Part shown: one piece after another, positions 1 to 64,000 of the stretch
Layout of the letters: each line of letters starts with the position of its first letter
Position numbering within the stretch: position 1 is the first letter of the stretch
IMG/VR virus record: IMGVR_UViG_3300045996_002689
Span: 1-64,000 of that record
Source of the DNA: a virus
Strand: one strand, 5' to 3'
DNA: 64,000 nt
Translations under genes and position numbers: made by a program
Notes under the pieces: generated by a model
What the model saw: the letters and a program-made list of their open reading frames with translations, nothing else
Databases searched by the model: none
What the model was told of the DNA's origin: nothing

Positions 1-682
1 ACGGGTCGATCTTGGGCAAAGCTTCTGCGATCACTTGCATTTTATCTTCGCCCGTGCTACCATGCGCTTGTAACGCTCTATTGTTCTTATAAACGCCTCT
101 GTCATGGGTAGGTGGCTCTACTAAGGCGTTCGTGCGATTTCTGTGGCGTTGGTAAAGCGTCCACAGGTAATCCACCGACAACACACCGTTGTAGGTCATC
201 ACGCGGGCGTTGCAGTTGCCATAAAAGAACCTGGACGGGTCTGTGGCGACTGTATCCCCGCCCATGAGCGTGGTCACGAAGCGACAGGCGTTGCCGTAGG
301 CGAGCGGGTGAATGATCGGTCTGTCGAGCAGAAAGACCACCCGCGCCCGTGGCCTCTCGTCGGTGTGTGAAGGTGTAGTATGGATGATCGAACCGAAGTT
401 GATCACCAGGTCGTGATTGTCGAGATATTTGAGGGTCGATCTTTCATCTTCTGTGTCCATGTCCACGGCGATAAACTGGCTCTGTTTCCAGTTCTCTTGG
501 CAGCGTAGTGCCGGTTCGTGCCAGGATGTGTAGGCGTGTCCTTGACAAATTTGGTGCGCTAAGTCCAAGGTATCGACGGTGCAGTTCTCAAAACTATTGT
601 TAAAAGAGAACCAGCGTTTGTCGCCCTCCGCCAACTTAGCGTCGAGAACCATGCGGTTGATTGCAACGGCGCTCTGTGGCAT
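1..682 (-). CDS. Archaeo-eukaryotic-type primase (AEP), C-terminus cut by window edge
   Basis: Reading leftward from the ATG at 682 gives an open frame that runs off the window, so at least 227 residues are present. Three AEP primase signatures occur in order: an acidic pair in FIAVDMDTED (about residues 70-79), a catalytic His in HTTPSHTDE (about 101-109) followed by RARVVFLL, and DPSRFFYG (148-155). The last visible residues resemble the start of a PriCT helical domain. Such proteins make primers for phage replication in the cytoplasm. The ATG lies one base after the stop of the upstream gene, with GGAGGGAAGG before it, so the two are translated together. The family call is from recalled motifs; the missing C-terminus could carry a helicase domain. 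Confidence 0.8.
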   Translation of the reverse strand, partial: MPQSAVAINRMVLDAKLAEGDKRWFSFNNSFENCTVDTLDLAHQICQGHAYTSWHEPALRCQENWKQSQFIAVDMDTEDERSTLKYLDNHDLVINFGSIIHTTPSHTDERPRARVVFLLDRPIIHPLAYGNACRFVTTLMGGDTVATDPSRFFYGNCNARVMTYNGVLSVDYLWTLYQRHRNRTNALVEPPTHDRGVYKNNRALQAHGSTGEDKMQVIAEALPKIDP

Positions 683-683
683 C

Positions 684-1085
684 TCACCTTCCCTCCTTGA
701 GCCGTGCGCTCTTGATGGTGCCAGGGTCTACCGAAGAGGCTTGCCCGTAGTTCTCGACCGCCAGGTGAATGATGTAGGCGGCGGCTTGCGCACAGCGGCG
801 CGCCAGGGGTTGTCGATCTGGCCCAAGCTCATCGCTAAAACACTTGTATATCTCGTTGGCCTCCATGCCTAAGCTAATGGCCTGTTCGATACGGTCGATG
901 TAGTAGGGTTTCTTGGCCTGCAAATACTCGTAGGCATCGCGGTTGACCGCGTGGCGCAGGAGATGTCCTCCCGAATTTTCGTACATAAGCGAGGTGCCCC
1001 CCTCCTGGGGGTAATCCCAAAAAGAGCCGTTGACGAACTTACCGTAAAAAAACCTAGCGTTTCTTGGGCTTCTCCTTTCCGTCAT
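684..1085 (-). CDS. Hypothetical protein between RHH regulator and primase
   Basis: A 133-aa soluble protein rich in Ala, Tyr and charged residues, mostly helical, with two Cys that do not form a recognisable metal site. I do not recognise it. The start is uncertain: the ATG at 1085 overlaps the upstream RHH gene by 32 bases and has a poor ribosome site, while an in-frame ATG at 986 has AGGAGG 14 bases upstream and would give about 100 residues without overlap. The primase gene follows after one base, so a role linked to replication is plausible but is only inferred from position. Confidence 0.6.
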   Translation of the reverse strand: MTERRSPRNARFFYGKFVNGSFWDYPQEGGTSLMYENSGGHLLRHAVNRDAYEYLQAKKPYYIDRIEQAISLGMEANEIYKCFSDELGPDRQPLARRCAQAAAYIIHLAVENYGQASSVDPGTIKSARLKEGR

Positions 1086-1248
1086 CTTTGACGAACGCAC
1101 TCTCGTTGACCTTGGCGTTGGCGATCAGAACCCGAATCACCTTGCTGCGGCTAAAGCCCGTGGCCTTTTCAAGCGCCAGGAGCTTGGCGTGGGTTTCAGG
1201 CGTCAATAGGGCGCTGATCACCCACTGGTTTGCGTCATACTTTGACAT
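1054..1248 (-). CDS. Small ribbon-helix-helix (CopG/Arc-like) DNA-binding protein
   Basis: A 64-aa protein. Residues about 10-45 read as a beta strand (WVISALLTPE), then two helices separated by a GFSRSKV turn, the classical ribbon-helix-helix arrangement. The tail is Lys-rich. RHH dimers usually act as repressors of their own operon. It is the first gene of the leftward primase operon, with AGAGGACACCC before the ATG and a sigma-70-type promoter at 1308-1336. The hexamer cluster at 1450-1509 lies between it and the divergent gene, so it is a natural candidate to bind those sites; that link is inference. Confidence 0.75.
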   Translation of the reverse strand: MSKYDANQWVISALLTPETHAKLLALEKATGFSRSKVIRVLIANAKVNESAFVKDDGKEKPKKR

Positions 1249-1307
1249 GGGTGTCCTCTGGATGCTGTGTAGTGTTTACATAAAATGTGGCTAAATCAGC
1301 TACATGA

Positions 1308-1336
1308 AGTCTAACGCACTTTTTGTAAAATGTCAA
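1308..1336 (-). promoter_or_regulatory. Sigma-70-type promoter, leftward primase operon
   Basis: On the minus strand TTGACA (1336-1331) is followed after exactly 17 bases by TAGACT (1313-1308). It points at the RHH gene about 60 bases downstream. A TTTACATAA motif, shared with other intergenic regions, lies just downstream at 1275-1283. Confidence 0.6.
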
Positions 1337-1360
1337 GCACGAATTTTGAAGGAAAAATTT

Positions 1361-1443
1361 AATTTCAAAAAAAATTTGTGGGGACGCAGGCGAATTTGAA
1401 AACGCGTTTCAAAAAATTGGCTGGGGATCGCCCTTATAGGGGG
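1361..1443 (+). promoter_or_regulatory. Upstream conserved element, copy A
   Basis: About 83 bases that recur, diverged but collinear, at 7843-7926. Shared blocks are AATTTCAAAAAAA, AAACGCGT, CAAAAAAT, GGGATCG and CCTTATAGGGGG. Both copies lie in intergenic DNA. Copy A ends just before the CAGACC cluster and the gene starting at 1526. The conservation of an A-tract, an ACGCGT core and a TATAG box suggests a promoter or regulator site; the function is inference. Confidence 0.5.
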
Positions 1444-1449
1444 CACCGT

Positions 1450-1509
1450 CAGACCGGCAACGGTCTGGACACGGGCGGTTCCAGACCGAACCCAGACCAA
1501 ATTCAGACC
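1450..1509 (+). promoter_or_regulatory. CAGACC operator cluster
   Basis: CAGACC at 1450-1455, its complement GGTCTG at 1462-1467, then three direct CAGACC copies at 1482, 1493 and 1504 with an exact 11-base period, one helical turn. The same hexamer occurs at the promoters near 2224, 6020 and 8201. The three phased copies end 16 bases before the ATG at 1526, so a bound protein would block or control that gene. Confidence 0.6.
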
Positions 1510-1525
1510 GAAAGGCTACGCACAG

Positions 1526-2131
1526 ATGGAACGGGGAGCGGGCGCGCCTATCATTTTAGGCAATATATTTTTTACGGTGCTTGGTATTTTTGCGCTAAAA
1601 CTAGGCGGCTGGAACGGGGTGGCAATCATGGCGTTGGCTGCGCTGTACTTTCCTCTTAGCACCAGCGTGTTAATCTTGGCCGGATCGGGCGGACTCAGGG
1701 ATGTGTTATTGGCAATCACCGACAGGACATTTAGGGTTCTTGAGATTATGATCATAATTTCATGGCGCAAGTGGCAACACAACACCGGTTTAGCCATGCA
1801 CGGTGACGACCAAGAACTTATCGAGATAATCCCAAGTGAATACAAGAGCTTCGTACCGGCGCAAATTCCCACGCGCCAAAGTGTGAGACAACAGGCGCGT
1901 GGCTGGCTGATGGGCTTGTGCAACGAGCGCACAGGGGAGCTAGACCCCAACAAAGTACATGACACGGGCGACACGCGCAGCGCGGGCTGGCTCAAGATCA
2001 AAGCACCGACCGGAGATGTGCGCGATTATTTGCTCAAGCGCGATTTGCTTGTGCCGCGCGCCAATGGCTTTGCGGTGAATATCAACAAAGTGGGCAACAG
2101 TCGAGACATAGAACAAGTTTTTCAAGAGTGA
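1526..2131 (+). CDS. Membrane protein with cytoplasmic C-terminal domain
   Basis: A 201-aa protein with two hydrophobic segments (about residues 8-25 and 30-53) and a third amphipathic one (58-78), followed by about 120 hydrophilic residues. The C-terminal part (SAGWLKIKAPTGDVRDYLLK onward) is short and charged and could be a winged-helix-like domain, but no family is recognised. It is first in the rightward operon, directly under the CAGACC operator cluster, and is closed by a strong terminator at 2162, so it may be transcribed alone. A sensory or exclusion role at the membrane is speculative. Confidence 0.6.
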   Translation: MERGAGAPIILGNIFFTVLGIFALKLGGWNGVAIMALAALYFPLSTSVLILAGSGGLRDVLLAITDRTFRVLEIMIIISWRKWQHNTGLAMHGDDQELIEIIPSEYKSFVPAQIPTRQSVRQQARGWLMGLCNERTGELDPNKVHDTGDTRSAGWLKIKAPTGDVRDYLLKRDLLVPRANGFAVNINKVGNSRDIEQVFQE

Positions 2132-2161
2132 CGTAGTAGGTATATATATAAAGGTCAACTT

Positions 2162-2192
2162 GTACCAGTGTGGCACACTGGTACTTTTTTTA
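2162..2192 (+). terminator. Rho-independent terminator
   Basis: A perfect 10-bp stem GTACCAGTGT / ACACTGGTAC with a GGC loop, followed by TTTTTTTATTT. It isolates the membrane-protein gene from the clamp operon. Confidence 0.85.
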
Positions 2193-2223
2193 TTTGTAGC
2201 AACGCGCTATTGCGTAGAGAAAC

Positions 2224-2278
2224 GGTCTGATTATGGTCTTGGTTTTGTCCAGCATGCCCGCCCGACAGCCGCTATACT
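2224..2278 (+). promoter_or_regulatory. Promoter with phased GGTCTG operators, copy 1
   Basis: GGTCTG (2224), GGTCTT (2235) and TTGTCC (2245) are spaced 11 and 10 bases apart, then TATACT lies at 2273-2278. The block is repeated almost unchanged at 6020-6074 with identical spacing. There is no good -35 box 17 bases before TATACT, which suggests a promoter that needs an activator bound at the hexamers. It would drive the clamp gene at 2336. Confidence 0.6.
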
Positions 2279-2335
2279 GGGGGCATAGGCAGCAAACGCA
2301 GTCGAGGAACAACCACAATACAGGAGAACAGGGAC

Positions 2336-3019
2336 ATGGCAATTCAACTTACCACGGACGAAGCGAAGTTTTTGAGCGCGGCACTAGACGCCAAACACAC
2401 GTCGTTGCACTTGCGCTACTACCTGATGACCGACAAACAAAAACTTGTCACCACGGATGGCTTTCGCGCCCACGTAGTCGCCACAGAGGTACAATGCGAA
2501 CCAGGCTTTTATGTGCTTGACAAAGAGCGCACCCGCCTAAACCGCGTAGCAGATGACGATGTGGCGGACGCACGCAAAGAGTTTTACCTGATGAAAAACT
2601 TGGGGTTGGACAGGATTGTTCCCCAAAGCGTTATCGAGGCAAACCCATCTGTGATGTACTGTGTGCGCAACGGCGAATTTGATAACTTCTCTTGCAACTA
2701 CTTTCCGCGGCACAAGGGCAAAAGAAACACAAGCAGCCACATGACATTTCGCCGCGGCAAGATCATGGGACAGGAACGCGCCGTGTGCTTGGGCATCAAC
2801 GCCTATCCGGTTGTGTGGCAAGAGGATGGAACCGTGGCTTTTGATAATGGCTTGGGAACGATTGCGCTGGATTCAAACTTTATCCTAGATGCACTTTCCA
2901 CGCCAATGGTAAGACCGGTCATGCGCTGGACAACGCCCAGAAGCCCCGCCATCATTGGCGACATGGGCGAGGCGCACGCGATTGTTATGCCCATTTACCC
3001 GCGCTACATAGAGCGTTAA
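2336..3019 (+). CDS. DNA sliding-clamp-like protein (DnaN/gp45-like)
   Basis: A 227-aa protein with clamp-like features at both ends. LVTTDGFRAH (residues 37-46) matches the conserved T(T)DG-R turn of beta clamps. The C-terminus reads LDSNFILDAL (178-187), PRSPAIIG (201-208) and AIVMPIYPR (215-223), which is the pattern of the last DnaN domain. At 227 residues it is far shorter than a bacterial beta clamp (about 370) and matches the two-domain size of T4-type clamps, so it would close as a trimer rather than a dimer. It would tether the replicative polymerase to DNA. The ribosome site is AGGAGAACAGGGAC. The assignment rests on motif recall; the middle region is diverged. Confidence 0.7.
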   Translation: MAIQLTTDEAKFLSAALDAKHTSLHLRYYLMTDKQKLVTTDGFRAHVVATEVQCEPGFYVLDKERTRLNRVADDDVADARKEFYLMKNLGLDRIVPQSVIEANPSVMYCVRNGEFDNFSCNYFPRHKGKRNTSSHMTFRRGKIMGQERAVCLGINAYPVVWQEDGTVAFDNGLGTIALDSNFILDALSTPMVRPVMRWTTPRSPAIIGDMGEAHAIVMPIYPRYIER

Positions 3020-3085
3020 GTTACCAGGTGAACAGGACGGGGCAGGGGTAAAACCTTGCCCCGATAACCACAGGGGGACAGGGGC

Positions 3086-3445
3086 ATGACAACGGCGACC
3101 GAAAACAGGTTCAAGCAACTTATCGAACGCGGCTTTTTGCCAGGGTACACAGTCAAGCGCAGCACGTCGCTTGTGCCCCTACAGGAGCGCGCCGACGCAA
3201 ACGTTCCCGTGGATGTGTTGATGCAAGGCGGCTGGCTGGATGTAGCAAAGGCACTTGCGCGCCAGGTAGAACTAGGGGAGCTAAAGATTGCTTTTGCGGT
3301 ACTGGACAAACGCGGCCTATGGGATTCTCGCGGCAAGTTCAAGCAGGTCAATAGCCCGTGGGATTGCTTTGAGTACGCCATTTACTTGCGGGTTGGCTAC
3401 CGCATTGACGGTATCGGGGTATCTATGTACGAAAGGGATTACTAG
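3086..3445 (+). CDS. Hypothetical protein
   Basis: A 119-aa soluble protein, alpha/beta by appearance, with GGWLDVAKALARQVELGELK (about 48-67) as its clearest helical segment and an aromatic C-terminus. No family is recognised. It follows the clamp gene by 66 bases, has ACAGGGGGACAGGGGC before its ATG, and is joined without a gap to a 33-aa membrane peptide, so it belongs to the same early operon. Confidence 0.6.
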   Translation: MTTATENRFKQLIERGFLPGYTVKRSTSLVPLQERADANVPVDVLMQGGWLDVAKALARQVELGELKIAFAVLDKRGLWDSRGKFKQVNSPWDCFEYAIYLRVGYRIDGIGVSMYERDY

Positions 3446-3547
3446 ATGAAGGCAATTTTTCTGTTGATTGTGATGTGGGTATCGCCCGTGTTGTTCTGGA
3501 TATTGTTTTTTCAGCTAGTTGTCAAACCAGGTTTATCAGGTCAGTAA
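3446..3547 (+). CDS. 33-aa single-span membrane peptide
   Basis: The ATG follows the TAG of the previous gene with no gap. The 33 residues are one long hydrophobic helix (about 3-26) with a short Lys-Pro-Gly tail. Small single-span peptides of this kind in phages act as holin-like proteins or inhibitors of host membrane enzymes, but nothing here points to one role. Translational coupling is the main support for it being real. Confidence 0.5.
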   Translation: MKAIFLLIVMWVSPVLFWILFFQLVVKPGLSGQ

Positions 3548-3578
3548 ATTTAGCAGGACAAAGACAAGGACTAGGAAC

Positions 3579-4268
3579 ATGAAACCAAGATTCAAGTTTG
3601 GCTACAGCGTGAGCTACACGCTCGCGCCAGCGATCAGCTACGCCATGCGCGCCGACTTCACATTTAGGATCGGTGTAGTTGACGAGTACGCCCAGGACAC
3701 TGGCAGGGGCTACACGCAGCAATGGCAGGAGTTTGACCCGCGCGCCGAGGTCACGTTTGTGAGTTTTGCCGAGACGCCAGAGGAAGCCATTTCTCGCTAC
3801 ACAGACACCTATTGTTTGCACCCGTCTGTTCTGCCCATACGCTTTAACCCGATTTTTGCCGCAGGTTACAACCAGGGCATCCAGGCCAGGATAGGCGACC
3901 TTATCTTTACCGAGACAAGCGCAGGCTCCTTGATGATGGGGACTTGCTACCGGTGGTATCAGACACCCGCTATCTTGGAGTTTCTGGGGAAATGTTTTGA
4001 TTACCCCGACGACAACATGAGTTTTGCGGCATCTAAGAAGTTCGACGCGGTGCGCGACCAGTGGGACAGGATGGACGCAATGGCAAGGTTCTGGTACTGC
4101 CTACACATGCGCGGGGCGCGTTTGGGCGTGGTCAACCCGCAAACGGGCGCATGGGAGCAAGTTCCCGCCAAAGAGCAGATAGACGCTGATCGGTTGTCGC
4201 TCATGCTCATAGACACCAAGCTCAAGTGCGACACGCTCAAGGCGCAGGTCGAGCCTGCAAAAGTTTAG
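3579..4268 (+). CDS. Hypothetical phage protein
   Basis: A 229-aa protein starting at the ATG preceded by GGACTAGGAAC, the ribosome-site signature of this phage. A longer in-frame start at 3519 lacks such a site and is not used. The sequence is rich in Tyr, Phe and Arg with no membrane segment. A helical C-terminus (about 185-225) holds Leu/Lys repeats. The family is not recognised. It sits in a run of collinear small genes after the clamp, so a replication or host-takeover role is possible but unproven. Confidence 0.6.
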   Translation: MKPRFKFGYSVSYTLAPAISYAMRADFTFRIGVVDEYAQDTGRGYTQQWQEFDPRAEVTFVSFAETPEEAISRYTDTYCLHPSVLPIRFNPIFAAGYNQGIQARIGDLIFTETSAGSLMMGTCYRWYQTPAILEFLGKCFDYPDDNMSFAASKKFDAVRDQWDRMDAMARFWYCLHMRGARLGVVNPQTGAWEQVPAKEQIDADRLSLMLIDTKLKCDTLKAQVEPAKV

Positions 4269-4280
4269 GGGGATAAACTC

Positions 4281-4928
4281 ATGGACAGAAAAATGGGTGG
4301 CGTGAGTGCATTTAACTTGTTGCTTGGCTTTCCCCCGCCAACGCCGAAAGTAGAAGCAGAAGCGGAGCCGGAAGAATCACTCCTGCTGCCCATTGTCGAC
4401 GAGGTAGACATCCAGGGCAACCGTATCTGGCGCGTGTCTCTAGGGGACATTGACTTTGACATAAGTTTTTGGCGGGTGACAGAGCGACCAGGCTTGCCGC
4501 CCTTGCCCAATTGTTACGCGGCGCGTGTGTGGGTGGCTACGCCAGAGTACAGGACGCTCAAGCCCTTGATCATGTACCACTCGCTTCTTGATCGCAGGCA
4601 GGTGACGCGCACAAGTGTTCTTGTCGAAATGATTTTTCAGGCAAACTTTAGCGTGAACTTTCGCCCCTTTGCGCAGAGCGTATCTTCTTTGGGCTTGTAC
4701 TGCGTAGGCATTACCGAGGCAAACCAGTATGCCTATGGCTGGATCAACCAAGCCGTTGGCGCGGCAAAGTTTTTGAATGAGGCGGGGATCGACAAGGGGA
4801 AAATCCAATACCTGTGGGCATGTGCCCTAGACGCACACGGGCCTATAGTAACGAACGTTACGGGCGACTTGAGAGTAAAACTACGAAAAGCACAGGAGAT
4901 GGCAGATGGCAAAGCGCAAGGTAATTGA
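4281..4928 (+). CDS. Hypothetical protein with acidic N-terminal linker
   Basis: A 215-aa protein. After a short N-terminal helix comes a Pro- and Glu-rich linker (about 18-33), then a mixed domain with many aromatic residues (about 40-170). GGGGG before the ATG supports the start. The last 23 bases overlap the zinc-protein gene that follows, so the two are coupled. I do not recognise the family. Confidence 0.6.
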   Translation: MDRKMGGVSAFNLLLGFPPPTPKVEAEAEPEESLLLPIVDEVDIQGNRIWRVSLGDIDFDISFWRVTERPGLPPLPNCYAARVWVATPEYRTLKPLIMYHSLLDRRQVTRTSVLVEMIFQANFSVNFRPFAQSVSSLGLYCVGITEANQYAYGWINQAVGAAKFLNEAGIDKGKIQYLWACALDAHGPIVTNVTGDLRVKLRKAQEMADGKAQGN

Positions 4929-5373
4929 CAGGGAAGCGACGACAATGGAATTGCCTGTAACCAGCAATATCTGTGTGGACTGCAAGCGCGAAATCGCAGT
5001 CACAGATGGGCAAGGAGGTACAGGCTACGGGGTCAGTGAACAGGGGGACAGAGTGTGTTACTCCTGTTGTGGTTATCGCGATAAAGGCGACATGATCCTG
5101 GAGGGAAAAGCTGTGCTTTTTTGGCACGCAGGCGAGCTAACCAATTGGCCTGGCACGTTGCGATTTGGCAGGGTAACGACAAGGGTGGCGCGGGCTGGCT
5201 TCACCGGACGCAGGCTATACCTGACTTTTATCGGGCCAGATGGCTACGTGTGGATCGGCAACCGTAACGCAGACGGGTGGGACGAAATTGTGCGCGTCAA
5301 GCGTTCCAGCAGAAAATCCCTCCTGACGCTAGGCTTGCACCAGACAAGGGGGCAGGTAACGCTTGCGGGATGA
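4906..5373 (+). CDS. Zinc-ribbon hypothetical protein
   Basis: A 155-aa protein with CVDCKRE (about 23-29) and CYSCCGYRD (about 51-59), two CxxC knuckles that can bind one zinc ion. The stretch between them carries the polar turn AVTDGQGGTGYG, and a beta-rich C-terminal half follows. Proteins with this zinc knuckle recur in phage early regions, usually without known function. It overlaps the preceding gene by 23 bases, with AGGAG upstream of the ATG. Confidence 0.65.
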   Translation: MAKRKVIDREATTMELPVTSNICVDCKREIAVTDGQGGTGYGVSEQGDRVCYSCCGYRDKGDMILEGKAVLFWHAGELTNWPGTLRFGRVTTRVARAGFTGRRLYLTFIGPDGYVWIGNRNADGWDEIVRVKRSSRKSLLTLGLHQTRGQVTLAG

Positions 5374-5394
5374 GTTATCTCGCGGTAGACTTTG

Positions 5395-5420
5395 GGGGAC
5401 TGGCAAGTGGGCCAGTCCCC
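5395..5420 (+). terminator. Stem-loop, weak terminator or processing site
   Basis: A perfect 10-bp stem GGGGACTGGC / GCCAGTCCCC with a 6-base loop lies in the gap between two collinear genes. It is followed by TCTTACATTT rather than a solid T run, so it may only attenuate transcription or protect mRNA ends. Confidence 0.5.
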
Positions 5421-5444
5421 TCTTACATTTATGGAGATAAGACC

Positions 5445-5750
5445 ATGCCCAACGAAGGCGAAGAAGTGCAACCCAAATTTCACGTCTGGAATTTTAGGCT
5501 GACGCGTACCAGCATCCCGCAGCAATTTGAGTTTGGCAATGCCTTGACCAAACGCGAGGCGGGGGATCGCATTGCCAAACAACTTGGCATGAAAGAGCTA
5601 CCCTATGGCGCGGTGCTTTCGCAGCGCGAGCTAGAGCGGCTGGAGCCACTTGAAGCGCAGCCAGAGCAAGAAACCGAGCCGGAAGAAAAACCCCAAACAC
5701 GCACAGCGGAGAAACCCAATGAACGAGACGGCAAAGGACGCGCACGCTAG
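5445..5750 (+). CDS. Hypothetical acidic-tailed protein
   Basis: A 101-aa protein from the ATG that has GGAGATAAG before it; the longer frame from 5277 runs through the hairpin at 5395 and is not used. An alpha/beta N-terminal part is followed by a Glu/Pro/Gln-rich tail (about 65-95) that looks disordered. The last 32 bases overlap the next gene. Family not recognised. Confidence 0.55.
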   Translation: MPNEGEEVQPKFHVWNFRLTRTSIPQQFEFGNALTKREAGDRIAKQLGMKELPYGAVLSQRELERLEPLEAQPEQETEPEEKPQTRTAEKPNERDGKGRAR

Positions 5751-6018
5751 TCCAGCCAGGATAAAAATTGTAAGCCTGAGATATTTTGGCTACGGCTATA
5801 AGTTTACCGTACAAACTTTTTACCCAAACGGGGCTGTCCACCGGAGCCTTGCTTGCGCTACCTACGGCAACGGCATGGGGTTGATTGTGGCCGGTCAACC
5901 GGTCAACTTGGGGCTAAACTGGCGCGGTATGACTTTGGAGGAAGCGCAAGCCAAGCTAGAAGCCCTTTTTGCCGACAATCCCAGGTGGCTTGTCACGGGC
6001 AACCAACGCGTAGGGTAA
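5719..6018 (+). CDS. Hypothetical protein
   Basis: A 99-aa protein starting inside the previous gene, with GCGGAGAAACCC as ribosome site. A beta-rich N-terminal half (KIVSLRYFGYGYKFTVQTFY) is followed by a helix with EEAQAKLEALFADN. It resembles small single-domain phage proteins of unknown role. It is the last gene before the second GGTCTG promoter, so the operon may end here. Confidence 0.55.
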   Translation: MNETAKDAHASPARIKIVSLRYFGYGYKFTVQTFYPNGAVHRSLACATYGNGMGLIVAGQPVNLGLNWRGMTLEEAQAKLEALFADNPRWLVTGNQRVG

Positions 6019-6019
6019 C

Positions 6020-6074
6020 GGTCTGAGTATGGTCTTAGACTTGTCCAGCAACCGCCCCCAAACCCCGCTATACT
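6020..6074 (+). promoter_or_regulatory. Promoter with phased GGTCTG operators, copy 2
   Basis: GGTCTG (6020), GGTCTT (6031), TTGTCC (6041) and TATACT (6069-6074) repeat the arrangement at 2224-2278 with the same spacings. About 59 bases separate TATACT from the ATG at 6133. The two promoters probably answer to one regulator, so the operons at 2336 and 6133 would be co-induced. Confidence 0.6.
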
Positions 6075-6132
6075 AGGGGCAAGCGCAGATGTGAGAGCGC
6101 AGGACAACACACAACACAGGAGAACTAGGGAA

Positions 6133-6612
6133 ATGTACGAACACTTGCGTATCATGGCGGGGGAGCGCAAAATCAGCCAGGTGCTTTTTGCGTGTGGCGA
6201 CAAGCAACCGGAGTATGCGCTGTTGGCTTTTTCGTTTGGCGACAACGAAATCACCTGTGTGGAAAAACTAGAAACCTACACACAGGCGGGCGCGCTGGGC
6301 GTGGCGGAACGCGCCGCAGGACTTAGCACTTATCACGACAAGCCCATCACGGCGATTGCCATTGCTGCGCCAATGGGCCAGGATAGCCCTACCTGGGCCT
6401 GCTATGCCACCGATCATCATATGCAGGTGGACTTGAGCTACCTTGCGCCTTTTGACCACGAAGGCACGACGGACTTTGGGCGTACTCCTGTTGTCGAAAC
6501 GCATCCGGTTTTTAATGCGCTGGCGATGGTCTTGACTGATTGCTGGAGCTTTTTGCAGGACGAAGGCAAGTGCGAATTGCATGTACCCGCAGAAATGGAG
6601 TTATCGCAATAA
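6133..6612 (+). CDS. Hypothetical protein
   Basis: A 159-aa protein; the ATG is preceded by CAGGAGAACTAGGGAA. An alpha/beta pattern with DKPITAIAIAAPMG (about 69-82) and a His-containing loop (TDHHMQVDLSYL) is visible. No catalytic motif is certain and no family is recognised. Its stop overlaps the next start (TAATG), so translation is coupled. It is the first gene under the second GGTCTG promoter. Confidence 0.6.
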   Translation: MYEHLRIMAGERKISQVLFACGDKQPEYALLAFSFGDNEITCVEKLETYTQAGALGVAERAAGLSTYHDKPITAIAIAAPMGQDSPTWACYATDHHMQVDLSYLAPFDHEGTTDFGRTPVVETHPVFNALAMVLTDCWSFLQDEGKCELHVPAEMELSQ

Positions 6613-6842
6613 TGGCAATGTACTTGTCTTTGCGCTGTAACCAGGGGGAATCTGCTTTGGCTCGCATCGAGCGAGCCAAGCTGCCATCACAGGAACCCGC
6701 GCCGTTGCCTGCCGATGCCTACAAAGGGCCAATCCAACGCGATAGATTTGGCTGGCAACCCGCTCCAGGAAATGTAAATATCTTGGGCGACGTGACTGAG
6801 TTTAGCGGGAAAATCTCATACTACATCTGCCAACGAAAGTGA
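6612..6842 (+). CDS. Small hypothetical protein
   Basis: A 76-aa protein whose ATG overlaps the stop of the previous gene. It is basic, Pro-containing and has no membrane segment or known motif. Translational coupling and collinearity support it. Confidence 0.5.
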   Translation: MAMYLSLRCNQGESALARIERAKLPSQEPAPLPADAYKGPIQRDRFGWQPAPGNVNILGDVTEFSGKISYYICQRK

Positions 6843-6857
6843 GAACTAGGGGACACC

Positions 6858-7166
6858 ATGAACCAGAACGAAGCGGACTACCTGTTGGGGTGGAACGACG
6901 CCCATGGTGAACTTTTCGCCAGGTCGCAGTTTTTGCTGAACGATAACTATATGCAGGGCTACAACGACGGCTGCGATGAGTTGATCTACCAAGCGGGGTG
7001 GGACGCGGGCTATTGCGGCGAGGATGCCGACGAGTCATGTGTTTATCTGGACAAGTACATGCAGGGATACCAGGACGGGCGTGCCGAGAACCAGCGCGAA
7101 GAACAACAACACCTTAAGAAACTGGGGAGGATCACGGGCCATGCCAAAACCAGCCTACTATATTGA
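6858..7166 (+). CDS. Small acidic repeat protein
   Basis: A 102-aa protein with related segments: YLLGWNDA, YMQGYNDGCDE, YQAGWDAGY and YMQGYQDGRAE, a recurring Y-x-x-G-(Y/W)-x-(D/A)-G pattern about every 12 to 36 residues. Such Gly/Asp/Tyr repeats suggest a small helical repeat fold. The ATG follows GAACTAGGGGACACC. The last 26 bases overlap the next gene. The function is unknown. Confidence 0.55.
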   Translation: MNQNEADYLLGWNDAHGELFARSQFLLNDNYMQGYNDGCDELIYQAGWDAGYCGEDADESCVYLDKYMQGYQDGRAENQREEQQHLKKLGRITGHAKTSLLY

Positions 7167-7473
7167 GGTTGACACCTACTGGCAAGATAGCCCTAGCTTT
7201 TTTGTGGGGCCATTTGCCAGCCGCCAGGAAGCAACCAACTGGCACGCAAGCGCACCCGAAGGCGCAAACCTGTGGTTGTCGAGTAGCATATGCGGGGGCG
7301 ACATCAGGAGCGCATGGCGCGTCTATGCAAACGCCTTGAGCCAAACCGAGGCGCGCAAGCGTGGCCTAAAAGATGACTATGGGCATGGCTACAACATCCT
7401 GCCTGCCCACACAGAGCCAACCGCCGCCGCCTTGTCGGTCGCCAAGATGGAGCTATACGAGATATTAGGGTAG
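7141..7473 (+). CDS. Hypothetical protein
   Basis: A 110-aa protein from the ATG after GGGAGGATCACGGGCC; a longer frame from 7024 merely shadows the previous gene. The start (YYIEVDTYWQDSPSFFVGPF) looks like a beta hairpin domain, with a helical end. It closes the second early operon, being followed at once by a strong terminator. Confidence 0.55.
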   Translation: MPKPAYYIEVDTYWQDSPSFFVGPFASRQEATNWHASAPEGANLWLSSSICGGDIRSAWRVYANALSQTEARKRGLKDDYGHGYNILPAHTEPTAAALSVAKMELYEILG

Positions 7474-7481
7474 GACGTGCC

Positions 7482-7517
7482 GCCCCTCTTGGGTAAATCT
7501 CAAGAGGGGCATGTTTT
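7482..7517 (+). terminator. Rho-independent terminator
   Basis: A perfect 10-bp stem GCCCCTCTTG / CAAGAGGGGC with a 9-base loop, followed by ATGTTTTATA. The same CAAGAGGGG arm recurs in the inverted repeat at 13188-13232. Confidence 0.8.
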
Positions 7518-7842
7518 ATAAATCACCAACCAAGCAAAACTTTTCCTCAATAAATTCTACACCGTAGGTTTTTGTAAATATCCCAACCAAATACTCAAGT
7601 TTACATAAGATTATCACGCGACCAAAAGCTACCTACTTTACATAACGCATGGGCGCATTGGGTGGAGGTGCAGAGGTGGGCCTGTTGTGGGGGCTGTGGC
7701 ACACACGCCAGCATCTCCCCAGGGCAACGTAGAGGGGACTAGGTGACGTGATAGCATCCCATAGGTACATCCATAGCCTTATTGCGCAAAAATAAGCTTG
7801 TAGCGGCTTTATTTTGCCCCAGGAACTAAATACTCTGGAATA

Positions 7843-7926
7843 AATTTCAAAAAAATTTTTATGGGGGTGGGCAGGAATTCGCAAACGCGTCTGCAAAAAA
7901 TAGCCAGGGATCGACCTTATAGGGGG
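7843..7926 (+). promoter_or_regulatory. Upstream conserved element, copy B
   Basis: Collinear with 1361-1443 in AATTTCAAAAAAA, AAACGCGT, CAAAAAAT, GGGATCG and CCTTATAGGGGG. Here it lies about 320 bases before the gene at 8248. Conservation of blocks with changed bases between them argues for selection rather than recent duplication. Confidence 0.5.
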
Positions 7927-7970
7927 TCGCGGCGGGGCACAGGGTAGCCCGCACACGCGGGGGCCATAAG

Positions 7971-8033
7971 ATTATGTCAATACGAACATGGGTTCTAGGG
8001 ATTATGTCAATAAACTTACCAGCATTATGTCAA
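7971..8033 (-). repeat. Three direct ATTATGTCAA repeats
   Basis: Copies at 7971-7980, 8001-8010 and 8024-8033. The complement TTGACATAAT occurs once more at 13176-13185, and the related TTTACATAA at 1275, 7600 and 7637. The repeats contain a TTGACA box on the minus strand but no matching -10 boxes, so they look like operator sites. Confidence 0.5.
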
Positions 8034-8170
8034 GTGTAAACTGCTGCAAAATTTGCTGTCACAAAATGTTGCTGAACTTGACACTTGTTATTGTTGCGCC
8101 AAAATTATACCCATCTGTAGGCTTGCGCCATTGCGCCAAAAACTCATGCTCGAATATCATGTATCAAGTA

Positions 8171-8206
8171 TTGACACGATAAGTATATGATGCTAAGATA
8201 CAGACC
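8171..8206 (+). promoter_or_regulatory. Sigma-70-type promoter with CAGACC at the start site
   Basis: TTGACA (8171-8176), a 17-base spacer and TAAGAT (8194-8199), with CAGACC at 8201-8206 overlapping the expected transcription start. A protein bound there would repress. It drives the gene at 8248 and the AAA+ module. Confidence 0.65.
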
Positions 8207-8247
8207 GGACGTTTTTTTCAGAGAAAAACACAGGAGAACACAGGGGA

Positions 8248-8514
8248 ATGAACGCACAGCAGATTAGACGTAATGCAGTCAACGCACAGCGGTACACACC
8301 AATGACACAGTGGAATACAGTAGACAACACACCGGAACGCTTTCTTTTGGTACAAGAGGAACCCGAAAGCAACTTATTTTTGATCGTGGATGAATGGCTT
8401 TACGAGCGTGAATACTGGATACTGCGCGCCGTGGTCGCTCTTTTGGTACTCAAGAGCATTACAAGTACAGATATAAGCAACGTGGTTAACCTGATTGCTC
8501 GTATCGTCAACTAA
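8248..8514 (+). CDS. Small protein with C-terminal hydrophobic segment
   Basis: An 88-aa protein starting after ACAGGGGA. The N-terminal half is polar and Asn/Gln-rich; residues about 55-85 (WILRAVVALLVLKSI onward) are hydrophobic and could be one membrane helix or an amphipathic helix. Family not recognised. First gene under the 8171 promoter and therefore probably part of the AAA+ module. Confidence 0.55.
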   Translation: MNAQQIRRNAVNAQRYTPMTQWNTVDNTPERFLLVQEEPESNLFLIVDEWLYEREYWILRAVVALLVLKSITSTDISNVVNLIARIVN

Positions 8515-8535
8515 CAAAGAACAGGACTAGGGACA

Positions 8536-8772
8536 ATGGCAACTTTTGGGGAGAACACAATTGGGGGCAAATGCATCGCAGAGATGCAGGCGCAAGGGTA
8601 CAAGTACGCGGGTTTTACGACCGGACAATTTTCGTTGCGCAAGGGGAGCAATCTGTACCGTAAAGTTACGACACTGGGTCTATCGATTGAAAATGTAGCA
8701 GTACGGCGCGGCGCGAAAATGCGTCATCGCACACAGGGTACGCAATTGCTCATTTTTGTCAAGGCAGAATAG
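8536..8772 (+). CDS. Small basic protein of the AAA+ module
   Basis: A 78-aa basic, Gly-rich protein with no membrane segment and no recognised domain. GGACTAGGGACA precedes the ATG. Twelve bases separate it from the AAA+ gene, which has the same ribosome-site signature. It could be an adaptor or substrate-binding partner; this is positional inference only. Confidence 0.55.
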   Translation: MATFGENTIGGKCIAEMQAQGYKYAGFTTGQFSLRKGSNLYRKVTTLGLSIENVAVRRGAKMRHRTQGTQLLIFVKAE

Positions 8773-8784
8773 GACTAGGGGACA

Positions 8785-10518
8785 ATGACAACTTACCTTG
8801 AGACAATCAGTAAACAGTTTACAGCGGAATCTAATCACGCTTTTGTGCTACACGGTAACACGCGCGATTTACAACTTGGCGCAAGTGGATCATGTAGCTT
8901 GGTCAATCACATGATCGGTGTATTCAGCCAACTAGAATCGCCGCGACTGGTCGCAGTCTATCGCGTGGGGATCGGCTGGCAATTTGCGGTAGATAGTGAC
9001 AAGGCGAAATTTAGCGAGATCACCGGACTAGCATCCGACAATAGCGGCGCGTTGGCTGGACTTGCCAACACAGATGACCAGCTACCAATTGACACAGCTA
9101 CAGCAATTGGTCTGATTGATCTTGCAATGCGACAAAGCAAAGTTGCTGTCGTGTGTGTTGTGGATCGGGCGGAATTGGTCTGTGCCAACGCGACATACGG
9201 CACGATGTCACCATCCGACAAGGCAGTCTTGTCTATTCTGCAAGCATTAGCCGCGGATGCGTCGGTGGCGGACACGCGTAATCTACTCATCCTTGTCACC
9301 GATACATTGTCAGACTTGCATAGCTCATTGCGTTTAGCGTCAAGTCGGTTTTATGCCATACAGATTGTGCCGCCAGACTACAACGAACGTTTGGAAATTG
9401 CGCGTCAGGTACTCACGCAACTTGAAACTACGCACAATTGCCAGCTAGAAATCAGCGCGGAGCAATTCGCGCAAGCAACGTCGATGATGACGCGCTACGG
9501 TTTGCTTGACGTGCTTTTGGATGCCAAGCAAAGCGGCAAACTCACAAAGGCGCAAGTGCGCACAGTCAAAGCGCAAGTCATGTCACAAGAGTATGGAGAC
9601 ATACTGGAACCACTTGATCCAATCGAATCGGGCTGGCGCGGGGTGGCTGGCATGGCACAGCTAAAAGCCTACTTCGATACCATTGTCGCGGACATGCTAT
9701 CTGGCAATCTATCGGATGTGCCCGCGGGTATTTTGTGCGCAGGCGCGGCGGGACTAGGCAAAACACACTTTATGAGATGCGTCGCGGGTGAAACTGGCTT
9801 GCCTGTGATCAACCTGAACATTGGTCGCATACTGGGATCATTGGTCGGTGAATCGGAAGGGAATCTAGAGCGCGCATTGACAGCCATCCGTGGTGCCGCG
9901 CCGTGTATGGTAGTGCTTGACGAAATCGAAACTACGTTCCCAGACCGATCAACACAGGGCGCACAAGGCGATAGCGGCATCGGACAGCGTATTCTCAAGA
10001 GAATGTTAGAGGAATTGTCAAACGCAGACAATCGCGGCCGCGTGGTATGGATCGGGATCACCAACTTTCCCCAAAAGCTTGACGCGGCACTCTCGCGCGC
10101 GGGTCGGTTTGACATTACGGTTGCTTTCCTTCCGCCGACCGAAAGCGAACGCGTCGCATTGGTCGAGCTATATTGTGCCAAGTATGACATGTTGATTCCG
10201 TCGCAAAAAAGCCTGCTAGATCATGCTGGCAAGCTGGCGGGTTACACCAATGCGGAAATCGAGAACGTTGTGCGCAAGGCGCGTCAAATTTGTGTAGATC
10301 GATGGCAAGATGGTCAGGTAAGTCTAGCCATTACCGACGCAATTAGCCGCGTGCGCGCCAACACTCGCGACGTGCAAGTCATGACCTTAAATGCACTCGC
10401 GGCAGTCAACGATAGCGACTTGTTACCGGATGCCTACATCGACCAATGGCGCAACGTCACAGGGCAAGTAAGCACAGCTACCACGCAAAAATCAGAGACG
10501 CGCAAAAGCCTATTTTAG
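8785..10518 (+). CDS. AAA+ ATPase, Ycf46-like
   Basis: A 577-aa protein. The C-terminal AAA+ domain (about 280-510) has Walker A GAAGLGKT (320-327), Walker B MVVLDE (375-380), a sensor-type ITNFP (425-429) and arginine fingers in SRAGRFD (437-443). The N-terminal 270 residues look like a degenerate ATPase domain with a beta-alpha pattern (VAVVCVVDRAELV, NLLILVTDTLSDL) but no P-loop. This two-domain layout, with the working ATPase at the C-terminus, is that of the Ycf46 family of plastids, cyanobacteria and some phages, whose role is poorly known. Such ATPases remodel protein complexes. It heads a tight module with three following genes. A stem-loop overlaps its stop codon. Confidence 0.8.
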   Translation: MTTYLETISKQFTAESNHAFVLHGNTRDLQLGASGSCSLVNHMIGVFSQLESPRLVAVYRVGIGWQFAVDSDKAKFSEITGLASDNSGALAGLANTDDQLPIDTATAIGLIDLAMRQSKVAVVCVVDRAELVCANATYGTMSPSDKAVLSILQALAADASVADTRNLLILVTDTLSDLHSSLRLASSRFYAIQIVPPDYNERLEIARQVLTQLETTHNCQLEISAEQFAQATSMMTRYGLLDVLLDAKQSGKLTKAQVRTVKAQVMSQEYGDILEPLDPIESGWRGVAGMAQLKAYFDTIVADMLSGNLSDVPAGILCAGAAGLGKTHFMRCVAGETGLPVINLNIGRILGSLVGESEGNLERALTAIRGAAPCMVVLDEIETTFPDRSTQGAQGDSGIGQRILKRMLEELSNADNRGRVVWIGITNFPQKLDAALSRAGRFDITVAFLPPTESERVALVELYCAKYDMLIPSQKSLLDHAGKLAGYTNAEIENVVRKARQICVDRWQDGQVSLAITDAISRVRANTRDVQVMTLNALAAVNDSDLLPDAYIDQWRNVTGQVSTATTQKSETRKSLF

Positions 10519-10527
10519 CTTTGCGCG
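10499..10527 (+). terminator. Stem-loop over the AAA+ stop codon
   Basis: CGCGCAAAAGC and GCTTTGCGCG pair over 10 bases with one bulged A and a TA-rich loop that contains the end of the gene. No T run follows, so it may be an attenuator or an mRNA-stabilising structure before the next promoter. Confidence 0.45.
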
Positions 10528-10529
10528 TC

Positions 10530-10574
10530 GATAGAGCGTTGGTACTTGACAGACTAACGCTCTATCGCTATACT
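10530..10574 (+). promoter_or_regulatory. Strong promoter inside an 11-bp inverted repeat
   Basis: TTGACA (10546-10551), a 17-base spacer and TATACT (10569-10574) form the best sigma-70 match in the left arm. A perfect inverted repeat, GATAGAGCGTT (10530-10540) and AACGCTCTATC (10556-10566), brackets the -35 box and fills the spacer. A dimeric repressor bound to it would shut the promoter. It drives the 437-aa gene and the two genes behind it. Confidence 0.75.
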
Positions 10575-10621
10575 TGCGTTTAGTACGGTAATTTTTTGAG
10601 AACACAGGAGAAACTAGGAAC

Positions 10622-11935
10622 ATGGAAACTTTGACTGGCAGTAACTTAGATGCTTTGCAAGTCTTGCGCGACAGGTTTGCGCGAGTAACCACCGACGTTA
10701 CATTGTCGCGTTTTGATTGGCGCGCGCTACTAGAGAGCGGTGCGGTGGCGACTTTGAGCATAGGGCGTTACCGTGGTGTAAAAGCACTCACGGCGGACGA
10801 TCTAGGGCTTGACGTCGAAGAAATGAAGGAAGTAGACAAGATTGTACAGCTAGGACACAGACTACTTCTACCACAGGATGTGTTGAACCAATTTAACACA
10901 GTCGAAACGCGTGCGCGCCAAGTGTTGCGCCAATACTGTTTGTCGACGCCCGCGGGGTTGTTTTTGCCAGCTAAGAGCAACGATAACTGCGCGAGTGCTA
11001 TGTTGGAGTTCAAGACCAAGTTTTTTGATCTTGTAGAGCTATTGGTTCAGAACCTACCGGATCACAAACGCGCGATAGAGCGTCAGTACACCGACTTAGC
11101 CAAACAGGTTTACAACCGGTTGCGCGACAGTGGCAAGTATGACTACTCGTTAGCGGAATGGGAGTTTGTAGACACCTTTGTAAACCGCTGTATGGCGCAA
11201 TTTCCAAATGAACAAGAGTTGAGACGGTCTTTCCGGTTTGCCTTGCGTTTGTCGTTTGTTCCTGTGCCCGAAACCAATGGCGAAACGCCCAGTTTTGCCA
11301 ATGCCACAGATGATTTACTCCGCCAGCGTAAGATGGTGATACAGGATACGGAAATTGCGCGGCGCGAGTTGATTGACGGTTTTATCTCCAGTATCCAATC
11401 AGAGGTCTACACGCTGGTGAATACGGTACTAACGGACGTGCTAGGCAGTATAGAGAAAAACGCGCAATTGCAATCTAGGTCGGTTGTGCAGCTTAAAAAC
11501 CTAGTCGAAAAGGTTAGTGCGCTAAATTTTTGGGGTGATAAAAGACTAGAGATGATCCAGTCGGAGATAGAATCACTCTTGAGTGTAGGCAGCAGCAAAC
11601 GCGATCTAGGCTTGAATCAACAAGTACTGCGTGAATTGCAGTTACAATCCAAAGTAGTGTTGGGCAAGCTTGAACGCGTGGAACGCGGCGACCTAGAGAT
11701 TAAGGCAGAATCGCCCAAAGTGGCATTGTCCAATGCTACAGACCAATGGCGCGGCACAATAATCAATGTATCGCGTCCCGCGCTGACTGCGAGTGAAATA
11801 GACGCCGCCAACAAAGCGGAGTATGAGCGGACAGGTAAGTTACCACAAGTCGAGATGTTTGGCGCGACTTATCAGATAGTGGAGAACAAACCGACTTTCA
11901 CACTGGGCACGTCAAGCGGACGCAAGTTGTTTTAA
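10622..11935 (+). CDS. Coiled-coil protein, AAA+ partner (weakly DUF3150-like)
   Basis: A 437-aa soluble, mostly helical protein. After a short beta region (VATLSIGRYRGVKALTADDLG, in two parts) comes a long helical body with heptad-like stretches (about 55-180 and 235-355) and a less ordered C-terminus. The arrangement of a small N-terminal domain followed by a long helical bundle recalls DUF3150 proteins, which accompany MoxR-type AAA+ ATPases in phages, but the resemblance is weak. The ribosome site is AGGAGAAACTAGGAAC. It has its own repressible promoter yet lies directly behind the AAA+ gene, so a working pair is likely. Confidence 0.6.
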   Translation: METLTGSNLDALQVLRDRFARVTTDVTLSRFDWRALLESGAVATLSIGRYRGVKALTADDLGLDVEEMKEVDKIVQLGHRLLLPQDVLNQFNTVETRARQVLRQYCLSTPAGLFLPAKSNDNCASAMLEFKTKFFDLVELLVQNLPDHKRAIERQYTDLAKQVYNRLRDSGKYDYSLAEWEFVDTFVNRCMAQFPNEQELRRSFRFALRLSFVPVPETNGETPSFANATDDLLRQRKMVIQDTEIARRELIDGFISSIQSEVYTLVNTVLTDVLGSIEKNAQLQSRSVVQLKNLVEKVSALNFWGDKRLEMIQSEIESLLSVGSSKRDLGLNQQVLRELQLQSKVVLGKLERVERGDLEIKAESPKVALSNATDQWRGTIINVSRPALTASEIDAANKAEYERTGKLPQVEMFGATYQIVENKPTFTLGTSSGRKLF

Positions 11936-11960
11936 TTTTTCACACAGGAGAAACTAGATC

Positions 11961-12359
11961 ATGGCATGTAACAGCGTAGCAGTCAGTAGTGCAATCGTCA
12001 GTCAGGTGAATCTCGACCTTACTGAAATGAAGAACCTGTTATCTTCGATCACAGGGATCAAAGCGGAAAGTATTTATGCGTATGCGTATGATGCTACTGA
12101 GTCTTACGCACAAGTCACCCTAAATGGCAATGTAGAAGTGTATATCGAGCAAATTGACGGTAAGATCACGCTCAAGGTTTACACGTCAAACCAAGCGACG
12201 GCGGACGCGACAAAAGCCAAACTTGAACCACTCCTGCAAAGTGGCATGGTGATTGCGCAACAGCGTACTGTGTTGCGCAGACTGGCAGAACTTGGCAAGC
12301 TAAGTAACGTCAAGCAAACCAATGGCGGGGTTGTCGCCAAGCTACAGATCACGATCTAG
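11961..12359 (+). CDS. Small protein of the AAA+ module (possibly DUF1257/Ycf35-like)
   Basis: A 132-aa protein. The first half holds a helix (DLTEMKNLLSSIT) and a beta sheet (YAQVTLNGNVEVYIEQIDG); the second holds a helix and ends in GGVVAKLQITI. It is placed between the coiled-coil gene and a 78-aa gene. In some bacteria a Ycf46-like ATPase is accompanied by DUF1257 and DUF2997 proteins, and this pair has the right sizes and order, but sequence similarity cannot be claimed by eye. AGGAGAAACTAGATC precedes the ATG. Confidence 0.55.
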   Translation: MACNSVAVSSAIVSQVNLDLTEMKNLLSSITGIKAESIYAYAYDATESYAQVTLNGNVEVYIEQIDGKITLKVYTSNQATADATKAKLEPLLQSGMVIAQQRTVLRRLAELGKLSNVKQTNGGVVAKLQITI

Positions 12360-12371
12360 GGGAATCGACAA

Positions 12372-12608
12372 ATGTCTAAAACAGGTAAAGTAATCACGTT
12401 GGACTTTGGCATGACAGCAGACGGACAAATTGCTTTTTTTGTGCGCGGCGATGCGACTAGCGAAGATGGCAACAAGGCAATCAAGTTGTTGATGGACGCA
12501 CTCCAGACCGAAAACATAACGCTGAGTGGTATCACGGAACCCGAACGTCACAGGGACGATACCAGAATACAAGTCGTACACGATCTAACGCACCTGCATA
12601 ACCACTAG
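12372..12608 (+). CDS. Small protein of the AAA+ module (possibly DUF2997-like)
   Basis: A 78-aa protein with VITLDFGMTADGQIAFFVRG (about 7-26), a beta hairpin ending in a small turn, then a helix (NKAIKLLMDALQ), and a His-rich tail. DUF2997 proteins are of similar size and begin with a comparable beta hairpin, but the match is weak. It ends the module and is followed by a strong terminator. Confidence 0.55.
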   Translation: MSKTGKVITLDFGMTADGQIAFFVRGDATSEDGNKAIKLLMDALQTENITLSGITEPERHRDDTRIQVVHDLTHLHNH

Positions 12609-12635
12609 ATTGTTCCTCACAACCGAATAGAGTAC

Positions 12636-12668
12636 AAAAGCCTACAATCCAATGTAGGCTTTTTCTTT
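12636..12668 (+). terminator. Rho-independent terminator of the AAA+ module
   Basis: An 11-bp stem AAAAGCCTACA / TGTAGGCTTTT with a 6-base loop, followed by TCTTTG. It closes the transcript before a long non-coding stretch. Confidence 0.85.
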
Positions 12669-12669
12669 G

Positions 12670-13240
12670 TCTATTGCGCAACGAAAGTTGCCGCACTTTA
12701 CCGTTATTTGAAATCGCTTGTGAGGCACGTAGAAGGCTCTATTTGAGGTCTAGATACGTTTGTGTGTGATTGTATCACTACATGGTCTATCGCCATTTAG
12801 AGCGGCGATTTTAGCCCACAACAGACCATGTGCAGCAATCACCCTAGAACCCACGATAGGGACATGCCTATGCTTGCATACAGAATTGCAAGTTGCAGTA
12901 CTGCGCGGCCAGCATAACAGTACTGCATCCACTATGGTACATGGCGATGACTGCGTGCAAGCAACAGTGGGCAATTGCGATACAGAACAATCAACAGTGG
13001 GTACAGGGTAGTGTGCAGCATGACGCAAAGCACAGGGGGAATAGAAGGTCTGGGATCGTCGCGTGGATTTATCGCGCTAAGTACATACCCCATAGCATAC
13101 CCGCAATAATCTTTACAGGTAGATAGCTTGTGACAATGTTACGTTGTCCCAAGCAACATAACTTGCGTGAGGTTATTGACATAATCCCAAGAGGGGTCAT
13201 GCCCTTATTATGGTAAAGTCAGACCCCTCTTGCAGTCCAT
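12670..13240 (+). ncRNA. Hairpin-dense non-coding locus, candidate structured RNA
   Basis: No credible gene lies here; short frames on both strands overlap and lack ribosome sites. Successive hairpins can be drawn: GCAAC-GAAA-GTTGC with a GNRA loop (12678-12691); ACATGGTCT / AGACCATGT (12780-12831) enclosing ATCGCC / GGCGAT; CCCTA / TAGGG (12842-12861); CTTGCA / TGCAAG (12873-12892); TGCAGTACTG / CAGTACTGCA (12894-12927); and CAAGAGGGGTC / GACCCCTCTTG (13188-13232). Two AACAGTGGG repeats lie between. Back-to-back perfect stems over several hundred bases suggest either a large folded RNA or a replication or packaging region. The strand is assumed from the flanking genes. No promoter is obvious. 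Confidence 0.45.
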
Positions 13241-13782
13241 CTCGCACGCTACCGAAAATCCCCTGAAAAAAATAAAAATTTCCGAAACCCTTTCGTTTCT
13301 CGTTCAAGCGAAAGGGTTTACGCTATTAAAGTAAGGCTTTCGGAAGGGTTCTGGAAGGTCAGTTCCTTACTCATTTAATGAGTATTCAATCAATGAGTAG
13401 CCCCTTCCCCACTCCCTGCCCTCCTGTTGTCGAATACTCCCCTACCCCTGGTAGCCCCCCTCCCTACCACCCCCTGCTTGCGCTGGGGGAGTGGCTATGC
13501 TAGGATGAAGATCGAAAGCATGTGGATATGCGTGTAAGGGTGGGGGCCAGCACCCCTGCCAAACCCCAAGACCCCCTTGTAAACTGCCTAGGCTTCTACG
13601 CAAGACCCTCTACCCCGTTCAAATTGGTGTGCGCCGGTAGAGGGTTTTGCGCGTCTGCAAGAAATGTTGCGGGCACCCATTTTTCCAAAAATTACTATCC
13701 GAAAAAATAGATCAAAAGCTTTGTTTTTCCGTGCCCCCTCAAAAACCTCTCTCCTTCAAAAATTTATTCAAAAAAAGTTGCA
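13241..13782. other. Non-coding stretch with inverted repeats, C-rich and A/T-rich blocks
   Basis: About 540 bases without a credible gene. It contains the perfect 11-bp inverted repeat AAACCCTTTCG / CGAAAGGGTTT (13285-13319), the palindrome ACTCATTTAATGAGT near 13371-13385, a C-rich tract (about 13430-13480), a DnaA-box-like TGTGGATAT (13521), a 16-bp hairpin (13599-13651) and an A/T-rich end. The mix fits an origin, a packaging site or a continuation of the structured locus. Confidence 0.45.
13599..13651 (+). repeat. 16-bp inverted repeat (long hairpin)
   Basis: CGCAAGACCCTCTACC (13599-13614) pairs with GGTAGAGGGTTTTGCG (13636-13651) over all 16 positions, counting one G-T wobble, with a 21-base loop. 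The wobble keeps an RNA stem perfect while breaking DNA symmetry, which favours an RNA role. Confidence 0.6.
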
Positions 13783-13811
13783 TTGACTTTCTCGCCCCAC
13801 CATGCTACAGT
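13783..13811 (+). promoter_or_regulatory. Sigma-70-type promoter for the CAP-domain gene
   Basis: TTGACT (13783-13788), a 17-base spacer and TACAGT (13806-13811), about 30 bases before the ATG at 13841. Confidence 0.65.
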
Positions 13812-13840
13812 GGGCGCGTAGGAGCTAACGAGATAATCCC

Positions 13841-14338
13841 ATGCACACGACCTACCTGCCTTCTATCTTTGGCGACCCGCAAGGCGACTGGGGGTGCGGT
13901 ATGAACGCCCAGGCCAAGACCTTTGTCCGCGCCTGGCTGAGTCTTTTGGGCGACAAGGGCGCAGAAATGCGCTGCGACCCCAGGTTGGTCGCCGCCGCCC
14001 AAGCCCATGCCGACTACCTCCACGCCCGCACCGAAGCAGAGATTCTGGCCCGCGCCCACATTCCCCATGCCTCCCACTACGGTGCCGACTGGTCGATGTC
14101 CAATGACCGCGCCCGCGCCCACGGCTACCCCCTCCCCGACAACTACCTGCCCCTCCACAATAACTTAGAAAGCATCACCCGCCACTTCGACACCCCCACC
14201 CAAGCGGCCCGCGCCCTCTACGACCACGATACCCACCACGACCATATGGCGCTCGTCGGCGGCTTTGCCCACCAAGTGATCTATGGCGTGGGCGCAACAG
14301 GCCATGATTATGTCGTGTTGACCGCCCCACCCGCTTAA
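13841..14338 (+). CDS. CAP (SCP-like) domain protein
   Basis: A 165-aa protein made almost entirely of one CAP/SCP domain: DPRLVAAAQAHADYLHAR (about 47-64) is the first helix, SHYGADWSMSNDRARAHGY (87-105) matches the conserved His-containing second segment, NNLES (about 106-125 region) replaces the usual ENLA, and DHDTHHDHMALVGG (127-140) fits the HR/GH box. CAP proteins are usually exported and bind or cut unknown ligands, yet no signal peptide is present here. The start is uncertain: the ATG at 13901 would still keep the whole domain. Base composition is more GC-rich than the genes to the left. A CAP protein on a phage is unusual. Confidence 0.7.
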   Translation: MHTTYLPSIFGDPQGDWGCGMNAQAKTFVRAWLSLLGDKGAEMRCDPRLVAAAQAHADYLHARTEAEILARAHIPHASHYGADWSMSNDRARAHGYPLPDNYLPLHNNLESITRHFDTPTQAARALYDHDTHHDHMALVGGFAHQVIYGVGATGHDYVVLTAPPA

Positions 14339-14348
14339 AAACTGCTAC

Positions 14349-14376
14349 TTGACATTGTGCGCAAATCTGCTACAAT
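14349..14376 (+). promoter_or_regulatory. Sigma-70-type promoter
   Basis: TTGACA (14349-14354), a 16-base spacer and TACAAT (14371-14376), lying just after the CAP gene and before the group of small genes that starts at 14418. Confidence 0.7.
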
Positions 14377-14417
14377 GTCCGCAAGGCGCTTGTCGTCCGC
14401 CTTTTCCACTCCCGCCT

Positions 14418-14513
14418 ATGGACAACGGCGAAAAAATCCTGCTTTTGATATTGGCGCTCTGCGTGGGCACCTGGCTGGCCCTGGGCCTTTACGCGGTTCT
14501 TTGCTGCGCATAG
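14418..14513 (+). CDS. 31-aa single-span membrane peptide
   Basis: An ATG about 35 bases after the expected transcription start opens a 31-residue frame. After DNGEK it is a single hydrophobic helix ending in Cys-Cys-Ala. There is no clear ribosome site, so it may be leaderless-like or spurious. Similar one-helix peptides occur at 3446, 15829 and 22246. Confidence 0.35.
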   Translation: MDNGEKILLLILALCVGTWLALGLYAVLCCA

Positions 14514-14531
14514 CATTATGGAGATAAACTT

Positions 14532-14744
14532 ATGGTCAAACGCAACAGTAGCTTGGGCGGCAAAGTAGACCCCGAATGGCGGCGAGCCTATGCCGCCACG
14601 CCTGCGCCTGAACCGTGCAAGTTCAAGCCCCCCTGCGGCGAGCGGTGCTGCCTAGACCCCGACGTCGACCATGAGTTGCACATCTGCCGCAACCCAAGCT
14701 GTCTCTGCCACTCCAGAGAACGCTACGAAGGCAGGCTCCCATGA
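14532..14744 (+). CDS. Cys-rich, probably zinc-binding small protein
   Basis: A 70-aa protein with eight Cys (C-x5-C, C-x3-CC pattern, then C-x6-C-x-C) and two His, enough for one or two zinc ions. The ribosome site is TTATGGAGATAAACTT. Its end overlaps the next ATG. Family not recognised; small zinc proteins of this kind in phages often bind nucleic acid or host regulators. Confidence 0.55.
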   Translation: MVKRNSSLGGKVDPEWRRAYAATPAPEPCKFKPPCGERCCLDPDVDHELHICRNPSCLCHSRERYEGRLP

Positions 14745-15019
14745 CCAACCCTAACCCGCCGCAAGCTACGGAGCCGCTGTGGAGTAGTGACCGCATTGAT
14801 GAACGAGTCGCGGCACTTGAATATGAGTATGTTGATTCAGGTGCTTTTATTGTGGACGCCAGCGATGTCTACTTACTCTGCCGAGAAATACAATACGACA
14901 TGCAACAGGAGATCGACCGCCTCACCGCAGAGAATGAGGCGTTAGCGCGCGCAAGCCCCTTGCTTGTCTTTTTGGGAGGGATTCGGATCGGCGTTGTTTT
15001 ATCAAGAGAGGATTTGTGA
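14741..15019 (+). CDS. Small hypothetical protein
   Basis: A 92-aa protein translated from an ATG overlapping the previous stop (ATGA). A central helix ending in EIDRLTAENEALARA (about 58-72) looks like a short coiled coil, followed by a hydrophobic C-terminus. No family recognised. Confidence 0.5.
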   Translation: MTNPNPPQATEPLWSSDRIDERVAALEYEYVDSGAFIVDASDVYLLCREIQYDMQQEIDRLTAENEALARASPLLVFLGGIRIGVVLSREDL

Positions 15020-15020
15020 G

Positions 15021-15344
15021 ATGGACAGACGTAAATTTTTGGGGGTAAGCACATTGTCGGTAACAGGACTCTTTGTGGGACAAGCGCCGCCAAGAGAAGA
15101 GACGGTCGAGCAGAAGTTGGGCAGACCGCCGGTTGCCGACATCGGACTCAAGTTTCATGGCGACAGCATCCACTTCCCAGGCTTTTTTACGGTCTTTGTG
15201 GACGGCAAACCTTACGGCCGCATGCGCGCGGGCGACCGGTACGAGGCCACGGGTATGGTGCATGTGGTCGCCTACATGAACTTCGAGACGACGCCCGCCT
15301 TTGACCGGTGGCTCACTCCAGGCGAGAGCTTGGAGATCGGCTAA
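15021..15344 (+). CDS. Tat-signal small extracytoplasmic protein
   Basis: A 107-aa protein from the ATG next to the previous stop (TGAG ATG) with AGAGAGGAT upstream; the longer frame from 14964 is rejected. The N-terminus MDRRKFLGVSTLSVTGLFVG carries a twin-arginine motif (RRKFLG), a moderate hydrophobic core and then a polar QAPPREE region, a Tat signal without a clear AxA site. The rest is a beta-rich domain (about 40-105). It would be exported folded across the host membrane. Such signals are rare in phage proteins; the role could be surface change of the lysogen. Tat specificity is inferred from motif only. Confidence 0.6.
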   Translation: MDRRKFLGVSTLSVTGLFVGQAPPREETVEQKLGRPPVADIGLKFHGDSIHFPGFFTVFVDGKPYGRMRAGDRYEATGMVHVVAYMNFETTPAFDRWLTPGESLEIG

Positions 15345-15371
15345 AAGTTTAGCGGGGAAAGGACTAGGGGA

Positions 15372-15827
15372 ATGAGTGGCATCTTGATTGCGGTGGGCTT
15401 TTTTGCTTTTGGTTTTTTGGCGAGCAGCGTGCTGATCCTGTGGATCGTGGTGGGGGAGTACGACAAGATCGAGGCGGCGGTGATAAGGCGCGCCCGCGAG
15501 AGGGAAAACGCTTCTTCTGCCACGCCATCGGAGTGGGTAGAGGGGCATGCGCTCACGGCAAAGGCGTTCACGCTGCCCGCCATAGGCGTGTTCTGTTTTG
15601 CCTACCTGTCGGTGGCGTGGGGGGACTTTCGCAAAGGGCAGATCGTGATCGTCAAGTACATGGAAGATACGGACAAACAGAACGTTCGTGTGGGCACGGT
15701 CAAGTTTGTTCTCAGCAACGTGTCGTCGGACGGCAAGATGTTGATGCTGGCGCGCATGGAGGGCGGCGCGGACGGCGCGACGATTCCCCAGGGAAGCCCG
15801 CTCCTTGCCGTCAAGGGAGAGGCGTAG
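15372..15827 (+). CDS. Two-span membrane protein
   Basis: A 151-aa protein with a hydrophobic helix at about 3-26, a charged cytoplasmic loop (DKIEAAVIRRARERENA), a second helix at about 64-82 and a C-terminal beta-rich domain of about 65 residues. GGACTAGGGGA precedes the ATG. It belongs to a row of small membrane and exported proteins (14418-15933). Function unknown. Confidence 0.55.
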   Translation: MSGILIAVGFFAFGFLASSVLILWIVVGEYDKIEAAVIRRARERENASSATPSEWVEGHALTAKAFTLPAIGVFCFAYLSVAWGDFRKGQIVIVKYMEDTDKQNVRVGTVKFVLSNVSSDGKMLMLARMEGGADGATIPQGSPLLAVKGEA

Positions 15828-15828
15828 C

Positions 15829-15933
15829 ATGGAAGGTTCACTTGCCCAAACCGCCTGGGTTGTCGTCATCTTTGTGGTCTTTTTTGTGGTGGGGTGGGTG
15901 GCGGGAGAAGCCGCCAGAAGAAAGAAGGGGTGA
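15829..15933 (+). CDS. 34-aa single-span membrane peptide
   Basis: The ATG lies one base after the previous stop. The 34 residues contain one Val/Phe-rich helix (about 8-24) and a basic end (ARRKKG), giving N-out, C-in topology by the positive-inside rule. Coupling to its neighbours supports it being translated. Confidence 0.5.
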   Translation: MEGSLAQTAWVVVIFVVFFVVGWVAGEAARRKKG

Positions 15934-15938
15934 GGGCA

Positions 15939-16235
15939 ATGAGGCAGGAAGAGTTGCGCGAGAAGTGGATGGAGTTGGTGAGGGAGGACATCGAGAGCTT
16001 GCGCAGGGCGTACCTCTTGTCGCTGCCCCTAGGCAGGATGGAGCAGGAGGACGCGGCGACAGAGGGGAGCGCCTTTGCCACGCTTGCCCATATCAGCCAC
16101 TATTTTGTCGAGATGGCGCATTTTCGGGACGTGTTGTGGTTGCAGAGGCGTTTTGGCTATGCGCCGCAAGACGCCGCCAGTGAAGGAGGGGAGGATAACC
16201 ATTATGTTTTGGACGATTTGGCTGCTTGGCTTTAA
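15939..16235 (+). CDS. Small helical hypothetical protein
   Basis: A 98-aa protein starting at the ATG after GGGGTGAGGGCA. It is strongly helical and charged (EELREKWMELVREDIESLRR), with an aromatic second half. No family recognised. Last gene before the structured leader at 16280. Confidence 0.55.
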   Translation: MRQEELREKWMELVREDIESLRRAYLLSLPLGRMEQEDAATEGSAFATLAHISHYFVEMAHFRDVLWLQRRFGYAPQDAASEGGEDNHYVLDDLAAWL

Positions 16236-16279
16236 GACCTGGGGGTGGTAGAATAGGGGGGCAGGGACGATCCCTGTGC

Positions 16280-16394
16280 CAAAAGTCTAACCAAGCTGTC
16301 GCGTAAACTGCAATGGCGGGGGAGCGTCCAACTCTTGAGAACGGGGGGACGACTCTCCCGCTGTTGTTTGGCGCGCTTGCTACCAAGACTTTTG
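16280..16394 (+). ncRNA. Structured leader before the virion cassette
   Basis: A closing stem CAAAAGTCT (16280-16288) / AGACTTTTG (16386-16394) is perfect over 9 bp across about 115 bases. Inside, CAAGC (16292-16296) pairs with GCTTG (16375-16379), and a GC-rich hairpin spans about 16317-16361 (GCGGG / CCCGC with further pairs). A small hairpin CAGGGA / TCCCTG lies just upstream at 16262-16276. The fold ends about 50 bases before the ATG at 16445. It could be a regulatory leader or small RNA; no known riboswitch is recognised. Confidence 0.45.
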
Positions 16395-16444
16395 TGTGAT
16401 AACTTTTTGAGGCGACCGCTTTTTCTCTACGAAGGGAAGGGATC

Positions 16445-16849
16445 ATGCCTGCAACACTTCTGACCAACATGCAAGGGCCAATCGACCAGGACAACCCCCT
16501 GGTGATTGCCGCCCTCCCTCTTGCCGAAAACGGCTCCGCCCTAACGCCTCAGTACGCGGCGATTGATGCGGCCACCAGTGGCAACAACACGCTGGTGGCC
16601 GCGGTCACGGGCAAACGCATCCGCGTGGTGGCGCTCATGCTGGTGGCGGGCGGCACCGTGAATGTGCGTTTCGAGAGCGGGGCTGACGGCACGGCTTTAT
16701 CGGGACAAATTCAACTGGTGGCGCAGGCGGGTTTCGCCCTGCCCTTTAACCCCGCTGGCTGGTTGCAGACCGCGGTGGGTGCCCTGCTCAACCTGGAGCT
16801 TTCGGCGGCGGTATCGGTCGATGGCATGCTGGTCTACGTTGAGGTATAG
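16445..16849 (+). CDS. Virion-associated beta-rich protein (decoration-like)
   Basis: A 134-aa protein, Gly/Ala/Val-rich and without Cys, with the pattern of a beta-sandwich virion protein: TGKRIRVVALMLVAGGTVNV (about 55-74) and the C-terminal SVDGMLVYVEV. Similar small proteins accompany tail and fibre genes in many phages. The reading frame's last codons are echoed in a remnant at 18422-18454, showing that this gene and the next were once duplicated. AAGGGAAGGGATC precedes the ATG. Confidence 0.6.
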   Translation: MPATLLTNMQGPIDQDNPLVIAALPLAENGSALTPQYAAIDAATSGNNTLVAAVTGKRIRVVALMLVAGGTVNVRFESGADGTALSGQIQLVAQAGFALPFNPAGWLQTAVGALLNLELSAAVSVDGMLVYVEV

Positions 16850-16852
16850 GGC

Positions 16853-17980
16853 ATGTCACGCATGGCGCTTTTGGGCGCAGGATCGGGCGGAGGGAGTGGC
16901 CTCACCTTCCTCCTGCGCGATGACTTTACAACCGCCGCTTCCGCGCCGCTGGCAAGTCCGCGTTCAGCCGAGCCAGGGCCAGGGACGCTGACGCTGGTGC
17001 AGACGGATGGACAGTTTTCAATTAGTAGCGCAAAGCTGTCATTTCCGGTGCAGACTACGCCCGCTTGGGGCGATTTGGGATTTCACGGCGCTTCGCAGAG
17101 TCGTATTGCTGGTCGTGCTGTCCTGGCAACGGTGCGCGTCAACGCTATCAACACCTATGCTTTTTGGGGATGGGACGATAGCTCAGCATTGAGTCAAGCC
17201 AGCACTATCGAGACATTTGTTCTCAATGGGGGCAACTCCAGGTTGGCGCGTTGGACGGCTGGCTCGTTTGCGCCAGACGAGTTGTTTGCTCATGCGGCCA
17301 CAACGGATTACCAGTCAGCTATCATATTGCGCGGGGCAGGTGCTTACCTACTTCTAAAAGGTGGGGTGCTTTCAAACTGGACGCTCGTATGGGTATCGAA
17401 TACCGGAACAACAACGCCGCTCTATCCTGTGTTCAACAATTTCAACACAGTCGGCACACTCGACCTCTTCCGCGTCCTCGACCTTGCCGCACCGTTTGAC
17501 ACCGACTATGGCTTGGCGACTCAGCGATTGTCGGGCAGCCAGAGCGCAGGACAAACGTTCACGCATGAGGCGAACTGTGTACTTGAATATGTGCAAACAA
17601 CTATGCCAAGCGGGGGCGGCACAAATTCAATTATTACGTTTCGCCGCCAAGACGACAACAATCGTTGGGCAGTTGGTTGTAACGAAACTGGGGCATTGTT
17701 TCTGCTGGAATATATAGCCGGAGTTCAGAACATTCGGGGTTTGGTTGGTGCTGTTATGGCGAGCGGCCATCGAGTTGTCGTAGTAGCCGATGGGTCTACC
17801 ATCCGTGTCTACACTAACAACGTTTTGCGGATCACATATACAAGTGCGAGCAACTTTGCGACCATGACTGCGGGTAAAGTAGAAACGCTGGCTGGATCAT
17901 CCGTAGTCAGCGACATTGTTTTGTGGCCGCGCCAACTTGGTGTAGCCGCGGCAGCGTTATTAGATTTGGCGGTGGCCTGA
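16853..17980 (+). CDS. Fibre or adhesin-like protein with LamG-type domains
   Basis: A 375-aa protein beginning with the MALLGAG-type start also used by the gene at 18457. Two beta-sandwich repeats can be seen (about 20-205 and 215-365), each with alternating hydrophobic strands and the aromatic/Gly pattern of concanavalin/LamG folds. Such domains bind sugars. The gene follows the 134-aa protein by three bases and overlaps the next start (TGATG). It is probably a surface-binding virion part. Confidence 0.6.
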   Translation: MSRMALLGAGSGGGSGLTFLLRDDFTTAASAPLASPRSAEPGPGTLTLVQTDGQFSISSAKLSFPVQTTPAWGDLGFHGASQSRIAGRAVLATVRVNAINTYAFWGWDDSSALSQASTIETFVLNGGNSRLARWTAGSFAPDELFAHAATTDYQSAIILRGAGAYLLLKGGVLSNWTLVWVSNTGTTTPLYPVFNNFNTVGTLDLFRVLDLAAPFDTDYGLATQRLSGSQSAGQTFTHEANCVLEYVQTTMPSGGGTNSIITFRRQDDNNRWAVGCNETGALFLLEYIAGVQNIRGLVGAVMASGHRVVVVADGSTIRVYTNNVLRITYTSASNFATMTAGKVETLAGSSVVSDIVLWPRQLGVAAAALLDLAVA

Positions 17981-18378
17981 TGGCTAAAGCATTGGTTATT
18001 GCCAAAATGAAAACAGGCGCACTCACGCGCGGTCAAATCGACGTGCCGCAAGGCGTTAACTTTGTGCATGACGGCAGCGTGATTTTGCCTGGAAATTACA
18101 AGCTTTTTGTCATCACGGGCACAGGGGCGCAACTCACCAGCGTCTCTCAGCACGCCAATTTTCTCGTCGGGCAGCAAATCTTGATCAAGGCGGATGGCTC
18201 CTACGATTGGGAGAACGCGCACACAGCGATAGCGCCTGGAGCGATCACCACGATCAATACCTGGCTTGTCGCCAATGGGCACACGCCTCTCCAGGCTGGC
18301 GACAACATCGTGACGCTGGTTCGCAAGTTCCAGCCGGACTATGAGCCTGGCACATGCGACGTTTTCGACGGCGGTTAG
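17980..18378 (+). CDS. Small virion-region protein
   Basis: A 132-aa protein overlapping the stop of the previous gene by one base. A beta-rich N-terminal half (GSVILPGNYKLFVITGTGAQL) and a central helix with a Trp are seen. It may be a chaperone or minor part of the preceding fibre; no family recognised. Confidence 0.5.
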   Translation: MAKALVIAKMKTGALTRGQIDVPQGVNFVHDGSVILPGNYKLFVITGTGAQLTSVSQHANFLVGQQILIKADGSYDWENAHTAIAPGAITTINTWLVANGHTPLQAGDNIVTLVRKFQPDYEPGTCDVFDGG

Positions 18379-18397
18379 ATGGCAAAGGAAACTCAGG

Positions 18398-18454
18398 ATG
18401 GGACGAAGAACCGCATGTGATGTCGATGGCTTGCTTGTCTACGTGGAGGTGTAA
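18398..18454 (+). pseudogene. 3' remnant of a second copy of the 134-aa virion gene
   Basis: The frame ends in DVDGLLVYVEV and a stop, against SVDGMLVYVEV and a stop at the end of the gene at 16445. It is followed at 18457 by a gene whose start (ASLALLGAG) parallels the gene after 16445 (SRMALLGAG). So a pair of genes was duplicated and the first member of the second pair was lost except for its end. The remnant still gives an 18-aa frame from an ATG at 18398. Confidence 0.6.
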
Positions 18455-18456
18455 GC

Positions 18457-19866
18457 GTGGCCTCTCTTGCCCTATTGGGCGCAGGCCCATCCAGCCCGCT
18501 GGCGGTCGCACAGGCGGTTCTGCTCTTGCACGATGAGTTTACCGGCGCGGGCGGCACCCTGCTGGGCGACCATGTGCCCGACAGCCATTGGGAGTGGAGC
18601 GGCTATTTTACGGGCGGGCAAGCGGCAAACACCTGGGCGCTTAACGGCGACGGCACCCTTTCGCAGACCGCCAACCCGACGACCACCGCCCGCGCCTACC
18701 ACGCCTGGATCAAGGCTGGCTCCAGCGACATCAAAGTTTCCACGATAATGACAAGCGCCGCCAGCGGCAACTTCAGGGCGGGACTTGTCGCCCGCCTTTC
18801 CGATGCCAACAACATGTGGAAGGCGATGCTCAACAAGGCCACCAACAACCTGGAGCTTGTGCAGACAGCCAGCGGTGCCGATACGGTGCGCGCTTCGGCC
18901 TCGATGGGCACGCTCGCCAATAACACCGCCTATCCCTTGGAGTTTGAGTGCGTGGGCAACACGCTGACCGCGCGGAGCGGCGCGGTATCGTGCAGCTTTA
19001 CAAGCGCCACCCACCAGACTCGACTCAACGTGGGTTTTACCGAGCTAGTGGCGGTCGGGGAGGCGCACAATAAATTTAGTGCGCTAGAGGTATACAGGGC
19101 CAACAATAATATCCTGCCCACACGCTTTTTCTTTTCGGGTGCCGATGGATCGGAGGCGACCGAGTGGGACATGGTGAGCGTGACCGGCATCGCCAGCAAC
19201 AACCGCGCCGAGGTCAACGGCAACTGGCGTTGGCGCTTGCAGATCACCGCCAACAACCTCACGTCGGCCTACCGGTTGGAGTTCCAATGCGATGCCAGTG
19301 GCCCCGTGCCCAACCCCGAAGCGGTGCATTGGATCAAGAATTTACCCGACGAAGCCTATTACGAGTGTTATTATTGGTTCCCGTCGCAGGTGCAGCGGTT
19401 GGGCGGTTTTTGGAACATCCTGCAATGGAAGCAGCGCGACGTGACAGCGACAACCTGGCCGGTCTACGCGCTCAACGTCGGCTGGACAACCGACCACATG
19501 CACTTTGAGTTAAACAGCAACATGGCCGCAGACGGCTCCTACAACGGCGAGCAACCCGACCTGAGCGAAGTGCATTACGCCGTGCCGGTGGGACAGTGGG
19601 TCAAGATCACCGCCCTCTATCGCTGGCACGCCAGCAACGGGCGCGTGGCTTTTTGGCTTGACAACAACCTGATGTGGGACTTTGACAACATCCCTACGCT
19701 CTTTACCACGGGGCAGGATTGGACGGCTCCGCAGAACCCGCGCCAGTTTGCCGTCAACAACTACGCCGACAACCTGGGGGCGAGCGCGGTCAACCTTTAC
19801 CTGGACAATATCAGTGTCGCTTTTTTGGCGCAGGCCGACAACTACCCGACCGGAGCGCCGGTGTAG
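18457..19866 (+). CDS. Adhesin/depolymerase-like protein with two LamG-type domains
   Basis: A 469-aa protein with a GTG start two bases after the remnant gene. Residues about 20-215 form a LamG-like beta sandwich. Residues about 220-465 form a second one with GGFWNILQWKQRD, VGQWVKITALYRWH and GRVAFWLDNNLMWDFDN, a strand pattern reminiscent of polysaccharide lyases of the jelly-roll type. It may bind or cut host surface polysaccharide. No catalytic residues can be assigned by eye. It is paralogous at its N-terminus to the gene at 16853. Confidence 0.6.
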   Translation: MASLALLGAGPSSPLAVAQAVLLLHDEFTGAGGTLLGDHVPDSHWEWSGYFTGGQAANTWALNGDGTLSQTANPTTTARAYHAWIKAGSSDIKVSTIMTSAASGNFRAGLVARLSDANNMWKAMLNKATNNLELVQTASGADTVRASASMGTLANNTAYPLEFECVGNTLTARSGAVSCSFTSATHQTRLNVGFTELVAVGEAHNKFSALEVYRANNNILPTRFFFSGADGSEATEWDMVSVTGIASNNRAEVNGNWRWRLQITANNLTSAYRLEFQCDASGPVPNPEAVHWIKNLPDEAYYECYYWFPSQVQRLGGFWNILQWKQRDVTATTWPVYALNVGWTTDHMHFELNSNMAADGSYNGEQPDLSEVHYAVPVGQWVKITALYRWHASNGRVAFWLDNNLMWDFDNIPTLFTTGQDWTAPQNPRQFAVNNYADNLGASAVNLYLDNISVAFLAQADNYPTGAPV

Positions 19867-19884
19867 CGAGAAAGGAAACCTAGC

Positions 19885-20205
19885 ATGAGATGGCGAATTG
19901 TATGCACGATAGCTCTTACGGTTATCGCAATAACTTTAGGAGCCTGTCACAAAGAGAGCGGTGTCTTTCACTGGATCACGCCCGAAGCGGTAGAAGCGGG
20001 ACAACCGCCCCTGCCCACGGTCGCGCCCACCGTCGCGCCTGCGCCCACCATCAAGGGCAACATCGACGCCCAGGGGCGCAAGATTTACCACGTCCCAGGC
20101 AGTCCCAACTACAACCAGGTGGTGATTGACGAATCGAAGGGCGAGCGCATGTTCTACACCGAGGCGGAGGCAGTTGCAGCGGGGTGGACAAAAGCAGGAA
20201 ACTGA
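19885..20205 (+). CDS. Sunset-domain lipoprotein
   Basis: A 106-aa protein. The N-terminus (RWRIVCTIALTVIAITLGAC) is a lipoprotein signal with the lipobox LGAC at about 18-21. A Pro/Thr/Val-rich linker (about 40-56) leads to a C-terminal domain: GNIDAQGRKIYHVPGSPNY, then GERMFYTEAEAVAAGW, the pattern of sunset-domain proteins. It would sit on the outer face of the cytoplasmic membrane. A prophage-borne lipoprotein can block superinfection, but the domain's role is unknown. Confidence 0.65.
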   Translation: MRWRIVCTIALTVIAITLGACHKESGVFHWITPEAVEAGQPPLPTVAPTVAPAPTIKGNIDAQGRKIYHVPGSPNYNQVVIDESKGERMFYTEAEAVAAGWTKAGN

Positions 20206-20270
20206 TCTAGAATGTAGAAGCTGAACACGGGTTTCAGCGGGCGAAGTCAACAACAAACCAAGAGTCAAAG

Positions 20271-20315
20271 GAAGAGAGCTACTGTGTCTTTCACCGCAGT
20301 AGCTCTCTTCTGTTT
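20271..20315. terminator. Bidirectional terminator between convergent genes
   Basis: A perfect 14-bp stem GAAGAGAGCTACTG / CAGTAGCTCTCTTC with a 12-base loop, at the meeting point of the rightward lipoprotein gene and the leftward regulator operon. It overlaps the last base pair region of the leftward gene ending at 20314. Confidence 0.8.
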
Positions 20316-20514
20316 AGTAGGGAAACGCCTCATCGACAATGCTCTTGATGCGCTGCAACACCCTTGCCGCCTTGTGCGGGGCGTAGAACCAGTTGACGGC
20401 GGCATCCTGCAAATCTACATCGTCAAGCTCGCTGATCTTGACCCCCTTGGCGGCGGCGATCCAGACCAGTTGTGTGTCATCCAACGTCACCGTGATCGTC
20501 ACTGTTCGCGACAT
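20314..20514 (-). CDS. Small hypothetical protein
   Basis: A 66-aa protein from the ATG after GGAAGGAGCGGAGT; the longer start at 20571 is not used. A beta strand (RTVTITVTLDDTQLVWIAA) is followed by helices. The last gene of the leftward regulator operon; it overlaps the preceding gene by 38 bases. Not recognised. Confidence 0.5.
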   Translation of the reverse strand: MSRTVTITVTLDDTQLVWIAAAKGVKISELDDVDLQDAAVNWFYAPHKAARVLQRIKSIVDEAFPY

Positions 20515-20719
20515 ACTCCGCTCCTTCCGTTGGCGGGCTGGCAAAAAAGTTGCAGTCGCGCACGACGACATTGCGCACGTCGCACACCTTGGCGAACGCC
20601 TTGAGCGCGGCGATCTTTACCCTGTCGCCACAGGGCGCATGGACGATCTGCATGATCGCGGAACGGGCTTCCCTGACGGCATCGGTCGATGCGCCTATTT
20701 GCAACATGCTCTCTGTCAT
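20477..20719 (-). CDS. Small hypothetical protein
   Basis: An 80-aa protein starting at the ATG that overlaps the stop of the upstream gene. Helical, with two Cys, no known motif. Both neighbours overlap it, so the operon is tightly coupled. Confidence 0.5.
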   Translation of the reverse strand: MTESMLQIGASTDAVREARSAIMQIVHAPCGDRVKIAALKAFAKVCDVRNVVVRDCNFFASPPTEGAEYVANSDDHGDVG

Positions 20720-20928
20720 GGCTGTTGTGTCCCTTTCAGCTTGTCGTTGATCCACTTGATTTCCGAGAGGCGGTAGCGAACCGCCGCCTGGATAAAGTCG
20801 GCCACCTCTGCCTGTGTCAGTTGCGAGGCGTCCTCTTTGCCGTAGGCTTGCGCCAACAGCTTGCCTTCTTCTGCGCTAAACTCGATGGTGTCATTCGCCA
20901 GGGGTTCCACTTGTTCTTCTCTGTTCAT
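20716..20928 (-). CDS. Small acidic hypothetical protein
   Basis: A 70-aa protein; AAGGAGAACTGGCAC before the ATG fixes the start, and the longer frame to 21204 is a shadow of the Lar-like gene. Helical and acidic in the first half (FSAEEGKLLAQAYG), with a basic end. It may be a small DNA-mimic or regulator, but nothing proves that. Confidence 0.5.
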   Translation of the reverse strand: MNREEQVEPLANDTIEFSAEEGKLLAQAYGKEDASQLTQAEVADFIQAAVRYRLSEIKWINDKLKGTQQP

Positions 20929-20942
20929 GTGCCAGTTCTCCT

Positions 20943-21563
20943 TCACTTTAGCTCGATAACGATTTGCCTGCCGGTCACTGTAAATACAGGCGGTCGCTTG
21001 GCGCGTGACGGTTCGGGTTCTGGCGCAGGCGCGGGAGCCAAGGTCATGCCCTGGTTCCAGATGTAGATGGCCCTTCCTCTCGACTCGGTAGCCGCTCCCT
21101 CCAGCCCGCACCGAAAACACTTGGCGTAGACCCCCTTCTTGAGATAGGGAGGGCTTCCGCCCGTGATCACAACCAGATCGGCTTCCGCCCCGCAGCGGTG
21201 GCATGGCACCAGGGCGGTGGCGACCTGCTCTGTGTCCACCTGAAAAACTCCCCGATTGTCGTCAAAGGTCACGAACCCATCCGGCTCTGCGGTGAACACG
21301 TTGTCCTGCACGCGCAAGTCGTCCCCGATCACGGTGCCCCAGGGCGTTGTGATGGTGCTGCCCCTGTAGCCGTATACGTAGCCGCCAAGAAGCGGCATAG
21401 CGGTCGAGGGATCAATCTGTATCTGTGGCACGGCGGTGTTTTCCTGTATCCTTGTGAGCGCCTCTCGAATCGCCTGCGCTTCCTCCTGTCTCTCCCTCTG
21501 CGCCTTGTTCCACCTCTCCCGTTCCCGCGCTTGTTGCGCCCACAGGCTGTCCTTGCGTCCCAC
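20943..21563 (-). CDS. Zinc-ribbon protein with Lar-like restriction-alleviation domain
   Basis: A 206-aa protein from a GTG with AAAGGGGACAACGC upstream. Residues about 8-42 form a basic coiled helix. Residues 118-172 read PCHRCG (C121, C124), then CFRCG (C149, C152), then RAIYIWNQG, the pattern of Lar-family zinc ribbons (PCxxCG ... CxxCG ... A-x-x-x-WN). Lar proteins soften type I restriction in lambdoid phages; many distant relatives have no tested role. The first 152 bases overlap the winged-helix gene in another frame. Confidence 0.6.
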   Translation of the reverse strand: MGRKDSLWAQQARERERWNKAQRERQEEAQAIREALTRIQENTAVPQIQIDPSTAMPLLGGYVYGYRGSTITTPWGTVIGDDLRVQDNVFTAEPDGFVTFDDNRGVFQVDTEQVATALVPCHRCGAEADLVVITGGSPPYLKKGVYAKCFRCGLEGAATESRGRAIYIWNQGMTLAPAPAPEPEPSRAKRPPVFTVTGRQIVIELK

Positions 21564-21783
21564 GCGTTGTCCCCTTTCTGATCACGTTGTACAGCACGTT
21601 GTTCTGGTCGCGGCGGCGCGTCACCTGCCAGCCGTCATGCTCCATCTGCGCGATGGCGTTGGTCACGGTGGTGGGCGACACGTTGTAGCTCTTCGCCAAG
21701 GCCGTTGCCGTAAACCAATTCAGGCGATTCTGGATGTCGCCAAAGAGCTTCTCCAGGTGGTCGCGCGTTGTAAGCCTGCTCAT
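21412..21783 (-). CDS. Winged-helix DNA-binding protein, leftward
   Basis: A 123-aa protein. Residues about 20-70 form a winged helix (ATALAKSYNVSPTTVTNAIA as the helix-turn-helix, then GWQVTRRR and VLYNVIR as the wing). The last 50 residues are Gly/Thr/Ala-rich and coincide with the overlap with the Lar-like gene, so they look like a forced tail. It faces a related protein at 21907 across a 123-base divergent promoter region, an arrangement typical of a phage genetic switch. Function as repressor is inferred. Confidence 0.65.
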   Translation of the reverse strand: MSRLTTRDHLEKLFGDIQNRLNWFTATALAKSYNVSPTTVTNAIAQMEHDGWQVTRRRDQNNVLYNVIRKGTTRGTQGQPVGATSAGTGEVEQGAEGETGGSAGDSRGAHKDTGKHRRATDTD

Positions 21784-21837
21784 GTGCGTTCCTTTCCGAG
21801 ATTGCGCGTTGTTTACGCGTCACATTCTCGCACAAAC

Positions 21838-21866
21838 TTGCTCTTTATGCAATGGGCAATTACAAT
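21838..21866 (+). promoter_or_regulatory. Rightward promoter in the divergent region
   Basis: TTGCTC (21838-21843), a 17-base spacer and TACAAT (21861-21866), leading to the gene at 21907. The -35 is weak, which fits regulation. The region also holds GCGCGTTGTTTACGCGT (21807 area), a possible operator. Confidence 0.5.
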
Positions 21867-21906
21867 GGGTTTGCGACCGATTCTACTACAACAAGGAGAT
21901 TTCCAC

Positions 21907-22158
21907 ATGGCGACATCCGGCAAGAACTCGCGGGTAGTGGCGGAGCTAGAGCGATTTTTCAGCCCTGGCAACCCAGGGTACGGCAAGCAGTACACGGCGC
22001 TGGCTCTAGCGACACGCCTGCGCTTTAGCGAGAACAGCATCAGGGGCGCAATCACGGCGCTGACCAAGAAAGGATGGACGGACACAACCGACGACGATCC
22101 GGAGCTAGGCCGCTTCCACAGGTTGACGCCGCCGCTTGACAAGCGCGTAGCGGCATGA
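21907..22158 (+). CDS. Winged-helix DNA-binding protein, rightward
   Basis: An 83-aa protein starting after CAAGGAGATTTCCAC; the longer frame from 21436 is a shadow. YTALALATRLRFSENSIRGA (about 27-46) is a helix-turn-helix and KKGWTDTTDD with GRFHRLTPP forms the wing. The order of helices and the GW before the wing match the protein at 21412-21783, so the two are probably paralogues facing each other. They may act as opposing regulators of lysogeny. Confidence 0.65.
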   Translation: MATSGKNSRVVAELERFFSPGNPGYGKQYTALALATRLRFSENSIRGAITALTKKGWTDTTDDDPELGRFHRLTPPLDKRVAA

Positions 22159-22188
22159 TACATTGAAGTCCCTAGTTCTTCTGTGTCT

Positions 22189-22231
22189 AGTCCCGCTCCT
22201 GTTGCGTCCTCAACAGAGGGCGGGACTTTGC
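22189..22231 (+). terminator. Stem-loop terminator
   Basis: AGTCCCGC (22189-22196) / GCGGGACT (22220-22227) with an inner TGTTG / CAACA stem, followed by TTGC TTT. It lies between the winged-helix gene and a small membrane peptide. Confidence 0.6.
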
Positions 22232-22245
22232 TTTGGGAGGCGCTT

Positions 22246-22389
22246 ATGATTGTCGAGGCAATCCGTTGGGTGCTGGAGATTCCCGTGAGCGAAGAGCGCA
22301 TCGCCGCCATCAGGCTCTTTGCGGCGCTCTGTTTTGTGGCGGCGCTGACACTCATACTGCAAGAGATAGACGAAGATCGAAGGCTCTGA
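22246..22389 (+). CDS. 47-aa single-span membrane peptide
   Basis: Starts at the ATG after TTTGGGAGGCGCTT. A charged N-terminal helix is followed by a hydrophobic one (FAALCFVAALTLIL, about 24-40) and an acidic end. Similar in size to other one-helix peptides here. Role unknown. Confidence 0.45.
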   Translation: MIVEAIRWVLEIPVSEERIAAIRLFAALCFVAALTLILQEIDEDRRL

Positions 22390-22410
22390 CAAAACACAAA
22401 CAATCGGCTA

Positions 22411-22439
22411 TTGACAGGAGCGCGCCCGCCTGCTATAAT
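22411..22439 (+). promoter_or_regulatory. Consensus promoter for the tRNA-like gene
   Basis: TTGACA (22411-22416), a 17-base spacer and TATAAT (22434-22439), a perfect sigma-70 match, 35 bases before the first base of the tRNA-like gene. No other gene lies between it and the terminator at 22577, so it makes a short RNA. Confidence 0.85.
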
Positions 22440-22473
22440 CCCTGCAAGGTCGCTCGACCTTACACATAGATAC

Positions 22474-22546
22474 GGGTGGGTAGCTCAGTCGAGATCAGAG
22501 CATCCCCTTCGGAGGAAGGTCGGTGGTTCAAGTCCATCCCCGCCCA
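22474..22546 (+). tRNA. tRNA-like gene with a short anticodon arm
   Basis: A 73-base cloverleaf. The acceptor stem GGGTGGG (22474-22480) pairs with CCCGCCC (22539-22545) with one wobble, discriminator A. The D arm is GCTC / GAGC with an 11-base loop. The T arm is GGTGG / CCATC around the canonical TTCAAGT loop. The middle has only 20 bases where about 23 are expected for position 26, anticodon arm and variable loop. Best pairing there is CCTTC / GAAGG with a 4-base GGAG loop, which leaves no 7-base anticodon loop; forcing a standard loop gives mismatches and either CGG (Pro) or TCG (Arg) as anticodon. No CCA is encoded. It has its own consensus promoter and terminator. It could be a degenerate tRNA, an integration-site remnant or a tRNA mimic. 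Confidence 0.6.
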
Positions 22547-22576
22547 CAAGTACCCTGACAGGTACACGAAGTACAA

Positions 22577-22619
22577 AGAGAGTGATGCTGGATTATTTCA
22601 GTATCGCTCTCTTTTTTTT
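22577..22619 (+). terminator. Strong Rho-independent terminator
   Basis: A 14-bp stem from AGAGAGTGATGCTG to CAGTATCGCTCTCT with two wobble pairs and an 8-base loop, followed by seven T. It ends the transcript of the tRNA-like gene. Confidence 0.9.
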
Positions 22620-22624
22620 GCCCC

Positions 22625-22653
22625 TTGACAAAACAAATGAGTGCGTCTATAAT
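22625..22653 (+). promoter_or_regulatory. Consensus promoter
   Basis: TTGACA (22625-22630), a 17-base spacer and TATAAT (22648-22653), a perfect match lying six bases after the terminator. It drives the small-gene operon from 22705 and probably works in the lysogen because no operator is obvious. Confidence 0.85.
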
Positions 22654-22704
22654 GCCCGTAGTGCGTCGATTCCGACGCTTTGTAACGCACAGAAAGGAAA
22701 GCGC

Positions 22705-23073
22705 ATGGCAAACCTAATCAACCTCAGTCCCCACCCCGCCTTTGTTTTTATCAACAGCTTTCTCACCAGCATGATCGGGCACCCCTGTGAGTGCAGGAGT
22801 TGCGCGCAGAACCGCGAGAGCGCCTTTGGCGCACAGGTGTGGCTCTACTCGGTGGCGACCAAGATTCCCCAGGTAAAGGGACTTGCCGACATGGTGGAAG
22901 GGCAGGCAGAGATCGCCGTGCCCATGCCCCCACCCGTTGTCGAGACGCCCGAAGAGGTGATCCGCTTGGTCGAGGGGCAACTGGCGCGCGGCTTTGTCAA
23001 GGGGGCGCAACTGGCGGTCATATCGGGCTGGTTGGAGTCGGTTAAGGCTCTGTCGGGCTACGGGGAGGGCTGA
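22705..23073 (+). CDS. Hypothetical protein with CxC-x2-C cluster
   Basis: A 122-aa protein; AGAAAGGAAAGCGC before the ATG. HPCECRSCAQNRESAF (about 26-41) gives three Cys and a His, a possible zinc site. The rest is helical, with a Pro-rich loop (about 73-79). First gene of the 22625 operon. Family not recognised. Confidence 0.6.
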   Translation: MANLINLSPHPAFVFINSFLTSMIGHPCECRSCAQNRESAFGAQVWLYSVATKIPQVKGLADMVEGQAEIAVPMPPPVVETPEEVIRLVEGQLARGFVKGAQLAVISGWLESVKALSGYGEG

Positions 23074-23339
23074 TGGCAAAAGGGAAGAAGTCACCGGCGC
23101 AGGATGTGGCGCGCAGCGCGGTCATTATGCAGAACAACCAGGCTATCTTTGACCAGTTGATCGAGATGGGCAGGGCATTACCCAAGGAACAACAAGACCT
23201 CTTGCGTGAGGCGCTTGTCGGTCTTGAGGCAACCGTAAGCGCCTATGGCGGCATCGGCGTCATGGCGCTGGGCATGTTGGCGCTCCAGATGATCATGGAG
23301 ATGGAGAAAGAAGTGCTGGATGGAGGAATACCTGAGTGA
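23073..23339 (+). CDS. Small helical protein
   Basis: An 88-aa protein overlapping the previous stop (TGATGG). Basic N-terminus, then a helix (AIFDQLIEMGRALPKEQQDLL) and a Met-rich hydrophobic helix (VMALGMLALQMIMEMEKEVL). It could be a small membrane-associated protein. Not recognised. Confidence 0.5.
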   Translation: MAKGKKSPAQDVARSAVIMQNNQAIFDQLIEMGRALPKEQQDLLREALVGLEATVSAYGGIGVMALGMLALQMIMEMEKEVLDGGIPE

Positions 23340-23532
23340 CCGCAAGGCGATTGATGGCTTTGTGTTTGCCGTCGTTATCTGGCTGGTCTTTAGCATGGGC
23401 AGTTGCAGCAGGGCGCTTGTCTACGACTATCCGGCCATGAAACAGCGGTGTGTGGCGACAAAGACGAAGCTTTTAGAACCCCGCGTTATCGAGCGGTGTT
23501 ATGCGCGGGAAGAAACCATGACAGGAGAATAG
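23320..23532 (+). CDS. Small membrane or secreted protein
   Basis: A 70-aa protein overlapping its neighbour by 20 bases. One hydrophobic helix (GFVFAVVIWLVFSMGSCS, about 13-30) is followed by a basic domain with two Cys. The SMGSCS end faintly resembles a lipobox. Role unknown. Confidence 0.5.
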   Translation: MEEYLSDRKAIDGFVFAVVIWLVFSMGSCSRALVYDYPAMKQRCVATKTKLLEPRVIERCYAREETMTGE

Positions 23533-23534
23533 GG

Positions 23535-23891
23535 ATGGAACTGAAAAAGAGCTACAGGATTTACAAGTGGACGCCCAACGCCCAACGCCAGCGGGCGGGG
23601 TACGGGACGCACTTCATGGTCGAGACGGACATAGAGAGCATGCTGGAGGTGTATGAGGCGCAGGAGGCCGTCCCGCGTCTATGGGCGGAGCAGGGCGGCG
23701 AACTGACACGCCTTGTCGAGATGCCCGAAGAGGTGCTGGAGCTTATCATGGCATGGATCGAGAATCTGGACGAGATCGCAGGCAGCGGCATGGCGGTGAT
23801 GACCCAGGACTCCATCGAGAAGTCCGAAATCCTCTTCGCCTGGCGCGCCAAGGTGTTGGGGAAAGAGGCGGGTTATGGCGGACGATCCTAA
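23535..23891 (+). CDS. Hypothetical protein
   Basis: A 118-aa protein from the ATG after ACAGGAGAATAGGG. A basic start (ELKKSYRIYKWTPNAQRQRA) precedes an acidic helical body. No motif recognised. The last 17 bases overlap the next gene. Confidence 0.55.
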   Translation: MELKKSYRIYKWTPNAQRQRAGYGTHFMVETDIESMLEVYEAQEAVPRLWAEQGGELTRLVEMPEEVLELIMAWIENLDEIAGSGMAVMTQDSIEKSEILFAWRAKVLGKEAGYGGRS

Positions 23892-24165
23892 TCTGCAAGG
23901 CGCGCTGACCGGCACCCTCTGCGGCATACCCGCCTTTACCTTTATCGTGCTGGCCTTTCTTCTTGCGATGCTCGGAAAGGTAGAGCAGCGCGGCAGCGAG
24001 GCCGAACTAAGAGAGGCAGAGAGGCTCAAGGAGCTAGATGCACCGCCCGAACTGGTCGAAGAAGCTGTGCAACGGTCGTCTCGCTACTGGTGGGGCGTTG
24101 TGATCTGCACCTTGTTTTTTGTGCTGGCGCTGGCAGGTTTTGTCATCGCCTACGGCAATCCATAA
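23875..24165 (+). CDS. Two-span membrane protein
   Basis: A 96-aa protein with hydrophobic helices at about 15-34 and 71-92 joined by a charged helix (GSEAELREAERLKELD). Hairpin-like membrane proteins of this size are sometimes holins or superinfection-exclusion factors, but it lies far from the lysis genes. Confidence 0.55.
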   Translation: MADDPNLQGALTGTLCGIPAFTFIVLAFLLAMLGKVEQRGSEAELREAERLKELDAPPELVEEAVQRSSRYWWGVVICTLFFVLALAGFVIAYGNP

Positions 24166-24198
24166 ATTTATTCCAACAACAACAGGAGAACAAACACC

Positions 24199-24639
24199 AT
24201 GTCACCGATTAGGATCAAGATTCGGGAGTCACGCGCCGCCCCTGGCCCCAACGAAGCGGCACGCGAGATCGAGGCGGAGTACAGCAGCGAGTATTTTGAC
24301 CAGGCGCAGTTTGGCGACGTGCTGCAAAAGCTCAACTACGAGATCGAAGGCAAGTTTGCCGAGTGGGAAAAGGAGATGCGCGTGCGTTTCGAGTTTGACA
24401 GCCACCGCAACGCGCTGCGTGAGCTTGTCAACGCTGTCTGCGCGGAGGGATGGATGGAGCCGATGGGGGCGCGTGTCGATATGGCCGCGGCGGTGTTGCC
24501 GGAGAGCGAGATGGAGCAATTTCGCCAACACATCGAAGTCGCCAAGGAGATACACAAGGCGCTCCAGGAGATGCAAAAGAGGGGCGGGCGCACCATCGGT
24601 CACGGTCACTTTGGCGACTTTGGCATCCATTCGGAGTAA
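24199..24639 (+). CDS. Hypothetical helical protein
   Basis: A 146-aa protein after ACAGGAGAACAAACACC. Mostly helical and acidic, with a His/Gly-rich end (GHGHFGDFGIH) that might hold a metal. Not recognised. The gene that follows begins 30 bases later with its own GGGGAGGGCGC ribosome site. Confidence 0.55.
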   Translation: MSPIRIKIRESRAAPGPNEAAREIEAEYSSEYFDQAQFGDVLQKLNYEIEGKFAEWEKEMRVRFEFDSHRNALRELVNAVCAEGWMEPMGARVDMAAAVLPESEMEQFRQHIEVAKEIHKALQEMQKRGGRTIGHGHFGDFGIHSE

Positions 24640-24669
24640 GGGCGGGCACCAGGAGAGCGGGGAGGGCGC

Positions 24670-25560
24670 ATGGACGGATGGCAGATCGAGAACGCCGTCA
24701 GGGGAGAAAAGTTGCTCTATAGCAGGGACGGCACCTTTGGCGTGGATGGCGTCGAAGTTGTCTACTTCATCGAGTGCAGTACTGCACTCAAGGACAAATC
24801 TTCTAGGAAAACCGACTTCAGCAAGGTCTTTGTCAAGGTGGCAGGGACGCGCAAGGAAGCGTTGTCCTACAACGGCAAGTCGACCTATCACGGCCTGGCG
24901 ATGGCAAGTAAACTTGCGCCCTGCACGGAGAAGATGCACAGGCGCTTGGAGAGAGTCCGGCGCGAGATGGCGGAGTTTAGCAACAGCTTTAAGGAACTGG
25001 CCCAGGGACGCAAGCGCCCACAAGGAGAGCGTGAGGATGCCCCACTTGTGATTATTGCGCCAACGCCACGCTACGACCTCTTTATGCAAAAGCAGCTTCG
25101 CAAAGAGGCGGTCGCTGTGGCAGTTGGCGACGAGCCAAAAGAGAAAGAGAAGCAGAATGAAGAGAGCGTTAAGTCCGCCACCCCTAAGCCCCGCACCGTC
25201 ACCCTCGATGATCTCGTTGCCGAAGCAGTCAGGGGCATCACCAGTCGCGGCGGAGAAGAACTCGACCGCCAAATCTACCGAGTCGCCCAAGAGGTTTCCC
25301 AAGCCACGGGGATCAGCTTCGGCTACGTCCTCGATAACGTCCGCGCCGTCGTCCTCGACCTCATCGAAGAAGAGAACTGGTGGCAAAGAACCAGAGAAGC
25401 CAGCAAGAGTGCGGATCAACGTTTTTATCGCGAGGGAGGCATACCAAGCCCTGTTGAAACTGGCGGGGAGCGACAAGCGAATGGGGACGTGGATCGAGAA
25501 GGCGATCCTCTCCGCCCACGACAAGGAGCAGGAGCAGTCGGTCAGCGAGGCAATGGATAG
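24670..25560 (+). CDS. Hypothetical protein, end overlaps an RHH frame
   Basis: A 296-aa protein. An alpha/beta N-terminal domain (about 1-60) is followed by a helical part (85-115), a charged linker (145-170) and a helical domain (TLDDLVAEAVRGITSRGGEE, about 178-197, to about 240). The final 50 residues become Gly/Arg/Pro-rich and coincide with a coding-like RHH domain in the +1 frame. So either two genes overlap, or a frameshift fuses this protein to the RHH domain. An 18-bp perfect palindrome lies in the gene at 24772. Confidence 0.55.
   Translation: MDGWQIENAVRGEKLLYSRDGTFGVDGVEVVYFIECSTALKDKSSRKTDFSKVFVKVAGTRKEALSYNGKSTYHGLAMASKLAPCTEKMHRRLERVRREMAEFSNSFKELAQGRKRPQGEREDAPLVIIAPTPRYDLFMQKQLRKEAVAVAVGDEPKEKEKQNEESVKSATPKPRTVTLDDLVAEAVRGITSRGGEELDRQIYRVAQEVSQATGISFGYVLDNVRAVVLDLIEEENWWQRTREASKSADQRFYREGGIPSPVETGGERQANGDVDREGDPLRPRQGAGAVGQRGNG
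24772..24789. repeat. 18-bp perfect palindrome inside a gene
   Basis: GAGTGCAGTACTGCACTC equals its own complement. Its core GCAGTACTGC also occurs at 12895-12904 in the structured non-coding locus. A perfect 18-bp palindrome by chance is very unlikely, so a binding site embedded in the gene is possible. Confidence 0.6.
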
Positions 25561-25609
25561 GTTGCGGCTGGCAAAAGATTCGCTCGATAAGGTCTTTGGC
25601 AAGAAGTGA
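25409..25609 (+). CDS. Ribbon-helix-helix domain protein (overlapping frame)
   Basis: From a GTG at 25409 the frame gives 66 residues: RINVFIAREAYQALLKLAGS is a strand and first helix, KRMGTWIEKAIL the second helix, followed by a charged coiled helix. This is a good RHH pattern. The start is uncertain because the frame is open further upstream with Ser/Pro-rich shadow-like sequence. It may be a separate regulator or the C-terminal domain of the 24670 protein reached by a +1 shift near 25385-25409. Confidence 0.5.
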   Translation: MRINVFIAREAYQALLKLAGSDKRMGTWIEKAILSAHDKEQEQSVSEAMDRLRLAKDSLDKVFGKK

Positions 25610-25617
25610 AGAAGGGA

Positions 25618-25650
25618 AAGAGGGGAGAAAATCTCTCCCCTCTTTTTTAT
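25618..25650. terminator. Bidirectional terminator
   Basis: A perfect 11-bp stem AAGAGGGGAGA / TCTCCCCTCTT with a 5-base loop and a T run on the right, A-rich on the left. It separates the RHH gene from the convergent integrase gene, whose last codons it reaches. Confidence 0.9.
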
Positions 25651-26501
25651 TGGAGCCAGTCCACGCTGGGCAACTCGGCGCGCTTTACATAACGTTGGGT
25701 GGTGACAATCGAGGCGTGCCCCAGAACCGCCTGCGCCTCTACGATGTTGCCCTCCGCCAGCTTGGTCGCCACATAGCGGCGGAAGTCGTGGGGCGATGCG
25801 TCTATGCCCATCTTGCGGGCCGCTTCCACCACGACATTGTATGCGCCCTGGGTGGTGATGGGTTTGTCGACGGCGCGCATGCTGCGTCCTGCAAAGCTGT
25901 TGAAGAGCCAGGCGCTTGCGATCTCGCGCGCAAAAAGCCAGGCGGTCAAATTAACCTCCGTGACCTGGGCGACCGGTACCGCCCGCGGGCGAATGTCGGT
26001 TTTTCCCTGCACGTAGATCACACGCTCAGGGATGCGCCACTGGTCGCCGCGTAGTCCACACAATTCTTCAATGCGCACACCCGATGTCGCAAGCAGACAC
26101 AGCATCGCCTTATCGCGTAAACCCTTGGGGGTAGAAGTGTCGATGTTGTCGATGATCTCCTGCACGGCGATGTCGTCAAGCGGCACATTGCCCTTGCGCA
26201 GCCTGTCGCGCAGCGCGCGCACGCTCACCGAAGCAATGGCGCGCACCTGCGTGTAAAGCTCCACAGAAACGCTGCCAGCGGCCACAGAAGCCGCAAAGAT
26301 GCTCTTGATGGCAGATAGGGCGCTGTTGATGGTATTGGGGCTGTAGCGGGCTTCCACAAGGCTTGTGCGCCACGCCAGCACGCTCCCCGAACTCCACAGC
26401 GGCAAGTTGCTACTTACGCAGAAGTCCTCGTACTCGCGCCACGCCTTCTCATAGAGCGTAAGCGTCCTCTCCGAAACGGTGCCAAGCAACAGTTCTCTCA
26501 T
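25647..26501 (-). CDS. int: Tyrosine recombinase (phage integrase)
   Basis: A 284-aa protein from the ATG at 26501, which has AGGAACTAGGG upstream; a longer frame to 26567 runs into the promoter. The N-terminal SAM-like core-binding domain (RTLTLYEKAWREYEDFC) is followed by the catalytic domain: Arg in SGVRIEELCGL, Lys in GKTDIRPRAVPV, HxxR in PHDFRRYVATKL, the second His in LGHASI and the Tyr in TTQRYV. All five active-site residues are present, so it should be active. It integrates and, with partners, excises the phage. No excisionase is recognised nearby; one of the small HTH or RHH proteins could serve. Confidence 0.92.
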   Translation of the reverse strand: MRELLLGTVSERTLTLYEKAWREYEDFCVSSNLPLWSSGSVLAWRTSLVEARYSPNTINSALSAIKSIFAASVAAGSVSVELYTQVRAIASVSVRALRDRLRKGNVPLDDIAVQEIIDNIDTSTPKGLRDKAMLCLLATSGVRIEELCGLRGDQWRIPERVIYVQGKTDIRPRAVPVAQVTEVNLTAWLFAREIASAWLFNSFAGRSMRAVDKPITTQGAYNVVVEAARKMGIDASPHDFRRYVATKLAEGNIVEAQAVLGHASIVTTQRYVKRAELPSVDWLQ

Positions 26502-26517
26502 CCCTAGTTCCTTTCTG

Positions 26518-26567
26518 TGTATCAATAACTGATACATGAAGTATATCACATGCACGCCCCTTGTCAA
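26518..26567 (-). promoter_or_regulatory. Integrase promoter with operator palindrome
   Basis: On the minus strand TTGACA (26567-26562), a 16-base spacer and TATACT (26545-26540), then the inverted repeat TGTATCA-N5-TGATACA (26518-26536) over the transcription start. A dimer bound there would repress int. Confidence 0.75.
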
Positions 26568-26619
26568 TGGCTTGTTGAAAAAAGCGTCATGGCATGATAG
26601 CCTGTAAGGGGAGGTAGTT

Positions 26620-27249
26620 ATGCCAAGTTATTATGAGTATTACGACAAGGAGGGGAAACGCGACCCCGACGAGCCGGATGCCAGTGATTTTTTAAGAAGG
26701 ATGCGCGCCGTGCAGATTGACGACACGGACTTAAATTTAGCGCGAGAACGTTTTGGTGTAGAATTACCCGACGACGTAGTAGAACAGATCGCCCGCCAGC
26801 AAGCGGTGGCGCGTCCCGTGCTGGAGCAATACCACCTCTTGCACGAACAGACGCCCTCCATTGCCATCGCCAGAGCGTCGATGGAAAAAGACATCGACGC
26901 CATCACCGACATCGTGGCGGCAATGGACTTGACCGACCTGGACGACGTGGGCGAGTTTGCCGACGAGTACACCTGCCCGCGCTGCGCCCACCGCTGGAGC
27001 GGAGCGCCCAATTACCGCACGGGTTATGGCGATAAGGTCTATGTGCCCACAGGCCGCGTCAGCCGCAGGACAGGCAGACCCCTATCCGACCGCTATGGCC
27101 CGCCCATCAAGAGCAACAAAGAGTTTAAGTACGGGCGCAACTGGCGCGGATCGAGCGCCGCCAAGCTGCCGCGTGGCTTTGGCAACCGCGACATTGGCGT
27201 ACCGATTGTAGGAGAAAACTGGCGTGGCCGCAGAACCCAAAAAAAGTAA
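26620..27249 (+). CDS. Hypothetical protein before the terminase
   Basis: A 209-aa protein; GGGGAGGTAGTT before the ATG. An acidic N-terminal half is helical; the second half is basic, with a lone CPRCAHRW (about 118-125) and a Gly/Arg/Tyr-rich tail. It overlaps the terminase small-subunit gene by 26 bases and starts the late operon. It may assist packaging, for example as an HNH-less relative of nucleases found there, but no catalytic motif is seen. Confidence 0.6.
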   Translation: MPSYYEYYDKEGKRDPDEPDASDFLRRMRAVQIDDTDLNLARERFGVELPDDVVEQIARQQAVARPVLEQYHLLHEQTPSIAIARASMEKDIDAITDIVAAMDLTDLDDVGEFADEYTCPRCAHRWSGAPNYRTGYGDKVYVPTGRVSRRTGRPLSDRYGPPIKSNKEFKYGRNWRGSSAAKLPRGFGNRDIGVPIVGENWRGRRTQKK

Positions 27250-27901
27250 GCCGAGACGCACCAATGGCTTCCAGCCTGGCTGGAAGAAAAAGGCCGCAAA
27301 GCCTGTCGAAGCCACACCCCTTGACGCCCTGGAGAATATCGACTTTGAGCGCGAGAACCTCTATGCGCTGCCCCAAATTGACCTGAAAGTAGACGGCACC
27401 AAAGTACAGGTCGAGCGCCTTGTCCTTACCGCCGAGCTTGTGGCGGTGGCGATCTACGAAGCCAGAGGCATGTTGTCGGTGGCGGCAAGAAAGCTGGGCA
27501 CAAGCAGCCGCGTGGTCAAGAGCTTTATCCGCGAGTCCGACCTGTGCGCCGCCGCCGTCGAAGAGGCCAACGAGATGCTGCTTGACTTTGCCGAGGCAAA
27601 GTTATACCAGAAGATCAAGGCCGGAGACATTGCCTCGATTATTTTTTACCTGCGCACGCGCGGCAAGATGCGCGGCTACACCGAGAAACCCAACGAAAAA
27701 GACGAAGAGATGCGGCGCAAACAGGAAGAGTCGCGCCTGGATGCGCAGGAGAGCGCCAACCGCCTCAAGCTCAGGCTGGAGGAAGTGCGCCAACGCATCA
27801 CGGCGGCAACCGCCGACATAGACATCTACCCTACGGACATAGAGACAGACGATGACGATACGGGACAGGCAGATTACGAGATCGACGCTCAAGACGCTTG
27901 A
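27224..27901 (+). CDS. Terminase small subunit (TerS-like)
   Basis: A 225-aa protein from a GTG after GGAGAAAACTGGC. A basic N-terminus (about 1-28) is followed by a helix-turn-helix (EARGMLSVAARKLGTSSRVV, about 79-98) and then LLDFAEAKLYQKIKAGDIAS and IIFYLRTRGKMRGY, the typical TerS pattern. The C-terminus is a charged coiled coil ending in an acidic tail. TerS binds the packaging site on phage DNA and loads TerL. It overlaps the TerL gene by 50 bases. Confidence 0.8.
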   Translation: MAAEPKKSKPRRTNGFQPGWKKKAAKPVEATPLDALENIDFERENLYALPQIDLKVDGTKVQVERLVLTAELVAVAIYEARGMLSVAARKLGTSSRVVKSFIRESDLCAAAVEEANEMLLDFAEAKLYQKIKAGDIASIIFYLRTRGKMRGYTEKPNEKDEEMRRKQEESRLDAQESANRLKLRLEEVRQRITAATADIDIYPTDIETDDDDTGQADYEIDAQDA

Positions 27902-29267
27902 GGCGCGTATCGTCCAGGCGCGACCGCAGATGGCGGCGCGCCCTTTGAGCATGGCGGAGCAAATCTCGATGCTGCCCGATGGCGAGCGCGAGGAAACGCT
28001 GGCGATGCTTGCGCCCACACCGGAGGACTTGCGTTTGCTGGAGTACTCCTGGGACTTTTGGGCGCGCCCCAACCAAAAAGAACCGGAAGGCAACTGGAAC
28101 ACCTGGCTGTTGATGAGCGGCAGAGGTTTTGGCAAGACCAGGGTGGGGGCGGAGGCGGTGATCAAACGCGCGCAGATGTACCCGCGCTACGCCATCGCGC
28201 TGATCGGGCAGACCAAAGCCGACGTGCGCGACACGATGGCGGAGGTCTTTGAGTCCAGCATTATGAAAATCTCGCCGCCGTGGTTTATGCCCAGGCTGGA
28301 AACCACCAAGCGGCGCTTGACCTGGCCCAATGGCGCACAGGCGATCATGTACTCAGGCGACGAACCAGACCAGTTGCGCGGCCCACAACACGGCTTTGGC
28401 TGGCTGGACGAAGTTGCCAAGTTCAAGTACCCGCAGGAAACCTGGAGCAATTTTAGTTTGGGGCTGCGCCTTGGCCCCAACCCGCAATGTATTATCACGA
28501 CAACGCCAAGGGCCATACCCCTCATCAAGGAGCTAAACAGCGACCCTGCCGTCATCAAGACCGTGGGCAGCACCTATGAGAATGTGGGCAACTTGCCGCA
28601 AAGTTTTATCCGCACAATTTTAAGCCGTTACGAGGGCACGCGCCTGGGAGCGCAGGAAATCTACGGCAGTATCTTGGGCGATGTCGATGGCGCGCTGTGG
28701 AACCGCGACACCCTAGAGCGCGTGCGCGTGGTCAAGATACCGGAGATGGTGCGCATCGTGGTGGCGGTCGATCCTTCCACGGGGGGCAGCGCATCGGGCG
28801 GCACGGCAGAGACAGGCATTGTCATTGCAGGCATCGGCACCGATGGGCATTGTTACATCCTGGAGGATGCCAGCCTCAACACCAACAAGCCCGAACGTTG
28901 GGGAGCGCAGGCGGTTGCCGCCTACAACCGCTATGGAGCCGACCGCATTGTGTGCGAGGTCAACCAGGGCGGCGAGATGGTCAGGTCTACCCTGCACACG
29001 ATTGACGACAAGCTCCCCATCACGATGGTTCATGCCTCAAAAGGCAAATACACGCGCGCCGAGCCGGTCAGTTCGCTCTACAGCCAGGGGCGCGTGCATC
29101 ACTTGGGCATGTTTGCCGACCTAGAAGATCAGTTGTGCAGTTGGGTACCAGGGGAGCCGAGTCCCGATAGGTTAGACGCCCTTGTGTGGGCAGTTACCGA
29201 AGTCCTGATCCGCGGCTACGGCGGCATGGACATAGAAACGCTCGCATCGGTCTTTAACTACCTGTAG
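27852..29267 (+). CDS. Terminase large subunit
   Basis: A 471-aa protein with both terminase activities. ATPase: Walker A GRGFGKT (90-96), Walker B GFGWLDE (181-187), coupling motif TTTPR (216-220). Nuclease: first acidic residue in AVDPS (305-309), then CEVNQGG and the C-terminal DRLDALVWAV. It drives ATP-dependent DNA packaging into proheads and cuts the concatemer. The length is normal. The start at 27852 overlaps TerS; a later Met at residue 27 is possible. It places the late operon in standard order. Confidence 0.95.
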   Translation: MTIRDRQITRSTLKTLEARIVQARPQMAARPLSMAEQISMLPDGEREETLAMLAPTPEDLRLLEYSWDFWARPNQKEPEGNWNTWLLMSGRGFGKTRVGAEAVIKRAQMYPRYAIALIGQTKADVRDTMAEVFESSIMKISPPWFMPRLETTKRRLTWPNGAQAIMYSGDEPDQLRGPQHGFGWLDEVAKFKYPQETWSNFSLGLRLGPNPQCIITTTPRAIPLIKELNSDPAVIKTVGSTYENVGNLPQSFIRTILSRYEGTRLGAQEIYGSILGDVDGALWNRDTLERVRVVKIPEMVRIVVAVDPSTGGSASGGTAETGIVIAGIGTDGHCYILEDASLNTNKPERWGAQAVAAYNRYGADRIVCEVNQGGEMVRSTLHTIDDKLPITMVHASKGKYTRAEPVSSLYSQGRVHHLGMFADLEDQLCSWVPGEPSPDRLDALVWAVTEVLIRGYGGMDIETLASVFNYL

Positions 29268-29276
29268 GGGTGAAAT

Positions 29277-30857
29277 ATGCAATGGTACGGGAGGCTCTCA
29301 ATGGCACTTAGCGAAGGGTTAGGCGTCTTTCGTCGCGTCTACAACAACCCTGATGCCTTTGTCTCGCAAACGCGATACGAGGCATGGGTAGACCGGTACA
29401 CACTCAACTGGAGCTACTACATCGGCAGCGCCCTGGACAACCTGGGCATCTGGAGCGCCTACCGCGCCCAACACAGGCTTTACAAGTTCACGCGCAATGT
29501 CTACAACCCCACGCGCCGCCTGGTTGACTTCTACGCAGGAACCATCTACCCAGGCTTGCTCACGGCAGACGCGCGTCGTTTTGAAGATGGCACCGTGATC
29601 GCTATCCCCTTTGCGGAGGATACGCCCCGCACCCTCACCACCGCCATCGCAAGCCTGTGGAAGTGGAGCAACTGGCACATCCACAAGACCACCATGATCC
29701 GTTTTGCCGCCACCGCGGGGGAGTGTCTTGTCGAGATCATCGATGACCTAGAGGCGCGCAAGATTTATTTCCAGGTGTGGTACCCTTCGATGGTGCGCAA
29801 CGTGCGCCTGGATGTGCGCGGCAACGTCAAGTCCTATACCATCGAGTACACCTACGAAGAAGAGGTTGACGATCCGGACGGCATCAAGACCGGTCGCAGG
29901 TATCGCTACAAAAAGATTGTCACCGATACCACCGTGCGCACTTTTCGTGATGACCAGCCTTACGCTTATGACGAAAACGGCAGCGTCTACAGCCACCCCT
30001 ACGGCTTTGCGCCCGCCGTGTGGGTCAAGCACACCGAAGTCGGCTTGCCGCACGGCGAGCCTTGTATGCGCTACATGAGCAAGTGGGACGAACTCAACGC
30101 CCTGGCTTCGCATTGGCTCGACCAGGCGCACAGGGTACTAGAAGCGCCCCTACTTGTCAGCGGCGACGGCATCCAGCAACTCGACCTGGACGCCCCTACG
30201 CTTCCCAGCGAGCCAAGACGCCCCGATATGCAGCGCGCCGCTATCAACATATTGCGCGGCTCTTTGGGCAGCGACATCAAGGCCGTGCAGCCCCCTAGCG
30301 GCGATGTGATGCTGGCGGTTGACCACCTGATCGAAGAGATCGAGAAAGACCACCCCGAATTGACCATGCATCGCGAGATGCGCAAGATGAGCCAGGTCAC
30401 TGGCCCCGCCGTGACACGGCTCTTTGGCGATGTCGAGATCATGGTCAACGAGGCGCGCACCAACTACGACACGCAGATGGTCAAGGCGCACCAGATGGGG
30501 GTGGCGATTGGGGGGTACCGCGCCAACAACGGCGATTGGGGCGATGACCTGACCGAAGATCGGCGTGTCTTTCTGCCCTTTGGCCTGGAGTCCTACGAGC
30601 GCGGCGAGCTTGACTTTGAGATTGCCGACAGACCGCTGGTGCCCTTGGGTCGCTATGAGACGATCCAGACGCAGCGCAGCGAAGTGGCGCTCGCCCGCGA
30701 GGAACTGATGCTCAAACAACAACGCGCCATGCCGCTGGGCGCAGAGGGCAACCCAGGGCTTCCATCGGGCGACCAGGCCGTACAGATCAGCAACCGCCTG
30801 CGCATGCGAAGCTCGACCGAAGGCGTGGGCAGCAACAACGGCCCCGCCAACCCATGA
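29277..30857 (+). CDS. Portal protein
   Basis: A 526-aa protein directly after TerL, with GGGGTGAAAT before the ATG. The N-terminus (NWSYYIGSALDNLGIW, YKFTRNVYNPTRRLVDFYAG) and the central beta-rich region fit portals of the SPP1/HK97 class; a long helical stretch (about 340-400) is the likely stem and clip, and the C-terminus (ALAREELMLKQQRAMPLG) the crown. It forms the dodecameric DNA gate at one vertex. The assignment rests on gene order, size and overall pattern. Confidence 0.85.
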   Translation: MQWYGRLSMALSEGLGVFRRVYNNPDAFVSQTRYEAWVDRYTLNWSYYIGSALDNLGIWSAYRAQHRLYKFTRNVYNPTRRLVDFYAGTIYPGLLTADARRFEDGTVIAIPFAEDTPRTLTTAIASLWKWSNWHIHKTTMIRFAATAGECLVEIIDDLEARKIYFQVWYPSMVRNVRLDVRGNVKSYTIEYTYEEEVDDPDGIKTGRRYRYKKIVTDTTVRTFRDDQPYAYDENGSVYSHPYGFAPAVWVKHTEVGLPHGEPCMRYMSKWDELNALASHWLDQAHRVLEAPLLVSGDGIQQLDLDAPTLPSEPRRPDMQRAAINILRGSLGSDIKAVQPPSGDVMLAVDHLIEEIEKDHPELTMHREMRKMSQVTGPAVTRLFGDVEIMVNEARTNYDTQMVKAHQMGVAIGGYRANNGDWGDDLTEDRRVFLPFGLESYERGELDFEIADRPLVPLGRYETIQTQRSEVALAREELMLKQQRAMPLGAEGNPGLPSGDQAVQISNRLRMRSSTEGVGSNNGPANP

Positions 30858-30886
30858 GATTATCTCAGGAGACATGATAATTTCTC

Positions 30887-31642
30887 ATGCGCGAAGAGTT
30901 TATCGAGCTACTGACAAGGCTGGTGATGGATGGCTTTATCACCCTACAGGAGGCCGAGAGCCTGATCGATGAGTTTGACAGGGGCGGCACCTTGCCCGAA
31001 GGCTGGGCGTTGCCGCTACCGCTCGATGAAGCCGTGCCTGACGAAGAGGGCTTGCGCGAGGCCATGAACGAGGCTCTCTTGTTTTTTGCCGATGTACTGA
31101 GTGACGCCGTGGACGAAATTCAGGACGAGTTCATGCGCGATGTGGAGCGACTGGCGGACGACCTGCGCAGGGGGGCAATCACCCTCAAGACCTGGCATGA
31201 GCAGATGCGCGACCTGATCGTAGATTACCTGGCGAGAGCGGCGCAGGTAGGGGCGCAGCGAGCGATTGTCGGGGATGACGAGGATGAATTACTGGAGATT
31301 TTTGCCCTGCAACTGGCCTTTTTGTCCAGGTTTGCAGACCAGGCGGCAAGCGGCAGGCTGAGTGATGCTCAAATCCGCGAGCGCGCAAAACTTTATGCGG
31401 GAGAGGGCAGGGCGCTCTTTTACGAGCAGGCGGGCAGGACGGCGGCGCTCTACGGCTGGGTGGAAGATTACATCGCCGTCGATGACCGCAACACCTGCGG
31501 CCCCTGCGCCAGAGCCGAAGCCCAAGGCCCGTACCTGCCAGGTCAAGGCCCGATGCCTGGCAGGGTGTGTTTGGGGCGCGGCTATTGCAGATGTCGTAGA
31601 GCCTTGCGCTACGATGTGCAAGCCTATTTGCGGTTGGTATAA
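30887..31642 (+). CDS. Head morphogenesis protein (Mu F / SPP1 gp7-like)
   Basis: A 251-aa protein after the portal. The helical body is followed by DDRNTCGPCARAEAQGPYLP (about 198-217) and RVCLGRGYCRCRR, the Cys-rich C-terminal pattern of the Mu F-like family (DxxTCxxC ... CRC). Members enter the prohead with the portal and can affect DNA delivery. The N-terminal part (EEFIELLTRLVMDGFITLQE) is a separate helical domain. Confidence 0.75.
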   Translation: MREEFIELLTRLVMDGFITLQEAESLIDEFDRGGTLPEGWALPLPLDEAVPDEEGLREAMNEALLFFADVLSDAVDEIQDEFMRDVERLADDLRRGAITLKTWHEQMRDLIVDYLARAAQVGAQRAIVGDDEDELLEIFALQLAFLSRFADQAASGRLSDAQIRERAKLYAGEGRALFYEQAGRTAALYGWVEDYIAVDDRNTCGPCARAEAQGPYLPGQGPMPGRVCLGRGYCRCRRALRYDVQAYLRLV

Positions 31643-31698
31643 CTTATGTGCTTGAATTTAGCCAGGAAATGTGTTAACGTAAAAAGGAGAAGTGGGTA

Positions 31699-32328
31699 AT
31701 GCCTCAAGAAGAAAACACAAACCCGACGCAGGACGAAGCGATTAACACGCCCGCGACGGGGGGTTCCTCCGGCGAGAAGCCAAACCAGGGTAGTAATCCT
31801 CAAGAAGAGACAATCAAAGAGGGCGATGTCAAGAGCCTGCCCGAATGGGCAAGGATCGCCTTGGCTACCGCACGTCGCGAAGCGCAAGAGCGTAGGTTGG
31901 AACTGGAGAAACGCGACCGTGAGGAACAGACCAAAGCCAAGGATGAGCTGAAAGCCAAAGAGCAATGGCAGACCATTGCCCAGCAACAAGAGCAAGAGAT
32001 TGCCGCGCTAAAGCCAAAGGCTGATGCGGCGACCACCCTCAACGAGTTGCTGACGGCTCGCATCAACGCCGAGATCGCGGACTGGCCCGAAGAATTAAAG
32101 GGCACCGCGCCCGAAGGCGAAGTCACCGCGCTGGAGATGGTCAAGTGGGTAGACAAGATGCGGCCATTGGCGGATCGGCTCAAGGTAGCGACAACGCCCA
32201 AAGAAACACCCAAGCCGAAAGGCGGCAACCCACCTGGCCCTACACCTGGCGGCAAGGCGGGCGACCCTAGCGGCCCAAGCGACCCTGACGAAGCTGGCGA
32301 GCTTGTAGACCTGAGCCAGCGTTTCTAG
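31699..32328 (+). CDS. Scaffold protein
   Basis: A 209-aa, highly charged protein. A disordered N-terminus (about 1-45) precedes a long coiled coil (about 55-115, EAQERRLELEKRDREEQTKA and on) and a Pro/Gly-rich linker, ending in a short motif (DEAGELVDLSQRF). This is the pattern of capsid scaffolds, which shape the prohead and then leave. It sits between the Mu-F-like protein and the capsid genes. AAAGGAGAAGTGGGTA precedes the ATG. Confidence 0.8.
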   Translation: MPQEENTNPTQDEAINTPATGGSSGEKPNQGSNPQEETIKEGDVKSLPEWARIALATARREAQERRLELEKRDREEQTKAKDELKAKEQWQTIAQQQEQEIAALKPKADAATTLNELLTARINAEIADWPEELKGTAPEGEVTALEMVKWVDKMRPLADRLKVATTPKETPKPKGGNPPGPTPGGKAGDPSGPSDPDEAGELVDLSQRF

Positions 32329-32336
32329 GAGGTAAT

Positions 32337-32750
32337 ATGGCTGTTGTTGCCGTGGCGAACCGACTTTATGTGTCGCCGCCAAACGAGATGGAGATCACCC
32401 ATCGCAACTACCGCGTGGCTACCCAAATCCTACAAGGACAGGTAGGCGTGTGGAACGCGAGCGGGTTTATCATCCCCACGGGCACAGCGCCCGCCGCTGA
32501 TGTCCCTGTCGCGGGAATCGCCATGTTGCGCGGCGATCCTTCGATGTCGGTCGAAATGTTCCAGGAGGGTTTTTTGGCGGGTTACACCGTCAGCGGCCTT
32601 GCCCTCTACGACTACCTGTACGCAGGTGGATCGGGGAATGTGGAAACCACCGGAAACGTCATTATTGGTCAGGTCTTGCCCTATTCTTATTCGGGCGAGA
32701 AGATGGCCTATTTTGATTTTACGCGCTCCTGGCTGCTTAACGCCGTCTAG
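32337..32750 (+). CDS. Capsid decoration or stabilising protein
   Basis: A 137-aa beta-rich protein between scaffold and capsid, the usual place of head-decoration proteins. Features include ATQILQGQVGVWNASGFIIP (about 29-48), GIAMLRGDPSM and a C-terminal TRSWLLNAV. Proteins of this kind bind the expanded capsid lattice. No close family is claimed. Confidence 0.65.
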   Translation: MAVVAVANRLYVSPPNEMEITHRNYRVATQILQGQVGVWNASGFIIPTGTAPAADVPVAGIAMLRGDPSMSVEMFQEGFLAGYTVSGLALYDYLYAGGSGNVETTGNVIIGQVLPYSYSGEKMAYFDFTRSWLLNAV

Positions 32751-32780
32751 GACTTAGCGTAAGAAAGGCAAAGATCAATA

Positions 32781-33854
32781 ATGTCCACAACAATTTGGGG
32801 TTTACTGCAAGTCTCCGACGCCAATACTCCGGTACAGACGGTCGGGCAGCAGTTGACGTTTGAAGCGATCAACCGCTTCGCCGCCCGCCACAACACCAAT
32901 GTAGGCAATATCATCCGTCGTTTTGTCGATGACACCACGACCGATATTGAAACCTACTACGAGACGCCAGGCGGCGGTATGATGCAGGAAACCAACCGTC
33001 TGAGCCGCCCTGGGGCTGTCAAGACCTACGGGCGCTACAACGTCGGTTTCCCCATTCGCGATGCTCGCGACCAGATCGCAGGCGACGATATTACCTTCGC
33101 CTACTTGACGCTTGCCCAACTCCAGCGCCAAGTGACCAACATCTTTATCCGCCACTTAAATTGGGTGCGCTTCCACATCCTGCGCGCTTTGTTCAACAAC
33201 GCCAACGAGACTTTCTTTGACGAGTTCCTGCAAAGGGAGATCACGGTGCGCCGCTTGGCGAACACGGACGGCACGATCTATGCGCCCAATCTCAACGCCG
33301 AAACCGGCACGGACGACAACCACTATCTTGTCAGTGGCTATCTGTCGTCCGCCATCTCCAACACCAACAATCCCTTTATCACGCTGCGCGATGAGATCAC
33401 CGAGCATAGCGGCGACGGCAACATCGTCGTCTTTATCAATCCGGCTCAGAGCGCCGTGGTCAAGGCATTGGCCGATTTTGTCGGCTACACCGACCCCATG
33501 ATCCGCCTGCCAACCGACTCTACGGTGATCACCGGCGCGGCCCCTGATGGGCTACCTGGCACCGTGATCGGGCGCGTGTCGAGCGTGTGGGTTGTCGAAT
33601 GGACAACCATTCCTGCCGACTACATGGTGGCGCTTGACATCTCGCAGCCGCCGCCCTTGCGCAAGCGCATTGACATCGCCACCAACATCCAGGGGCGCGG
33701 TCAACTGGCGCTTATCGCCCGCCAGCAGGAGTTCCCGCTGGAAGAGAGCTTCTGGCGCGACCGCCACGGCTATGGCGTGGGCAACCGCCTGGGGACTGCG
33801 ATCATGCAGTTCAAGGCATCGGGCACCTACGACATTCCCGCGGCCTACGCATAG
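32781..33854 (+). CDS. Major capsid protein
   Basis: A 357-aa protein with no Cys-rich or membrane parts, right after scaffold and decoration genes and before a terminator. Long helix and beta pattern consistent with the HK97 fold: N-terminal arm (about 1-60), spine-helix-like region (TLAQLQRQVTNIFIRHLNWV, about 111-130), and a C-terminal domain with MVALDISQPPPLRKRID. No cleaved delta domain is apparent, as expected with a separate scaffold. The call rests on order, size and stop at a strong terminator. Confidence 0.85.
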   Translation: MSTTIWGLLQVSDANTPVQTVGQQLTFEAINRFAARHNTNVGNIIRRFVDDTTTDIETYYETPGGGMMQETNRLSRPGAVKTYGRYNVGFPIRDARDQIAGDDITFAYLTLAQLQRQVTNIFIRHLNWVRFHILRALFNNANETFFDEFLQREITVRRLANTDGTIYAPNLNAETGTDDNHYLVSGYLSSAISNTNNPFITLRDEITEHSGDGNIVVFINPAQSAVVKALADFVGYTDPMIRLPTDSTVITGAAPDGLPGTVIGRVSSVWVVEWTTIPADYMVALDISQPPPLRKRIDIATNIQGRGQLALIARQQEFPLEESFWRDRHGYGVGNRLGTAIMQFKASGTYDIPAAYA

Positions 33855-33873
33855 GCACTAGACATTTTGCTTT

Positions 33874-33912
33874 CTATGGGGGAGTGGGCAACAGGTACTC
33901 CCCCATAGTTTT
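33874..33912 (+). terminator. Terminator or attenuator after the capsid gene
   Basis: A perfect 12-bp stem CTATGGGGGAGT / ACTCCCCCATAG with an 11-base loop, then TTTTAG. The short T run suggests partial read-through, lowering expression of the connector genes relative to the capsid. Confidence 0.75.
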
Positions 33913-33926
33913 AGCGAGGAAACATT

Positions 33927-34295
33927 ATGGCAACCAGAGAAGCACTCGCCATCCGCGAGGAAAAAGCCCAGGCGCGCATTGTCGCAGCAGCCGAGAAACT
34001 AGCGGCGCAGACCGGCAATGTTATCCCAGAGATCAAGCCCACCACCCGCGACCCCTTTGCCAAGAGCGCCGAGCTTTACGAACAGGTGGCCGATCTGATG
34101 GAGTCGATGATCGTGCTGGATGTCGAGGAAGTAGACAACGACGATGACGATAACAAGCCGGACGGCGACGTAGACCAGACGCAAGATCAGGAGACAACTG
34201 GTGGCGGAGATAACCAGGAAGCAGGCGGCGGCAGCACTCCACGCCGGACTCGCCAACCTATCAAGAGAAGCAAGGCAAAGAGCAGACGGGGATAA
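33927..34295 (+). CDS. Hypothetical head-region protein with acidic/basic tail
   Basis: A 122-aa protein. A helical N-terminus (about 1-60) is followed by an Asp run (VDNDDDDNKPDGDVD), a Gly/Gln linker and a basic end (RRTRQPIKRSKAKSRRG). Alternating charge blocks suggest a nucleic-acid-facing or assembly role. It overlaps the next gene by 95 bases. Function unknown. Confidence 0.55.
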   Translation: MATREALAIREEKAQARIVAAAEKLAAQTGNVIPEIKPTTRDPFAKSAELYEQVADLMESMIVLDVEEVDNDDDDNKPDGDVDQTQDQETTGGGDNQEAGGGSTPRRTRQPIKRSKAKSRRG

Positions 34296-34704
34296 CCCCG
34301 AAGGCTACGGCTTTGACTTGGACAACGCCCTGCGCCGCATGTCTGTTGATGACGTTGCTGAGTTAACGTCCGCCAAGCAGATTGCGGCCTTTTTGATTCT
34401 GGCTAGGTACTACGCGCTGTGTAGGTTTGCCCAGCTAATCTCAACGCGTGTGGACACCGATGGCCTGACCCAGGAGGGCGACCGCGACAGCATCTTTGCG
34501 CATGTCATGGAACTTCGCGAGTACACCGCACGCGAGGCGCTTGCCTACGGCTATGTGCTGGAGGTGACAAGCGACAGCCTGATCGGGAGCGCCAACCAGG
34601 ACGTTGACCAGGATGGCGACAAGTCGGCCTGGGAGCGCGATGTGTTCCCCACCGACTACATCTCTGACCTGCCCTACTTTGAACCAGGATTCTACTACTA
34701 CTAG
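34201..34704 (+). CDS. Head-tail connector-like protein
   Basis: A 167-aa protein from a GTG. Helical throughout the first two-thirds (RRMSVDDVAELTSAKQIAAF), with an acidic Asp/Gln stretch near 130-140 and a Tyr-rich end. Size and place (after the capsid, before the tail completion protein) fit an adaptor that attaches to the portal. A later start may be real because of the long overlap with the previous gene. Confidence 0.55.
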   Translation: MAEITRKQAAAALHAGLANLSREARQRADGDNPEGYGFDLDNALRRMSVDDVAELTSAKQIAAFLILARYYALCRFAQLISTRVDTDGLTQEGDRDSIFAHVMELREYTAREALAYGYVLEVTSDSLIGSANQDVDQDGDKSAWERDVFPTDYISDLPYFEPGFYYY

Positions 34705-34706
34705 CC

Positions 34707-35216
34707 ATGTCGATCCAGTCACTCTTGGCTTCGCCCGATCCCCTGTGGACATTGATGGATGAGTTCTTGCGCCAACTCTGCGAAGAGTGGGCTTCGCAAT
34801 GGCTTGAGTTGCAGGATGCCCGCGTCGAGGTTGCCGAGCAGTACGACATCACCACTATCGAGTTGCCGGTGATCATCATTGTGGGCGTCGAGCGCAACAT
34901 GAGCGAAGCCGAAGCCGAGTTTGGCGACGGCGAGTACCACCTGAGCGGCTTGCGCTACCCGTATGAAATCCATATTGTCGGCAGCTTTGGCGTCCTGCAA
35001 GACGCCAAAAAGTTTGCGGCCCAAGCGTCAGCCTCCTTTAGTGATGCCCTGCGCCGCTACCCTACCTTTGGTGGATTGGGCGCAGAGAACGGGGAGGTTG
35101 TCGAGCTAATCGAGTTTGACGACGGAGATATTTACGTGCGCGGCATTGCAGGCCAGGAGTCAGGCAATTACACTGGTATAGCGATTGTGCGCCTACTTGT
35201 GCATACGGAGATATAA
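34707..35216 (+). CDS. Tail completion / head-tail joining protein
   Basis: A 169-aa alpha/beta protein two bases after the previous stop. LPVIIIVGVERNM, YPYEIHIVGSFG and TGIAIVRLLVHTEI are strands typical of head-tail joining or tail terminator proteins. It directly precedes the tail tube gene. Assignment by position and fold pattern. Confidence 0.6.
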   Translation: MSIQSLLASPDPLWTLMDEFLRQLCEEWASQWLELQDARVEVAEQYDITTIELPVIIIVGVERNMSEAEAEFGDGEYHLSGLRYPYEIHIVGSFGVLQDAKKFAAQASASFSDALRRYPTFGGLGAENGEVVELIEFDDGDIYVRGIAGQESGNYTGIAIVRLLVHTEI

Positions 35217-35218
35217 CA

Positions 35219-36328
35219 ATGGCGAGTCCATCCAGTTTGACTACTCGTATTGGGTTTGGGGCGCAAACGGTCAAGGGGACATTTCCGACCACCAACATCC
35301 AGCTTGCGCGGGGTATCAGCGCCGAGTCGATGCCGCAGCCCGATTACATCGAGAACGAGAACCAGATGATCGGCGTGCATGAACGCGCCACATCTGCACA
35401 GTCGGTAGCCGAACGGTCGAGCTTCTCGATTCCGGTTGACTACGACCTGGGGCTTTACCCCAAAAGTTTAGCGCACCTACTTTTTGGCGTGGGTTTTGTG
35501 CCAGGGACGGGCGTCACGACATCGGGCGTGACCGTGCATAAGCTGGTCAAGTCCAACCAGGCCGACGCCCCCTACCTGACCAACTACTTGCGCGCCGGTT
35601 CGGGCGCGGACAAGTTCACGCGCCAAATCCAGGACGTGCGTTTTAACCAGTTGGTGATCACCCTCACGCGCACATCAGGTGCCACGGTACGTGCGACCGG
35701 CATGGGACTCAACGAGACGGTGGTGGCCGATGGCGGCTACAGCGTGATTGCCGAAGCGGACACGCAGTTCCAGCCCTTCCTGGGCGGCTTCCTGTGGAAC
35801 ACAGCCGTAGGCTCCGACTATAACTTTGGCAGCTTCCGCGAGCATGTGATCACCATTGACCGTCCCATCGAAGAGGACGACCAGTACTTGCATGAGTTTT
35901 CCCGCAACGACAACCAGGAGATGAGCTTTGGTGTTTCGGGTGAAATCCGCGGGCTTGAGTTTAACCCCGCCGTCTACAACGAGCTTTATTACGGCGGCGT
36001 GGGCACGCTCACGGGAGCGAGCCTGTCGGTGACAAGCGTGTTGACCGGTCTGACAATGGAACTCAACACCAGCCGCGTGATCCCCACGACCTTGACGCCC
36101 TATAAGTTTATTATGAATATCCCTAAAGCAGAGATACGCATGACAAACTTTAGGTTCCAGGGCAACGAAATCGTGCGCGCCGACGCCAGGTGGCGCATGA
36201 TTGACGATGCAGCCACACCGCCGATCCGCGTCGAGCTACACAACGACGTGACCAGCTACCCGCACAACAACGCCTTGTTCTTGGCGGCGGGCGGCAGCGC
36301 GTGGACGTTGCCTGACGCAACACCTTAG
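35219..36328 (+). CDS. Major tail tube protein
   Basis: A 369-aa beta-rich protein. The N-terminus (LTTRIGFGAQTVKGTFPTTN) and the segment SFSIPVDYDLGLYPKSLAHL (about 72-91) match the common tail-tube pattern where the first domain packs into hexameric rings. The extra C-terminal region (about 270-365) may be an outer Ig-like domain. It forms the tube through which DNA passes. The call rests on position before the chaperone and tape measure genes and on this pattern. Confidence 0.75.
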   Translation: MASPSSLTTRIGFGAQTVKGTFPTTNIQLARGISAESMPQPDYIENENQMIGVHERATSAQSVAERSSFSIPVDYDLGLYPKSLAHLLFGVGFVPGTGVTTSGVTVHKLVKSNQADAPYLTNYLRAGSGADKFTRQIQDVRFNQLVITLTRTSGATVRATGMGLNETVVADGGYSVIAEADTQFQPFLGGFLWNTAVGSDYNFGSFREHVITIDRPIEEDDQYLHEFSRNDNQEMSFGVSGEIRGLEFNPAVYNELYYGGVGTLTGASLSVTSVLTGLTMELNTSRVIPTTLTPYKFIMNIPKAEIRMTNFRFQGNEIVRADARWRMIDDAATPPIRVELHNDVTSYPHNNALFLAAGGSAWTLPDATP

Positions 36329-36360
36329 TTTTATCTGGATAACGGCAAGGTTACGCTTGC

Positions 36361-39300
36361 ATGGCACTAAGATATGTGGTGGCCTCTGGAGGCTCAACAA
36401 CAGCATCCGGCACCGATCCCCAGGTGCCGATCACATCCAGCAGGGCGGCGTCGGTGGCGGTGGCGGGCGACAGCTTGCAGTTTGCGGGAGGAACCTATAC
36501 CGCCAACTTCGCCCTGACCAACAACGGGGCGGCGGGCAACCCGATCACGCTCTTTGCCGCGACTGGCGCGACGGTCATTTTCCAGGGCGAGCTTGACCTG
36601 ATCGGCAAGTCCTACGTGATCGTCCAGGACTTTAACTTTCGATCCGATGGCAACTTTAGTATTGACTCAAGCAATACGACTTCGCGGATCACCATAGACG
36701 GCTGCACCTTCCAGTCCTACGGCACCTGGGTTAGCACCTGGGTCTTTGCCCAGCTACACATGCGCGGACGCTACTGGATTATCCGTGACTGTTGGTTCTA
36801 CGAGTGGGTGGGTTCCGATGGACTCCAGTTGTGGGGAGAGTTCCACCTTTTTGAAAAGAACCACATGGGCTGGCACGATACGGGGCACGGCAGCTACATT
36901 GGTTATTGCGGTCGCAGCGTTTTCCGCGAGAACTACATACGCAACAAGTGGAGCGGCGTGCGTGAGTTTGTCGGGCGTCCTGAAACCGGCTCTGTCGAGT
37001 ACAGCGCCCCCAACAACCTGATCGAGGACAACACCTTCTACGACATGGGCTACGCAGGCACAGGCGGCTCATCCAGCAACGAAGGGTATCCCGCAAAGGG
37101 CTGGGCAATCGGCCCCACATCGAGTCCAGGCGACCACCAGCATATGAAGCTGGGCGGCATGGGAACAATTTTTCGCAACAATCTTTTTGTGGGCGGCAAC
37201 GAGGCGCAGACCGAGGTGCTAGAGCGCCCCTACCGCTGCAACATCCACATCACGCCCTATGTCGAAGGGCCGCAGACCGGACACAACAGTGTCTATATGG
37301 GCAACATGCGGCTCTACCACAACACTTTTTATGACAACAAGTACAACTGGATGACGGTGGACTACAACGCCAATCTGCATCCGATTGTAGAGATGGACGA
37401 CAACCGCCTGCTCAACAACGTTGTCCACCTGCAAGACCTGGCGGCGATTCGTTTTCAGCCCAGCACGCAGCAGTACTTTGATAGCTGGCATTTTCACAAG
37501 AACATTATCACGGGCACCGTGGTCGAGCATGGCGTGCGCACCCACGCCACCATTGTCGCTTTCCAGACTTTCTTTTCGGAGGAACATCCAGGACAGGCCA
37601 CAGGCAACAGCGCCACAGCGCCCACCCTGGTCAACCCTGTCCACAGCGACATCCACGCCGACCGCGATCTGGAGTTGCCGCGCAACCGCTTCCTGATTTC
37701 GCCCACCAGTCCGGTGGGCTACCAGACGGCGATACCGCTCACCACGGTCACATCGGGCAGCACGGGCACCACCATCAACGTGGCCGACGCCTTCGTCTTT
37801 TTCCCCGACAGCAACACCGTGGTTCCTGGGGACATGATCCGCATTGGCTCGCAGACGCGCAGGGTGATGACGCGCAACAGCGCCACGCAGATCACGGTAA
37901 ACTCCGCCATCACCGTATCGGCGGGCAACGCAATTTATCTCGACAAATATGGGGCAGCGCCCAGCGTGGGCATCGCTCCCTTAGTAGCAGATGACCCAGG
38001 AGGGGGAGGTGGCGACTTGCCGATAGCACTCAACACCACTCCCCTGCTCAAGCAGGGGTTAAGCGGCAATGCCACGGTATTTACAACCAATGCCGTGACA
38101 GCGCCAACGGCGGGGGCGCTTCTGATCCTTGCCGTTCACCTGACAAATTCAAGCGTGACGGCGGTGCCTGTTACTCTGACGGTCGCCAACGGCACGCTGG
38201 GCGGGGTAAGCGCATGGACGCAGATCGGGGCGACCGCCGCAGACTGGTCGCACGAAGCGGGCACCGATACCCATGCCCACCTCTTTTGGGCGACGGTGAC
38301 AGGCACGCCAAGCTCAGGCACTATTGCTATCACCGCCAGCGGTGTGGTTGATCGCTGGGTGGCTTCCGTGTGGGAGATCACGGGCGCTAACAACGCCGCG
38401 CCTATCGTGCAGTTTGCCGGTGGCACCAGCGCATCGACTACCCCCACCTTCAACCTGCCTTCCGTGCCCACGGCAGGCAACCTGGTGATGGGTTTCCTCA
38501 ACTCGCGCGCCGAGTTCTCCAGCGGCGGCAACGACACGACGCCAGGATCGGGCTACACCGAAGTCATGGACGAAAGCCCGCTGGGGTCGAGCGCGTGGAT
38601 GAGCGTCATCTACAAAACAACCAGCCTGGGGCAGCAGATCAACTGGACGGACGCCTGGAACATTCGCAACGTCTACGCGGGTATCGAGATCGCGGCAGGC
38701 GGCGGGGCTTACACCCTGGACGCGGCGGCGGCTTCCTTTGCCCTGACCGGTGTTGCCGCGGGTCTAAAGGCGCAGCGCAAGATCACGGCAGGCTTGGCTT
38801 CTTACATAGAGACAGGCATCGCCGCCAACTTGCTGCGCGGCACACGCGTGGCGGCAGGCGTGGGCGACTTTATCATCACCGCCAATAATCTGGGGCTTCT
38901 GGCGGGCAGGCGCGTGGCGTTGGCCGCAGCCGAGTACACGCTGTTGGGACAGCAGGTGCAGTTCCACAACACCTACTCGCTGGCGCTCGCCGCAGCTTCC
39001 TTCGCCTTATCGGGGCAAGATGTTGGCCTACTGGCGCAGCACTCGCTGGCGGCAGGAGCCAGCAGCTTTGCCCTGGCAGGCAACGCCCTTAACCTCTACC
39101 GCGGCTATGCGGCGGACGCAGAGGCGGGTGTCTTTGTGCTGGCGGGACAAGCCGTAAGCCCGCTGTGGGGCAGGAGACTACCGCTCGATGCAGCCAGCTA
39201 TGCCCTGACCGGCAATGCCCTGGGGCTTCTGGCGCAGCGGTTTATGAGCGCCGACAACGTGTTCTACGCCCTGACAGGCTTGGATGTCGTGCTGGACTAC

Positions 39301-39747
39301 AGCCCGATCAACGAGCCTGGCGCTTACATTATGACCGCAGGCCCAGGCAACTTCTCGCTCTTCTTGCAGGACAGCATCGTGCGCCAGGCGCGGCGGCTGG
39401 CGGCAGGTAGCGCCGAGTATGTCACGTCGGGTCAGGTATTGGGCATGACCTTTGGCAGAAGGTTGATTGCCGCCCCGTCTAGCTATATACTTAGCGGGGT
39501 AAATACAAGAACGCTCTACGGCAGAAGTGTACAAGCCTTGCCTGGCGTCTTTGTGCTGACCGGCAACGACGTGGATCGGGAGTACCATTATGTGTTGAGC
39601 ATGATCACCGCCAACTTTATCTTGAGCGGGCAGGACTCGACGCTCACCCACCGTCCCTTTGTGGCACCGCCGCCCCCCTCCGTGCGTACCTACTTCGCCG
39701 GATCGAGGCGTTCTCGTATCCGCCATGTGCAATCGCGTAACCCTTAG
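36361..39747 (+). CDS. Large fibre/spike: beta-helix plus 22-residue repeats
   Basis: A 1128-aa protein. Residues about 1-450 have the short-strand, Asn/Gly-rich rhythm of a right-handed beta-helix (GDSLQFAGGTYTANFALTNN, ITIDGCTFQSYG), seen in phage spikes and polysaccharide-cleaving enzymes. About 455-530 is a linker, 545-780 a beta-sandwich domain, and 785-1100 at least twelve tandem units of about 22 residues, such as SLALAAASFALSGQDVGLLA and RLPLDAASYALTGNALGLLA. The end is basic. It lies inside the tail operon, so it is a virion part, probably for adsorption. The beta-helix may cut surface polysaccharide. Confidence 0.75.
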   Translation: MALRYVVASGGSTTASGTDPQVPITSSRAASVAVAGDSLQFAGGTYTANFALTNNGAAGNPITLFAATGATVIFQGELDLIGKSYVIVQDFNFRSDGNFSIDSSNTTSRITIDGCTFQSYGTWVSTWVFAQLHMRGRYWIIRDCWFYEWVGSDGLQLWGEFHLFEKNHMGWHDTGHGSYIGYCGRSVFRENYIRNKWSGVREFVGRPETGSVEYSAPNNLIEDNTFYDMGYAGTGGSSSNEGYPAKGWAIGPTSSPGDHQHMKLGGMGTIFRNNLFVGGNEAQTEVLERPYRCNIHITPYVEGPQTGHNSVYMGNMRLYHNTFYDNKYNWMTVDYNANLHPIVEMDDNRLLNNVVHLQDLAAIRFQPSTQQYFDSWHFHKNIITGTVVEHGVRTHATIVAFQTFFSEEHPGQATGNSATAPTLVNPVHSDIHADRDLELPRNRFLISPTSPVGYQTAIPLTTVTSGSTGTTINVADAFVFFPDSNTVVPGDMIRIGSQTRRVMTRNSATQITVNSAITVSAGNAIYLDKYGAAPSVGIAPLVADDPGGGGGDLPIALNTTPLLKQGLSGNATVFTTNAVTAPTAGALLILAVHLTNSSVTAVPVTLTVANGTLGGVSAWTQIGATAADWSHEAGTDTHAHLFWATVTGTPSSGTIAITASGVVDRWVASVWEITGANNAAPIVQFAGGTSASTTPTFNLPSVPTAGNLVMGFLNSRAEFSSGGNDTTPGSGYTEVMDESPLGSSAWMSVIYKTTSLGQQINWTDAWNIRNVYAGIEIAAGGGAYTLDAAAASFALTGVAAGLKAQRKITAGLASYIETGIAANLLRGTRVAAGVGDFIITANNLGLLAGRRVALAAAEYTLLGQQVQFHNTYSLALAAASFALSGQDVGLLAQHSLAAGASSFALAGNALNLYRGYAADAEAGVFVLAGQAVSPLWGRRLPLDAASYALTGNALGLLAQRFMSADNVFYALTGLDVVLDYSPINEPGAYIMTAGPGNFSLFLQDSIVRQARRLAAGSAEYVTSGQVLGMTFGRRLIAAPSSYILSGVNTRTLYGRSVQALPGVFVLTGNDVDREYHYVLSMITANFILSGQDSTLTHRPFVAPPPPSVRTYFAGSRRSRIRHVQSRNP

Positions 39748-39765
39748 TTCGACAGGAGATAATCA

Positions 39766-40176
39766 GTGGCTACATTTAACAAGTTCCAACCGTTTGTGGA
39801 GGCAGTCGCGGAAAAGAAGCACAACCTGGGGAGCGACCAACTCAAGGTGGCTTTGACCAACACCGCCCCCAGCGCCGCCAATGCCGTGTTGACCGACATC
39901 ACCGAGATCACCTACACCAACTTGTCGAGTCGCAACCTGACCACTTCCTCAAGTGCGCAGACCAGCGGCACCTACAAGCTGGTGGTCAATGACCTGGTGT
40001 TGACGGCGACAGGCGGCTCCGTTGGCCCCTTCCGTTATGCCGTGATCTACAACGATACGGCGACCAACGACGACCTGATCGGCTGGTACGACTACGGAGC
40101 AAGCATCACCCTGCTTGACGGCGAGACGTTTACCATCGACGCTGACGCGACAGCAGGTCTGTTGACATTGGCGTAA
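39766..40176 (+). CDS. Minor tail/virion protein
   Basis: A 136-aa beta-rich protein from a GTG. It opens with KFQPFVEAVAEKKHNLGSDQ and LKVALTNTAPSAANAV, a pattern common to small virion proteins found next to tail genes. It ends in TIDADATAGLLTLA. Probably a decoration of tail or fibre; the exact place is unknown. Confidence 0.6.
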   Translation: MATFNKFQPFVEAVAEKKHNLGSDQLKVALTNTAPSAANAVLTDITEITYTNLSSRNLTTSSSAQTSGTYKLVVNDLVLTATGGSVGPFRYAVIYNDTATNDDLIGWYDYGASITLLDGETFTIDADATAGLLTLA

Positions 40177-40186
40177 GGAGGCTGAG

Positions 40187-40468
40187 ATGCCCAGGTTCGA
40201 CCAAATCTTCGAGCAAGCGCCCGCGTCGATTCTGGATTACGGCTTCGATTGGGACGGATTTCTCGATGAGGGAGAGATCATCGTGGATTCCGTCCTTGCC
40301 GCCGATCCGCCTATCGAGATCACCAATGTGACCGTGACGGAGACGCTGGTGATCTTCCATGCGGGAGGCGGCAGCGATGGGCGCAAGTACCGTATCACCA
40401 ACACCGTCACGACCAACCGCGGGCGCAGAGACAAGGATGGTATCGAGTTGCGCGTGCGCGAGCCTTAA
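40187..40468 (+). CDS. Small virion protein
   Basis: A 93-aa beta-rich protein ten bases downstream. LDYGFDWDGFLDEGEIIVDS, then FHAGGGSDGRKYRITNTVTT and GRRDKDGIELRV, is a pattern seen in small phage structural proteins encoded beside fibre genes. Likely a beta-sandwich module of the tail. Confidence 0.6.
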   Translation: MPRFDQIFEQAPASILDYGFDWDGFLDEGEIIVDSVLAADPPIEITNVTVTETLVIFHAGGGSDGRKYRITNTVTTNRGRRDKDGIELRVREP

Positions 40469-40486
40469 ACTTTACGGAGGAACACT

Positions 40487-41125
40487 TTGAATCTGCTTGC
40501 CGAGGAACGGATCACATGGACTGTGCCCGCTCCTGTATGGGCACGGCGCAAGGTTCGGGAACTGGAGCAACTTGGCGAGAAGCGGCAAGAGCGCAGACAA
40601 GAGATTCTGGCGCAGTTGCCGCTTCTTGTACAGTACAGGCTTACCCTTTCCAGCGCGACGATGCGTGAGGAAACGCTACGCGAGAACTACATGCGCAGCG
40701 CAAGAGATTGGTTTGAGAGCCAGTATCATATCGGGCTGTTTGAGTACAACCGCTGGTTTGTGCAGAAGTTTGTGCGCCAAACCGATGAGCAGGACATCGA
40801 CTACCCAGAGGGAGAGAACTTGTCGCGCGATGACGCCGCGAGCCTGTGGGCGCTTGTGCAGGACATTGCGAATTGGGCGACGATGCTGGTCTGCCTGCGC
40901 AAGCTAGAGAAGCGCCAGGTGCCGATGGTGGGCGACGAAGAACCGGCCTGGATGCCCAGCGACATTCCCGCCGACTGGAAAGACATCGAGAAGTTCCTGG
41001 ATGTCTTTCCGCGCAAGCTCTTTGACGAGGCGGTGGCGATCTGCAACGATCTCAACCCTGGCGTTTGGCAGGTGCAGATGGACGAAGAAGCAAAAAACTT
41101 CGGGGGCGTCAACGTGCGTGGCTAG
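40487..41125 (+). CDS. Tail assembly chaperone G (short frame)
   Basis: A 212-aa helical protein from a TTG start with CGGAGGAACAC upstream. It occupies the place of lambda gpG: before the tape measure gene and with a second frame overlapping its end. The slippery heptamer A AAA AAC lies in frame at 41092-41098, nine codons before its stop. Most ribosomes should make this short form; some slip back by one base and make a longer G-T fusion. Such chaperones coat the tape measure protein during tail assembly. Confidence 0.8.
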   Translation: MNLLAEERITWTVPAPVWARRKVRELEQLGEKRQERRQEILAQLPLLVQYRLTLSSATMREETLRENYMRSARDWFESQYHIGLFEYNRWFVQKFVRQTDEQDIDYPEGENLSRDDAASLWALVQDIANWATMLVCLRKLEKRQVPMVGDEEPAWMPSDIPADWKDIEKFLDVFPRKLFDEAVAICNDLNPGVWQVQMDEEAKNFGGVNVRG

Positions 41126-41490
41126 AAGATGCCGTTGATGCCCTGCTCGACGCCGAAGAGTCCAGCGAGCGCAAAGGGGAGATGCCCAAGCCCCCTACCG
41201 AGGATGAGTTGCGCCGCATCGAAGCGCAGGGGCTTTGTCACCCCAGTAGCCTAGAAATCTTTGTGGAGTGGTACACCTTTGGCGGCATCAGCAGGGGCTT
41301 GTCGCTCCAGGAGATTGCCGACATGCCCAGCACCCTGCGCAAGGACTTTCGCCTTATACTTAGCACGATAAGCACAAGACGCAGGGAACGCGAGAACATG
41401 CAGATGCTTGATATGCAGGACAAGCAGGAGCAACGACAAAAACAAAAGGGAGTGAGGTTGAAGAGCCGTGCCCGTAAACGTGGGCGTTAA
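41065..41490 (+). CDS. Tail assembly chaperone T segment (made by -1 frameshift)
   Basis: The frame is used from about 41098 as the C-terminal part of the G-T fusion; the ATG at 41065 is probably not a real start. It adds about 130 residues: an acidic helix (LEDAVDALLDAEESSE), a domain with SLEIFVEWYTFGGISRGLSL (about 71-90 of the frame), and a very basic end (KQKGVRLKSRARKRGR). In lambda the T part recruits the tail tube protein to the tape measure complex. Confidence 0.75.
   Translation: MAGADGRRSKKLRGRQRAWLEDAVDALLDAEESSERKGEMPKPPTEDELRRIEAQGLCHPSSLEIFVEWYTFGGISRGLSLQEIADMPSTLRKDFRLILSTISTRRRERENMQMLDMQDKQEQRQKQKGVRLKSRARKRGR
41092..41098 (+). promoter_or_regulatory. Programmed -1 frameshift site (A AAA AAC)
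   Basis: The heptamer fits X XXY YYZ in the G frame (GCA AAA AAC). After a -1 slip, reading continues into the T frame and gives a fusion of about 334 residues ending at 41490. A GC-rich stretch downstream (CTTCGGGGGCGTC) could slow the ribosome. Confidence 0.8.
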
Positions 41491-41956
41491 TATGCGCCGC
41501 CAGGACTTTGATTTTATGCGCCAAGTGTTGCAGCGCATGTCGCGCCCAAGCCCGATGTCGCTCAACTACATCGAGGGCGCGGTGCGCGCGGGCTTTGCCA
41601 ATAACTTTGCGCGCCAGCAGGTTGGCGGAGGCGCTCCCTGGGCCACGCTGCGCCCCCGCACGCAGGCGGAAAGGCGTCGGCAGGGGTATGGGGCCAGTAG
41701 CCCGATTTTGAGGCGTAGCGGGGCTTATATGCTGTCGTGGACGCGCCTGGGGGGTTGGCGACAACTGGAGTACGGCGCAGGGGGCTGGACGCTGCGCGTC
41801 AGTTCCGATCACAAGTGGGCCTTTGAGCATGAGCTTGGCGTCAGAAGCCGCAACCTGCCCGCTCGCCCTGTCAGGTATCTGGACAACGCCGACATACGCG
41901 GCGTGGGTTCGGCAGTCGAACGTTGGGTAGACAGCATCCTTGCCTACTTTACATAA
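41468..41956 (+). CDS. Virion morphogenesis protein (tail completion, gpS-like)
   Basis: A 162-aa protein from a GTG that overlaps the T segment by 23 bases. FANNFARQQVGGGAPWATLR (about 43-62), ILRRSGAYMLSW and the C-terminal AFEHELGVRSRNLPARPVRY fit the family of phage virion morphogenesis or tail completion proteins (F-x-G-x-PW ... SG ... H-x-G-x-PARP). Its place between chaperone and tape measure is unusual; it normally lies before the tail tube. Confidence 0.7.
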   Translation: MPVNVGVNMRRQDFDFMRQVLQRMSRPSPMSLNYIEGAVRAGFANNFARQQVGGGAPWATLRPRTQAERRRQGYGASSPILRRSGAYMLSWTRLGGWRQLEYGAGGWTLRVSSDHKWAFEHELGVRSRNLPARPVRYLDNADIRGVGSAVERWVDSILAYFT

Positions 41957-41965
41957 GGTGTAACC

Positions 41966-44290
41966 ATGCCGAGACGCAAGATTTCTTTTGATGTAGCCGT
42001 AAACACGCCCAGCGCCCAGCGCGAGGCGGACAGGCTCGCCAACATCTTCCAGTCGCGCTTGCGCAATGTGCAGGTGGGCACGACCGCGGGCAGGGGTGGC
42101 GCGGGCGGCACAGCAGGCGGTGGCGGGCGCGGAGCGACAGGCGGGATGCCTGGAAGCAGCATCCCCAACCTGATCTTGGGCAGCGCGCAGTTTGCCTTTG
42201 CAGGCATGTTCTACAAGTTCTTCTCAGACCTGCCTGGCAACATCATGCAGCTTAACGAACTTGCCACGGTCAACCGCAGGGCCAGCGCCTCTTTTGCGAC
42301 CCTGGCAGGCAGCACCGAAAAAGCCAATGCCATGATCGACGCCTACATCCAGGGCACAGGTGGTGCCACGGATCGGGTAACGGCGACCACGCAGGCGATG
42401 AGGCTTTTTAACATTGGCATGGCCGATACCTCCGAAGAGATGCGTACCTTTACCACGCTAACCAGAGGCATGAGCCAGGCGCTTGGCCGCGACACGGACT
42501 ACATCCAGGAGCAATTCTCCTTGGCGTTAGCCAACCAATCGCTGCTTAGGTTTGACCAGTTAGGTTTGTCCATCGAGCGCCACCAAGAGCTTGTCGAAGA
42601 ACTGAGCGACAAGTACCCCGACCTCTCCAAGGAACTTGTCTTTCAGAACGCCATGCTCTTGCAGGCCACCGAGAGATATTACAACTTAGCCACGGCGCAA
42701 TCGGCGCTCGCCACCAATACCGAACAAGCCACCACCGCGCTAGAAAATCTCAAGGCTATCGCAGGGCAGCGGTTGTCGGCTGGATTTGTCGAGCCAATCG
42801 CAGGCGACATTGCTGGCTGGCTGGGTTCTACTGCGCTCAACCTGAAAGCCGCCGACCTGCGCGGTATGGCGGGGGTTCGCCAACAGCAGGCACAGAACTT
42901 GCCCCCGCAGGTCAACGCCTGGGACAAGATCATGGGCGGTGTTTTTGGGCAGAGTTACCCAGGCAAGGCGCAGGACGCCAGGGACGCCGAGATACGCTCG
43001 CTTGAGGAAGTGGCGGCAGTTGGCTATCGCACAGCCGAAGTGCTGGACAAGATGCAGGCGGCGCAAAACCTGGGGATCGATGTCAGCCAGGATTGGATTT
43101 CCGTCACCGATGGCGCAACACAGGCGGTACTCAACAACACCGCCACCACGGACGACTACATGGGCCGTCTGGACATGGTATCGCAGATGATCGATCAGGC
43201 GATGAACCCCGCCCTGGACGATGCCGCCAGCGCCTTGCAGCGCACCGGCGATTCCGCTGATGTTATGGCGGGAAAGTTAGAGGGATTGCAGGACAGGTTG
43301 ACCAGCGTTGCCGCCAGCGCCATCGGCAAGCTGATCCAGGCAGGCATGTCACCCGAAGAGGCGTATGCCGCCGTGGGTGGGCAGGCCAGGGTGGACGAGG
43401 TTGCGCGCCTGGCGGTCGAAGAAGGCGCGCTCCGTGGCAGCGATCCGTTGATGCAAGAGGCGATCCAGATGGGCGCAGAGGAAGCCCTGGCTGCGCCCGC
43501 CGAGGCCATTATCGACGCACAGCAAGAGGCGGAGCGGTTGGCGCGGCGTGCGGCCAGCGCCCAGGAGCAAGCGGCCAAGAAGATGGAGAAGGCGATCATC
43601 GACGCCTCTGACTACATCATGGACACCTACTCCGACATGCTCAGTAATGTGCCAGGGCTATTTGGCAAGAGCGAAGTCACCGAGGAAGATTTGCTGCTTG
43701 CCGAAAAGGGTGCCGCCATCAACTACGCCGATGACTACTTGCGGCGCGTGATGGATGTCGCCATGAACAAAAAAGATCGCAGCGATGTGGACTTGGGATT
43801 AGTGCGACAAGCCCTTGGCCTGGACGAAAAGACATCTCCCGAAGAGGTCGCCATTCGTTTTGGCAGGGCGTGGCAGTCGGGAAGCCTGTGGCAGAACCCC
43901 GAAAACATCGAGCGGTTCTTAAATGTGGGGGCGGTGCGCGACCAGTTGCGCGAGCAGGAGATGGCGGCGTTAGGCCAGCAAAACCTGCGCGCCTTCTTTG
44001 GGCTAGGCACCGAGCAGGGCAAAGAGTTCTTGAGAATCTTTGGCGTAGAGGCGCTTGACCCCATCCAGGATGGGCTTATCTCGGAAATCACAACGCGCGG
44101 CCCGATCATGGGCGAAACCCTGGCGAACTCGATGTTCCAGGGCTTTAAGACACAGGCGCTCAACCTGCCCTGGGTGCAGGCGCTTGTTGTCGGTATCAGC
44201 GACAATCTGACCGTCGAGATGCTGACGCAGATGAATGTCAACGCCAACAGCGACTTGGCGGAAGCCGAAGGAGTGGCAGAGCTAGAATGA
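41966..44290 (+). CDS. Tape measure protein
   Basis: A 774-aa protein, the longest helical one of the tail cluster, straight after the chaperone region. A Gly/Thr-rich stretch (about 34-60) precedes one hydrophobic segment (FAFAGMFYKFFSDLPG) and long helices with Ala/Gln/Glu richness (about 460-560). By the usual rule of 0.15 nm per residue the tail would be about 115 nm. It fills the tail tube, sets its length and enters the host membrane during DNA injection. Confidence 0.85.
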   Translation: MPRRKISFDVAVNTPSAQREADRLANIFQSRLRNVQVGTTAGRGGAGGTAGGGGRGATGGMPGSSIPNLILGSAQFAFAGMFYKFFSDLPGNIMQLNELATVNRRASASFATLAGSTEKANAMIDAYIQGTGGATDRVTATTQAMRLFNIGMADTSEEMRTFTTLTRGMSQALGRDTDYIQEQFSLALANQSLLRFDQLGLSIERHQELVEELSDKYPDLSKELVFQNAMLLQATERYYNLATAQSALATNTEQATTALENLKAIAGQRLSAGFVEPIAGDIAGWLGSTALNLKAADLRGMAGVRQQQAQNLPPQVNAWDKIMGGVFGQSYPGKAQDARDAEIRSLEEVAAVGYRTAEVLDKMQAAQNLGIDVSQDWISVTDGATQAVLNNTATTDDYMGRLDMVSQMIDQAMNPALDDAASALQRTGDSADVMAGKLEGLQDRLTSVAASAIGKLIQAGMSPEEAYAAVGGQARVDEVARLAVEEGALRGSDPLMQEAIQMGAEEALAAPAEAIIDAQQEAERLARRAASAQEQAAKKMEKAIIDASDYIMDTYSDMLSNVPGLFGKSEVTEEDLLLAEKGAAINYADDYLRRVMDVAMNKKDRSDVDLGLVRQALGLDEKTSPEEVAIRFGRAWQSGSLWQNPENIERFLNVGAVRDQLREQEMAALGQQNLRAFFGLGTEQGKEFLRIFGVEALDPIQDGLISEITTRGPIMGETLANSMFQGFKTQALNLPWVQALVVGISDNLTVEMLTQMNVNANSDLAEAEGVAELE

Positions 44291-44703
44291 CACGCTACGC
44301 AAGCAATGCAATCCGGCCCATTATCGGCAACACCTATGTGATCGATTCCCTAGAGGCGCGCGGCAAGATCAGGCCCATCCCGCCCATCACCGGCGAAACC
44401 AATGGCCTGGGCGAACTGGTGTGGGCAGGCTTGTGGTCATACGAGTGGACATTTACCACCTTTAACCTGGACGAGATGAACTGGATACAGGGGCTTTTAG
44501 GCCACATCCCTGGCACGGGCTTGCCTCTCAGCAAACGTTTTACAACCGGTGCGGGACTGCCTGCCTTTCGCCTGTGGGACACCCTGTTGTCCCTAATTGA
44601 CTTTCGGGCAGGCGTGCTGCAAGTGCCCACCTGGGAGGATTACCGCAACGCCACCTTTCGCGAAGTTACCCTAAGAATCACACACCTTGAGATCACCCCA
44701 TGA
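44287..44703 (+). CDS. Distal tail-region protein
   Basis: A 138-aa beta-rich protein overlapping the tape measure stop and the next start by four bases each. ELVWAGLWSYEWTFTTFNLD (about 42-61) and FREVTLRITHLEI fit a small baseplate or distal tail component. It probably joins the tube to the hub. Confidence 0.6.
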   Translation: MTRYASNAIRPIIGNTYVIDSLEARGKIRPIPPITGETNGLGELVWAGLWSYEWTFTTFNLDEMNWIQGLLGHIPGTGLPLSKRFTTGAGLPAFRLWDTLLSLIDFRAGVLQVPTWEDYRNATFREVTLRITHLEITP

Positions 44704-47700
44704 CCGACAATTTGCAACATGGCATCCAGTTTCGCGCCTACATCGGCCCGCGCCTGGTTGCCGAAGATGACCCCCAGGAGTATGGCAAGTGGGACTTTGC
44801 CACCGCCCTGGGCGATGACTACAACACGCCCCCGCATATTGGCGCACGCACGCTCAACAGCACACTACTGGCAGCGGCAACCAGCGGCCTCTCTGTGTCG
44901 GGCGCAGCTTTGCCCGCGGCGGCGGGCGTGTGGGTTGGCCCCAATGGGAGCGGGCAGGGGTGGGAGTACATCGCCTACCACTCGTCAGGCGGCGCACTCT
45001 TGCGCGATTACCAGATGGGCAATTTGCAGTCGGGGCACAACGGTATTCACACAGCGGGCGCGCCCGTGTACTTCTGGTACCCGCTCGACATGAACCTTGG
45101 CAATGTCCAGCTAAACTTAGAGTCATCCGACAACATGGCCGTGCAACAGTGGACGGCCCAGCTAAACGGCGCACGCGCCCCTTTTGCCGTCCTCAAACCC
45201 GAACACCTGATCATTGTCACCTACAAGCTGGACGACATGACCGTGGCCGAAAGCGCGCTCGACCTGCTCTTTGTGGGTTTTGTGGATCGGGTAACGGTCA
45301 ACCAGGACACACAGCGCCGCGGGCTGTGGGACATCGAGATCGTGTGCAGCGCCCGCACCATCCAGGACTCGCTGATCCCAGGCGTCAGGTTTGGCCCGCT
45401 AAACTTGGCGCTTGAGGCCGACATTGATGCAAGCTCGTCGCTGGGTGCCGCCTGGAAGTTGAGCTTGCCGCAAAAACTGGAAGCGGAAGCAGGCACCATC
45501 CCCGAAATTGACCTGGTGGAGTTGCAGCAGGACTTAGGCCCAGAACATATGACCGACGACAGCGACTCGACGTTGTGGGTGAGCGACGGCTGGCTGGGCA
45601 ATCCCGCCAGCTTTGCCAACACCCATGACCACAACGCCTGGGCGAGCGTCTTTGCCTACCCGCCGCCCTCGCAGGTGATGGGTTCGCGCTACATCGAGAT
45701 CATCAACCACCTGGGGCTTGACTTTACGTGGTACTGGACATACCAGAAGTACACCTACCCCAGCGGCTCCAGGGGCAGATGGTTCCAATCTTCTGAGGAA
45801 GATATGTTCCAGGGAGAGGGCATTGACGATCCCGATGCGCTTTCAGGGCAAGAGGATCGCCTGGTGATTGCCGAACACGCCGAGACATTCAGGCGGCAAT
45901 TCCCTGCCGCCAACCCCAAGTTCCTGATCGACGCGGCCCAGCTTGGCGGCGTCACCAACAGCGAAGCGGTCAGGCGACTGTGGTGGGAAGGCGGCGCGCT
46001 CTTTATGGTGTGGAGCAACCCGCCCGACAGCCGCGGCTACCTCATCTATTGGGGCAATGTCACCGAAACCGAACTGGAGGATTCGTGGGAGATTTGGGGT
46101 TCCAAAGACGTGGAGGGCGAACTGGAGTTTCCCTTGCCCCTCTCCACCGCCGTGGACATCGACAGCGGCACGATCAAGCCAGGCATGGTGATCCGGCGCA
46201 ACTTTGCCGATGTCGAAGGGGACGCCTACATCGTGGACTATGTACACCACCCAGGCTACCAGATCACCAACACGGGCAACAACTCGCCCAACCCTGAGTG
46301 GATCAAGCTGATCCTGCCCAAGATGACCCATGTGCTGCGCGACACCATCGACACCGCCACCACCACGATCTTTGTCGTGGACGGGCAAGGCGCACCCAAT
46401 GTAGAAGGTTTGTCCAAGAATGGCGTAGCGGGCACGATCATGGTGGACGATGAGGTGATAAGTTTTACGGGAAAAGATTATTACGCAGGCAGCTTGACGG
46501 GCTGCACCGTGACCGGCAAACATATGGCTGGCTCCAAGGTCTATGCGCGCTGGCGCACCAAATGGCACGCGCCCCTGAGCGCCCAGCCCGATCCCTTTGA
46601 CGAGCTTTTCCAGGACAAGGTGTTTGATATTGCCACCGACGCCTACCCCATCGAGCGCATCGAGTGGGGCAGGGGGTATTACGCCAATGGCGATGACCGC
46701 TTCCCTTACCTAGGTAAATACACCGTCAACTTCTCGCTCTACGAAGAGGCGCGTCCGCCTGGCGAAGAGAGCTACCGCCAGGACTATCTGGCGCAACTAC
46801 TTGTCGACTCCGCGACCTTTGTGCCCAGCGTGGCGGTGCCCAATGCAGCAATCGACACCACCACGTCACACTTTGACCCCGACTCGATAGGCGACGGCTT
46901 TAGACCCAAAGTGGTGATGTTTGACCTCTTTGAGATGTGGGGGGAGAGCGGCACGCCTGTCACCGCGCGCCCGCGCCTCAACTACATCCGTGTCCATGCC
47001 GACCGCAGGTTTTTTAACCCCGACACCTGGATTGACATTCCCAGCGATGGCTACGCCAATGAGCTTATCGTGAGAACGCTACTTGATTTGTCCGGCCAGT
47101 ATAGCTCGCTCTTTATGACCTTTGACGATGGCGTTACCGAGACAACGCGAAGAAGGCGGGGCATCACCGAGCGCAACACCGCCTGGCGCGTGGCGGTTGA
47201 CATGGCAGAATATGGCTCCAGCATTATCCAGTGTCGCCGCAACGGGCGTATCCGTATCCGCGCCAACCCGTACTTATTGTCAACCACCCACACACCCACC
47301 CTGACCCTGACCGACGCCGACATCGTGAGCTTGCAGGTCGCCAACATACGCGCCGCCGAAGTGGGGCAGGTGAGACTGGTGTGGACAAATGGCGTCACGG
47401 GGGCCAGCGGCAGCGCGGTTTGGCCGGAGACGGCGCGGCGCGGCACCTCGATCATCGACCTGGGCGACATCTTGGCAAATGACCAGGCGCAGGCGGACGC
47501 CATTGCGTTCAACAACTACGTGACGCGGCGTTACCCGTACAATGTTTTTATCGAACTAAGCGAATCGACCCTGAGCATCGAGATAGGCCAAGTCCACCAA
47601 GTCACCTATGACTTCCACCGCACGGGGGAGATGCTCGTCAAGATACTCTTGGTGGAGAGCGTGTCGATTGACATAAAAGAGGGCAAGATGCGAACCGTGG

Positions 47701-47735
47701 TAGGCTATCGCGAGATCGACAGAGAGGTGGTGTGA
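44700..47735 (+). CDS. Tail hub / baseplate protein
   Basis: A 1011-aa protein placed between the tape measure and the large fibre, where tail hub (Tal-like) proteins are encoded. It is beta-rich with NLGNVQLNLESSDNMAVQQW (about 137-156), FVGFVDRVTVNQDTQRRGLW and the C-terminal FIELSESTLSIEIGQVHQVT followed by EGKMRTVVGY, a pattern of hub proteins that end in an OB-like beta barrel. It should form the trimeric tip and hold the fibres. No lytic domain is recognised. Confidence 0.7.
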   Translation: MTDNLQHGIQFRAYIGPRLVAEDDPQEYGKWDFATALGDDYNTPPHIGARTLNSTLLAAATSGLSVSGAALPAAAGVWVGPNGSGQGWEYIAYHSSGGALLRDYQMGNLQSGHNGIHTAGAPVYFWYPLDMNLGNVQLNLESSDNMAVQQWTAQLNGARAPFAVLKPEHLIIVTYKLDDMTVAESALDLLFVGFVDRVTVNQDTQRRGLWDIEIVCSARTIQDSLIPGVRFGPLNLALEADIDASSSLGAAWKLSLPQKLEAEAGTIPEIDLVELQQDLGPEHMTDDSDSTLWVSDGWLGNPASFANTHDHNAWASVFAYPPPSQVMGSRYIEIINHLGLDFTWYWTYQKYTYPSGSRGRWFQSSEEDMFQGEGIDDPDALSGQEDRLVIAEHAETFRRQFPAANPKFLIDAAQLGGVTNSEAVRRLWWEGGALFMVWSNPPDSRGYLIYWGNVTETELEDSWEIWGSKDVEGELEFPLPLSTAVDIDSGTIKPGMVIRRNFADVEGDAYIVDYVHHPGYQITNTGNNSPNPEWIKLILPKMTHVLRDTIDTATTTIFVVDGQGAPNVEGLSKNGVAGTIMVDDEVISFTGKDYYAGSLTGCTVTGKHMAGSKVYARWRTKWHAPLSAQPDPFDELFQDKVFDIATDAYPIERIEWGRGYYANGDDRFPYLGKYTVNFSLYEEARPPGEESYRQDYLAQLLVDSATFVPSVAVPNAAIDTTTSHFDPDSIGDGFRPKVVMFDLFEMWGESGTPVTARPRLNYIRVHADRRFFNPDTWIDIPSDGYANELIVRTLLDLSGQYSSLFMTFDDGVTETTRRRRGITERNTAWRVAVDMAEYGSSIIQCRRNGRIRIRANPYLLSTTHTPTLTLTDADIVSLQVANIRAAEVGQVRLVWTNGVTGASGSAVWPETARRGTSIIDLGDILANDQAQADAIAFNNYVTRRYPYNVFIELSESTLSIEIGQVHQVTYDFHRTGEMLVKILLVESVSIDIKEGKMRTVVGYREIDREVV

Positions 47736-47736
47736 G

Positions 47737-50700
47737 ATGTCAGAGGTGCTGACCAGGGCCATCAAGCGCACCCTGCAAAACGAATACAGGCGCAGCGTGC
47801 AAAAGCGTAGCGGCGTGCGCAAAGCCAGCATCAGCGCGGGCGCATCAGGCCGCGGCGCGGTGGTTGCCGCAGGACAGGTCTTTCCTGCCAGCAACATCAA
47901 CGCCACCGCAGGCGCGACTGTGGCCGTGCGCAATGTCGGGCGCATCGCCAATGCCCTCTACCAGCCGGACACCTCTTCTAGCCTTGTCTACAACATCGGC
48001 ACGCCTATCACCATCACGGGAGAGGGCGGCGGCGGGGGCGGCAGCACCCTGAGCGCGGGCGACGGCATCAGCATTGTGAGCAATGTGATCTCTGTCAACG
48101 TGCCCGCTATCATCGACAGCGCCAGGGCCATCTCCGTGACGGCAGGCAACCTGGGCCTCCAACTCAATGCCAACAGCGGTCTGCGCTATGGCAGCGGCGG
48201 CGGGCTGGAGATGGGCACGCTGGGCACAATTGCCTGGGACAGCCAGTCTATTATTTCAGGCACCAGCCACAACCACGCCATCGCAACCGTAGAGGATGCA
48301 GGGGCCAACGTCTCGCCCGTGCGCTCAATCTTGCGATCTTCAAGCTCAGGACACCTTGGACTTGGCGCACTAAGTTTAGGCGGCAACCTCACTTTTATTG
48401 ATACCGGCGGCGTAGGGCGCAGCATCGTTGGTACCACGGATTTGACCATTGCCAATGCGGGCGACTTGACCCTCAACCCCAACGGTAATGTTTACACACC
48501 AAACTCCCAGGAGGTGCGCGCCACCCTGATCCAAGACCTACCCACGGGCATCCTGGGCTACCGGCTGTGGGCGCGCCCTGAGTACCCCAACTACCAGCAA
48601 CTCACCATCGGCGCAATCAAGGCCGACGAGTTGTATGTGCGCGTCTTTGTAGCCGACGAGACGCGCATCGACCGCGGCGAAGAGTACTGGAGCAAGAGCT
48701 TTGGCCTGGTGCAGACGGACTTCGCCCTGCCCGCCATCGGCTCCACCGTCGACGTGTGGTTTGAAGATGCACCCGCCGCGATTGGCTTTAACCTCTTCTC
48801 CAATGGCGACTACCTGCTCATGCGCACGATTGATTGGGGCACGGGTTTGGTGGTGCAGAAAATCTGGTGGCAGGTTGCCGCCGCCAAGCTCGCCCAGGAA
48901 ACCACGGCCGCAAACGGCGTAGACAGGCAACGTTGGCGTATCCGGCGCATTGCGGGCGGAAGTACCACGGGTATCATCAAACGTGGCTCCTTGGCGCTTG
49001 ACGTGGGCGTGGTGGGGCAAGGGTGGATACATCTCAGCGCCCTCGATCAGGACGGCGGGCCTTTTATCCAGATCGGGGAGATGACCAGTGTTGCCACGGT
49101 GCCGCAGTTTGCCAACCGCGTGCGCATGGGAAACCTCAACGGCGTGGTGGGGATCAGCGAAGATTTTTGGGGCTTTGCGGCAGGCAACGAGCTTGGCCTG
49201 GGCATCACCCCCACCAGCGGCTTTAGTGGTTTTGTAGCAGGCAAGGCACCCGCCAGCGCAAGCGCCGCTACCAAAGCCTATGATGGCATGACGCTCTTCA
49301 ACACTGACCTGCGCCTCTACAGCGGGGCGAGCCAGGTGCTTGCCCTCTCGCGCCAGGATGGGCTGGTGATGAAGATCGACCCCACCCAGCAGGCAACGGC
49401 CTACCCGCAGATCAGGTGGTCGGACACGGTGCCCTACAGCAACGAGCGCGCTTTAATCACCGCCTGGGGCGTGACCGCTCGCACCGACATGATCTCCTTG
49501 GTCAGGAACCAGGCCGCGGGTGGGGTGGCGCACATGCAGATCGCCGCCACATCGCTGACGCAACTGGCGACCCTGCACCTGGACAGCTTCCCCTATGCCA
49601 GCCTCACCACGGCGCTAAGTGGCAACAACCCCTCTTTTGTGGTGAGCGGCAACTTTGTCGGCGTTGGCTTTAACCCGCCAACGTTAATGCCCGCCTCGCG
49701 TCTGCATGTCTACGAGAGCAACGCCAACACCAATGAAGCGGTGGGGGTGCTGATCGAGCAGGCCAGCACGGGAGACGCCGTGCTGCATTGGAAGTTGACC
49801 ACGGGCGGCAGGGTATTTAGCGCAGGCATTGATAATTCGGCGGGCGACGTGTGGAAGTTGTCGGCCAATTCGTCTTTGGGTGTGACTGACTTTATCGTGG
49901 TAGACCCAACCACCGGTGTTGTCACCATCAATGGCCTTAGCGGGGGAAGCTCATCGTCGGGACTAATCGCCGGTGATGGCATTGACATCGCAGGCTCCAC
50001 CATCAGCGTGGACACGACAGTGGCGCGCTCAGGTTGGCTGGTCAACGCGGGCAACGGACTGTCAGGCGGCGGCGGTTTGGTGGCGGGCGGCATCACGCTT
50101 GATATTGTCGGGGTAGTAGGAGGGGGCATCAGCGTCAACGCCAACAGCATCGGCGTGGACAACACCGTCGTGCGCACGACTCAGCAGGTGATCGCAGGCA
50201 ATGGGCTGGCAGGCGGCGGCGCGCTCACGGGCAACGTCACGCTTGATATTGGCGGGGGCAACGGCATTACCGTACTAGCCAACAGCATCGAAGCCAAGCC
50301 CCACCCCGCGGGCGGCTTAAATGTGGACGGCGCTGGCCTCTACATCGACCCCTCGTTTGTGGGCGGGGGCTTGGCGCTCTCGCCTACCTGGGTAGCCTCT
50401 GTGGGCGCGGGCAACGGCATCAGCGTGTTGGCCGACAGCATCGAGATCAAGTTGCTCTCGCCCTTTGCGGGCCTTACCGTGGACTCGCTGGGGTTGCGCG
50501 TGCGCGATGACATCGCGGGCAACGGCCTGCTTATGTCTAGCTCTAAGATCATCGACCTGGTGGCGGGCAACGGCTCGCTGACCGTGGGGGCCGACAACGT
50601 AGTAGTGAACTATGCGCACAACTGGCCGTGGACGGGCGACCATACCTTTAGCACGGGAACGGTAAGGTTTAACACCACGCCCCAGGTCAACGCCAACTTG

Positions 50701-53700
50701 AACTTCCTGGGCGTGCGCAACATCACCTCCAATGACACCCTGGGCATCTCGCCCACAGGCGACCTGTGGATAACCCCCAGCGACCTGGTTGTCCTGCCCA
50801 TCGCCAAGGAACTGCGCAGCGAGCTTTTTAATGACCTGCCTACCGGCATCGACGGCATGCGTCTCTTTAACTCCGCCGCCAACCACAAGAACCTGACGCT
50901 GCACGGCATCAAGGCCGACGAGCTTTATGTCAGGGTTTTTGTGGCCGACGAGACACGCATTGATAGGGGGGAAGAGTACTGGAGCAAGAGCTTTGGCCTT
51001 GTCGAAGAGGAATCTCCTGGGCTACCTCCCCTTGGCTCCACCTTCGACGTGTGGCTTGAGGACGCGCCAGGCGTCGGGCCATTTGCGCTCTTTACGGCAG
51101 GGGATTACATCCTGGTGCGCACGATTGACTGGAGCGTTGGCCTTGTCGTGATGATGGTATGGTTGCAGGTGGTTGACGGCGGCGGCGCGGGCGGCGACTG
51201 GATTTTACGCGATGACGCCAACGACCGCCAGAAGTGGCGCTTGCGGCGTCTCGGCGGCGGCAGCGTAGGCTACACCTTTAAGAAGGGCACGCTCCTATTG
51301 GATGTGGGCACGCTGGGTCAGGGCTGGATACACCTGTCGGCGCTTGAGCAGGACGGCGGGCCATTTATCCAGGTGGGCGACATGACCAGCCTGCTGGGTG
51401 GCATCCCGCAATTTACCAACCGCGTGCGCATGGGCAACCTGAGCGGTACAGTGGGCATCGCTGAGGACTTTTGGGGCTTTGCCGCAGGCAATAACCTGGG
51501 AAGGCTCCCCAGCGATGTCGCCAATCCCTTTAGCGGCATTGTCGCAGGCAGGTCGAGTTCGGGAACGCATCCCTACGATGGCATGGCGCTCTTCAACGTT
51601 GACCTGGAGATGTATAGCGGCGGCTCGCTCATGGCAAGGTTTAACAACACCACGGGGCTGACGCTTGACTTTGACATTGCGCCGGACGCTACCGTGGGCC
51701 GCTTTATCCGCTGGCAGGATGACCCGCGTGTTCACGACCCCAACTCCAACGCCCGCATCGGCGCGTGGAAGGATGTCAACACGGGGCGCAATCGCCTGGG
51801 CTTGCTCGCCATCGATCCGGCAGGCAACCCGATCATCGACAGCTACATCGAGAACAACACCAGCGGGCAGACTGCCACTACCTACTTCTCGCTGGACGAG
51901 TATCGCATGGACTTCTTTAGCGGCGGCGGATCGTTCCGTGTTCTCAGCGACGGCAAAACACTTATCGGGGGAATATCGTCGCCCGACCCGCTCTCAAGGC
52001 TTCATGTTTACGACAATAACTCCGAGACAGGGATCGCCGCAGGACTACTCATCGAGCAGGATGGCGCGGGCGGCGATGCGGTCTTACATTGGCGCTTGAC
52101 CGATGAGGCCAACTGGTCGGCTGGCATCGACAACGACGCCTCAAACGGCTGGAAGCTCTCTAACTCCACGACGCTGGGCACCAACCCGATTATCTCCGCC
52201 GCCACATCCGGTTTTGTGGGCATCAGCGCCGCTCTGCCCGAAGTCTCCTTGGATGTGCGTGGGGACAGCGCCATTCGCCACCGTCTCGCCAGCGTCACCG
52301 CGGGCGGCGTTTATGTGCAGAGCATCCTGCACGGTTCTTCCCTGGACTTTGCGCGTGTCTCTTTTGCCCACAATGCCCGCTACGATCCCGCCACGCGCAC
52401 CTGGATCACGGAGTTTACGGGGGGTAGCGATGCTTCGGCCATGATCGTGCGCAACGGCGGCGGCTTTGACTGGATCATCCACCCCAGCGCGACAAGTCCT
52501 ATGAGCAATACCAGCTTCATGGGCGGCAGGCGCATGGCGCTCTCGCCTGGGGCGGAGCTTCGCGTGGGCTTGTCGCTCAAGGTGGGCGATGCGGCTCTGA
52601 ATGTGGCGTCCTCCATCCTTCACGTTTATGAGAATAACTCCAACACGGGCACGGCGGCAGGCGCAACCATCGAGCAGGCGGGCGGCGGCGATGCGCTCTT
52701 GAGATTTTTGGTCTTGGGACAGGGCTGGACAACTGGCATCGACAACACCGACAAAGCCTATAAGATTACCGCAGGAACGGTAAACATCGACATCAACCCC
52801 GTACTGACCCTCACCACAGGGCGCAGCGCGGGCATCAACACGCCCGCTCCTGGACTCAACATCGTCGGCTCGTTTGACTACAACCCAGGCAATGTTTTGC
52901 AGATCAATTCCACAGGCGGCGCATCGGTGATCGTGCATGGCGACAACGGTTCGACCGTGGACATGGTGACTATCGCCAATGCTCCCAACGAGCGGTGGTT
53001 CCGTTATGGGCTATTTGGCGGCGGCAAAACCAACTACCAGAGCATCAACGACACAGGCGCAATTGTCCACCAGTTTATGACGCTTGACCACACCACAGGC
53101 TACATCGGTCTTGACGAGGTAAACCCAGGAGCCAAGCTGGAGATTGCCAGCCAAACCGACGCTATCATCCAGCCCGCGGTGCGCGCCGTGGTTTATGGCA
53201 GCGGAGCCTATCACTTTATGGGCAGGCGCGCGCTCAACACGCAGGGAGTCCCTGTTGCCGTGACCAGCGGGCAGACCCTCCTTTCGATTGGCGCTCAGGG
53301 TTATCTAAACAACGGCACATGGCCCAGCAGCACGGTCGCCGCCTCACTACATGCGGTTGCCGCGCAGACCCACAGCCCGACCGCACAGGGAGCCAAGTGG
53401 CAATTCTTTGTCACCAAGATCAATACCACGACCACATCCGTGGCGCTTGACCTGGGCGATGACCGCCAGTTCTTTGCCCCTGGGGTGGACAGCCACGTCA
53501 CCGCCGCCGCCCCCAATGTCAATGTCGAAACCGGCACGGGAAGCGGCTGGCTCAGACGCTCGACCAGCAGCCGTCTCTACAAACGCGACATTCGCGATCT
53601 CAACCCCGACGCCAAATTTATTGACAAGCTGCGTCCCGTGTTGTACAGACCGCGCACCGATGTGGGCGGCGGCAACCGTGATTTTGTCGGGCTAATCGCA

Positions 53701-53856
53701 GAGGAAGTAGTAGACGCAGGCGGCAGGGACTACGTGTTCTTTGGAGAGAAAGACCAGCCGGAGGGTGTGATGTACGACAGGTTGGTGGTGGTCGCCATCT
53801 CCGAGTTGCAGTCCTTACGGCGCAGGGTCAGCGAGCTTGAAGCCCGTCTGAATTAA
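47737..53856 (+). CDS. 2039-aa tail fibre with internal duplication and S74 chaperone
   Basis: The longest gene. It has a helical N-terminal tip (about 1-35) for hub binding, Gly-rich beta repeats (GDGISIVSNVISVNVPA type), a module at about 290-500 repeated at about 1055-1275 (both contain KADELYVRVFVADETRIDRG and EDFWGFAAGN), and spacer repeats like AGNGLSGGGGLVAGGITLDI. The last about 100 residues form an intramolecular chaperone of peptidase family S74: SSRLYKRDI, LRPVLYRP, VGLIAEEV, a YDRL and a C-terminal coiled coil. Ser about 1945 and Lys about 1949 have the i, i+4 spacing of the self-cleaving dyad. It is the main receptor-binding fibre. Confidence 0.85.
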   Translation: MSEVLTRAIKRTLQNEYRRSVQKRSGVRKASISAGASGRGAVVAAGQVFPASNINATAGATVAVRNVGRIANALYQPDTSSSLVYNIGTPITITGEGGGGGGSTLSAGDGISIVSNVISVNVPAIIDSARAISVTAGNLGLQLNANSGLRYGSGGGLEMGTLGTIAWDSQSIISGTSHNHAIATVEDAGANVSPVRSILRSSSSGHLGLGALSLGGNLTFIDTGGVGRSIVGTTDLTIANAGDLTLNPNGNVYTPNSQEVRATLIQDLPTGILGYRLWARPEYPNYQQLTIGAIKADELYVRVFVADETRIDRGEEYWSKSFGLVQTDFALPAIGSTVDVWFEDAPAAIGFNLFSNGDYLLMRTIDWGTGLVVQKIWWQVAAAKLAQETTAANGVDRQRWRIRRIAGGSTTGIIKRGSLALDVGVVGQGWIHLSALDQDGGPFIQIGEMTSVATVPQFANRVRMGNLNGVVGISEDFWGFAAGNELGLGITPTSGFSGFVAGKAPASASAATKAYDGMTLFNTDLRLYSGASQVLALSRQDGLVMKIDPTQQATAYPQIRWSDTVPYSNERALITAWGVTARTDMISLVRNQAAGGVAHMQIAATSLTQLATLHLDSFPYASLTTALSGNNPSFVVSGNFVGVGFNPPTLMPASRLHVYESNANTNEAVGVLIEQASTGDAVLHWKLTTGGRVFSAGIDNSAGDVWKLSANSSLGVTDFIVVDPTTGVVTINGLSGGSSSSGLIAGDGIDIAGSTISVDTTVARSGWLVNAGNGLSGGGGLVAGGITLDIVGVVGGGISVNANSIGVDNTVVRTTQQVIAGNGLAGGGALTGNVTLDIGGGNGITVLANSIEAKPHPAGGLNVDGAGLYIDPSFVGGGLALSPTWVASVGAGNGISVLADSIEIKLLSPFAGLTVDSLGLRVRDDIAGNGLLMSSSKIIDLVAGNGSLTVGADNVVVNYAHNWPWTGDHTFSTGTVRFNTTPQVNANLNFLGVRNITSNDTLGISPTGDLWITPSDLVVLPIAKELRSELFNDLPTGIDGMRLFNSAANHKNLTLHGIKADELYVRVFVADETRIDRGEEYWSKSFGLVEEESPGLPPLGSTFDVWLEDAPGVGPFALFTAGDYILVRTIDWSVGLVVMMVWLQVVDGGGAGGDWILRDDANDRQKWRLRRLGGGSVGYTFKKGTLLLDVGTLGQGWIHLSALEQDGGPFIQVGDMTSLLGGIPQFTNRVRMGNLSGTVGIAEDFWGFAAGNNLGRLPSDVANPFSGIVAGRSSSGTHPYDGMALFNVDLEMYSGGSLMARFNNTTGLTLDFDIAPDATVGRFIRWQDDPRVHDPNSNARIGAWKDVNTGRNRLGLLAIDPAGNPIIDSYIENNTSGQTATTYFSLDEYRMDFFSGGGSFRVLSDGKTLIGGISSPDPLSRLHVYDNNSETGIAAGLLIEQDGAGGDAVLHWRLTDEANWSAGIDNDASNGWKLSNSTTLGTNPIISAATSGFVGISAALPEVSLDVRGDSAIRHRLASVTAGGVYVQSILHGSSLDFARVSFAHNARYDPATRTWITEFTGGSDASAMIVRNGGGFDWIIHPSATSPMSNTSFMGGRRMALSPGAELRVGLSLKVGDAALNVASSILHVYENNSNTGTAAGATIEQAGGGDALLRFLVLGQGWTTGIDNTDKAYKITAGTVNIDINPVLTLTTGRSAGINTPAPGLNIVGSFDYNPGNVLQINSTGGASVIVHGDNGSTVDMVTIANAPNERWFRYGLFGGGKTNYQSINDTGAIVHQFMTLDHTTGYIGLDEVNPGAKLEIASQTDAIIQPAVRAVVYGSGAYHFMGRRALNTQGVPVAVTSGQTLLSIGAQGYLNNGTWPSSTVAASLHAVAAQTHSPTAQGAKWQFFVTKINTTTTSVALDLGDDRQFFAPGVDSHVTAAAPNVNVETGTGSGWLRRSTSSRLYKRDIRDLNPDAKFIDKLRPVLYRPRTDVGGGNRDFVGLIAEEVVDAGGRDYVFFGEKDQPEGVMYDRLVVVAISELQSLRRRVSELEARLN

Positions 53857-53876
53857 AATCTGGGTTGTGTTATAGT
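53848..53876 (+). promoter_or_regulatory. Possible separate promoter before the CHAT cluster
   Basis: CTGAAT (53848-53853), a 17-base spacer and TATAGT (53871-53876) overlap the end of the fibre gene and precede the ATG at 53892. The -10 is good, the -35 weak. It could let the following genes be expressed apart from the late operon, as in morons. Confidence 0.4.
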
Positions 53877-53891
53877 TAGCGAGGTAAGTCC

Positions 53892-54203
53892 ATGAGACAA
53901 AATCACCAAAGCCGCAAGCAAGCCAGGAGAGATAAAATGGCCGAACAAGAAGTCAAGAAAACAACCCGCAATTTTAGCGAAGATATTGTCACCGAGAAGA
54001 TCAAGGGTTTTCGCCAAGGGCTGCTGGAGATGCGCGAGCAACGCAACGCCTACCAGGAAGCCATAGATGACCTAGAGACACGCATCGCACGCACAGAAGG
54101 GGCGCTATTGGCGCTACAAGAACTGGTGCAGCCCACCGAGTCGCAAATGGCGCAGCTACCGCCCGCGCCCGTGATCGAGGCCAATGGAGATAAGCAAGAG
54201 TAA
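53892..54203 (+). CDS. Small coiled-coil protein with two good starts
   Basis: A 103-aa protein. The ATG at 53892 has GAGGTAAGTCC and a second in-frame ATG at 53937 has AGGAGAGATAAA, so two forms may be made. Residues about 40-80 form a coiled coil (MREQRNAYQEAIDDLETRIA), and the tail is Pro/Glu-rich. It sits two bases before the CHAT gene and may be its partner or a tail chaperone. Confidence 0.55.
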   Translation: MRQNHQSRKQARRDKMAEQEVKKTTRNFSEDIVTEKIKGFRQGLLEMREQRNAYQEAIDDLETRIARTEGALLALQELVQPTESQMAQLPPAPVIEANGDKQE

Positions 54204-54205
54204 AA

Positions 54206-55045
54206 GTGCCTTTTTACAGATCGCTTGTGGTCGCACCCAGGACGCCGCAACTGCCCGCGCTGCAATACTCTGAACGAGAGGCGGCGGCGGTTGTCAGCGC
54301 GCTCAAGGCGAGCTTGCTCCAGGGAGAGGTCACAGGCGATCAGTTGATCACCGAGTTGCAGAAGGGTTATGACATCGTGTGGTTCATCACGCACGGCGAC
54401 GAAAACGGCATCGCCCTGACCAATGAGTTTATTACTGCATCTCAACTGACGCAGGCTGTTCGATCCAGCCGCGCTAAACTTATTGTGCTAAACACATGCA
54501 GCAGCCACAAGGTTGCCGCCAGAATCCACAACGAGTTGCGCACGTATTTGATATGCACGCTGCGGGATGTGCTAGACCAAAATGCCTACTACACGGGGAG
54601 ACTGTTGGCGGCGGCGCTAGGCGGGGGAGCAACCTTCCGCGCCGCCTTTAATGCGGCAATCCCAGGAGGCAACGAGGACTACCTGTACTTTCCTGGCGAT
54701 TTCGAGGAACAGGGCGCTATGTCACCCCCACCGCTAAGAGATACGCCGCCCAGCGGCGCAGGCACACCCGTAACCCAAGAGGATTTGCGCGAGATGCTGG
54801 AGCGCATCGACGCCATTGTCTTTGGGAGCGCACGCTGGCAGATTGTCGGGCTGGTCGAGTCCAACCGCATTTTAGGCGAGAAGGTGCAGGTACTCACGCG
54901 CGAGCTTGACACCACCAAGGCGGAGATGAAACTAACGCGCGAAACCATCCGCACGCTCAAGATATGGCTGATCCTGATCTCGGTCTTGTCGGTGCTGATG
55001 CTGGTGGCGCTCTTTATCCAGACCTTCCGGCCAGGAGGTGCATAG
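54206..55045 (+). CDS. CHAT-type caspase-like protease with coiled coil and membrane anchor
   Basis: A 279-aa protein from a GTG. Residues about 1-165 form a caspase-like CHAT domain: YSEREAAAVVSALKAS start, IVWFITHGDENGIAL with catalytic His63, LIVLNTCSS with catalytic Cys98, and YYTGRLLAAALGGGATFRAA with the closing helix. A Pro-rich linker (about 172-190) leads to a coiled coil (about 190-250) and one membrane helix (252-272) at the very C-terminus, so the protease faces the cytoplasm. CHAT proteases act in bacterial defence and programmed death, for example in TPR-CHAT and gasdermin systems. Its place between fibre and lysis genes is typical of prophage cargo. A defence or superinfection-exclusion role is inference. 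Confidence 0.8.
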   Translation: MPFYRSLVVAPRTPQLPALQYSEREAAAVVSALKASLLQGEVTGDQLITELQKGYDIVWFITHGDENGIALTNEFITASQLTQAVRSSRAKLIVLNTCSSHKVAARIHNELRTYLICTLRDVLDQNAYYTGRLLAAALGGGATFRAAFNAAIPGGNEDYLYFPGDFEEQGAMSPPPLRDTPPSGAGTPVTQEDLREMLERIDAIVFGSARWQIVGLVESNRILGEKVQVLTRELDTTKAEMKLTRETIRTLKIWLILISVLSVLMLVALFIQTFRPGGA

Positions 55046-55555
55046 ATGTCACCCCTACGATCTCTTGTCCAGGCAGGGCACGCAAGCGCCGCCTTTTTGC
55101 GCCAGTTCGTCTACATCGTCGCCCTGGCATTGGTGTTGGTCGCCGCCATCATTGCCGCCGCCTGGGTTTATCGGGCCTGCTGTAACGTCCCCCCCATCCA
55201 GATCGAGATGCTGGACGCCCCCTCTCGCCAATACTGCCCTGGGGACACCATCAACTCGCGTGTCCGCGTGACCATCACGGCAACTACCCTGCGCTATATG
55301 TACCGCAGCGTCATGGACGAAGGCGAGAACTACAGCTTCTTTGGCACAGAAGAGAGTGTGCCGCCCTCCAACCAGCCGCGTCCCACCATCTATGTCTTTT
55401 CGTGGCCGTGGACGGTGCCCGATCTGCCGCCTGGCACCTACCACCTGGTCACGGGCGGACGCGGGCACGAAACCGACGAGTTGCCGGTGAGCGACAGCGT
55501 TGACTTTATCATCAAAACGGGATGCCCTCCCCTAGAAGGGCAGGAGAAACAATGA
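55046..55555 (+). CDS. Membrane-anchored extracytoplasmic beta-sandwich protein
   Basis: A 169-aa protein whose ATG touches the stop of the CHAT gene. An N-terminal membrane helix (about 21-43, VYIVALALVLVAAIIAAAWV) is followed by a Cys-Cys and an Ig-like beta domain (about 50-155) with PPGTYHLVTGG. It would hang outside the membrane. The tight coupling suggests it works with the CHAT protein, for example as its outer sensor; this is inference. Confidence 0.65.
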   Translation: MSPLRSLVQAGHASAAFLRQFVYIVALALVLVAAIIAAAWVYRACCNVPPIQIEMLDAPSRQYCPGDTINSRVRVTITATTLRYMYRSVMDEGENYSFFGTEESVPPSNQPRPTIYVFSWPWTVPDLPPGTYHLVTGGRGHETDELPVSDSVDFIIKTGCPPLEGQEKQ

Positions 55556-55902
55556 AAACCGACTGGACAAAAGACGTGAGGTTGCCAGGCATCCTGTATG
55601 TGGTGATCCTGGTGGGCGGCACCTGGTACGCCGAGAACTACCTGAGCGACCCCAGGTGGCTGGAGGCCATTCTTTTGGTTGCGCCGATCATCGGCAAGAT
55701 CATCTTTCCAGGCACGGGCCAGATGGAAGGCGTGCTGAACTTAGCCAAACAAATTTTGTCCGTGCTGCCGCCTGCGCCGCGCCATGTGCGTGTGGCACCT
55801 GGGGAGAGCGCCCCGCCCACCCTGCAACCCTCCGTGGGCGTAGACTCGCGCGATATCGAGAAGCTCAAACCTAACAAGGTCGCTCGCATGTTTTTGGGGT
55901 AG
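55552..55902 (+). CDS. Membrane protein, holin-like
   Basis: A 116-aa protein starting at the ATG that overlaps the previous stop, with GGGCAGGAGAAACA upstream. Two hydrophobic segments (about 12-30, GILYVVILVGGTWYAENYL, and 36-54) and a hydrophilic C-terminus fit a class II holin or a holin partner. It lies two genes before the endolysin. Confidence 0.6.
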   Translation: MKTDWTKDVRLPGILYVVILVGGTWYAENYLSDPRWLEAILLVAPIIGKIIFPGTGQMEGVLNLAKQILSVLPPAPRHVRVAPGESAPPTLQPSVGVDSRDIEKLKPNKVARMFLG

Positions 55903-55920
55903 AAAGAGGCACAAAACATC

Positions 55921-56124
55921 ATGGACGGACTCTTTGGGTTTTTGGTAGGGCTGATTGTCTTTCTGATTGTCGCGGCACTCCTGTGGAAGGCGTTGGAGAA
56001 AATCCTGGGCAAGTTTGCCTTAGATGCCGACATCAAGACCTGGATACAGGTCATCGTGCTGGTTGTGATCGCGCTGGCGATCTGGTACTACTTTGGGCAT
56101 TACGTGGGGTTGCCCCCTCGATGA
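55921..56124 (+). CDS. Small two-span membrane protein, probable holin
   Basis: A 67-aa protein with helices at about 3-24 (LFGFLVGLIVFLIVAALLW) and 41-60 (WIQVIVLVVIALAIWYYFG), separated by a charged loop with KALEKILGKF. Size, topology and a four-base overlap with the endolysin gene fit a holin that releases the lysin or collapses the membrane potential. Confidence 0.7.
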   Translation: MDGLFGFLVGLIVFLIVAALLWKALEKILGKFALDADIKTWIQVIVLVVIALAIWYYFGHYVGLPPR

Positions 56125-58037
56125 GCAAATTCCTGCACGGCATCCATGACCCAGGCGGGGAACACCTGATGCGCGAGGCTCCAGGCTGGATCGTCCACAC
56201 GGTCGCTTTGCGCGAGGTGGGAGGCTTTGACTTTACCCCGTGGTCGCGCCAGGGTTTTACTAACATCTGCCGCATCAATTGGGGCTACCACCCGCATGGC
56301 ACCATCCCCACCAACACCGACAGCTATGTGGCTTTCGCCAGGCGCGTGCGCGACTTTATCCGCAACGCTCCAGGCTGTGACTTGTTTATCCTGGGCAACG
56401 AACCCAACCACGAAATCGAGCGACCGGACGGCGTGCTGATCTCGCCGCACGACTATGCGCTCTGTTTTAACACCGCCTATGCCACCGTCAAGAGCGAACT
56501 GAGGCAGGCGCAGTTGGGGGTGGCGGCGATTGCGCCCTGGAACCAGCAGTCGGGCGACTGGCTGGACTACTGGCGCGCCATGCTGGTGCTGATAGGCGAG
56601 TGCGACTTCTTGACGCTGCACGCCTACACGCACGGCGTTGACCCCCAGCTTGTCGAGTCAAACCAGATGGTCAACGGCTGGCTGTGGCACTTCCCTGTTT
56701 TTACGCAGATGCTTGCCAACGTGCCCCCCAAGTTCATCGCCAAGCCTGCCCACATCACCGAGGCCGACCAGGACGCGGAGTGGGCGAATGTCAATTCCGG
56801 CTGGATACAACGCGCCTGCGCTTTTGTGGACAACCACAATAAAAAGGCGGGCACTCAAAAAGTTTTCTCGATAAGTTTTTACCGCTGGCAGACCCACAAC
56901 CATGACAAGTGGCACTTCAACGATAAGCCTGGAGTGCAGGAGGATTTCAAGCAGGCGGTCGCCGCCAGGTTTATGTCGCCGCCGCCCCTTGCCGCCCCCA
57001 TCCACCCCACCACAATTGTCCTGCCCGACATCCGAAAGGAGCCAACCCCTATGCCGCCCTCATCTGTCTTGGCCCGCACCCTGACGCCCGCAGCCGACGC
57101 CCACGGCATGCGCGTGGTGACACCTGCGCTCAACCCAGGGCAGGAGTTCTGGTACGCCGAGTATGTGGACAAGCTCAACAAAGACCAGTCCGGTGGACGC
57201 CGCCACATCTACGGCAATGTCACCGACAAAAACGGCAACCGCCTGCACGGAGTGCGCCTGCGCGTCTCCTGGGAGAATGGCAACAAAGAGGCTTTTGTCG
57301 TGACCGAGGACAAGTCCAGGGACTTGCCGCCCTGGAGCTTTGATTATAATTTTCCTCTTAGCTCGTCCCTCAACGACTTTGCCATCGAGGTGGCCCAGGA
57401 TCGCCCCTCCGAGAAAGTCACCGGCATTGGCATGGGCATAAACGGCAACCCAGGCGAGCATACGGTTAGCGTGGTAAATTTTACCCTGGAGAACTATCCA
57501 GGGAGCGCAACCCCTGTTCCTGTGCCGGTCACGCCTGTACCTGTTCCTGTGACCCCCACACCCGTTCCGGTCACACCCGCCAATACGCTGATCATCCTGC
57601 CTGTCACCGGCATTGTCACCCAACGCTGGGGTGAGAACCCGCAGAACTATGCGCGTTTTGGCATCCCTGGGCACAACGGGCTGGACATCGGCGCGCCCGC
57701 AGGCAAGGCTGTCCATGCCATCGCCAACGGCACCGTGGCCTTTGCGGGGGAGGACAGCGACTACGGCAACTACGTGCGCATCCACCACCCGCACCTGGGC
57801 TTTGATTCCTTCTATGCCCACCTCCTGACCATTGACACCGCCATCGGCAAGCCCGTGTCGCAAGGAGAAAAGATTGGCACGGTCGGCTCGACCGGTAACT
57901 CCAGCGGCCCGCACCTGCACTTAGAGACGCGCCTGACGCGCCAGATGGACAACTACATCGTGTTGTCGGGTGGCTATGGCAAGGGGCGTTTTGATCCTGC
58001 AATTGCCTATTGGCTTTTGAACCGCCAAGTGGTATAG
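56121..58037 (+). CDS. Endolysin: GH-A glycosidase-like domain plus M23 peptidase
   Basis: A 638-aa protein from the ATG overlapping the holin stop. Residues about 1-285 look like a clan GH-A TIM barrel: FILGNEPNHE with the acid/base Glu94, and HITEAD with the nucleophile Glu214. About 330-470 is a beta-sandwich (NVTDKNGNRLHGVRLRVSWE). A Pro/Val/Thr linker (about 474-495) precedes an M23 peptidase: His518 and Asp522 in HNGLDIGAP, and the HLH pair at 598-600. The two catalytic domains would cut the glycan and the peptide of the cell wall. No signal peptide is present, so release depends on the holin. Confidence 0.8.
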   Translation: MSKFLHGIHDPGGEHLMREAPGWIVHTVALREVGGFDFTPWSRQGFTNICRINWGYHPHGTIPTNTDSYVAFARRVRDFIRNAPGCDLFILGNEPNHEIERPDGVLISPHDYALCFNTAYATVKSELRQAQLGVAAIAPWNQQSGDWLDYWRAMLVLIGECDFLTLHAYTHGVDPQLVESNQMVNGWLWHFPVFTQMLANVPPKFIAKPAHITEADQDAEWANVNSGWIQRACAFVDNHNKKAGTQKVFSISFYRWQTHNHDKWHFNDKPGVQEDFKQAVAARFMSPPPLAAPIHPTTIVLPDIRKEPTPMPPSSVLARTLTPAADAHGMRVVTPALNPGQEFWYAEYVDKLNKDQSGGRRHIYGNVTDKNGNRLHGVRLRVSWENGNKEAFVVTEDKSRDLPPWSFDYNFPLSSSLNDFAIEVAQDRPSEKVTGIGMGINGNPGEHTVSVVNFTLENYPGSATPVPVPVTPVPVPVTPTPVPVTPANTLIILPVTGIVTQRWGENPQNYARFGIPGHNGLDIGAPAGKAVHAIANGTVAFAGEDSDYGNYVRIHHPHLGFDSFYAHLLTIDTAIGKPVSQGEKIGTVGSTGNSSGPHLHLETRLTRQMDNYIVLSGGYGKGRFDPAIAYWLLNRQVV

Positions 58038-58084
58038 TGTTCTCACCAACGCACTACCGACGCTAATCTCAGGAGAATAACGCC

Positions 58085-58531
58085 ATGCGCTACAACGACA
58101 TGAAGCAGTTACTCAAGAATATCTCGCCTGATGTGGTGGTGGAAGATACCGATCCCGTGACAAGAGCCAGGGAGCAGGCGTTTCGCGAGGACGCCAAAGT
58201 CACACAGAGCAGGGACTTTCTGGAGAACAAGTTTATGTCAACCTGGATGCGCCTGGGCGGTTGGGAGCTGGTGGCGCAGTATAAGTTTCACCCGACAAGG
58301 CGTTGGCGTTTTGATTTTGCCAACACCAGTCTCATGGTCGCCTTCGAGATACAGGGCGGCATCTATGCGGCGCAGTCAGGGCATAGGTCTTTTGAGGGAG
58401 TGCAGCGCGACTACGAAAAGCTGAACGCCGCCACCCTGCTGGGGTGGCGTGTCTTTCAGGTCACATCCAAAATGATGAAGGACGAAATTCTCCTGCGACA
58501 ACTGATTGACTTCGGACTCAAAACGGGGTAA
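58085..58531 (+). CDS. PD-(D/E)XK endonuclease (DUF559/VSR-like)
   Basis: A 148-aa protein. Glu47 (FLENKF), Asp77 (RWRFDFAN) and Glu88-x-Gln90 (AFEIQGG) form a restriction-endonuclease-fold active site, with RDYEKLNAATLLGWRVFQVT as the conserved second half. Related small phage proteins are thought to act as nucleases on branched DNA or as VSR-type nickases. Its place at the end of the late operon suggests a role in packaging or resolving replication products. AGGAGAATAACGCC before the ATG. Confidence 0.75.
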   Translation: MRYNDMKQLLKNISPDVVVEDTDPVTRAREQAFREDAKVTQSRDFLENKFMSTWMRLGGWELVAQYKFHPTRRWRFDFANTSLMVAFEIQGGIYAAQSGHRSFEGVQRDYEKLNAATLLGWRVFQVTSKMMKDEILLRQLIDFGLKTG

Positions 58532-58654
58532 AATCAGCGTGACGATATGTGCATTGCAGCAAGAGCGACCATTGGTTTCCTAGGCCCAGTCGCTTTTGCT
58601 GCCGGAATTATTTATTTTTTTTGGTAGCGCCCACAAAAATCGAGAGAGTGCAAA

Positions 58655-58693
58655 GAGAGAGGGAGACAACTTCGGGTTGTTCTCCCTCTCTTC
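58655..58693. terminator. Bidirectional terminator between late and early operons
   Basis: A long stem GAGAGGGAGA / TCTCCCTCTC with an inner CAAC-TTCG-GTTG hairpin, where the late rightward and early leftward operons converge. Coordinates of the outer pairs are approximate. Confidence 0.75.
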
Positions 58694-58696
58694 TCG

Positions 58697-58849
58697 TCAG
58701 TTCTCTTTGTCTAGACGGTGGGCGTTAGAGCAATAGACGCCCTGCGCCCCGCTCACCCAGCCCTCATCCAGCAAGACCTCCAGCGCGTCCGCCTGGTTTG
58801 CGGCGCGCACCTGCTGCTGCCTCTTGCAGTTGTCGCAGCGCGCTACCAT
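58697..58849 (-). CDS. Small zinc-binding protein
   Basis: A 50-aa protein: CDNCKRQQQVRA near the start and YCSNAH near the end supply three Cys and a His. Its first half lies in another frame of the upstream HTH gene. An alternative GTG start 36 bases upstream has AAAGGTGCAAC and gives 62 residues. It is the last gene of the leftward operon. Small zinc proteins of this type often bind nucleic acid. Confidence 0.5.
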   Translation of the reverse strand: MVARCDNCKRQQQVRAANQADALEVLLDEGWVSGAQGVYCSNAHRLDKEN

Positions 58850-59237
58850 AACGACGCTCTCTGCTCTTTTTTGTAGCTGGATCACGTTGCACCTTTGCCT
58901 TTCTGCGCTCCCTGGCTCTTTGGTTGCGCTTGTCCTTGGCGATCCTGCGCCTTGCGTCCCGTTCGGCAATGCGCTTCGCCTCCTGGATGTCGTACTCCTG
59001 TAGCCGCTTGCCAAGCTCCACCGCCAGGTCAAGCCCCTGCTTGGCGTCGGTGATGGCCCTGGATGCGGTAAATCTGCTGATGCCCAACGTTTCCGCAATA
59101 AAGTTACGCGGGAAGTTGTTGGGGTCAAAGCTCTGCCCGCGCATGTAGTACAGATGCACAAGCGCCGCCGTGACTTCCGCTTTGCGCCAGCGTTCGCCGT
59201 TCTCTTCTTCTTCCGTCTTGTCCTGTAAGTTCTCCAT
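58764..59237 (-). CDS. HTH protein with basic tail
   Basis: A 157-aa protein. FPRNFIAETLGISRFTASRA (about 42-61) is a helix-turn-helix, followed by a long, very basic helix (EAKRIAERDARRRIAKDKRN) and a basic tail. It probably binds DNA and may regulate late genes or act like a small terminase or antiterminator; position alone suggests this. Starts three bases after the Dam gene's end. Confidence 0.6.
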   Translation of the reverse strand: MENLQDKTEEEENGERWRKAEVTAALVHLYYMRGQSFDPNNFPRNFIAETLGISRFTASRAITDAKQGLDLAVELGKRLQEYDIQEAKRIAERDARRRIAKDKRNQRARERRKAKVQRDPATKKSRERRYGSALRQLQEAAAGARRKPGGRAGGLAG

Positions 59238-59240
59238 CGC

Positions 59241-59762
59241 CTATCCGATCCCTCTCATAAGACCAGGGTAAAAGACCACGCCCCCGCTTGACGCCAGCAC
59301 GCTAAACCTTGCCAGCGCCACAGGGTCGCCCGTGTAGAACCACACCAGTTGTCCCTGTCTTGTTTCTCTCGCTTCCTTGCCGCCTGGCTCGATGAAATGC
59401 ACCCTGCCCGCCAGCAGCCACACGGCGCTACAGCTTTTCGCCAACTCCTGCGCCCACCTGGTTTCGGTCACATTGTTGGTGATGATAAAGCCGTTCTTGA
59501 TCTCGCCTGCACCCCAATGCGCCAAAAACTTCTCCACAAAAGCATCGATCAACCCCTTGCTGTAGGGCGGGTTCATAAAGACGTTGCCAAAATAGCCAAG
59601 CGTCAACCCATCGCCCCCCTCGGACAAAGCGTAGTAGGTTGTCGCCTCGACGCGCGCATTGGCTTCGTCCGTGCTGCACGGGTCAAGGTCAATGCCACCC
59701 ATGCTCTCCCTGGCGATCTCGACCACCCACTTGGGCGTCATCCAATCTCTACTTCCTGCCAT
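59241..59762 (-). CDS. Phage DNA N6-adenine methyltransferase (Dam-like)
   Basis: A 173-aa protein from the ATG after GGGAGGGGAT; longer starts are possible. DWMTPKWVVEIA opens the domain, GGIDLDPCST (about 22-31) matches the IDLDPCA box, and GNVFMNPPYSKG carries the catalytic NPPY (64-67). This is the phage Dam family. It would methylate adenine in phage DNA, which can protect it from restriction or time replication. Confidence 0.85.
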   Translation of the reverse strand: MAGSRDWMTPKWVVEIARESMGGIDLDPCSTDEANARVEATTYYALSEGGDGLTLGYFGNVFMNPPYSKGLIDAFVEKFLAHWGAGEIKNGFIITNNVTETRWAQELAKSCSAVWLLAGRVHFIEPGGKEARETRQGQLVWFYTGDPVALARFSVLASSGGVVFYPGLMRGIG

Positions 59763-59887
59763 ATCCCCTCCCATCTCCATTTTGCTTGTGGGCCACGTAG
59801 AAGCCCCACAGGACACCGAAAATCACACATTGGCTATAGATGTACCCGCAGCACTACAACGCTTCATTTTGCCGCCAAAAATCCATC

Positions 59888-60262
59888 CTAGCGGGCTTCT
59901 AGCGGGTTGTCTACGGGCATGAGTTTGGCAACCAGCTTTCTGTCGCCGCGCGGCGACACCCTAAGACGCTTGAGCATGTCGGGCAGGATGGGAGATGCGT
60001 TCTCCTTCGCCACCCCCTGCAAGTAGGGCAGGTTCTCTTTGATCAGCATGTACATCTCGGCGGCTGTCATCGGCTCGTCCAGAAAAAACCTGACTGCCAC
60101 AGGGTCGCCGCCGTTGCCCGTGATACGCGACAGGATGGTCGGGTCGCCGTCGGGCAAGATTAGCGCCACCTCTCCCCTGTAGGTGCCAGGCGCAGGAAAA
60201 GAGATGCGCAGGGGCTTGAAGTGGCTGATCTTGATCAGGGTCGGGGCGCTGGAACTTGACAT
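59888..60262 (-). CDS. Hypothetical protein
   Basis: A 124-aa protein; GGAGGACTGCGTT before the ATG. A beta-rich N-terminal half (GTYRGEVALILPDGDPT) is followed by helices and a basic end. It overlaps the upstream gene by 28 bases. Not recognised. A gap of 125 bases, with nothing notable seen, separates it from the Dam gene. Confidence 0.55.
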   Translation of the reverse strand: MSSSSAPTLIKISHFKPLRISFPAPGTYRGEVALILPDGDPTILSRITGNGGDPVAVRFFLDEPMTAAEMYMLIKENLPYLQGVAKENASPILPDMLKRLRVSPRGDRKLVAKLMPVDNPLEAR

Positions 60263-60723
60263 AACGCAGTCCTCCGGATCGGTTGCTTGAGTGCAGATTC
60301 CTCAAAGAGCGAGAGGGGCGCGGCTTTGGTGATTTGCTTGCGCTCCTGCTGCCACATCTCGCGCAAGGCCAGCTTGATTTCCTTGTCGCCAAAGCCAGTC
60401 ACTTCGGCACCGCCCGAAACCAGAAATAAGTCTCTGGCCCTTAAATTTGTCAGGATAATGGTAAGCGCGCGCAGCCTCTTCTGGCAGATGGGGCACAGGT
60501 CAAGCTTGATCTCGCTGGCCCCGTAGACCACTTTGTTTTTCCAGCCCGTGTAACAGAGCATCTTGCCTAGGTGCCCCCCGTAGAGGGCACCAGGCACAAA
60601 GATGTGGGAGAAGGCGCGTTTCTTCTTGGTCGCGCCCTCTAGGATGCGCACGAACTCCAGCCGCTCCACCAGGCGGTACCCGTAGAGTTGCAGCGTCTCT
60701 TCTTGGACATGGGTGGTTTTCAT
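60235..60723 (-). CDS. Hypothetical protein with CxxC knuckle
   Basis: A 162-aa basic protein. CPICQKRLRAL (about 77-87) supplies one zinc knuckle; a second pair is not obvious, so zinc binding may need a dimer. The C-terminus is helical and charged. AAGGAGGGCAAAG precedes the ATG, which overlaps the previous stop. Confidence 0.6.
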   Translation of the reverse strand: MKTTHVQEETLQLYGYRLVERLEFVRILEGATKKKRAFSHIFVPGALYGGHLGKMLCYTGWKNKVVYGASEIKLDLCPICQKRLRALTIILTNLRARDLFLVSGGAEVTGFGDKEIKLALREMWQQERKQITKAAPLSLFEESALKQPIRRTALCQVPAPRP

Positions 60724-60914
60724 TCTTTGCCCTCCTTGATCTTCTTGATCTGCTCCATGGCGATGCCCGCCATCTGGTTTTTGATGTAGATGTCTAACAT
60801 CTGGAGGCCCGACACCTTGTCGAGCGGGGTGATCGAGTTGTCCAGCATCAGGTCGTTGAGCGCCATCACCACGCGCTCGAACTTCTCGTTGAGCAAAATG
60901 CTTGGTTGCGCCAT
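60720..60914 (-). CDS. Small helical protein
   Basis: A 64-aa all-helical protein (EKFERVVMALNDLMLDN and a Lys/Ile-rich end). It lies one base after the ParB-like gene and overlaps the next. It may be a partner of either; not recognised. Confidence 0.5.
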   Translation of the reverse strand: MAQPSILLNEKFERVVMALNDLMLDNSITPLDKVSGLQMLDIYIKNQMAGIAMEQIKKIKEGKE

Positions 60915-60915
60915 G

Positions 60916-61824
60916 TCAGTCCCTCTCTTCGTTTAGGTGTTGCCCAGCGCGCTTGCGGTCAACCCTGTACTTGTCGCTGCCCGTGCTGAGCTTGCGCAGG
61001 TTAACCTTCTGCGAGTCCTTGATGCGGTGGTTGTAGATGTCGTTCATCACGGCAATGTAGCTCGCCATGTCCGCACAGCGCACCAGCTTGGCGCTCTGGT
61101 AGTCCATCTTCATCATCATACGCTCATGGTTGTAGTCGCTATTGGAGGCCAGGTTGCGCAGCGCCGCCAGAAAAGCCCGATCTTTCCAGAAGGGAACGTT
61201 GTGCGCCTTAAAGTCCAGCGCCATCTGGCATACCTTGTCGGCAAAGGCGATGTCGTCCGCCACATAAAGCCCCTTGCGAAAGGTCGTGGTGATGTCCATG
61301 CCCTGAAACTCGCGGCGCGTGTCCCCGTAGTGACAGAGCGAGATCGCCACGCCCCCTTTGAGCCAAGGGTACTTGCGTTGGAAGTCGCGCAGCTTGAGGT
61401 ACTCAGGGTACCCCTTCTGGCAGAAGTGGTTGAGATAATTCTGGTGCTGCCAGTTGGTTGTGTTCTCGTTGATCAGCGCCGCGTGCTCGATCTTCATCGT
61501 GCCGGAAATCTTGTAGTAGATCGGCACGCCCAGCACCCTTGCCGCCGCCAGCCGGTGTTGCCCGTCGATCACGTTCATGTCCTCGTCCACGACAATGGCG
61601 TAGATGTTGAGTAAATTTATCTGGCGAATGGCGGCGACCAGACCGGCCACTTTCCTGGGCACAATCTCTCGATTGGCGGGGTCGATCTTAAACATCTCGT
61701 AGTCGGTTGTCCAGTAGGTTACTTCGTCCGACTCGCGGTGTGCGTTGCCGTGGCGCGCCACCATCGCTGTCTCAACTCCGGCGCGGTTTCTGTACAGTCC
61801 TGTTCTCACGTATCCACCACTCAT
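60916..61824 (-). CDS. ParB/Srx-fold nuclease-like protein
   Basis: A 302-aa protein. AIVVDEDMNVIDGQHRLAAA (about 76-95) is the ParB-box core with DGQHR, the nucleotide-binding and catalytic motif of this fold. The C-terminal half is helical and rich in aromatic and basic residues, unlike the ParB HTH domain. In phages such proteins act as regulators, DNA-modifying helpers or nucleases rather than in partition; no ParA is seen here. AAGGGAGAACAGCC precedes the ATG. Confidence 0.7.
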   Translation of the reverse strand: MSGGYVRTGLYRNRAGVETAMVARHGNAHRESDEVTYWTTDYEMFKIDPANREIVPRKVAGLVAAIRQINLLNIYAIVVDEDMNVIDGQHRLAAARVLGVPIYYKISGTMKIEHAALINENTTNWQHQNYLNHFCQKGYPEYLKLRDFQRKYPWLKGGVAISLCHYGDTRREFQGMDITTTFRKGLYVADDIAFADKVCQMALDFKAHNVPFWKDRAFLAALRNLASNSDYNHERMMMKMDYQSAKLVRCADMASYIAVMNDIYNHRIKDSQKVNLRKLSTGSDKYRVDRKRAGQHLNEERD

Positions 61825-61884
61825 GGCTGTTCTCCCTTTCTTGGATCACACAAACACAAAAACAAATAGCTTAATTAAAAACCA

Positions 61885-62061
61885 CTACTTCTCTGCTTGC
61901 TTCTGGTCGATAAGTAGCTGCACCACCTCCCTGACAAGCCCTTCTCTGCACAGGTCTATGCGGTCACGCAAGGCGCGCAGCCCGTTTAGCCTGTCGGATA
62001 AGTCCTTCTCCTGGTCGCCTGCGTAGACCTGGATGAGTCCAAGCAGTTTCTCTAGCTCCAT
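61885..62061 (-). CDS. 58-aa helical protein
   Basis: The ATG follows the helicase stop without a gap. The 58 residues form a single long helix with heptad-like Leu spacing (ELEKLLGLIQVYAGDQEKDL then RLNGLRALRDRID). It may be a small helicase adaptor. Coupling to the helicase gene is the main support. Confidence 0.5.
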   Translation of the reverse strand: MELEKLLGLIQVYAGDQEKDLSDRLNGLRALRDRIDLCREGLVREVVQLLIDQKQAEK

Positions 62062-63048
62062 CTATGCCCCCTGGTTGAGCGGCGTGCGCTCGATGTTGTA
62101 AAAACGCATGTTCGGCCCATCGTAGCCTGCCCGACTCACCCCCGTTGCGCCGTTGCGGTTCTTGGCGATGATAAAGTAGGCGATGTCGTCCAGGTTTGAG
62201 GCTTGCCCGCCCATGCCCGCAAAGGCGTCATAGGCAGACATGTCTATCTTGATGCCTTTATCGAGATAATACTTTGGGCGCGTCATCAGCACTACCTGAT
62301 CGGCCAGTTGCTCGATCATGCCGCTGCCGCGCAGGTCGTCAAGCTGGGGTATCTTGTCGGCTCTGGACTCGCACTCGCGGTTGAGGTGCGAGATGACAAT
62401 GGCCGGAAAACCGTACTGCTTGGCAAGCGACTTGATGTTGCGCATGGCGTTGGAAAGTTGTTGTTCTTTGCTGTTGCCTGGGTCGGAGACAAGCTCTAGA
62501 AAATCAAAGATCAAGGCCACCACATCATAGCTTTGCGACAATAACCTCAACTCGCGATCTATGTACTCGGTGTTGGGACTCGACCTGTCGTCAATCAACA
62601 GGGGCAACTCCGCCACGCGCCGGATAGCTGCCTCGGTCAGGTCAAAGTCCAGCCCCGACGCTTTGCCGTTGCGCAGCCCCCACATGGTTGTGCCCGCCAA
62701 GGCGCACGCCATGCGCATCACCAGGCTCCAGCCTGTCATCTCGGCGCTAAAAAAGGCCACGCGTTTGCGGCTGTCGGTGAGCGCGTCGGGGATGATCCCT
62801 TGGGCGATCTGCAAACAAAGCGCCGTTTTGCCCATGCCAGGTCGCGCCCCCACAACCGTCACTTCGCCAGGCACCAGGCGGATGTAGTCGTCCAAGGCTC
62901 TGATGCCCGTGGTGTAGCCCGCTGCCGCCTCGCGGCTCGCCCATGCCCGCAGCATCTTGATCGCAGGCGCTTGCCATGCCTGCATCGGGCGCAAGCCTTC
63001 TTCCAGGATTTCTTCGTCCACCCACCTAATCTCTTCTTTGGTCGCCAT
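62062..63048 (-). CDS. Replicative DNA helicase, DnaB-type
   Basis: A 328-aa protein consisting of little more than the RecA-like motor domain. Walker A is GARPGMGKT (67-75), the H1a Glu is in FFSAEMTGWS, Walker B is LIFDFLELV (about 178-186), and the Gln/Arg segment reads LDDLRGSGMIEQLADQVVLM. It lacks the N-terminal helical domain of DnaB (full length about 450-470), so ring assembly and primase binding must differ. It unwinds DNA at the fork. The start is preceded by GGAGGGACTAGGCG and overlaps the initiator gene by 23 bases. Confidence 0.9.
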   Translation of the reverse strand: MATKEEIRWVDEEILEEGLRPMQAWQAPAIKMLRAWASREAAAGYTTGIRALDDYIRLVPGEVTVVGARPGMGKTALCLQIAQGIIPDALTDSRKRVAFFSAEMTGWSLVMRMACALAGTTMWGLRNGKASGLDFDLTEAAIRRVAELPLLIDDRSSPNTEYIDRELRLLSQSYDVVALIFDFLELVSDPGNSKEQQLSNAMRNIKSLAKQYGFPAIVISHLNRECESRADKIPQLDDLRGSGMIEQLADQVVLMTRPKYYLDKGIKIDMSAYDAFAGMGGQASNLDDIAYFIIAKNRNGATGVSRAGYDGPNMRFYNIERTPLNQGA

Positions 63049-63940
63049 CGCCTAGTCCCTCCAGTAGCGATTTACGTTGTTGCACCAGCCACTCGTCCTG
63101 CTCATACACAGGAGAGGCCACTTCCCCAGGGTTTCGTATAGCGAGTTCGCGTTGTTTGTTGGTTTCCTCCTGTTGTGCGATACGCACGCATATAGCTCGG
63201 ATGAAGTTAGTCGTCGGTCTGCTGTCCTTTCTGTTGTTGAGGACGGATTCGACAAGAGCCTGTAGCAGTACCTTGGGGGTGAACGCCGTATACAATCCCC
63301 ACAACATCGTTTCCTGGGCGGGCGTCACCGACTTGCCGCGGTTGATATTGTCGCGATAGAAGCGCAGGATGCCGATCCATCCGTCTTGGTTGTCGTTCTC
63401 ATTTGCAACTTTCGACACTACGTATGAATCTTGTTCTTTGTCTTTATGAATCTTGTTATTACTATGTATATTGTTAGTGTTAATTTCGTTAAGTAACTCA
63501 CTCGTTCGAGGTTCCTTAACGTCGTTAAATAACTTAGGCGTCGGTTCATTAACAGAATTAAGTAACCTTTCTGGTTCGTTAATCTCGTTAACGAACCTCC
63601 ACTCGCTGCGGTCACGTATGCTGTAGACATTGCTGGCTCTTCCCTGGCTGTTGGTTCTCCCCTCCTTCGAGATCATGTTGTAGCTAATGAGCGTATCAAT
63701 CGCCTTATCTACCGTTGGCACGGTAATGCCAAGGGACTCTGCCAGCTTCTTGAGGGAAGGCCATGCAACCTCGCGCTTGCCTGCATACGCCGCCAACGCC
63801 CCGTAGACCATCACAGCATACGGCCCCAACAGCTTTGCGTAGACCAGGAAAACATCGTTGTCGATCTGGACAAAGTAAGACTTGCGCTTGTCCTTGACTT
63901 CCAGACCGTCCCTCCTTGACTCTCCAACCTCATACTCCAT
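63026..63940 (-). CDS. Replication initiator (lambda O-like) with origin inside its gene
   Basis: A 304-aa protein. Residues about 22-110 form a winged-helix domain (WPSLKKLAESLGITVPTVDK, about 60-79, as the helix-turn-helix). Residues about 113-180 are low in complexity (repeated NEP and LLN units, then an Asn/Lys-rich run), and this is where the DNA carries iterons and an A/T-rich stretch. The C-terminal part (about 185-275, GWIGILRFYRDNINRGKSV onward) is helical and may recruit the helicase encoded next. This mirrors lambda O and its ori. CGGAGATAAATC precedes the ATG. Confidence 0.75.
   Translation of the reverse strand: MEYEVGESRRDGLEVKDKRKSYFVQIDNDVFLVYAKLLGPYAVMVYGALAAYAGKREVAWPSLKKLAESLGITVPTVDKAIDTLISYNMISKEGRTNSQGRASNVYSIRDRSEWRFVNEINEPERLLNSVNEPTPKLFNDVKEPRTSELLNEINTNNIHSNNKIHKDKEQDSYVVSKVANENDNQDGWIGILRFYRDNINRGKSVTPAQETMLWGLYTAFTPKVLLQALVESVLNNRKDSRPTTNFIRAICVRIAQQEETNKQRELAIRNPGEVASPVYEQDEWLVQQRKSLLEGLGDGDQRRD
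63423..63597. other. Putative replication origin: iterons plus A/T-rich 13-mers
   Basis: Three composite iterons: TTAA(A/G)TAAC at 63489, 63525 and 63558, each followed by GGTTCNTTAA(C/T) at 63510, 63543 and 63573, and an inverted GTTAACGAACC at 63587-63597. Beside them lies an A/T-rich stretch with two copies of the 13-mer TATGAATCTTGTT (63423 and 63445, 22 bases apart). Iterons next to A/T-rich 13-mers inside an initiator gene is the lambda ori layout. Confidence 0.65.
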
Positions 63941-63952
63941 GATTTATCTCCG

Positions 63953-63981
63953 TTGACATAGGGAGGGAATCGTGTTACATT
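63953..63981 (+). promoter_or_regulatory. Rightward promoter leaving the window
   Basis: TTGACA (63953-63958), a 17-base spacer and TACATT (63976-63981), pointing out of the window. It is divergent to the replication operon, so the next genes to the right are probably transcribed rightward. Confidence 0.6.
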
Positions 63982-64000
63982 GGAGTCCCTCACAACCTCC

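Follow-up and report, generated by a model that had tools for sequence, protein, structure and literature searches.

What a caspase-like protease gene does for a phage that carries it between its fibre and lysis genes is the question raised by this locus. CHAT proteases, which are caspase-like, are executors of bacterial immunity and cell death. The initial annotation described a membrane-anchored CHAT protease with an outer partner protein, carried like a prophage moron, and proposed for it superinfection exclusion or abortive infection, with lysis timing mentioned in passing.

The phage genome

The window, that is, the whole stretch of DNA that was analysed (64,000 nucleotides), covers nearly all of a virus record of 64,483 bases in total. 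The virus is a tailed, temperate phage, with the following marker genes:

25647-26567, minus strand, tyrosine integrase
27852-29267, terminase
32781-33854, major head protein
at 62062, DnaB helicase

The virion genes on the plus strand extend from about 26.6 kb up to the lysin at 58.0 kb. The genome is mosaic, as the best terminase relatives (about 55-60%) and the best head-protein relative (58%) belong to different phages. The latter phage, G024 (IMGVR_UViG_3300009156_000005), is the one most closely related to that of the window, with 58% identity in the major head protein, 43% in the tail protein, and a syntenic fibre and lysin. From the style of the proteins we suspect a host in the Chloroflexota. 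Terminase scans matched phages and many alphaproteobacterial loci, probably gene-transfer-agent-like ones, and did not point to a host. A tRNA-Arg (TCG) at 22474-22547 on the plus strand was set aside as an attachment site for host inference because a promoter-like TTGACA...TATAAT lies upstream; it resembles an expressed phage tRNA and not an attachment remnant.

Some other genes were recorded in passing. At 8785-11935, the gene of a 577-aa AAA ATPase precedes that of a 437-aa DUF3150 protein; their counterparts in G024 have 58% and 45% identity, respectively. The 206-aa protein at 20943-21563 on the minus strand matched Lar, a restriction alleviation protein, below the threshold (23.2 bits versus 28.6, E 8e-5). 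The fibre at 47737-53856 has 2039 aa with internal repeats, its G024 homologue has 2618 aa, and its C-terminus matches a chaperone-like S74 domain just under the cut-off (E 6e-4).

A caspase-like CHAT protein with a C-terminal membrane anchor

The features of the CHAT gene are as follows; homologues were found in two further phages, G062 (IMGVR_UViG_3300042696_000074) and G002 (IMGVR_UViG_3300029156_000004).

54206-55045, plus strand, CHAT-domain (caspase-like) protein, 279 aa, tail-anchored (PF12770, fold match, homologues in G062 and G002)
54392-54394, plus strand, codon of putative catalytic His63 (ITHGDENG), opposite the GHG His of 8TL0, kept in G062 and replaced in G002
54497-54499, plus strand, codon of putative catalytic Cys98 (LNTCSS), opposite the NAC Cys of 8TL0, present in each of the three homologues
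54836-54943, plus strand, long helix or presumed coiled coil, about residues 211-246 (AlphaFold2 helix 211-274, pLDDT about 40-60 before residue 250)
54944-55021, plus strand, C-terminal membrane helix, about residues 247-272 (hydropathy peak 3.0, positive residues on its N side)

The open reading frame is a real gene with a GTG start, which is backed by the aligned N-termini of the homologues (MPFYRSLVVAP / MANYRTLVVAP / MKRRILVIAP). From the N-terminus, the protein consists of a CHAT domain, a helical stretch and a membrane anchor. Residues 16-102 matched the Pfam CHAT family PF12770 with an E-value of 2.1e-9 and 37.7 bits, against a curated cut-off of 24, and the G062 homologue also scored above this cut-off (E 6.8e-8, 32.7 bits).

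The protein was modelled with AlphaFold2 and subjected to a fold search. The model, built from only three sequences, was of moderate quality (mean pLDDT 62), with pLDDT values of about 70-88 across most of the N-terminal core. In the Foldseek search, the top match was the SAVED-CHAT protease 8TL0 (E 7.8e-9, probability 1.0), and Csx29, procaspases, gingipain and legumain followed lower and more weakly, as expected of the caspase-like CHAT fold that had been read from the sequence. A profile of the three homologues also detected 8TL0 at the sequence level (E 0.0028), placing His63 and Cys98 opposite its GHG and NAC motifs, and in the model the two residues lie at the ends of adjacent strands (57-65 and 92-97). 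The CHAT domain with His63 and Cys98 is thus confirmed by the PF12770 match and the alignment with 8TL0, and a caspase-like protein is supported by profile, motif and predicted fold. Matches to ADP-ribosyltransferases obtained with phmmer were dismissed as chance, since they were gone with the profile.

Between the window and G062, 12 of 16 residues are identical in the His motif (residues 55-70) and 9 of 14 in the Cys motif (90-103), together 21/30, compared to about 40% identity overall; the count falls to 20/59 across the linker plus coiled coil and to 7/33 for the anchor. Such a distribution is what a constraint on an active site would look like, which does not by itself prove activity.

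The C-terminal third is modelled as a long, low-confidence helix continuing into the membrane helix, and this single helix (211-274) fits the coiled coil and C-terminal anchor annotated at the outset. A C-terminal membrane helix is likewise present in G062 (hydropathy peak 2.9) and G002 (2.3). The positive charges on the N side of the helix suggest that the CHAT domain is cytosolic.

Two viral proteins in BFVD also matched the model. A0A1P8DJ94 (UniProt), with 25% identity over nearly the full length (E 3e-13), is likely a fourth homologue, and A0A8S5MXG5 from Myoviridae sp. ctWaE18 (E 9.6e-5, 11% identity) is possibly another phage caspase-like protein, judging from the modelled fold.

A membrane-anchored beta-sandwich partner

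55046-55555, plus strand, membrane-anchored beta-sandwich protein (Ig/FnIII-like), 169 aa, domain presumed outside the cell (model, G062 homologue)

The ATG of this gene directly abuts the stop codon of the CHAT gene, with zero gap and a strong Shine-Dalgarno-like AGGAGG ahead. Its model (pLDDT 76) has one N-terminal membrane helix (helix 4-46) and a seven-stranded beta-sandwich, so the proposed coupling of the CHAT gene to an anchored beta-sandwich protein holds, with the outside location presumed. The family profile searches returned no match for the gene, and the fold matches were generic FnIII/Ig-like domains and carbohydrate-binding modules, which say little on function. In both the window and G062, a Cys (CPG) marks the start of the partner's domain and a second one lies near the C-terminus; the two would fit a disulfide formed outside the cell.

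Genes and signals around the pair

The pair is placed inside a co-directional late run, between the fibre and the following lysis genes:

53892-54203, plus strand, small coiled-coil gene, likely start near 53937 (MAEQEV...), weak homologue in G024
55552-55902, plus strand, 116-aa hydrophobic protein with a charged C-tail, holin-like in appearance only
55921-56124, plus strand, 67-aa protein with two membrane helices by hydropathy, holin candidate (weak SPP1-holin match, E 0.04, below the cut-off)
56121-58037, plus strand, glycosidase-like and M23 peptidase lysin, 638 aa (PF01551, E 2e-26; PHROG endolysin, E 1e-21; homologues in G024 and G062)

The small coiled-coil gene had been counted with the pair. 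It is present at 53892, but G024, which lacks the pair, has a homologue at the same place after the fibre (L088:12104-12442; 37% over 38 aa, E 5e-4), so we dropped it from the CHAT module and assign it to the phage backbone. The 116-aa gene overlaps the beta-sandwich gene by ATGA, and its product had no Pfam match above the cut-off and no PHROG match.

A promoter had been suspected at 53848, where no sigma-70-like site was found. Our scan, limited to sigma-70-type sites, gave three sites in the 6.3-kb region versus 1.9 in shuffled sequences, none of them dedicated to the pair. No terminator of the pair's own was found, and terminator-like sites were near chance level. As had been noted, the CHAT protein and the adjoining genes contain no TPR, SAVED, NLR or gasdermin domain, and PADLOC gave no meaningful match at the locus, just a weak domain-level one to BovA (E 0.016).

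Distribution of the pair in other phages

Between fibre and lysin, G024 has the coiled-coil gene, a 139-aa gene and a 70-aa gene; neither a CHAT nor a beta-sandwich gene was found at this locus or by a search of its whole record. The G062 CHAT protein (259 aa, anchored) is about 40% identical over its full length (E 2.8e-48) and keeps both His and Cys. It is directly followed by a beta-sandwich protein (170 aa, 33% identity, E 1e-24). Next come a hydrophobic protein of 95 aa and a lysin of glycosidase-like/M23/SLT type, so that the order of CHAT, beta-sandwich, small hydrophobic gene(s) and M23 lysin is common to both phages. After the lysin, G062 has a small-terminase-like gene and, beyond it, the genes for terminase, portal and head. 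No similarity to the window was detected in its portal or major head protein, and its terminase belongs mainly to other families, with phrog_2 and phrog_38 common to both. The small-terminase-like proteins (30%, E 4e-9) and tape measures (29%, E 4e-18) are still weakly similar, which means that the two phages are mosaics and not wholly unrelated.

G002, whose terminase is 55% identical, has a CHAT homologue of 193 aa (L084:15488-16069, minus strand; E 2.9e-8) that keeps the anchor and the Cys and has Gly at the His position. A beta-sandwich gene is absent from G002, where a few small genes separate the CHAT gene from an M23+SH3 lysin downstream. Of these three phages, G062 thus has the full pair, G002 CHAT alone and G024 neither gene. 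The pair is mobile and a unit, as both genes occur in the same order in two phages; it is an accessory, as G024 is without it; and it goes with the holin/lysin end of the late genes, a linkage that is present in the window and G062, looser in G002 and absent in G024.

G062 was one of four matches to a degenerate DNA motif of the His region, and the other three were not CHAT-like. The CHAT protein, the tail protein and the lysin gave nothing in word-based scans of viral contigs and genomes; because the viral and genome collections were scanned by short exact motifs only, a failure to find the pair elsewhere carries little weight. When phages and plasmids were searched at the protein level with the window CHAT protein, nothing was found either, and caspase/CHAT genes of plasmids appeared as weak, domain-only matches. 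Profile searches without a positive control found no homologue in 395 genomes from the phylum to which a Bacteroidetes MAG (G065) belongs, or in 398 from that of G066.

Possible roles of the pair

We tentatively favour a role in lysis, in which the two genes would form a membrane module of the lysis region, a tethered protease with its sensor, that tunes lysis or brings it to completion. The pair would be made late in infection, along with holin and lysin. The CHAT domain would lie in the cytosol and the beta-sandwich outside, joined via their membrane helices. The pair would sense an envelope event, such as holin triggering, wall damage or another phage, and sensing would release proteolysis at the inner membrane face. 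Lysis timing would thereby be adjusted, or the cell finished off so that it does not interfere with virion release. Recurrence upstream of a holin-like gene and the same type of lysin, in two phages whose packaging genes largely differ, points to lysis and argues against a free-standing moron. The abutting and ATGA junctions, the failure to find a promoter of its own, the stronger conservation of the His and Cys motifs, the lysin not far downstream of the G002 copy, and the tail anchor of all three homologues (window, G062 and G002) are consistent with this role. However, with no more than two full copies found, the pair could have become linked to the lysin by chance, as a hitch-hiker; lysis can do without the pair, since G024 has a lysin and no pair; and the G002 copy, without the His and the beta-sandwich partner, argues that proteolysis is not universal. 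The lysis timing raised in passing by the initial annotation thus gains from the recurrence with the lysin in G062 and loses from the lysin without the pair in G024.

The main alternative is expression of the pair in the lysogen; on detection of an incoming phage by the outer domain, the tethered CHAT protease would kill the cell or stop the infection. The phage is temperate, the CHAT proteases known so far serve as immune effectors (with SAVED-CHAT 8TL0 and Csx29 8EEY as the nearest folds), the architecture resembles that of a sensor and effector, and the absence of the pair from G024 is as expected of cargo. The failure to find a dedicated promoter weakens this reading, and no terminator was found either for a pair that lies inside a late run; the recurrence with the lysin in G062 despite different packaging genes and the PADLOC result also tell against it. 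The prophage-moron description accordingly fits the temperate lifestyle and the empty place in G024 but not the failure to find transcription signals of its own, and nothing specific supports superinfection exclusion or abortive infection, which we regard as rather unlikely. Since the pair is a unit, an accessory and tied to the lysin end of the late genes, we prefer a lysis-linked module over a lysogen-expressed defence moron; the preference is moderate, two full copies being few.

A protease made during infection might instead cleave a host immune, stress or membrane protein. The intact dyad in the best-conserved motifs of a phage-borne protein would suit such anti-defence or host take-over, as would a membrane location for membrane-acting host targets, but the pair is placed among late and lysis genes, not early ones, and an extracytoplasmic partner would be needless for a cytosolic counter-defence protease, which makes this role distinctly unlikely. 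That the CHAT domain is mainly a binding scaffold (a pseudo-enzyme, or a structural or holin-regulating module), with a function other than proteolysis, is brought to mind by the G002 homologue, which lost the His yet keeps the fold motifs and the anchor; given this loss, some phages may use the domain for something other than proteolysis. As both copies paired with a beta-sandwich retain His and Cys in their best-conserved motifs, we think it improbable for the pair itself. Recent capture of a host immune gene with no phage role appears highly improbable: CHAT domains are common in cellular genomes and plasmid genes gave the weak matches mentioned above, but three phage homologues at 22-41% identity point to long residence in phages, and no close cellular relative was found in the collections searched.

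Relation to known systems and significance

The protein shares the CHAT fold and the aligned His and Cys motifs with SAVED-CHAT of type III CRISPR signalling (PDB 8TL0), but it has no SAVED cyclic-nucleotide sensor and no CRISPR genes, and is tail-anchored with a membrane partner. The caspase-like CHAT fold is also that of Craspase TPR-CHAT/Csx29 (PDB 8EEY), whereas the window protein comes from a phage, is tethered to the membrane and has neither TPR repeats nor Cas7-11. A small CHAT protease and a partner gene at the membrane are likewise the arrangement in the bacterial CHAT-gasdermin pairs, but the partner in the window is not a gasdermin pore; it is an anchored beta-sandwich, presumably on the outer side of the cell. 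In T4 lysis inhibition, RI and RIII act on the holin from outside and inside the membrane, respectively. This is an analogy only; RI and RIII are not proteases, and no sequence relation to the pair is claimed.

The searchable literature, mostly without subscription papers and preprints, contained no mention of a phage-encoded CHAT protease or of CHAT in a lysis cassette. The pair may be a new, putative protease accessory of phage lysis. It is a compact testable system, and a tail-anchored CHAT protein followed by an anchored beta-sandwich provides a signature for finding more. It is conceivable, if somewhat doubtful, that phages carry a caspase-like protease as a lysis component of their own, with a tail-anchored CHAT protein and an extracytoplasmic sensor acting across the membrane to time or complete lysis. 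Such a role, if true, would run opposite to the immune function for which CHAT proteases are known. If a phage family keeps a CHAT domain with intact catalytic residues tethered beside its holin and endolysin, this protease class would have been turned to the phage's own ends, conceivably lysis tuning, exclusion of rivals or disarming of the host.
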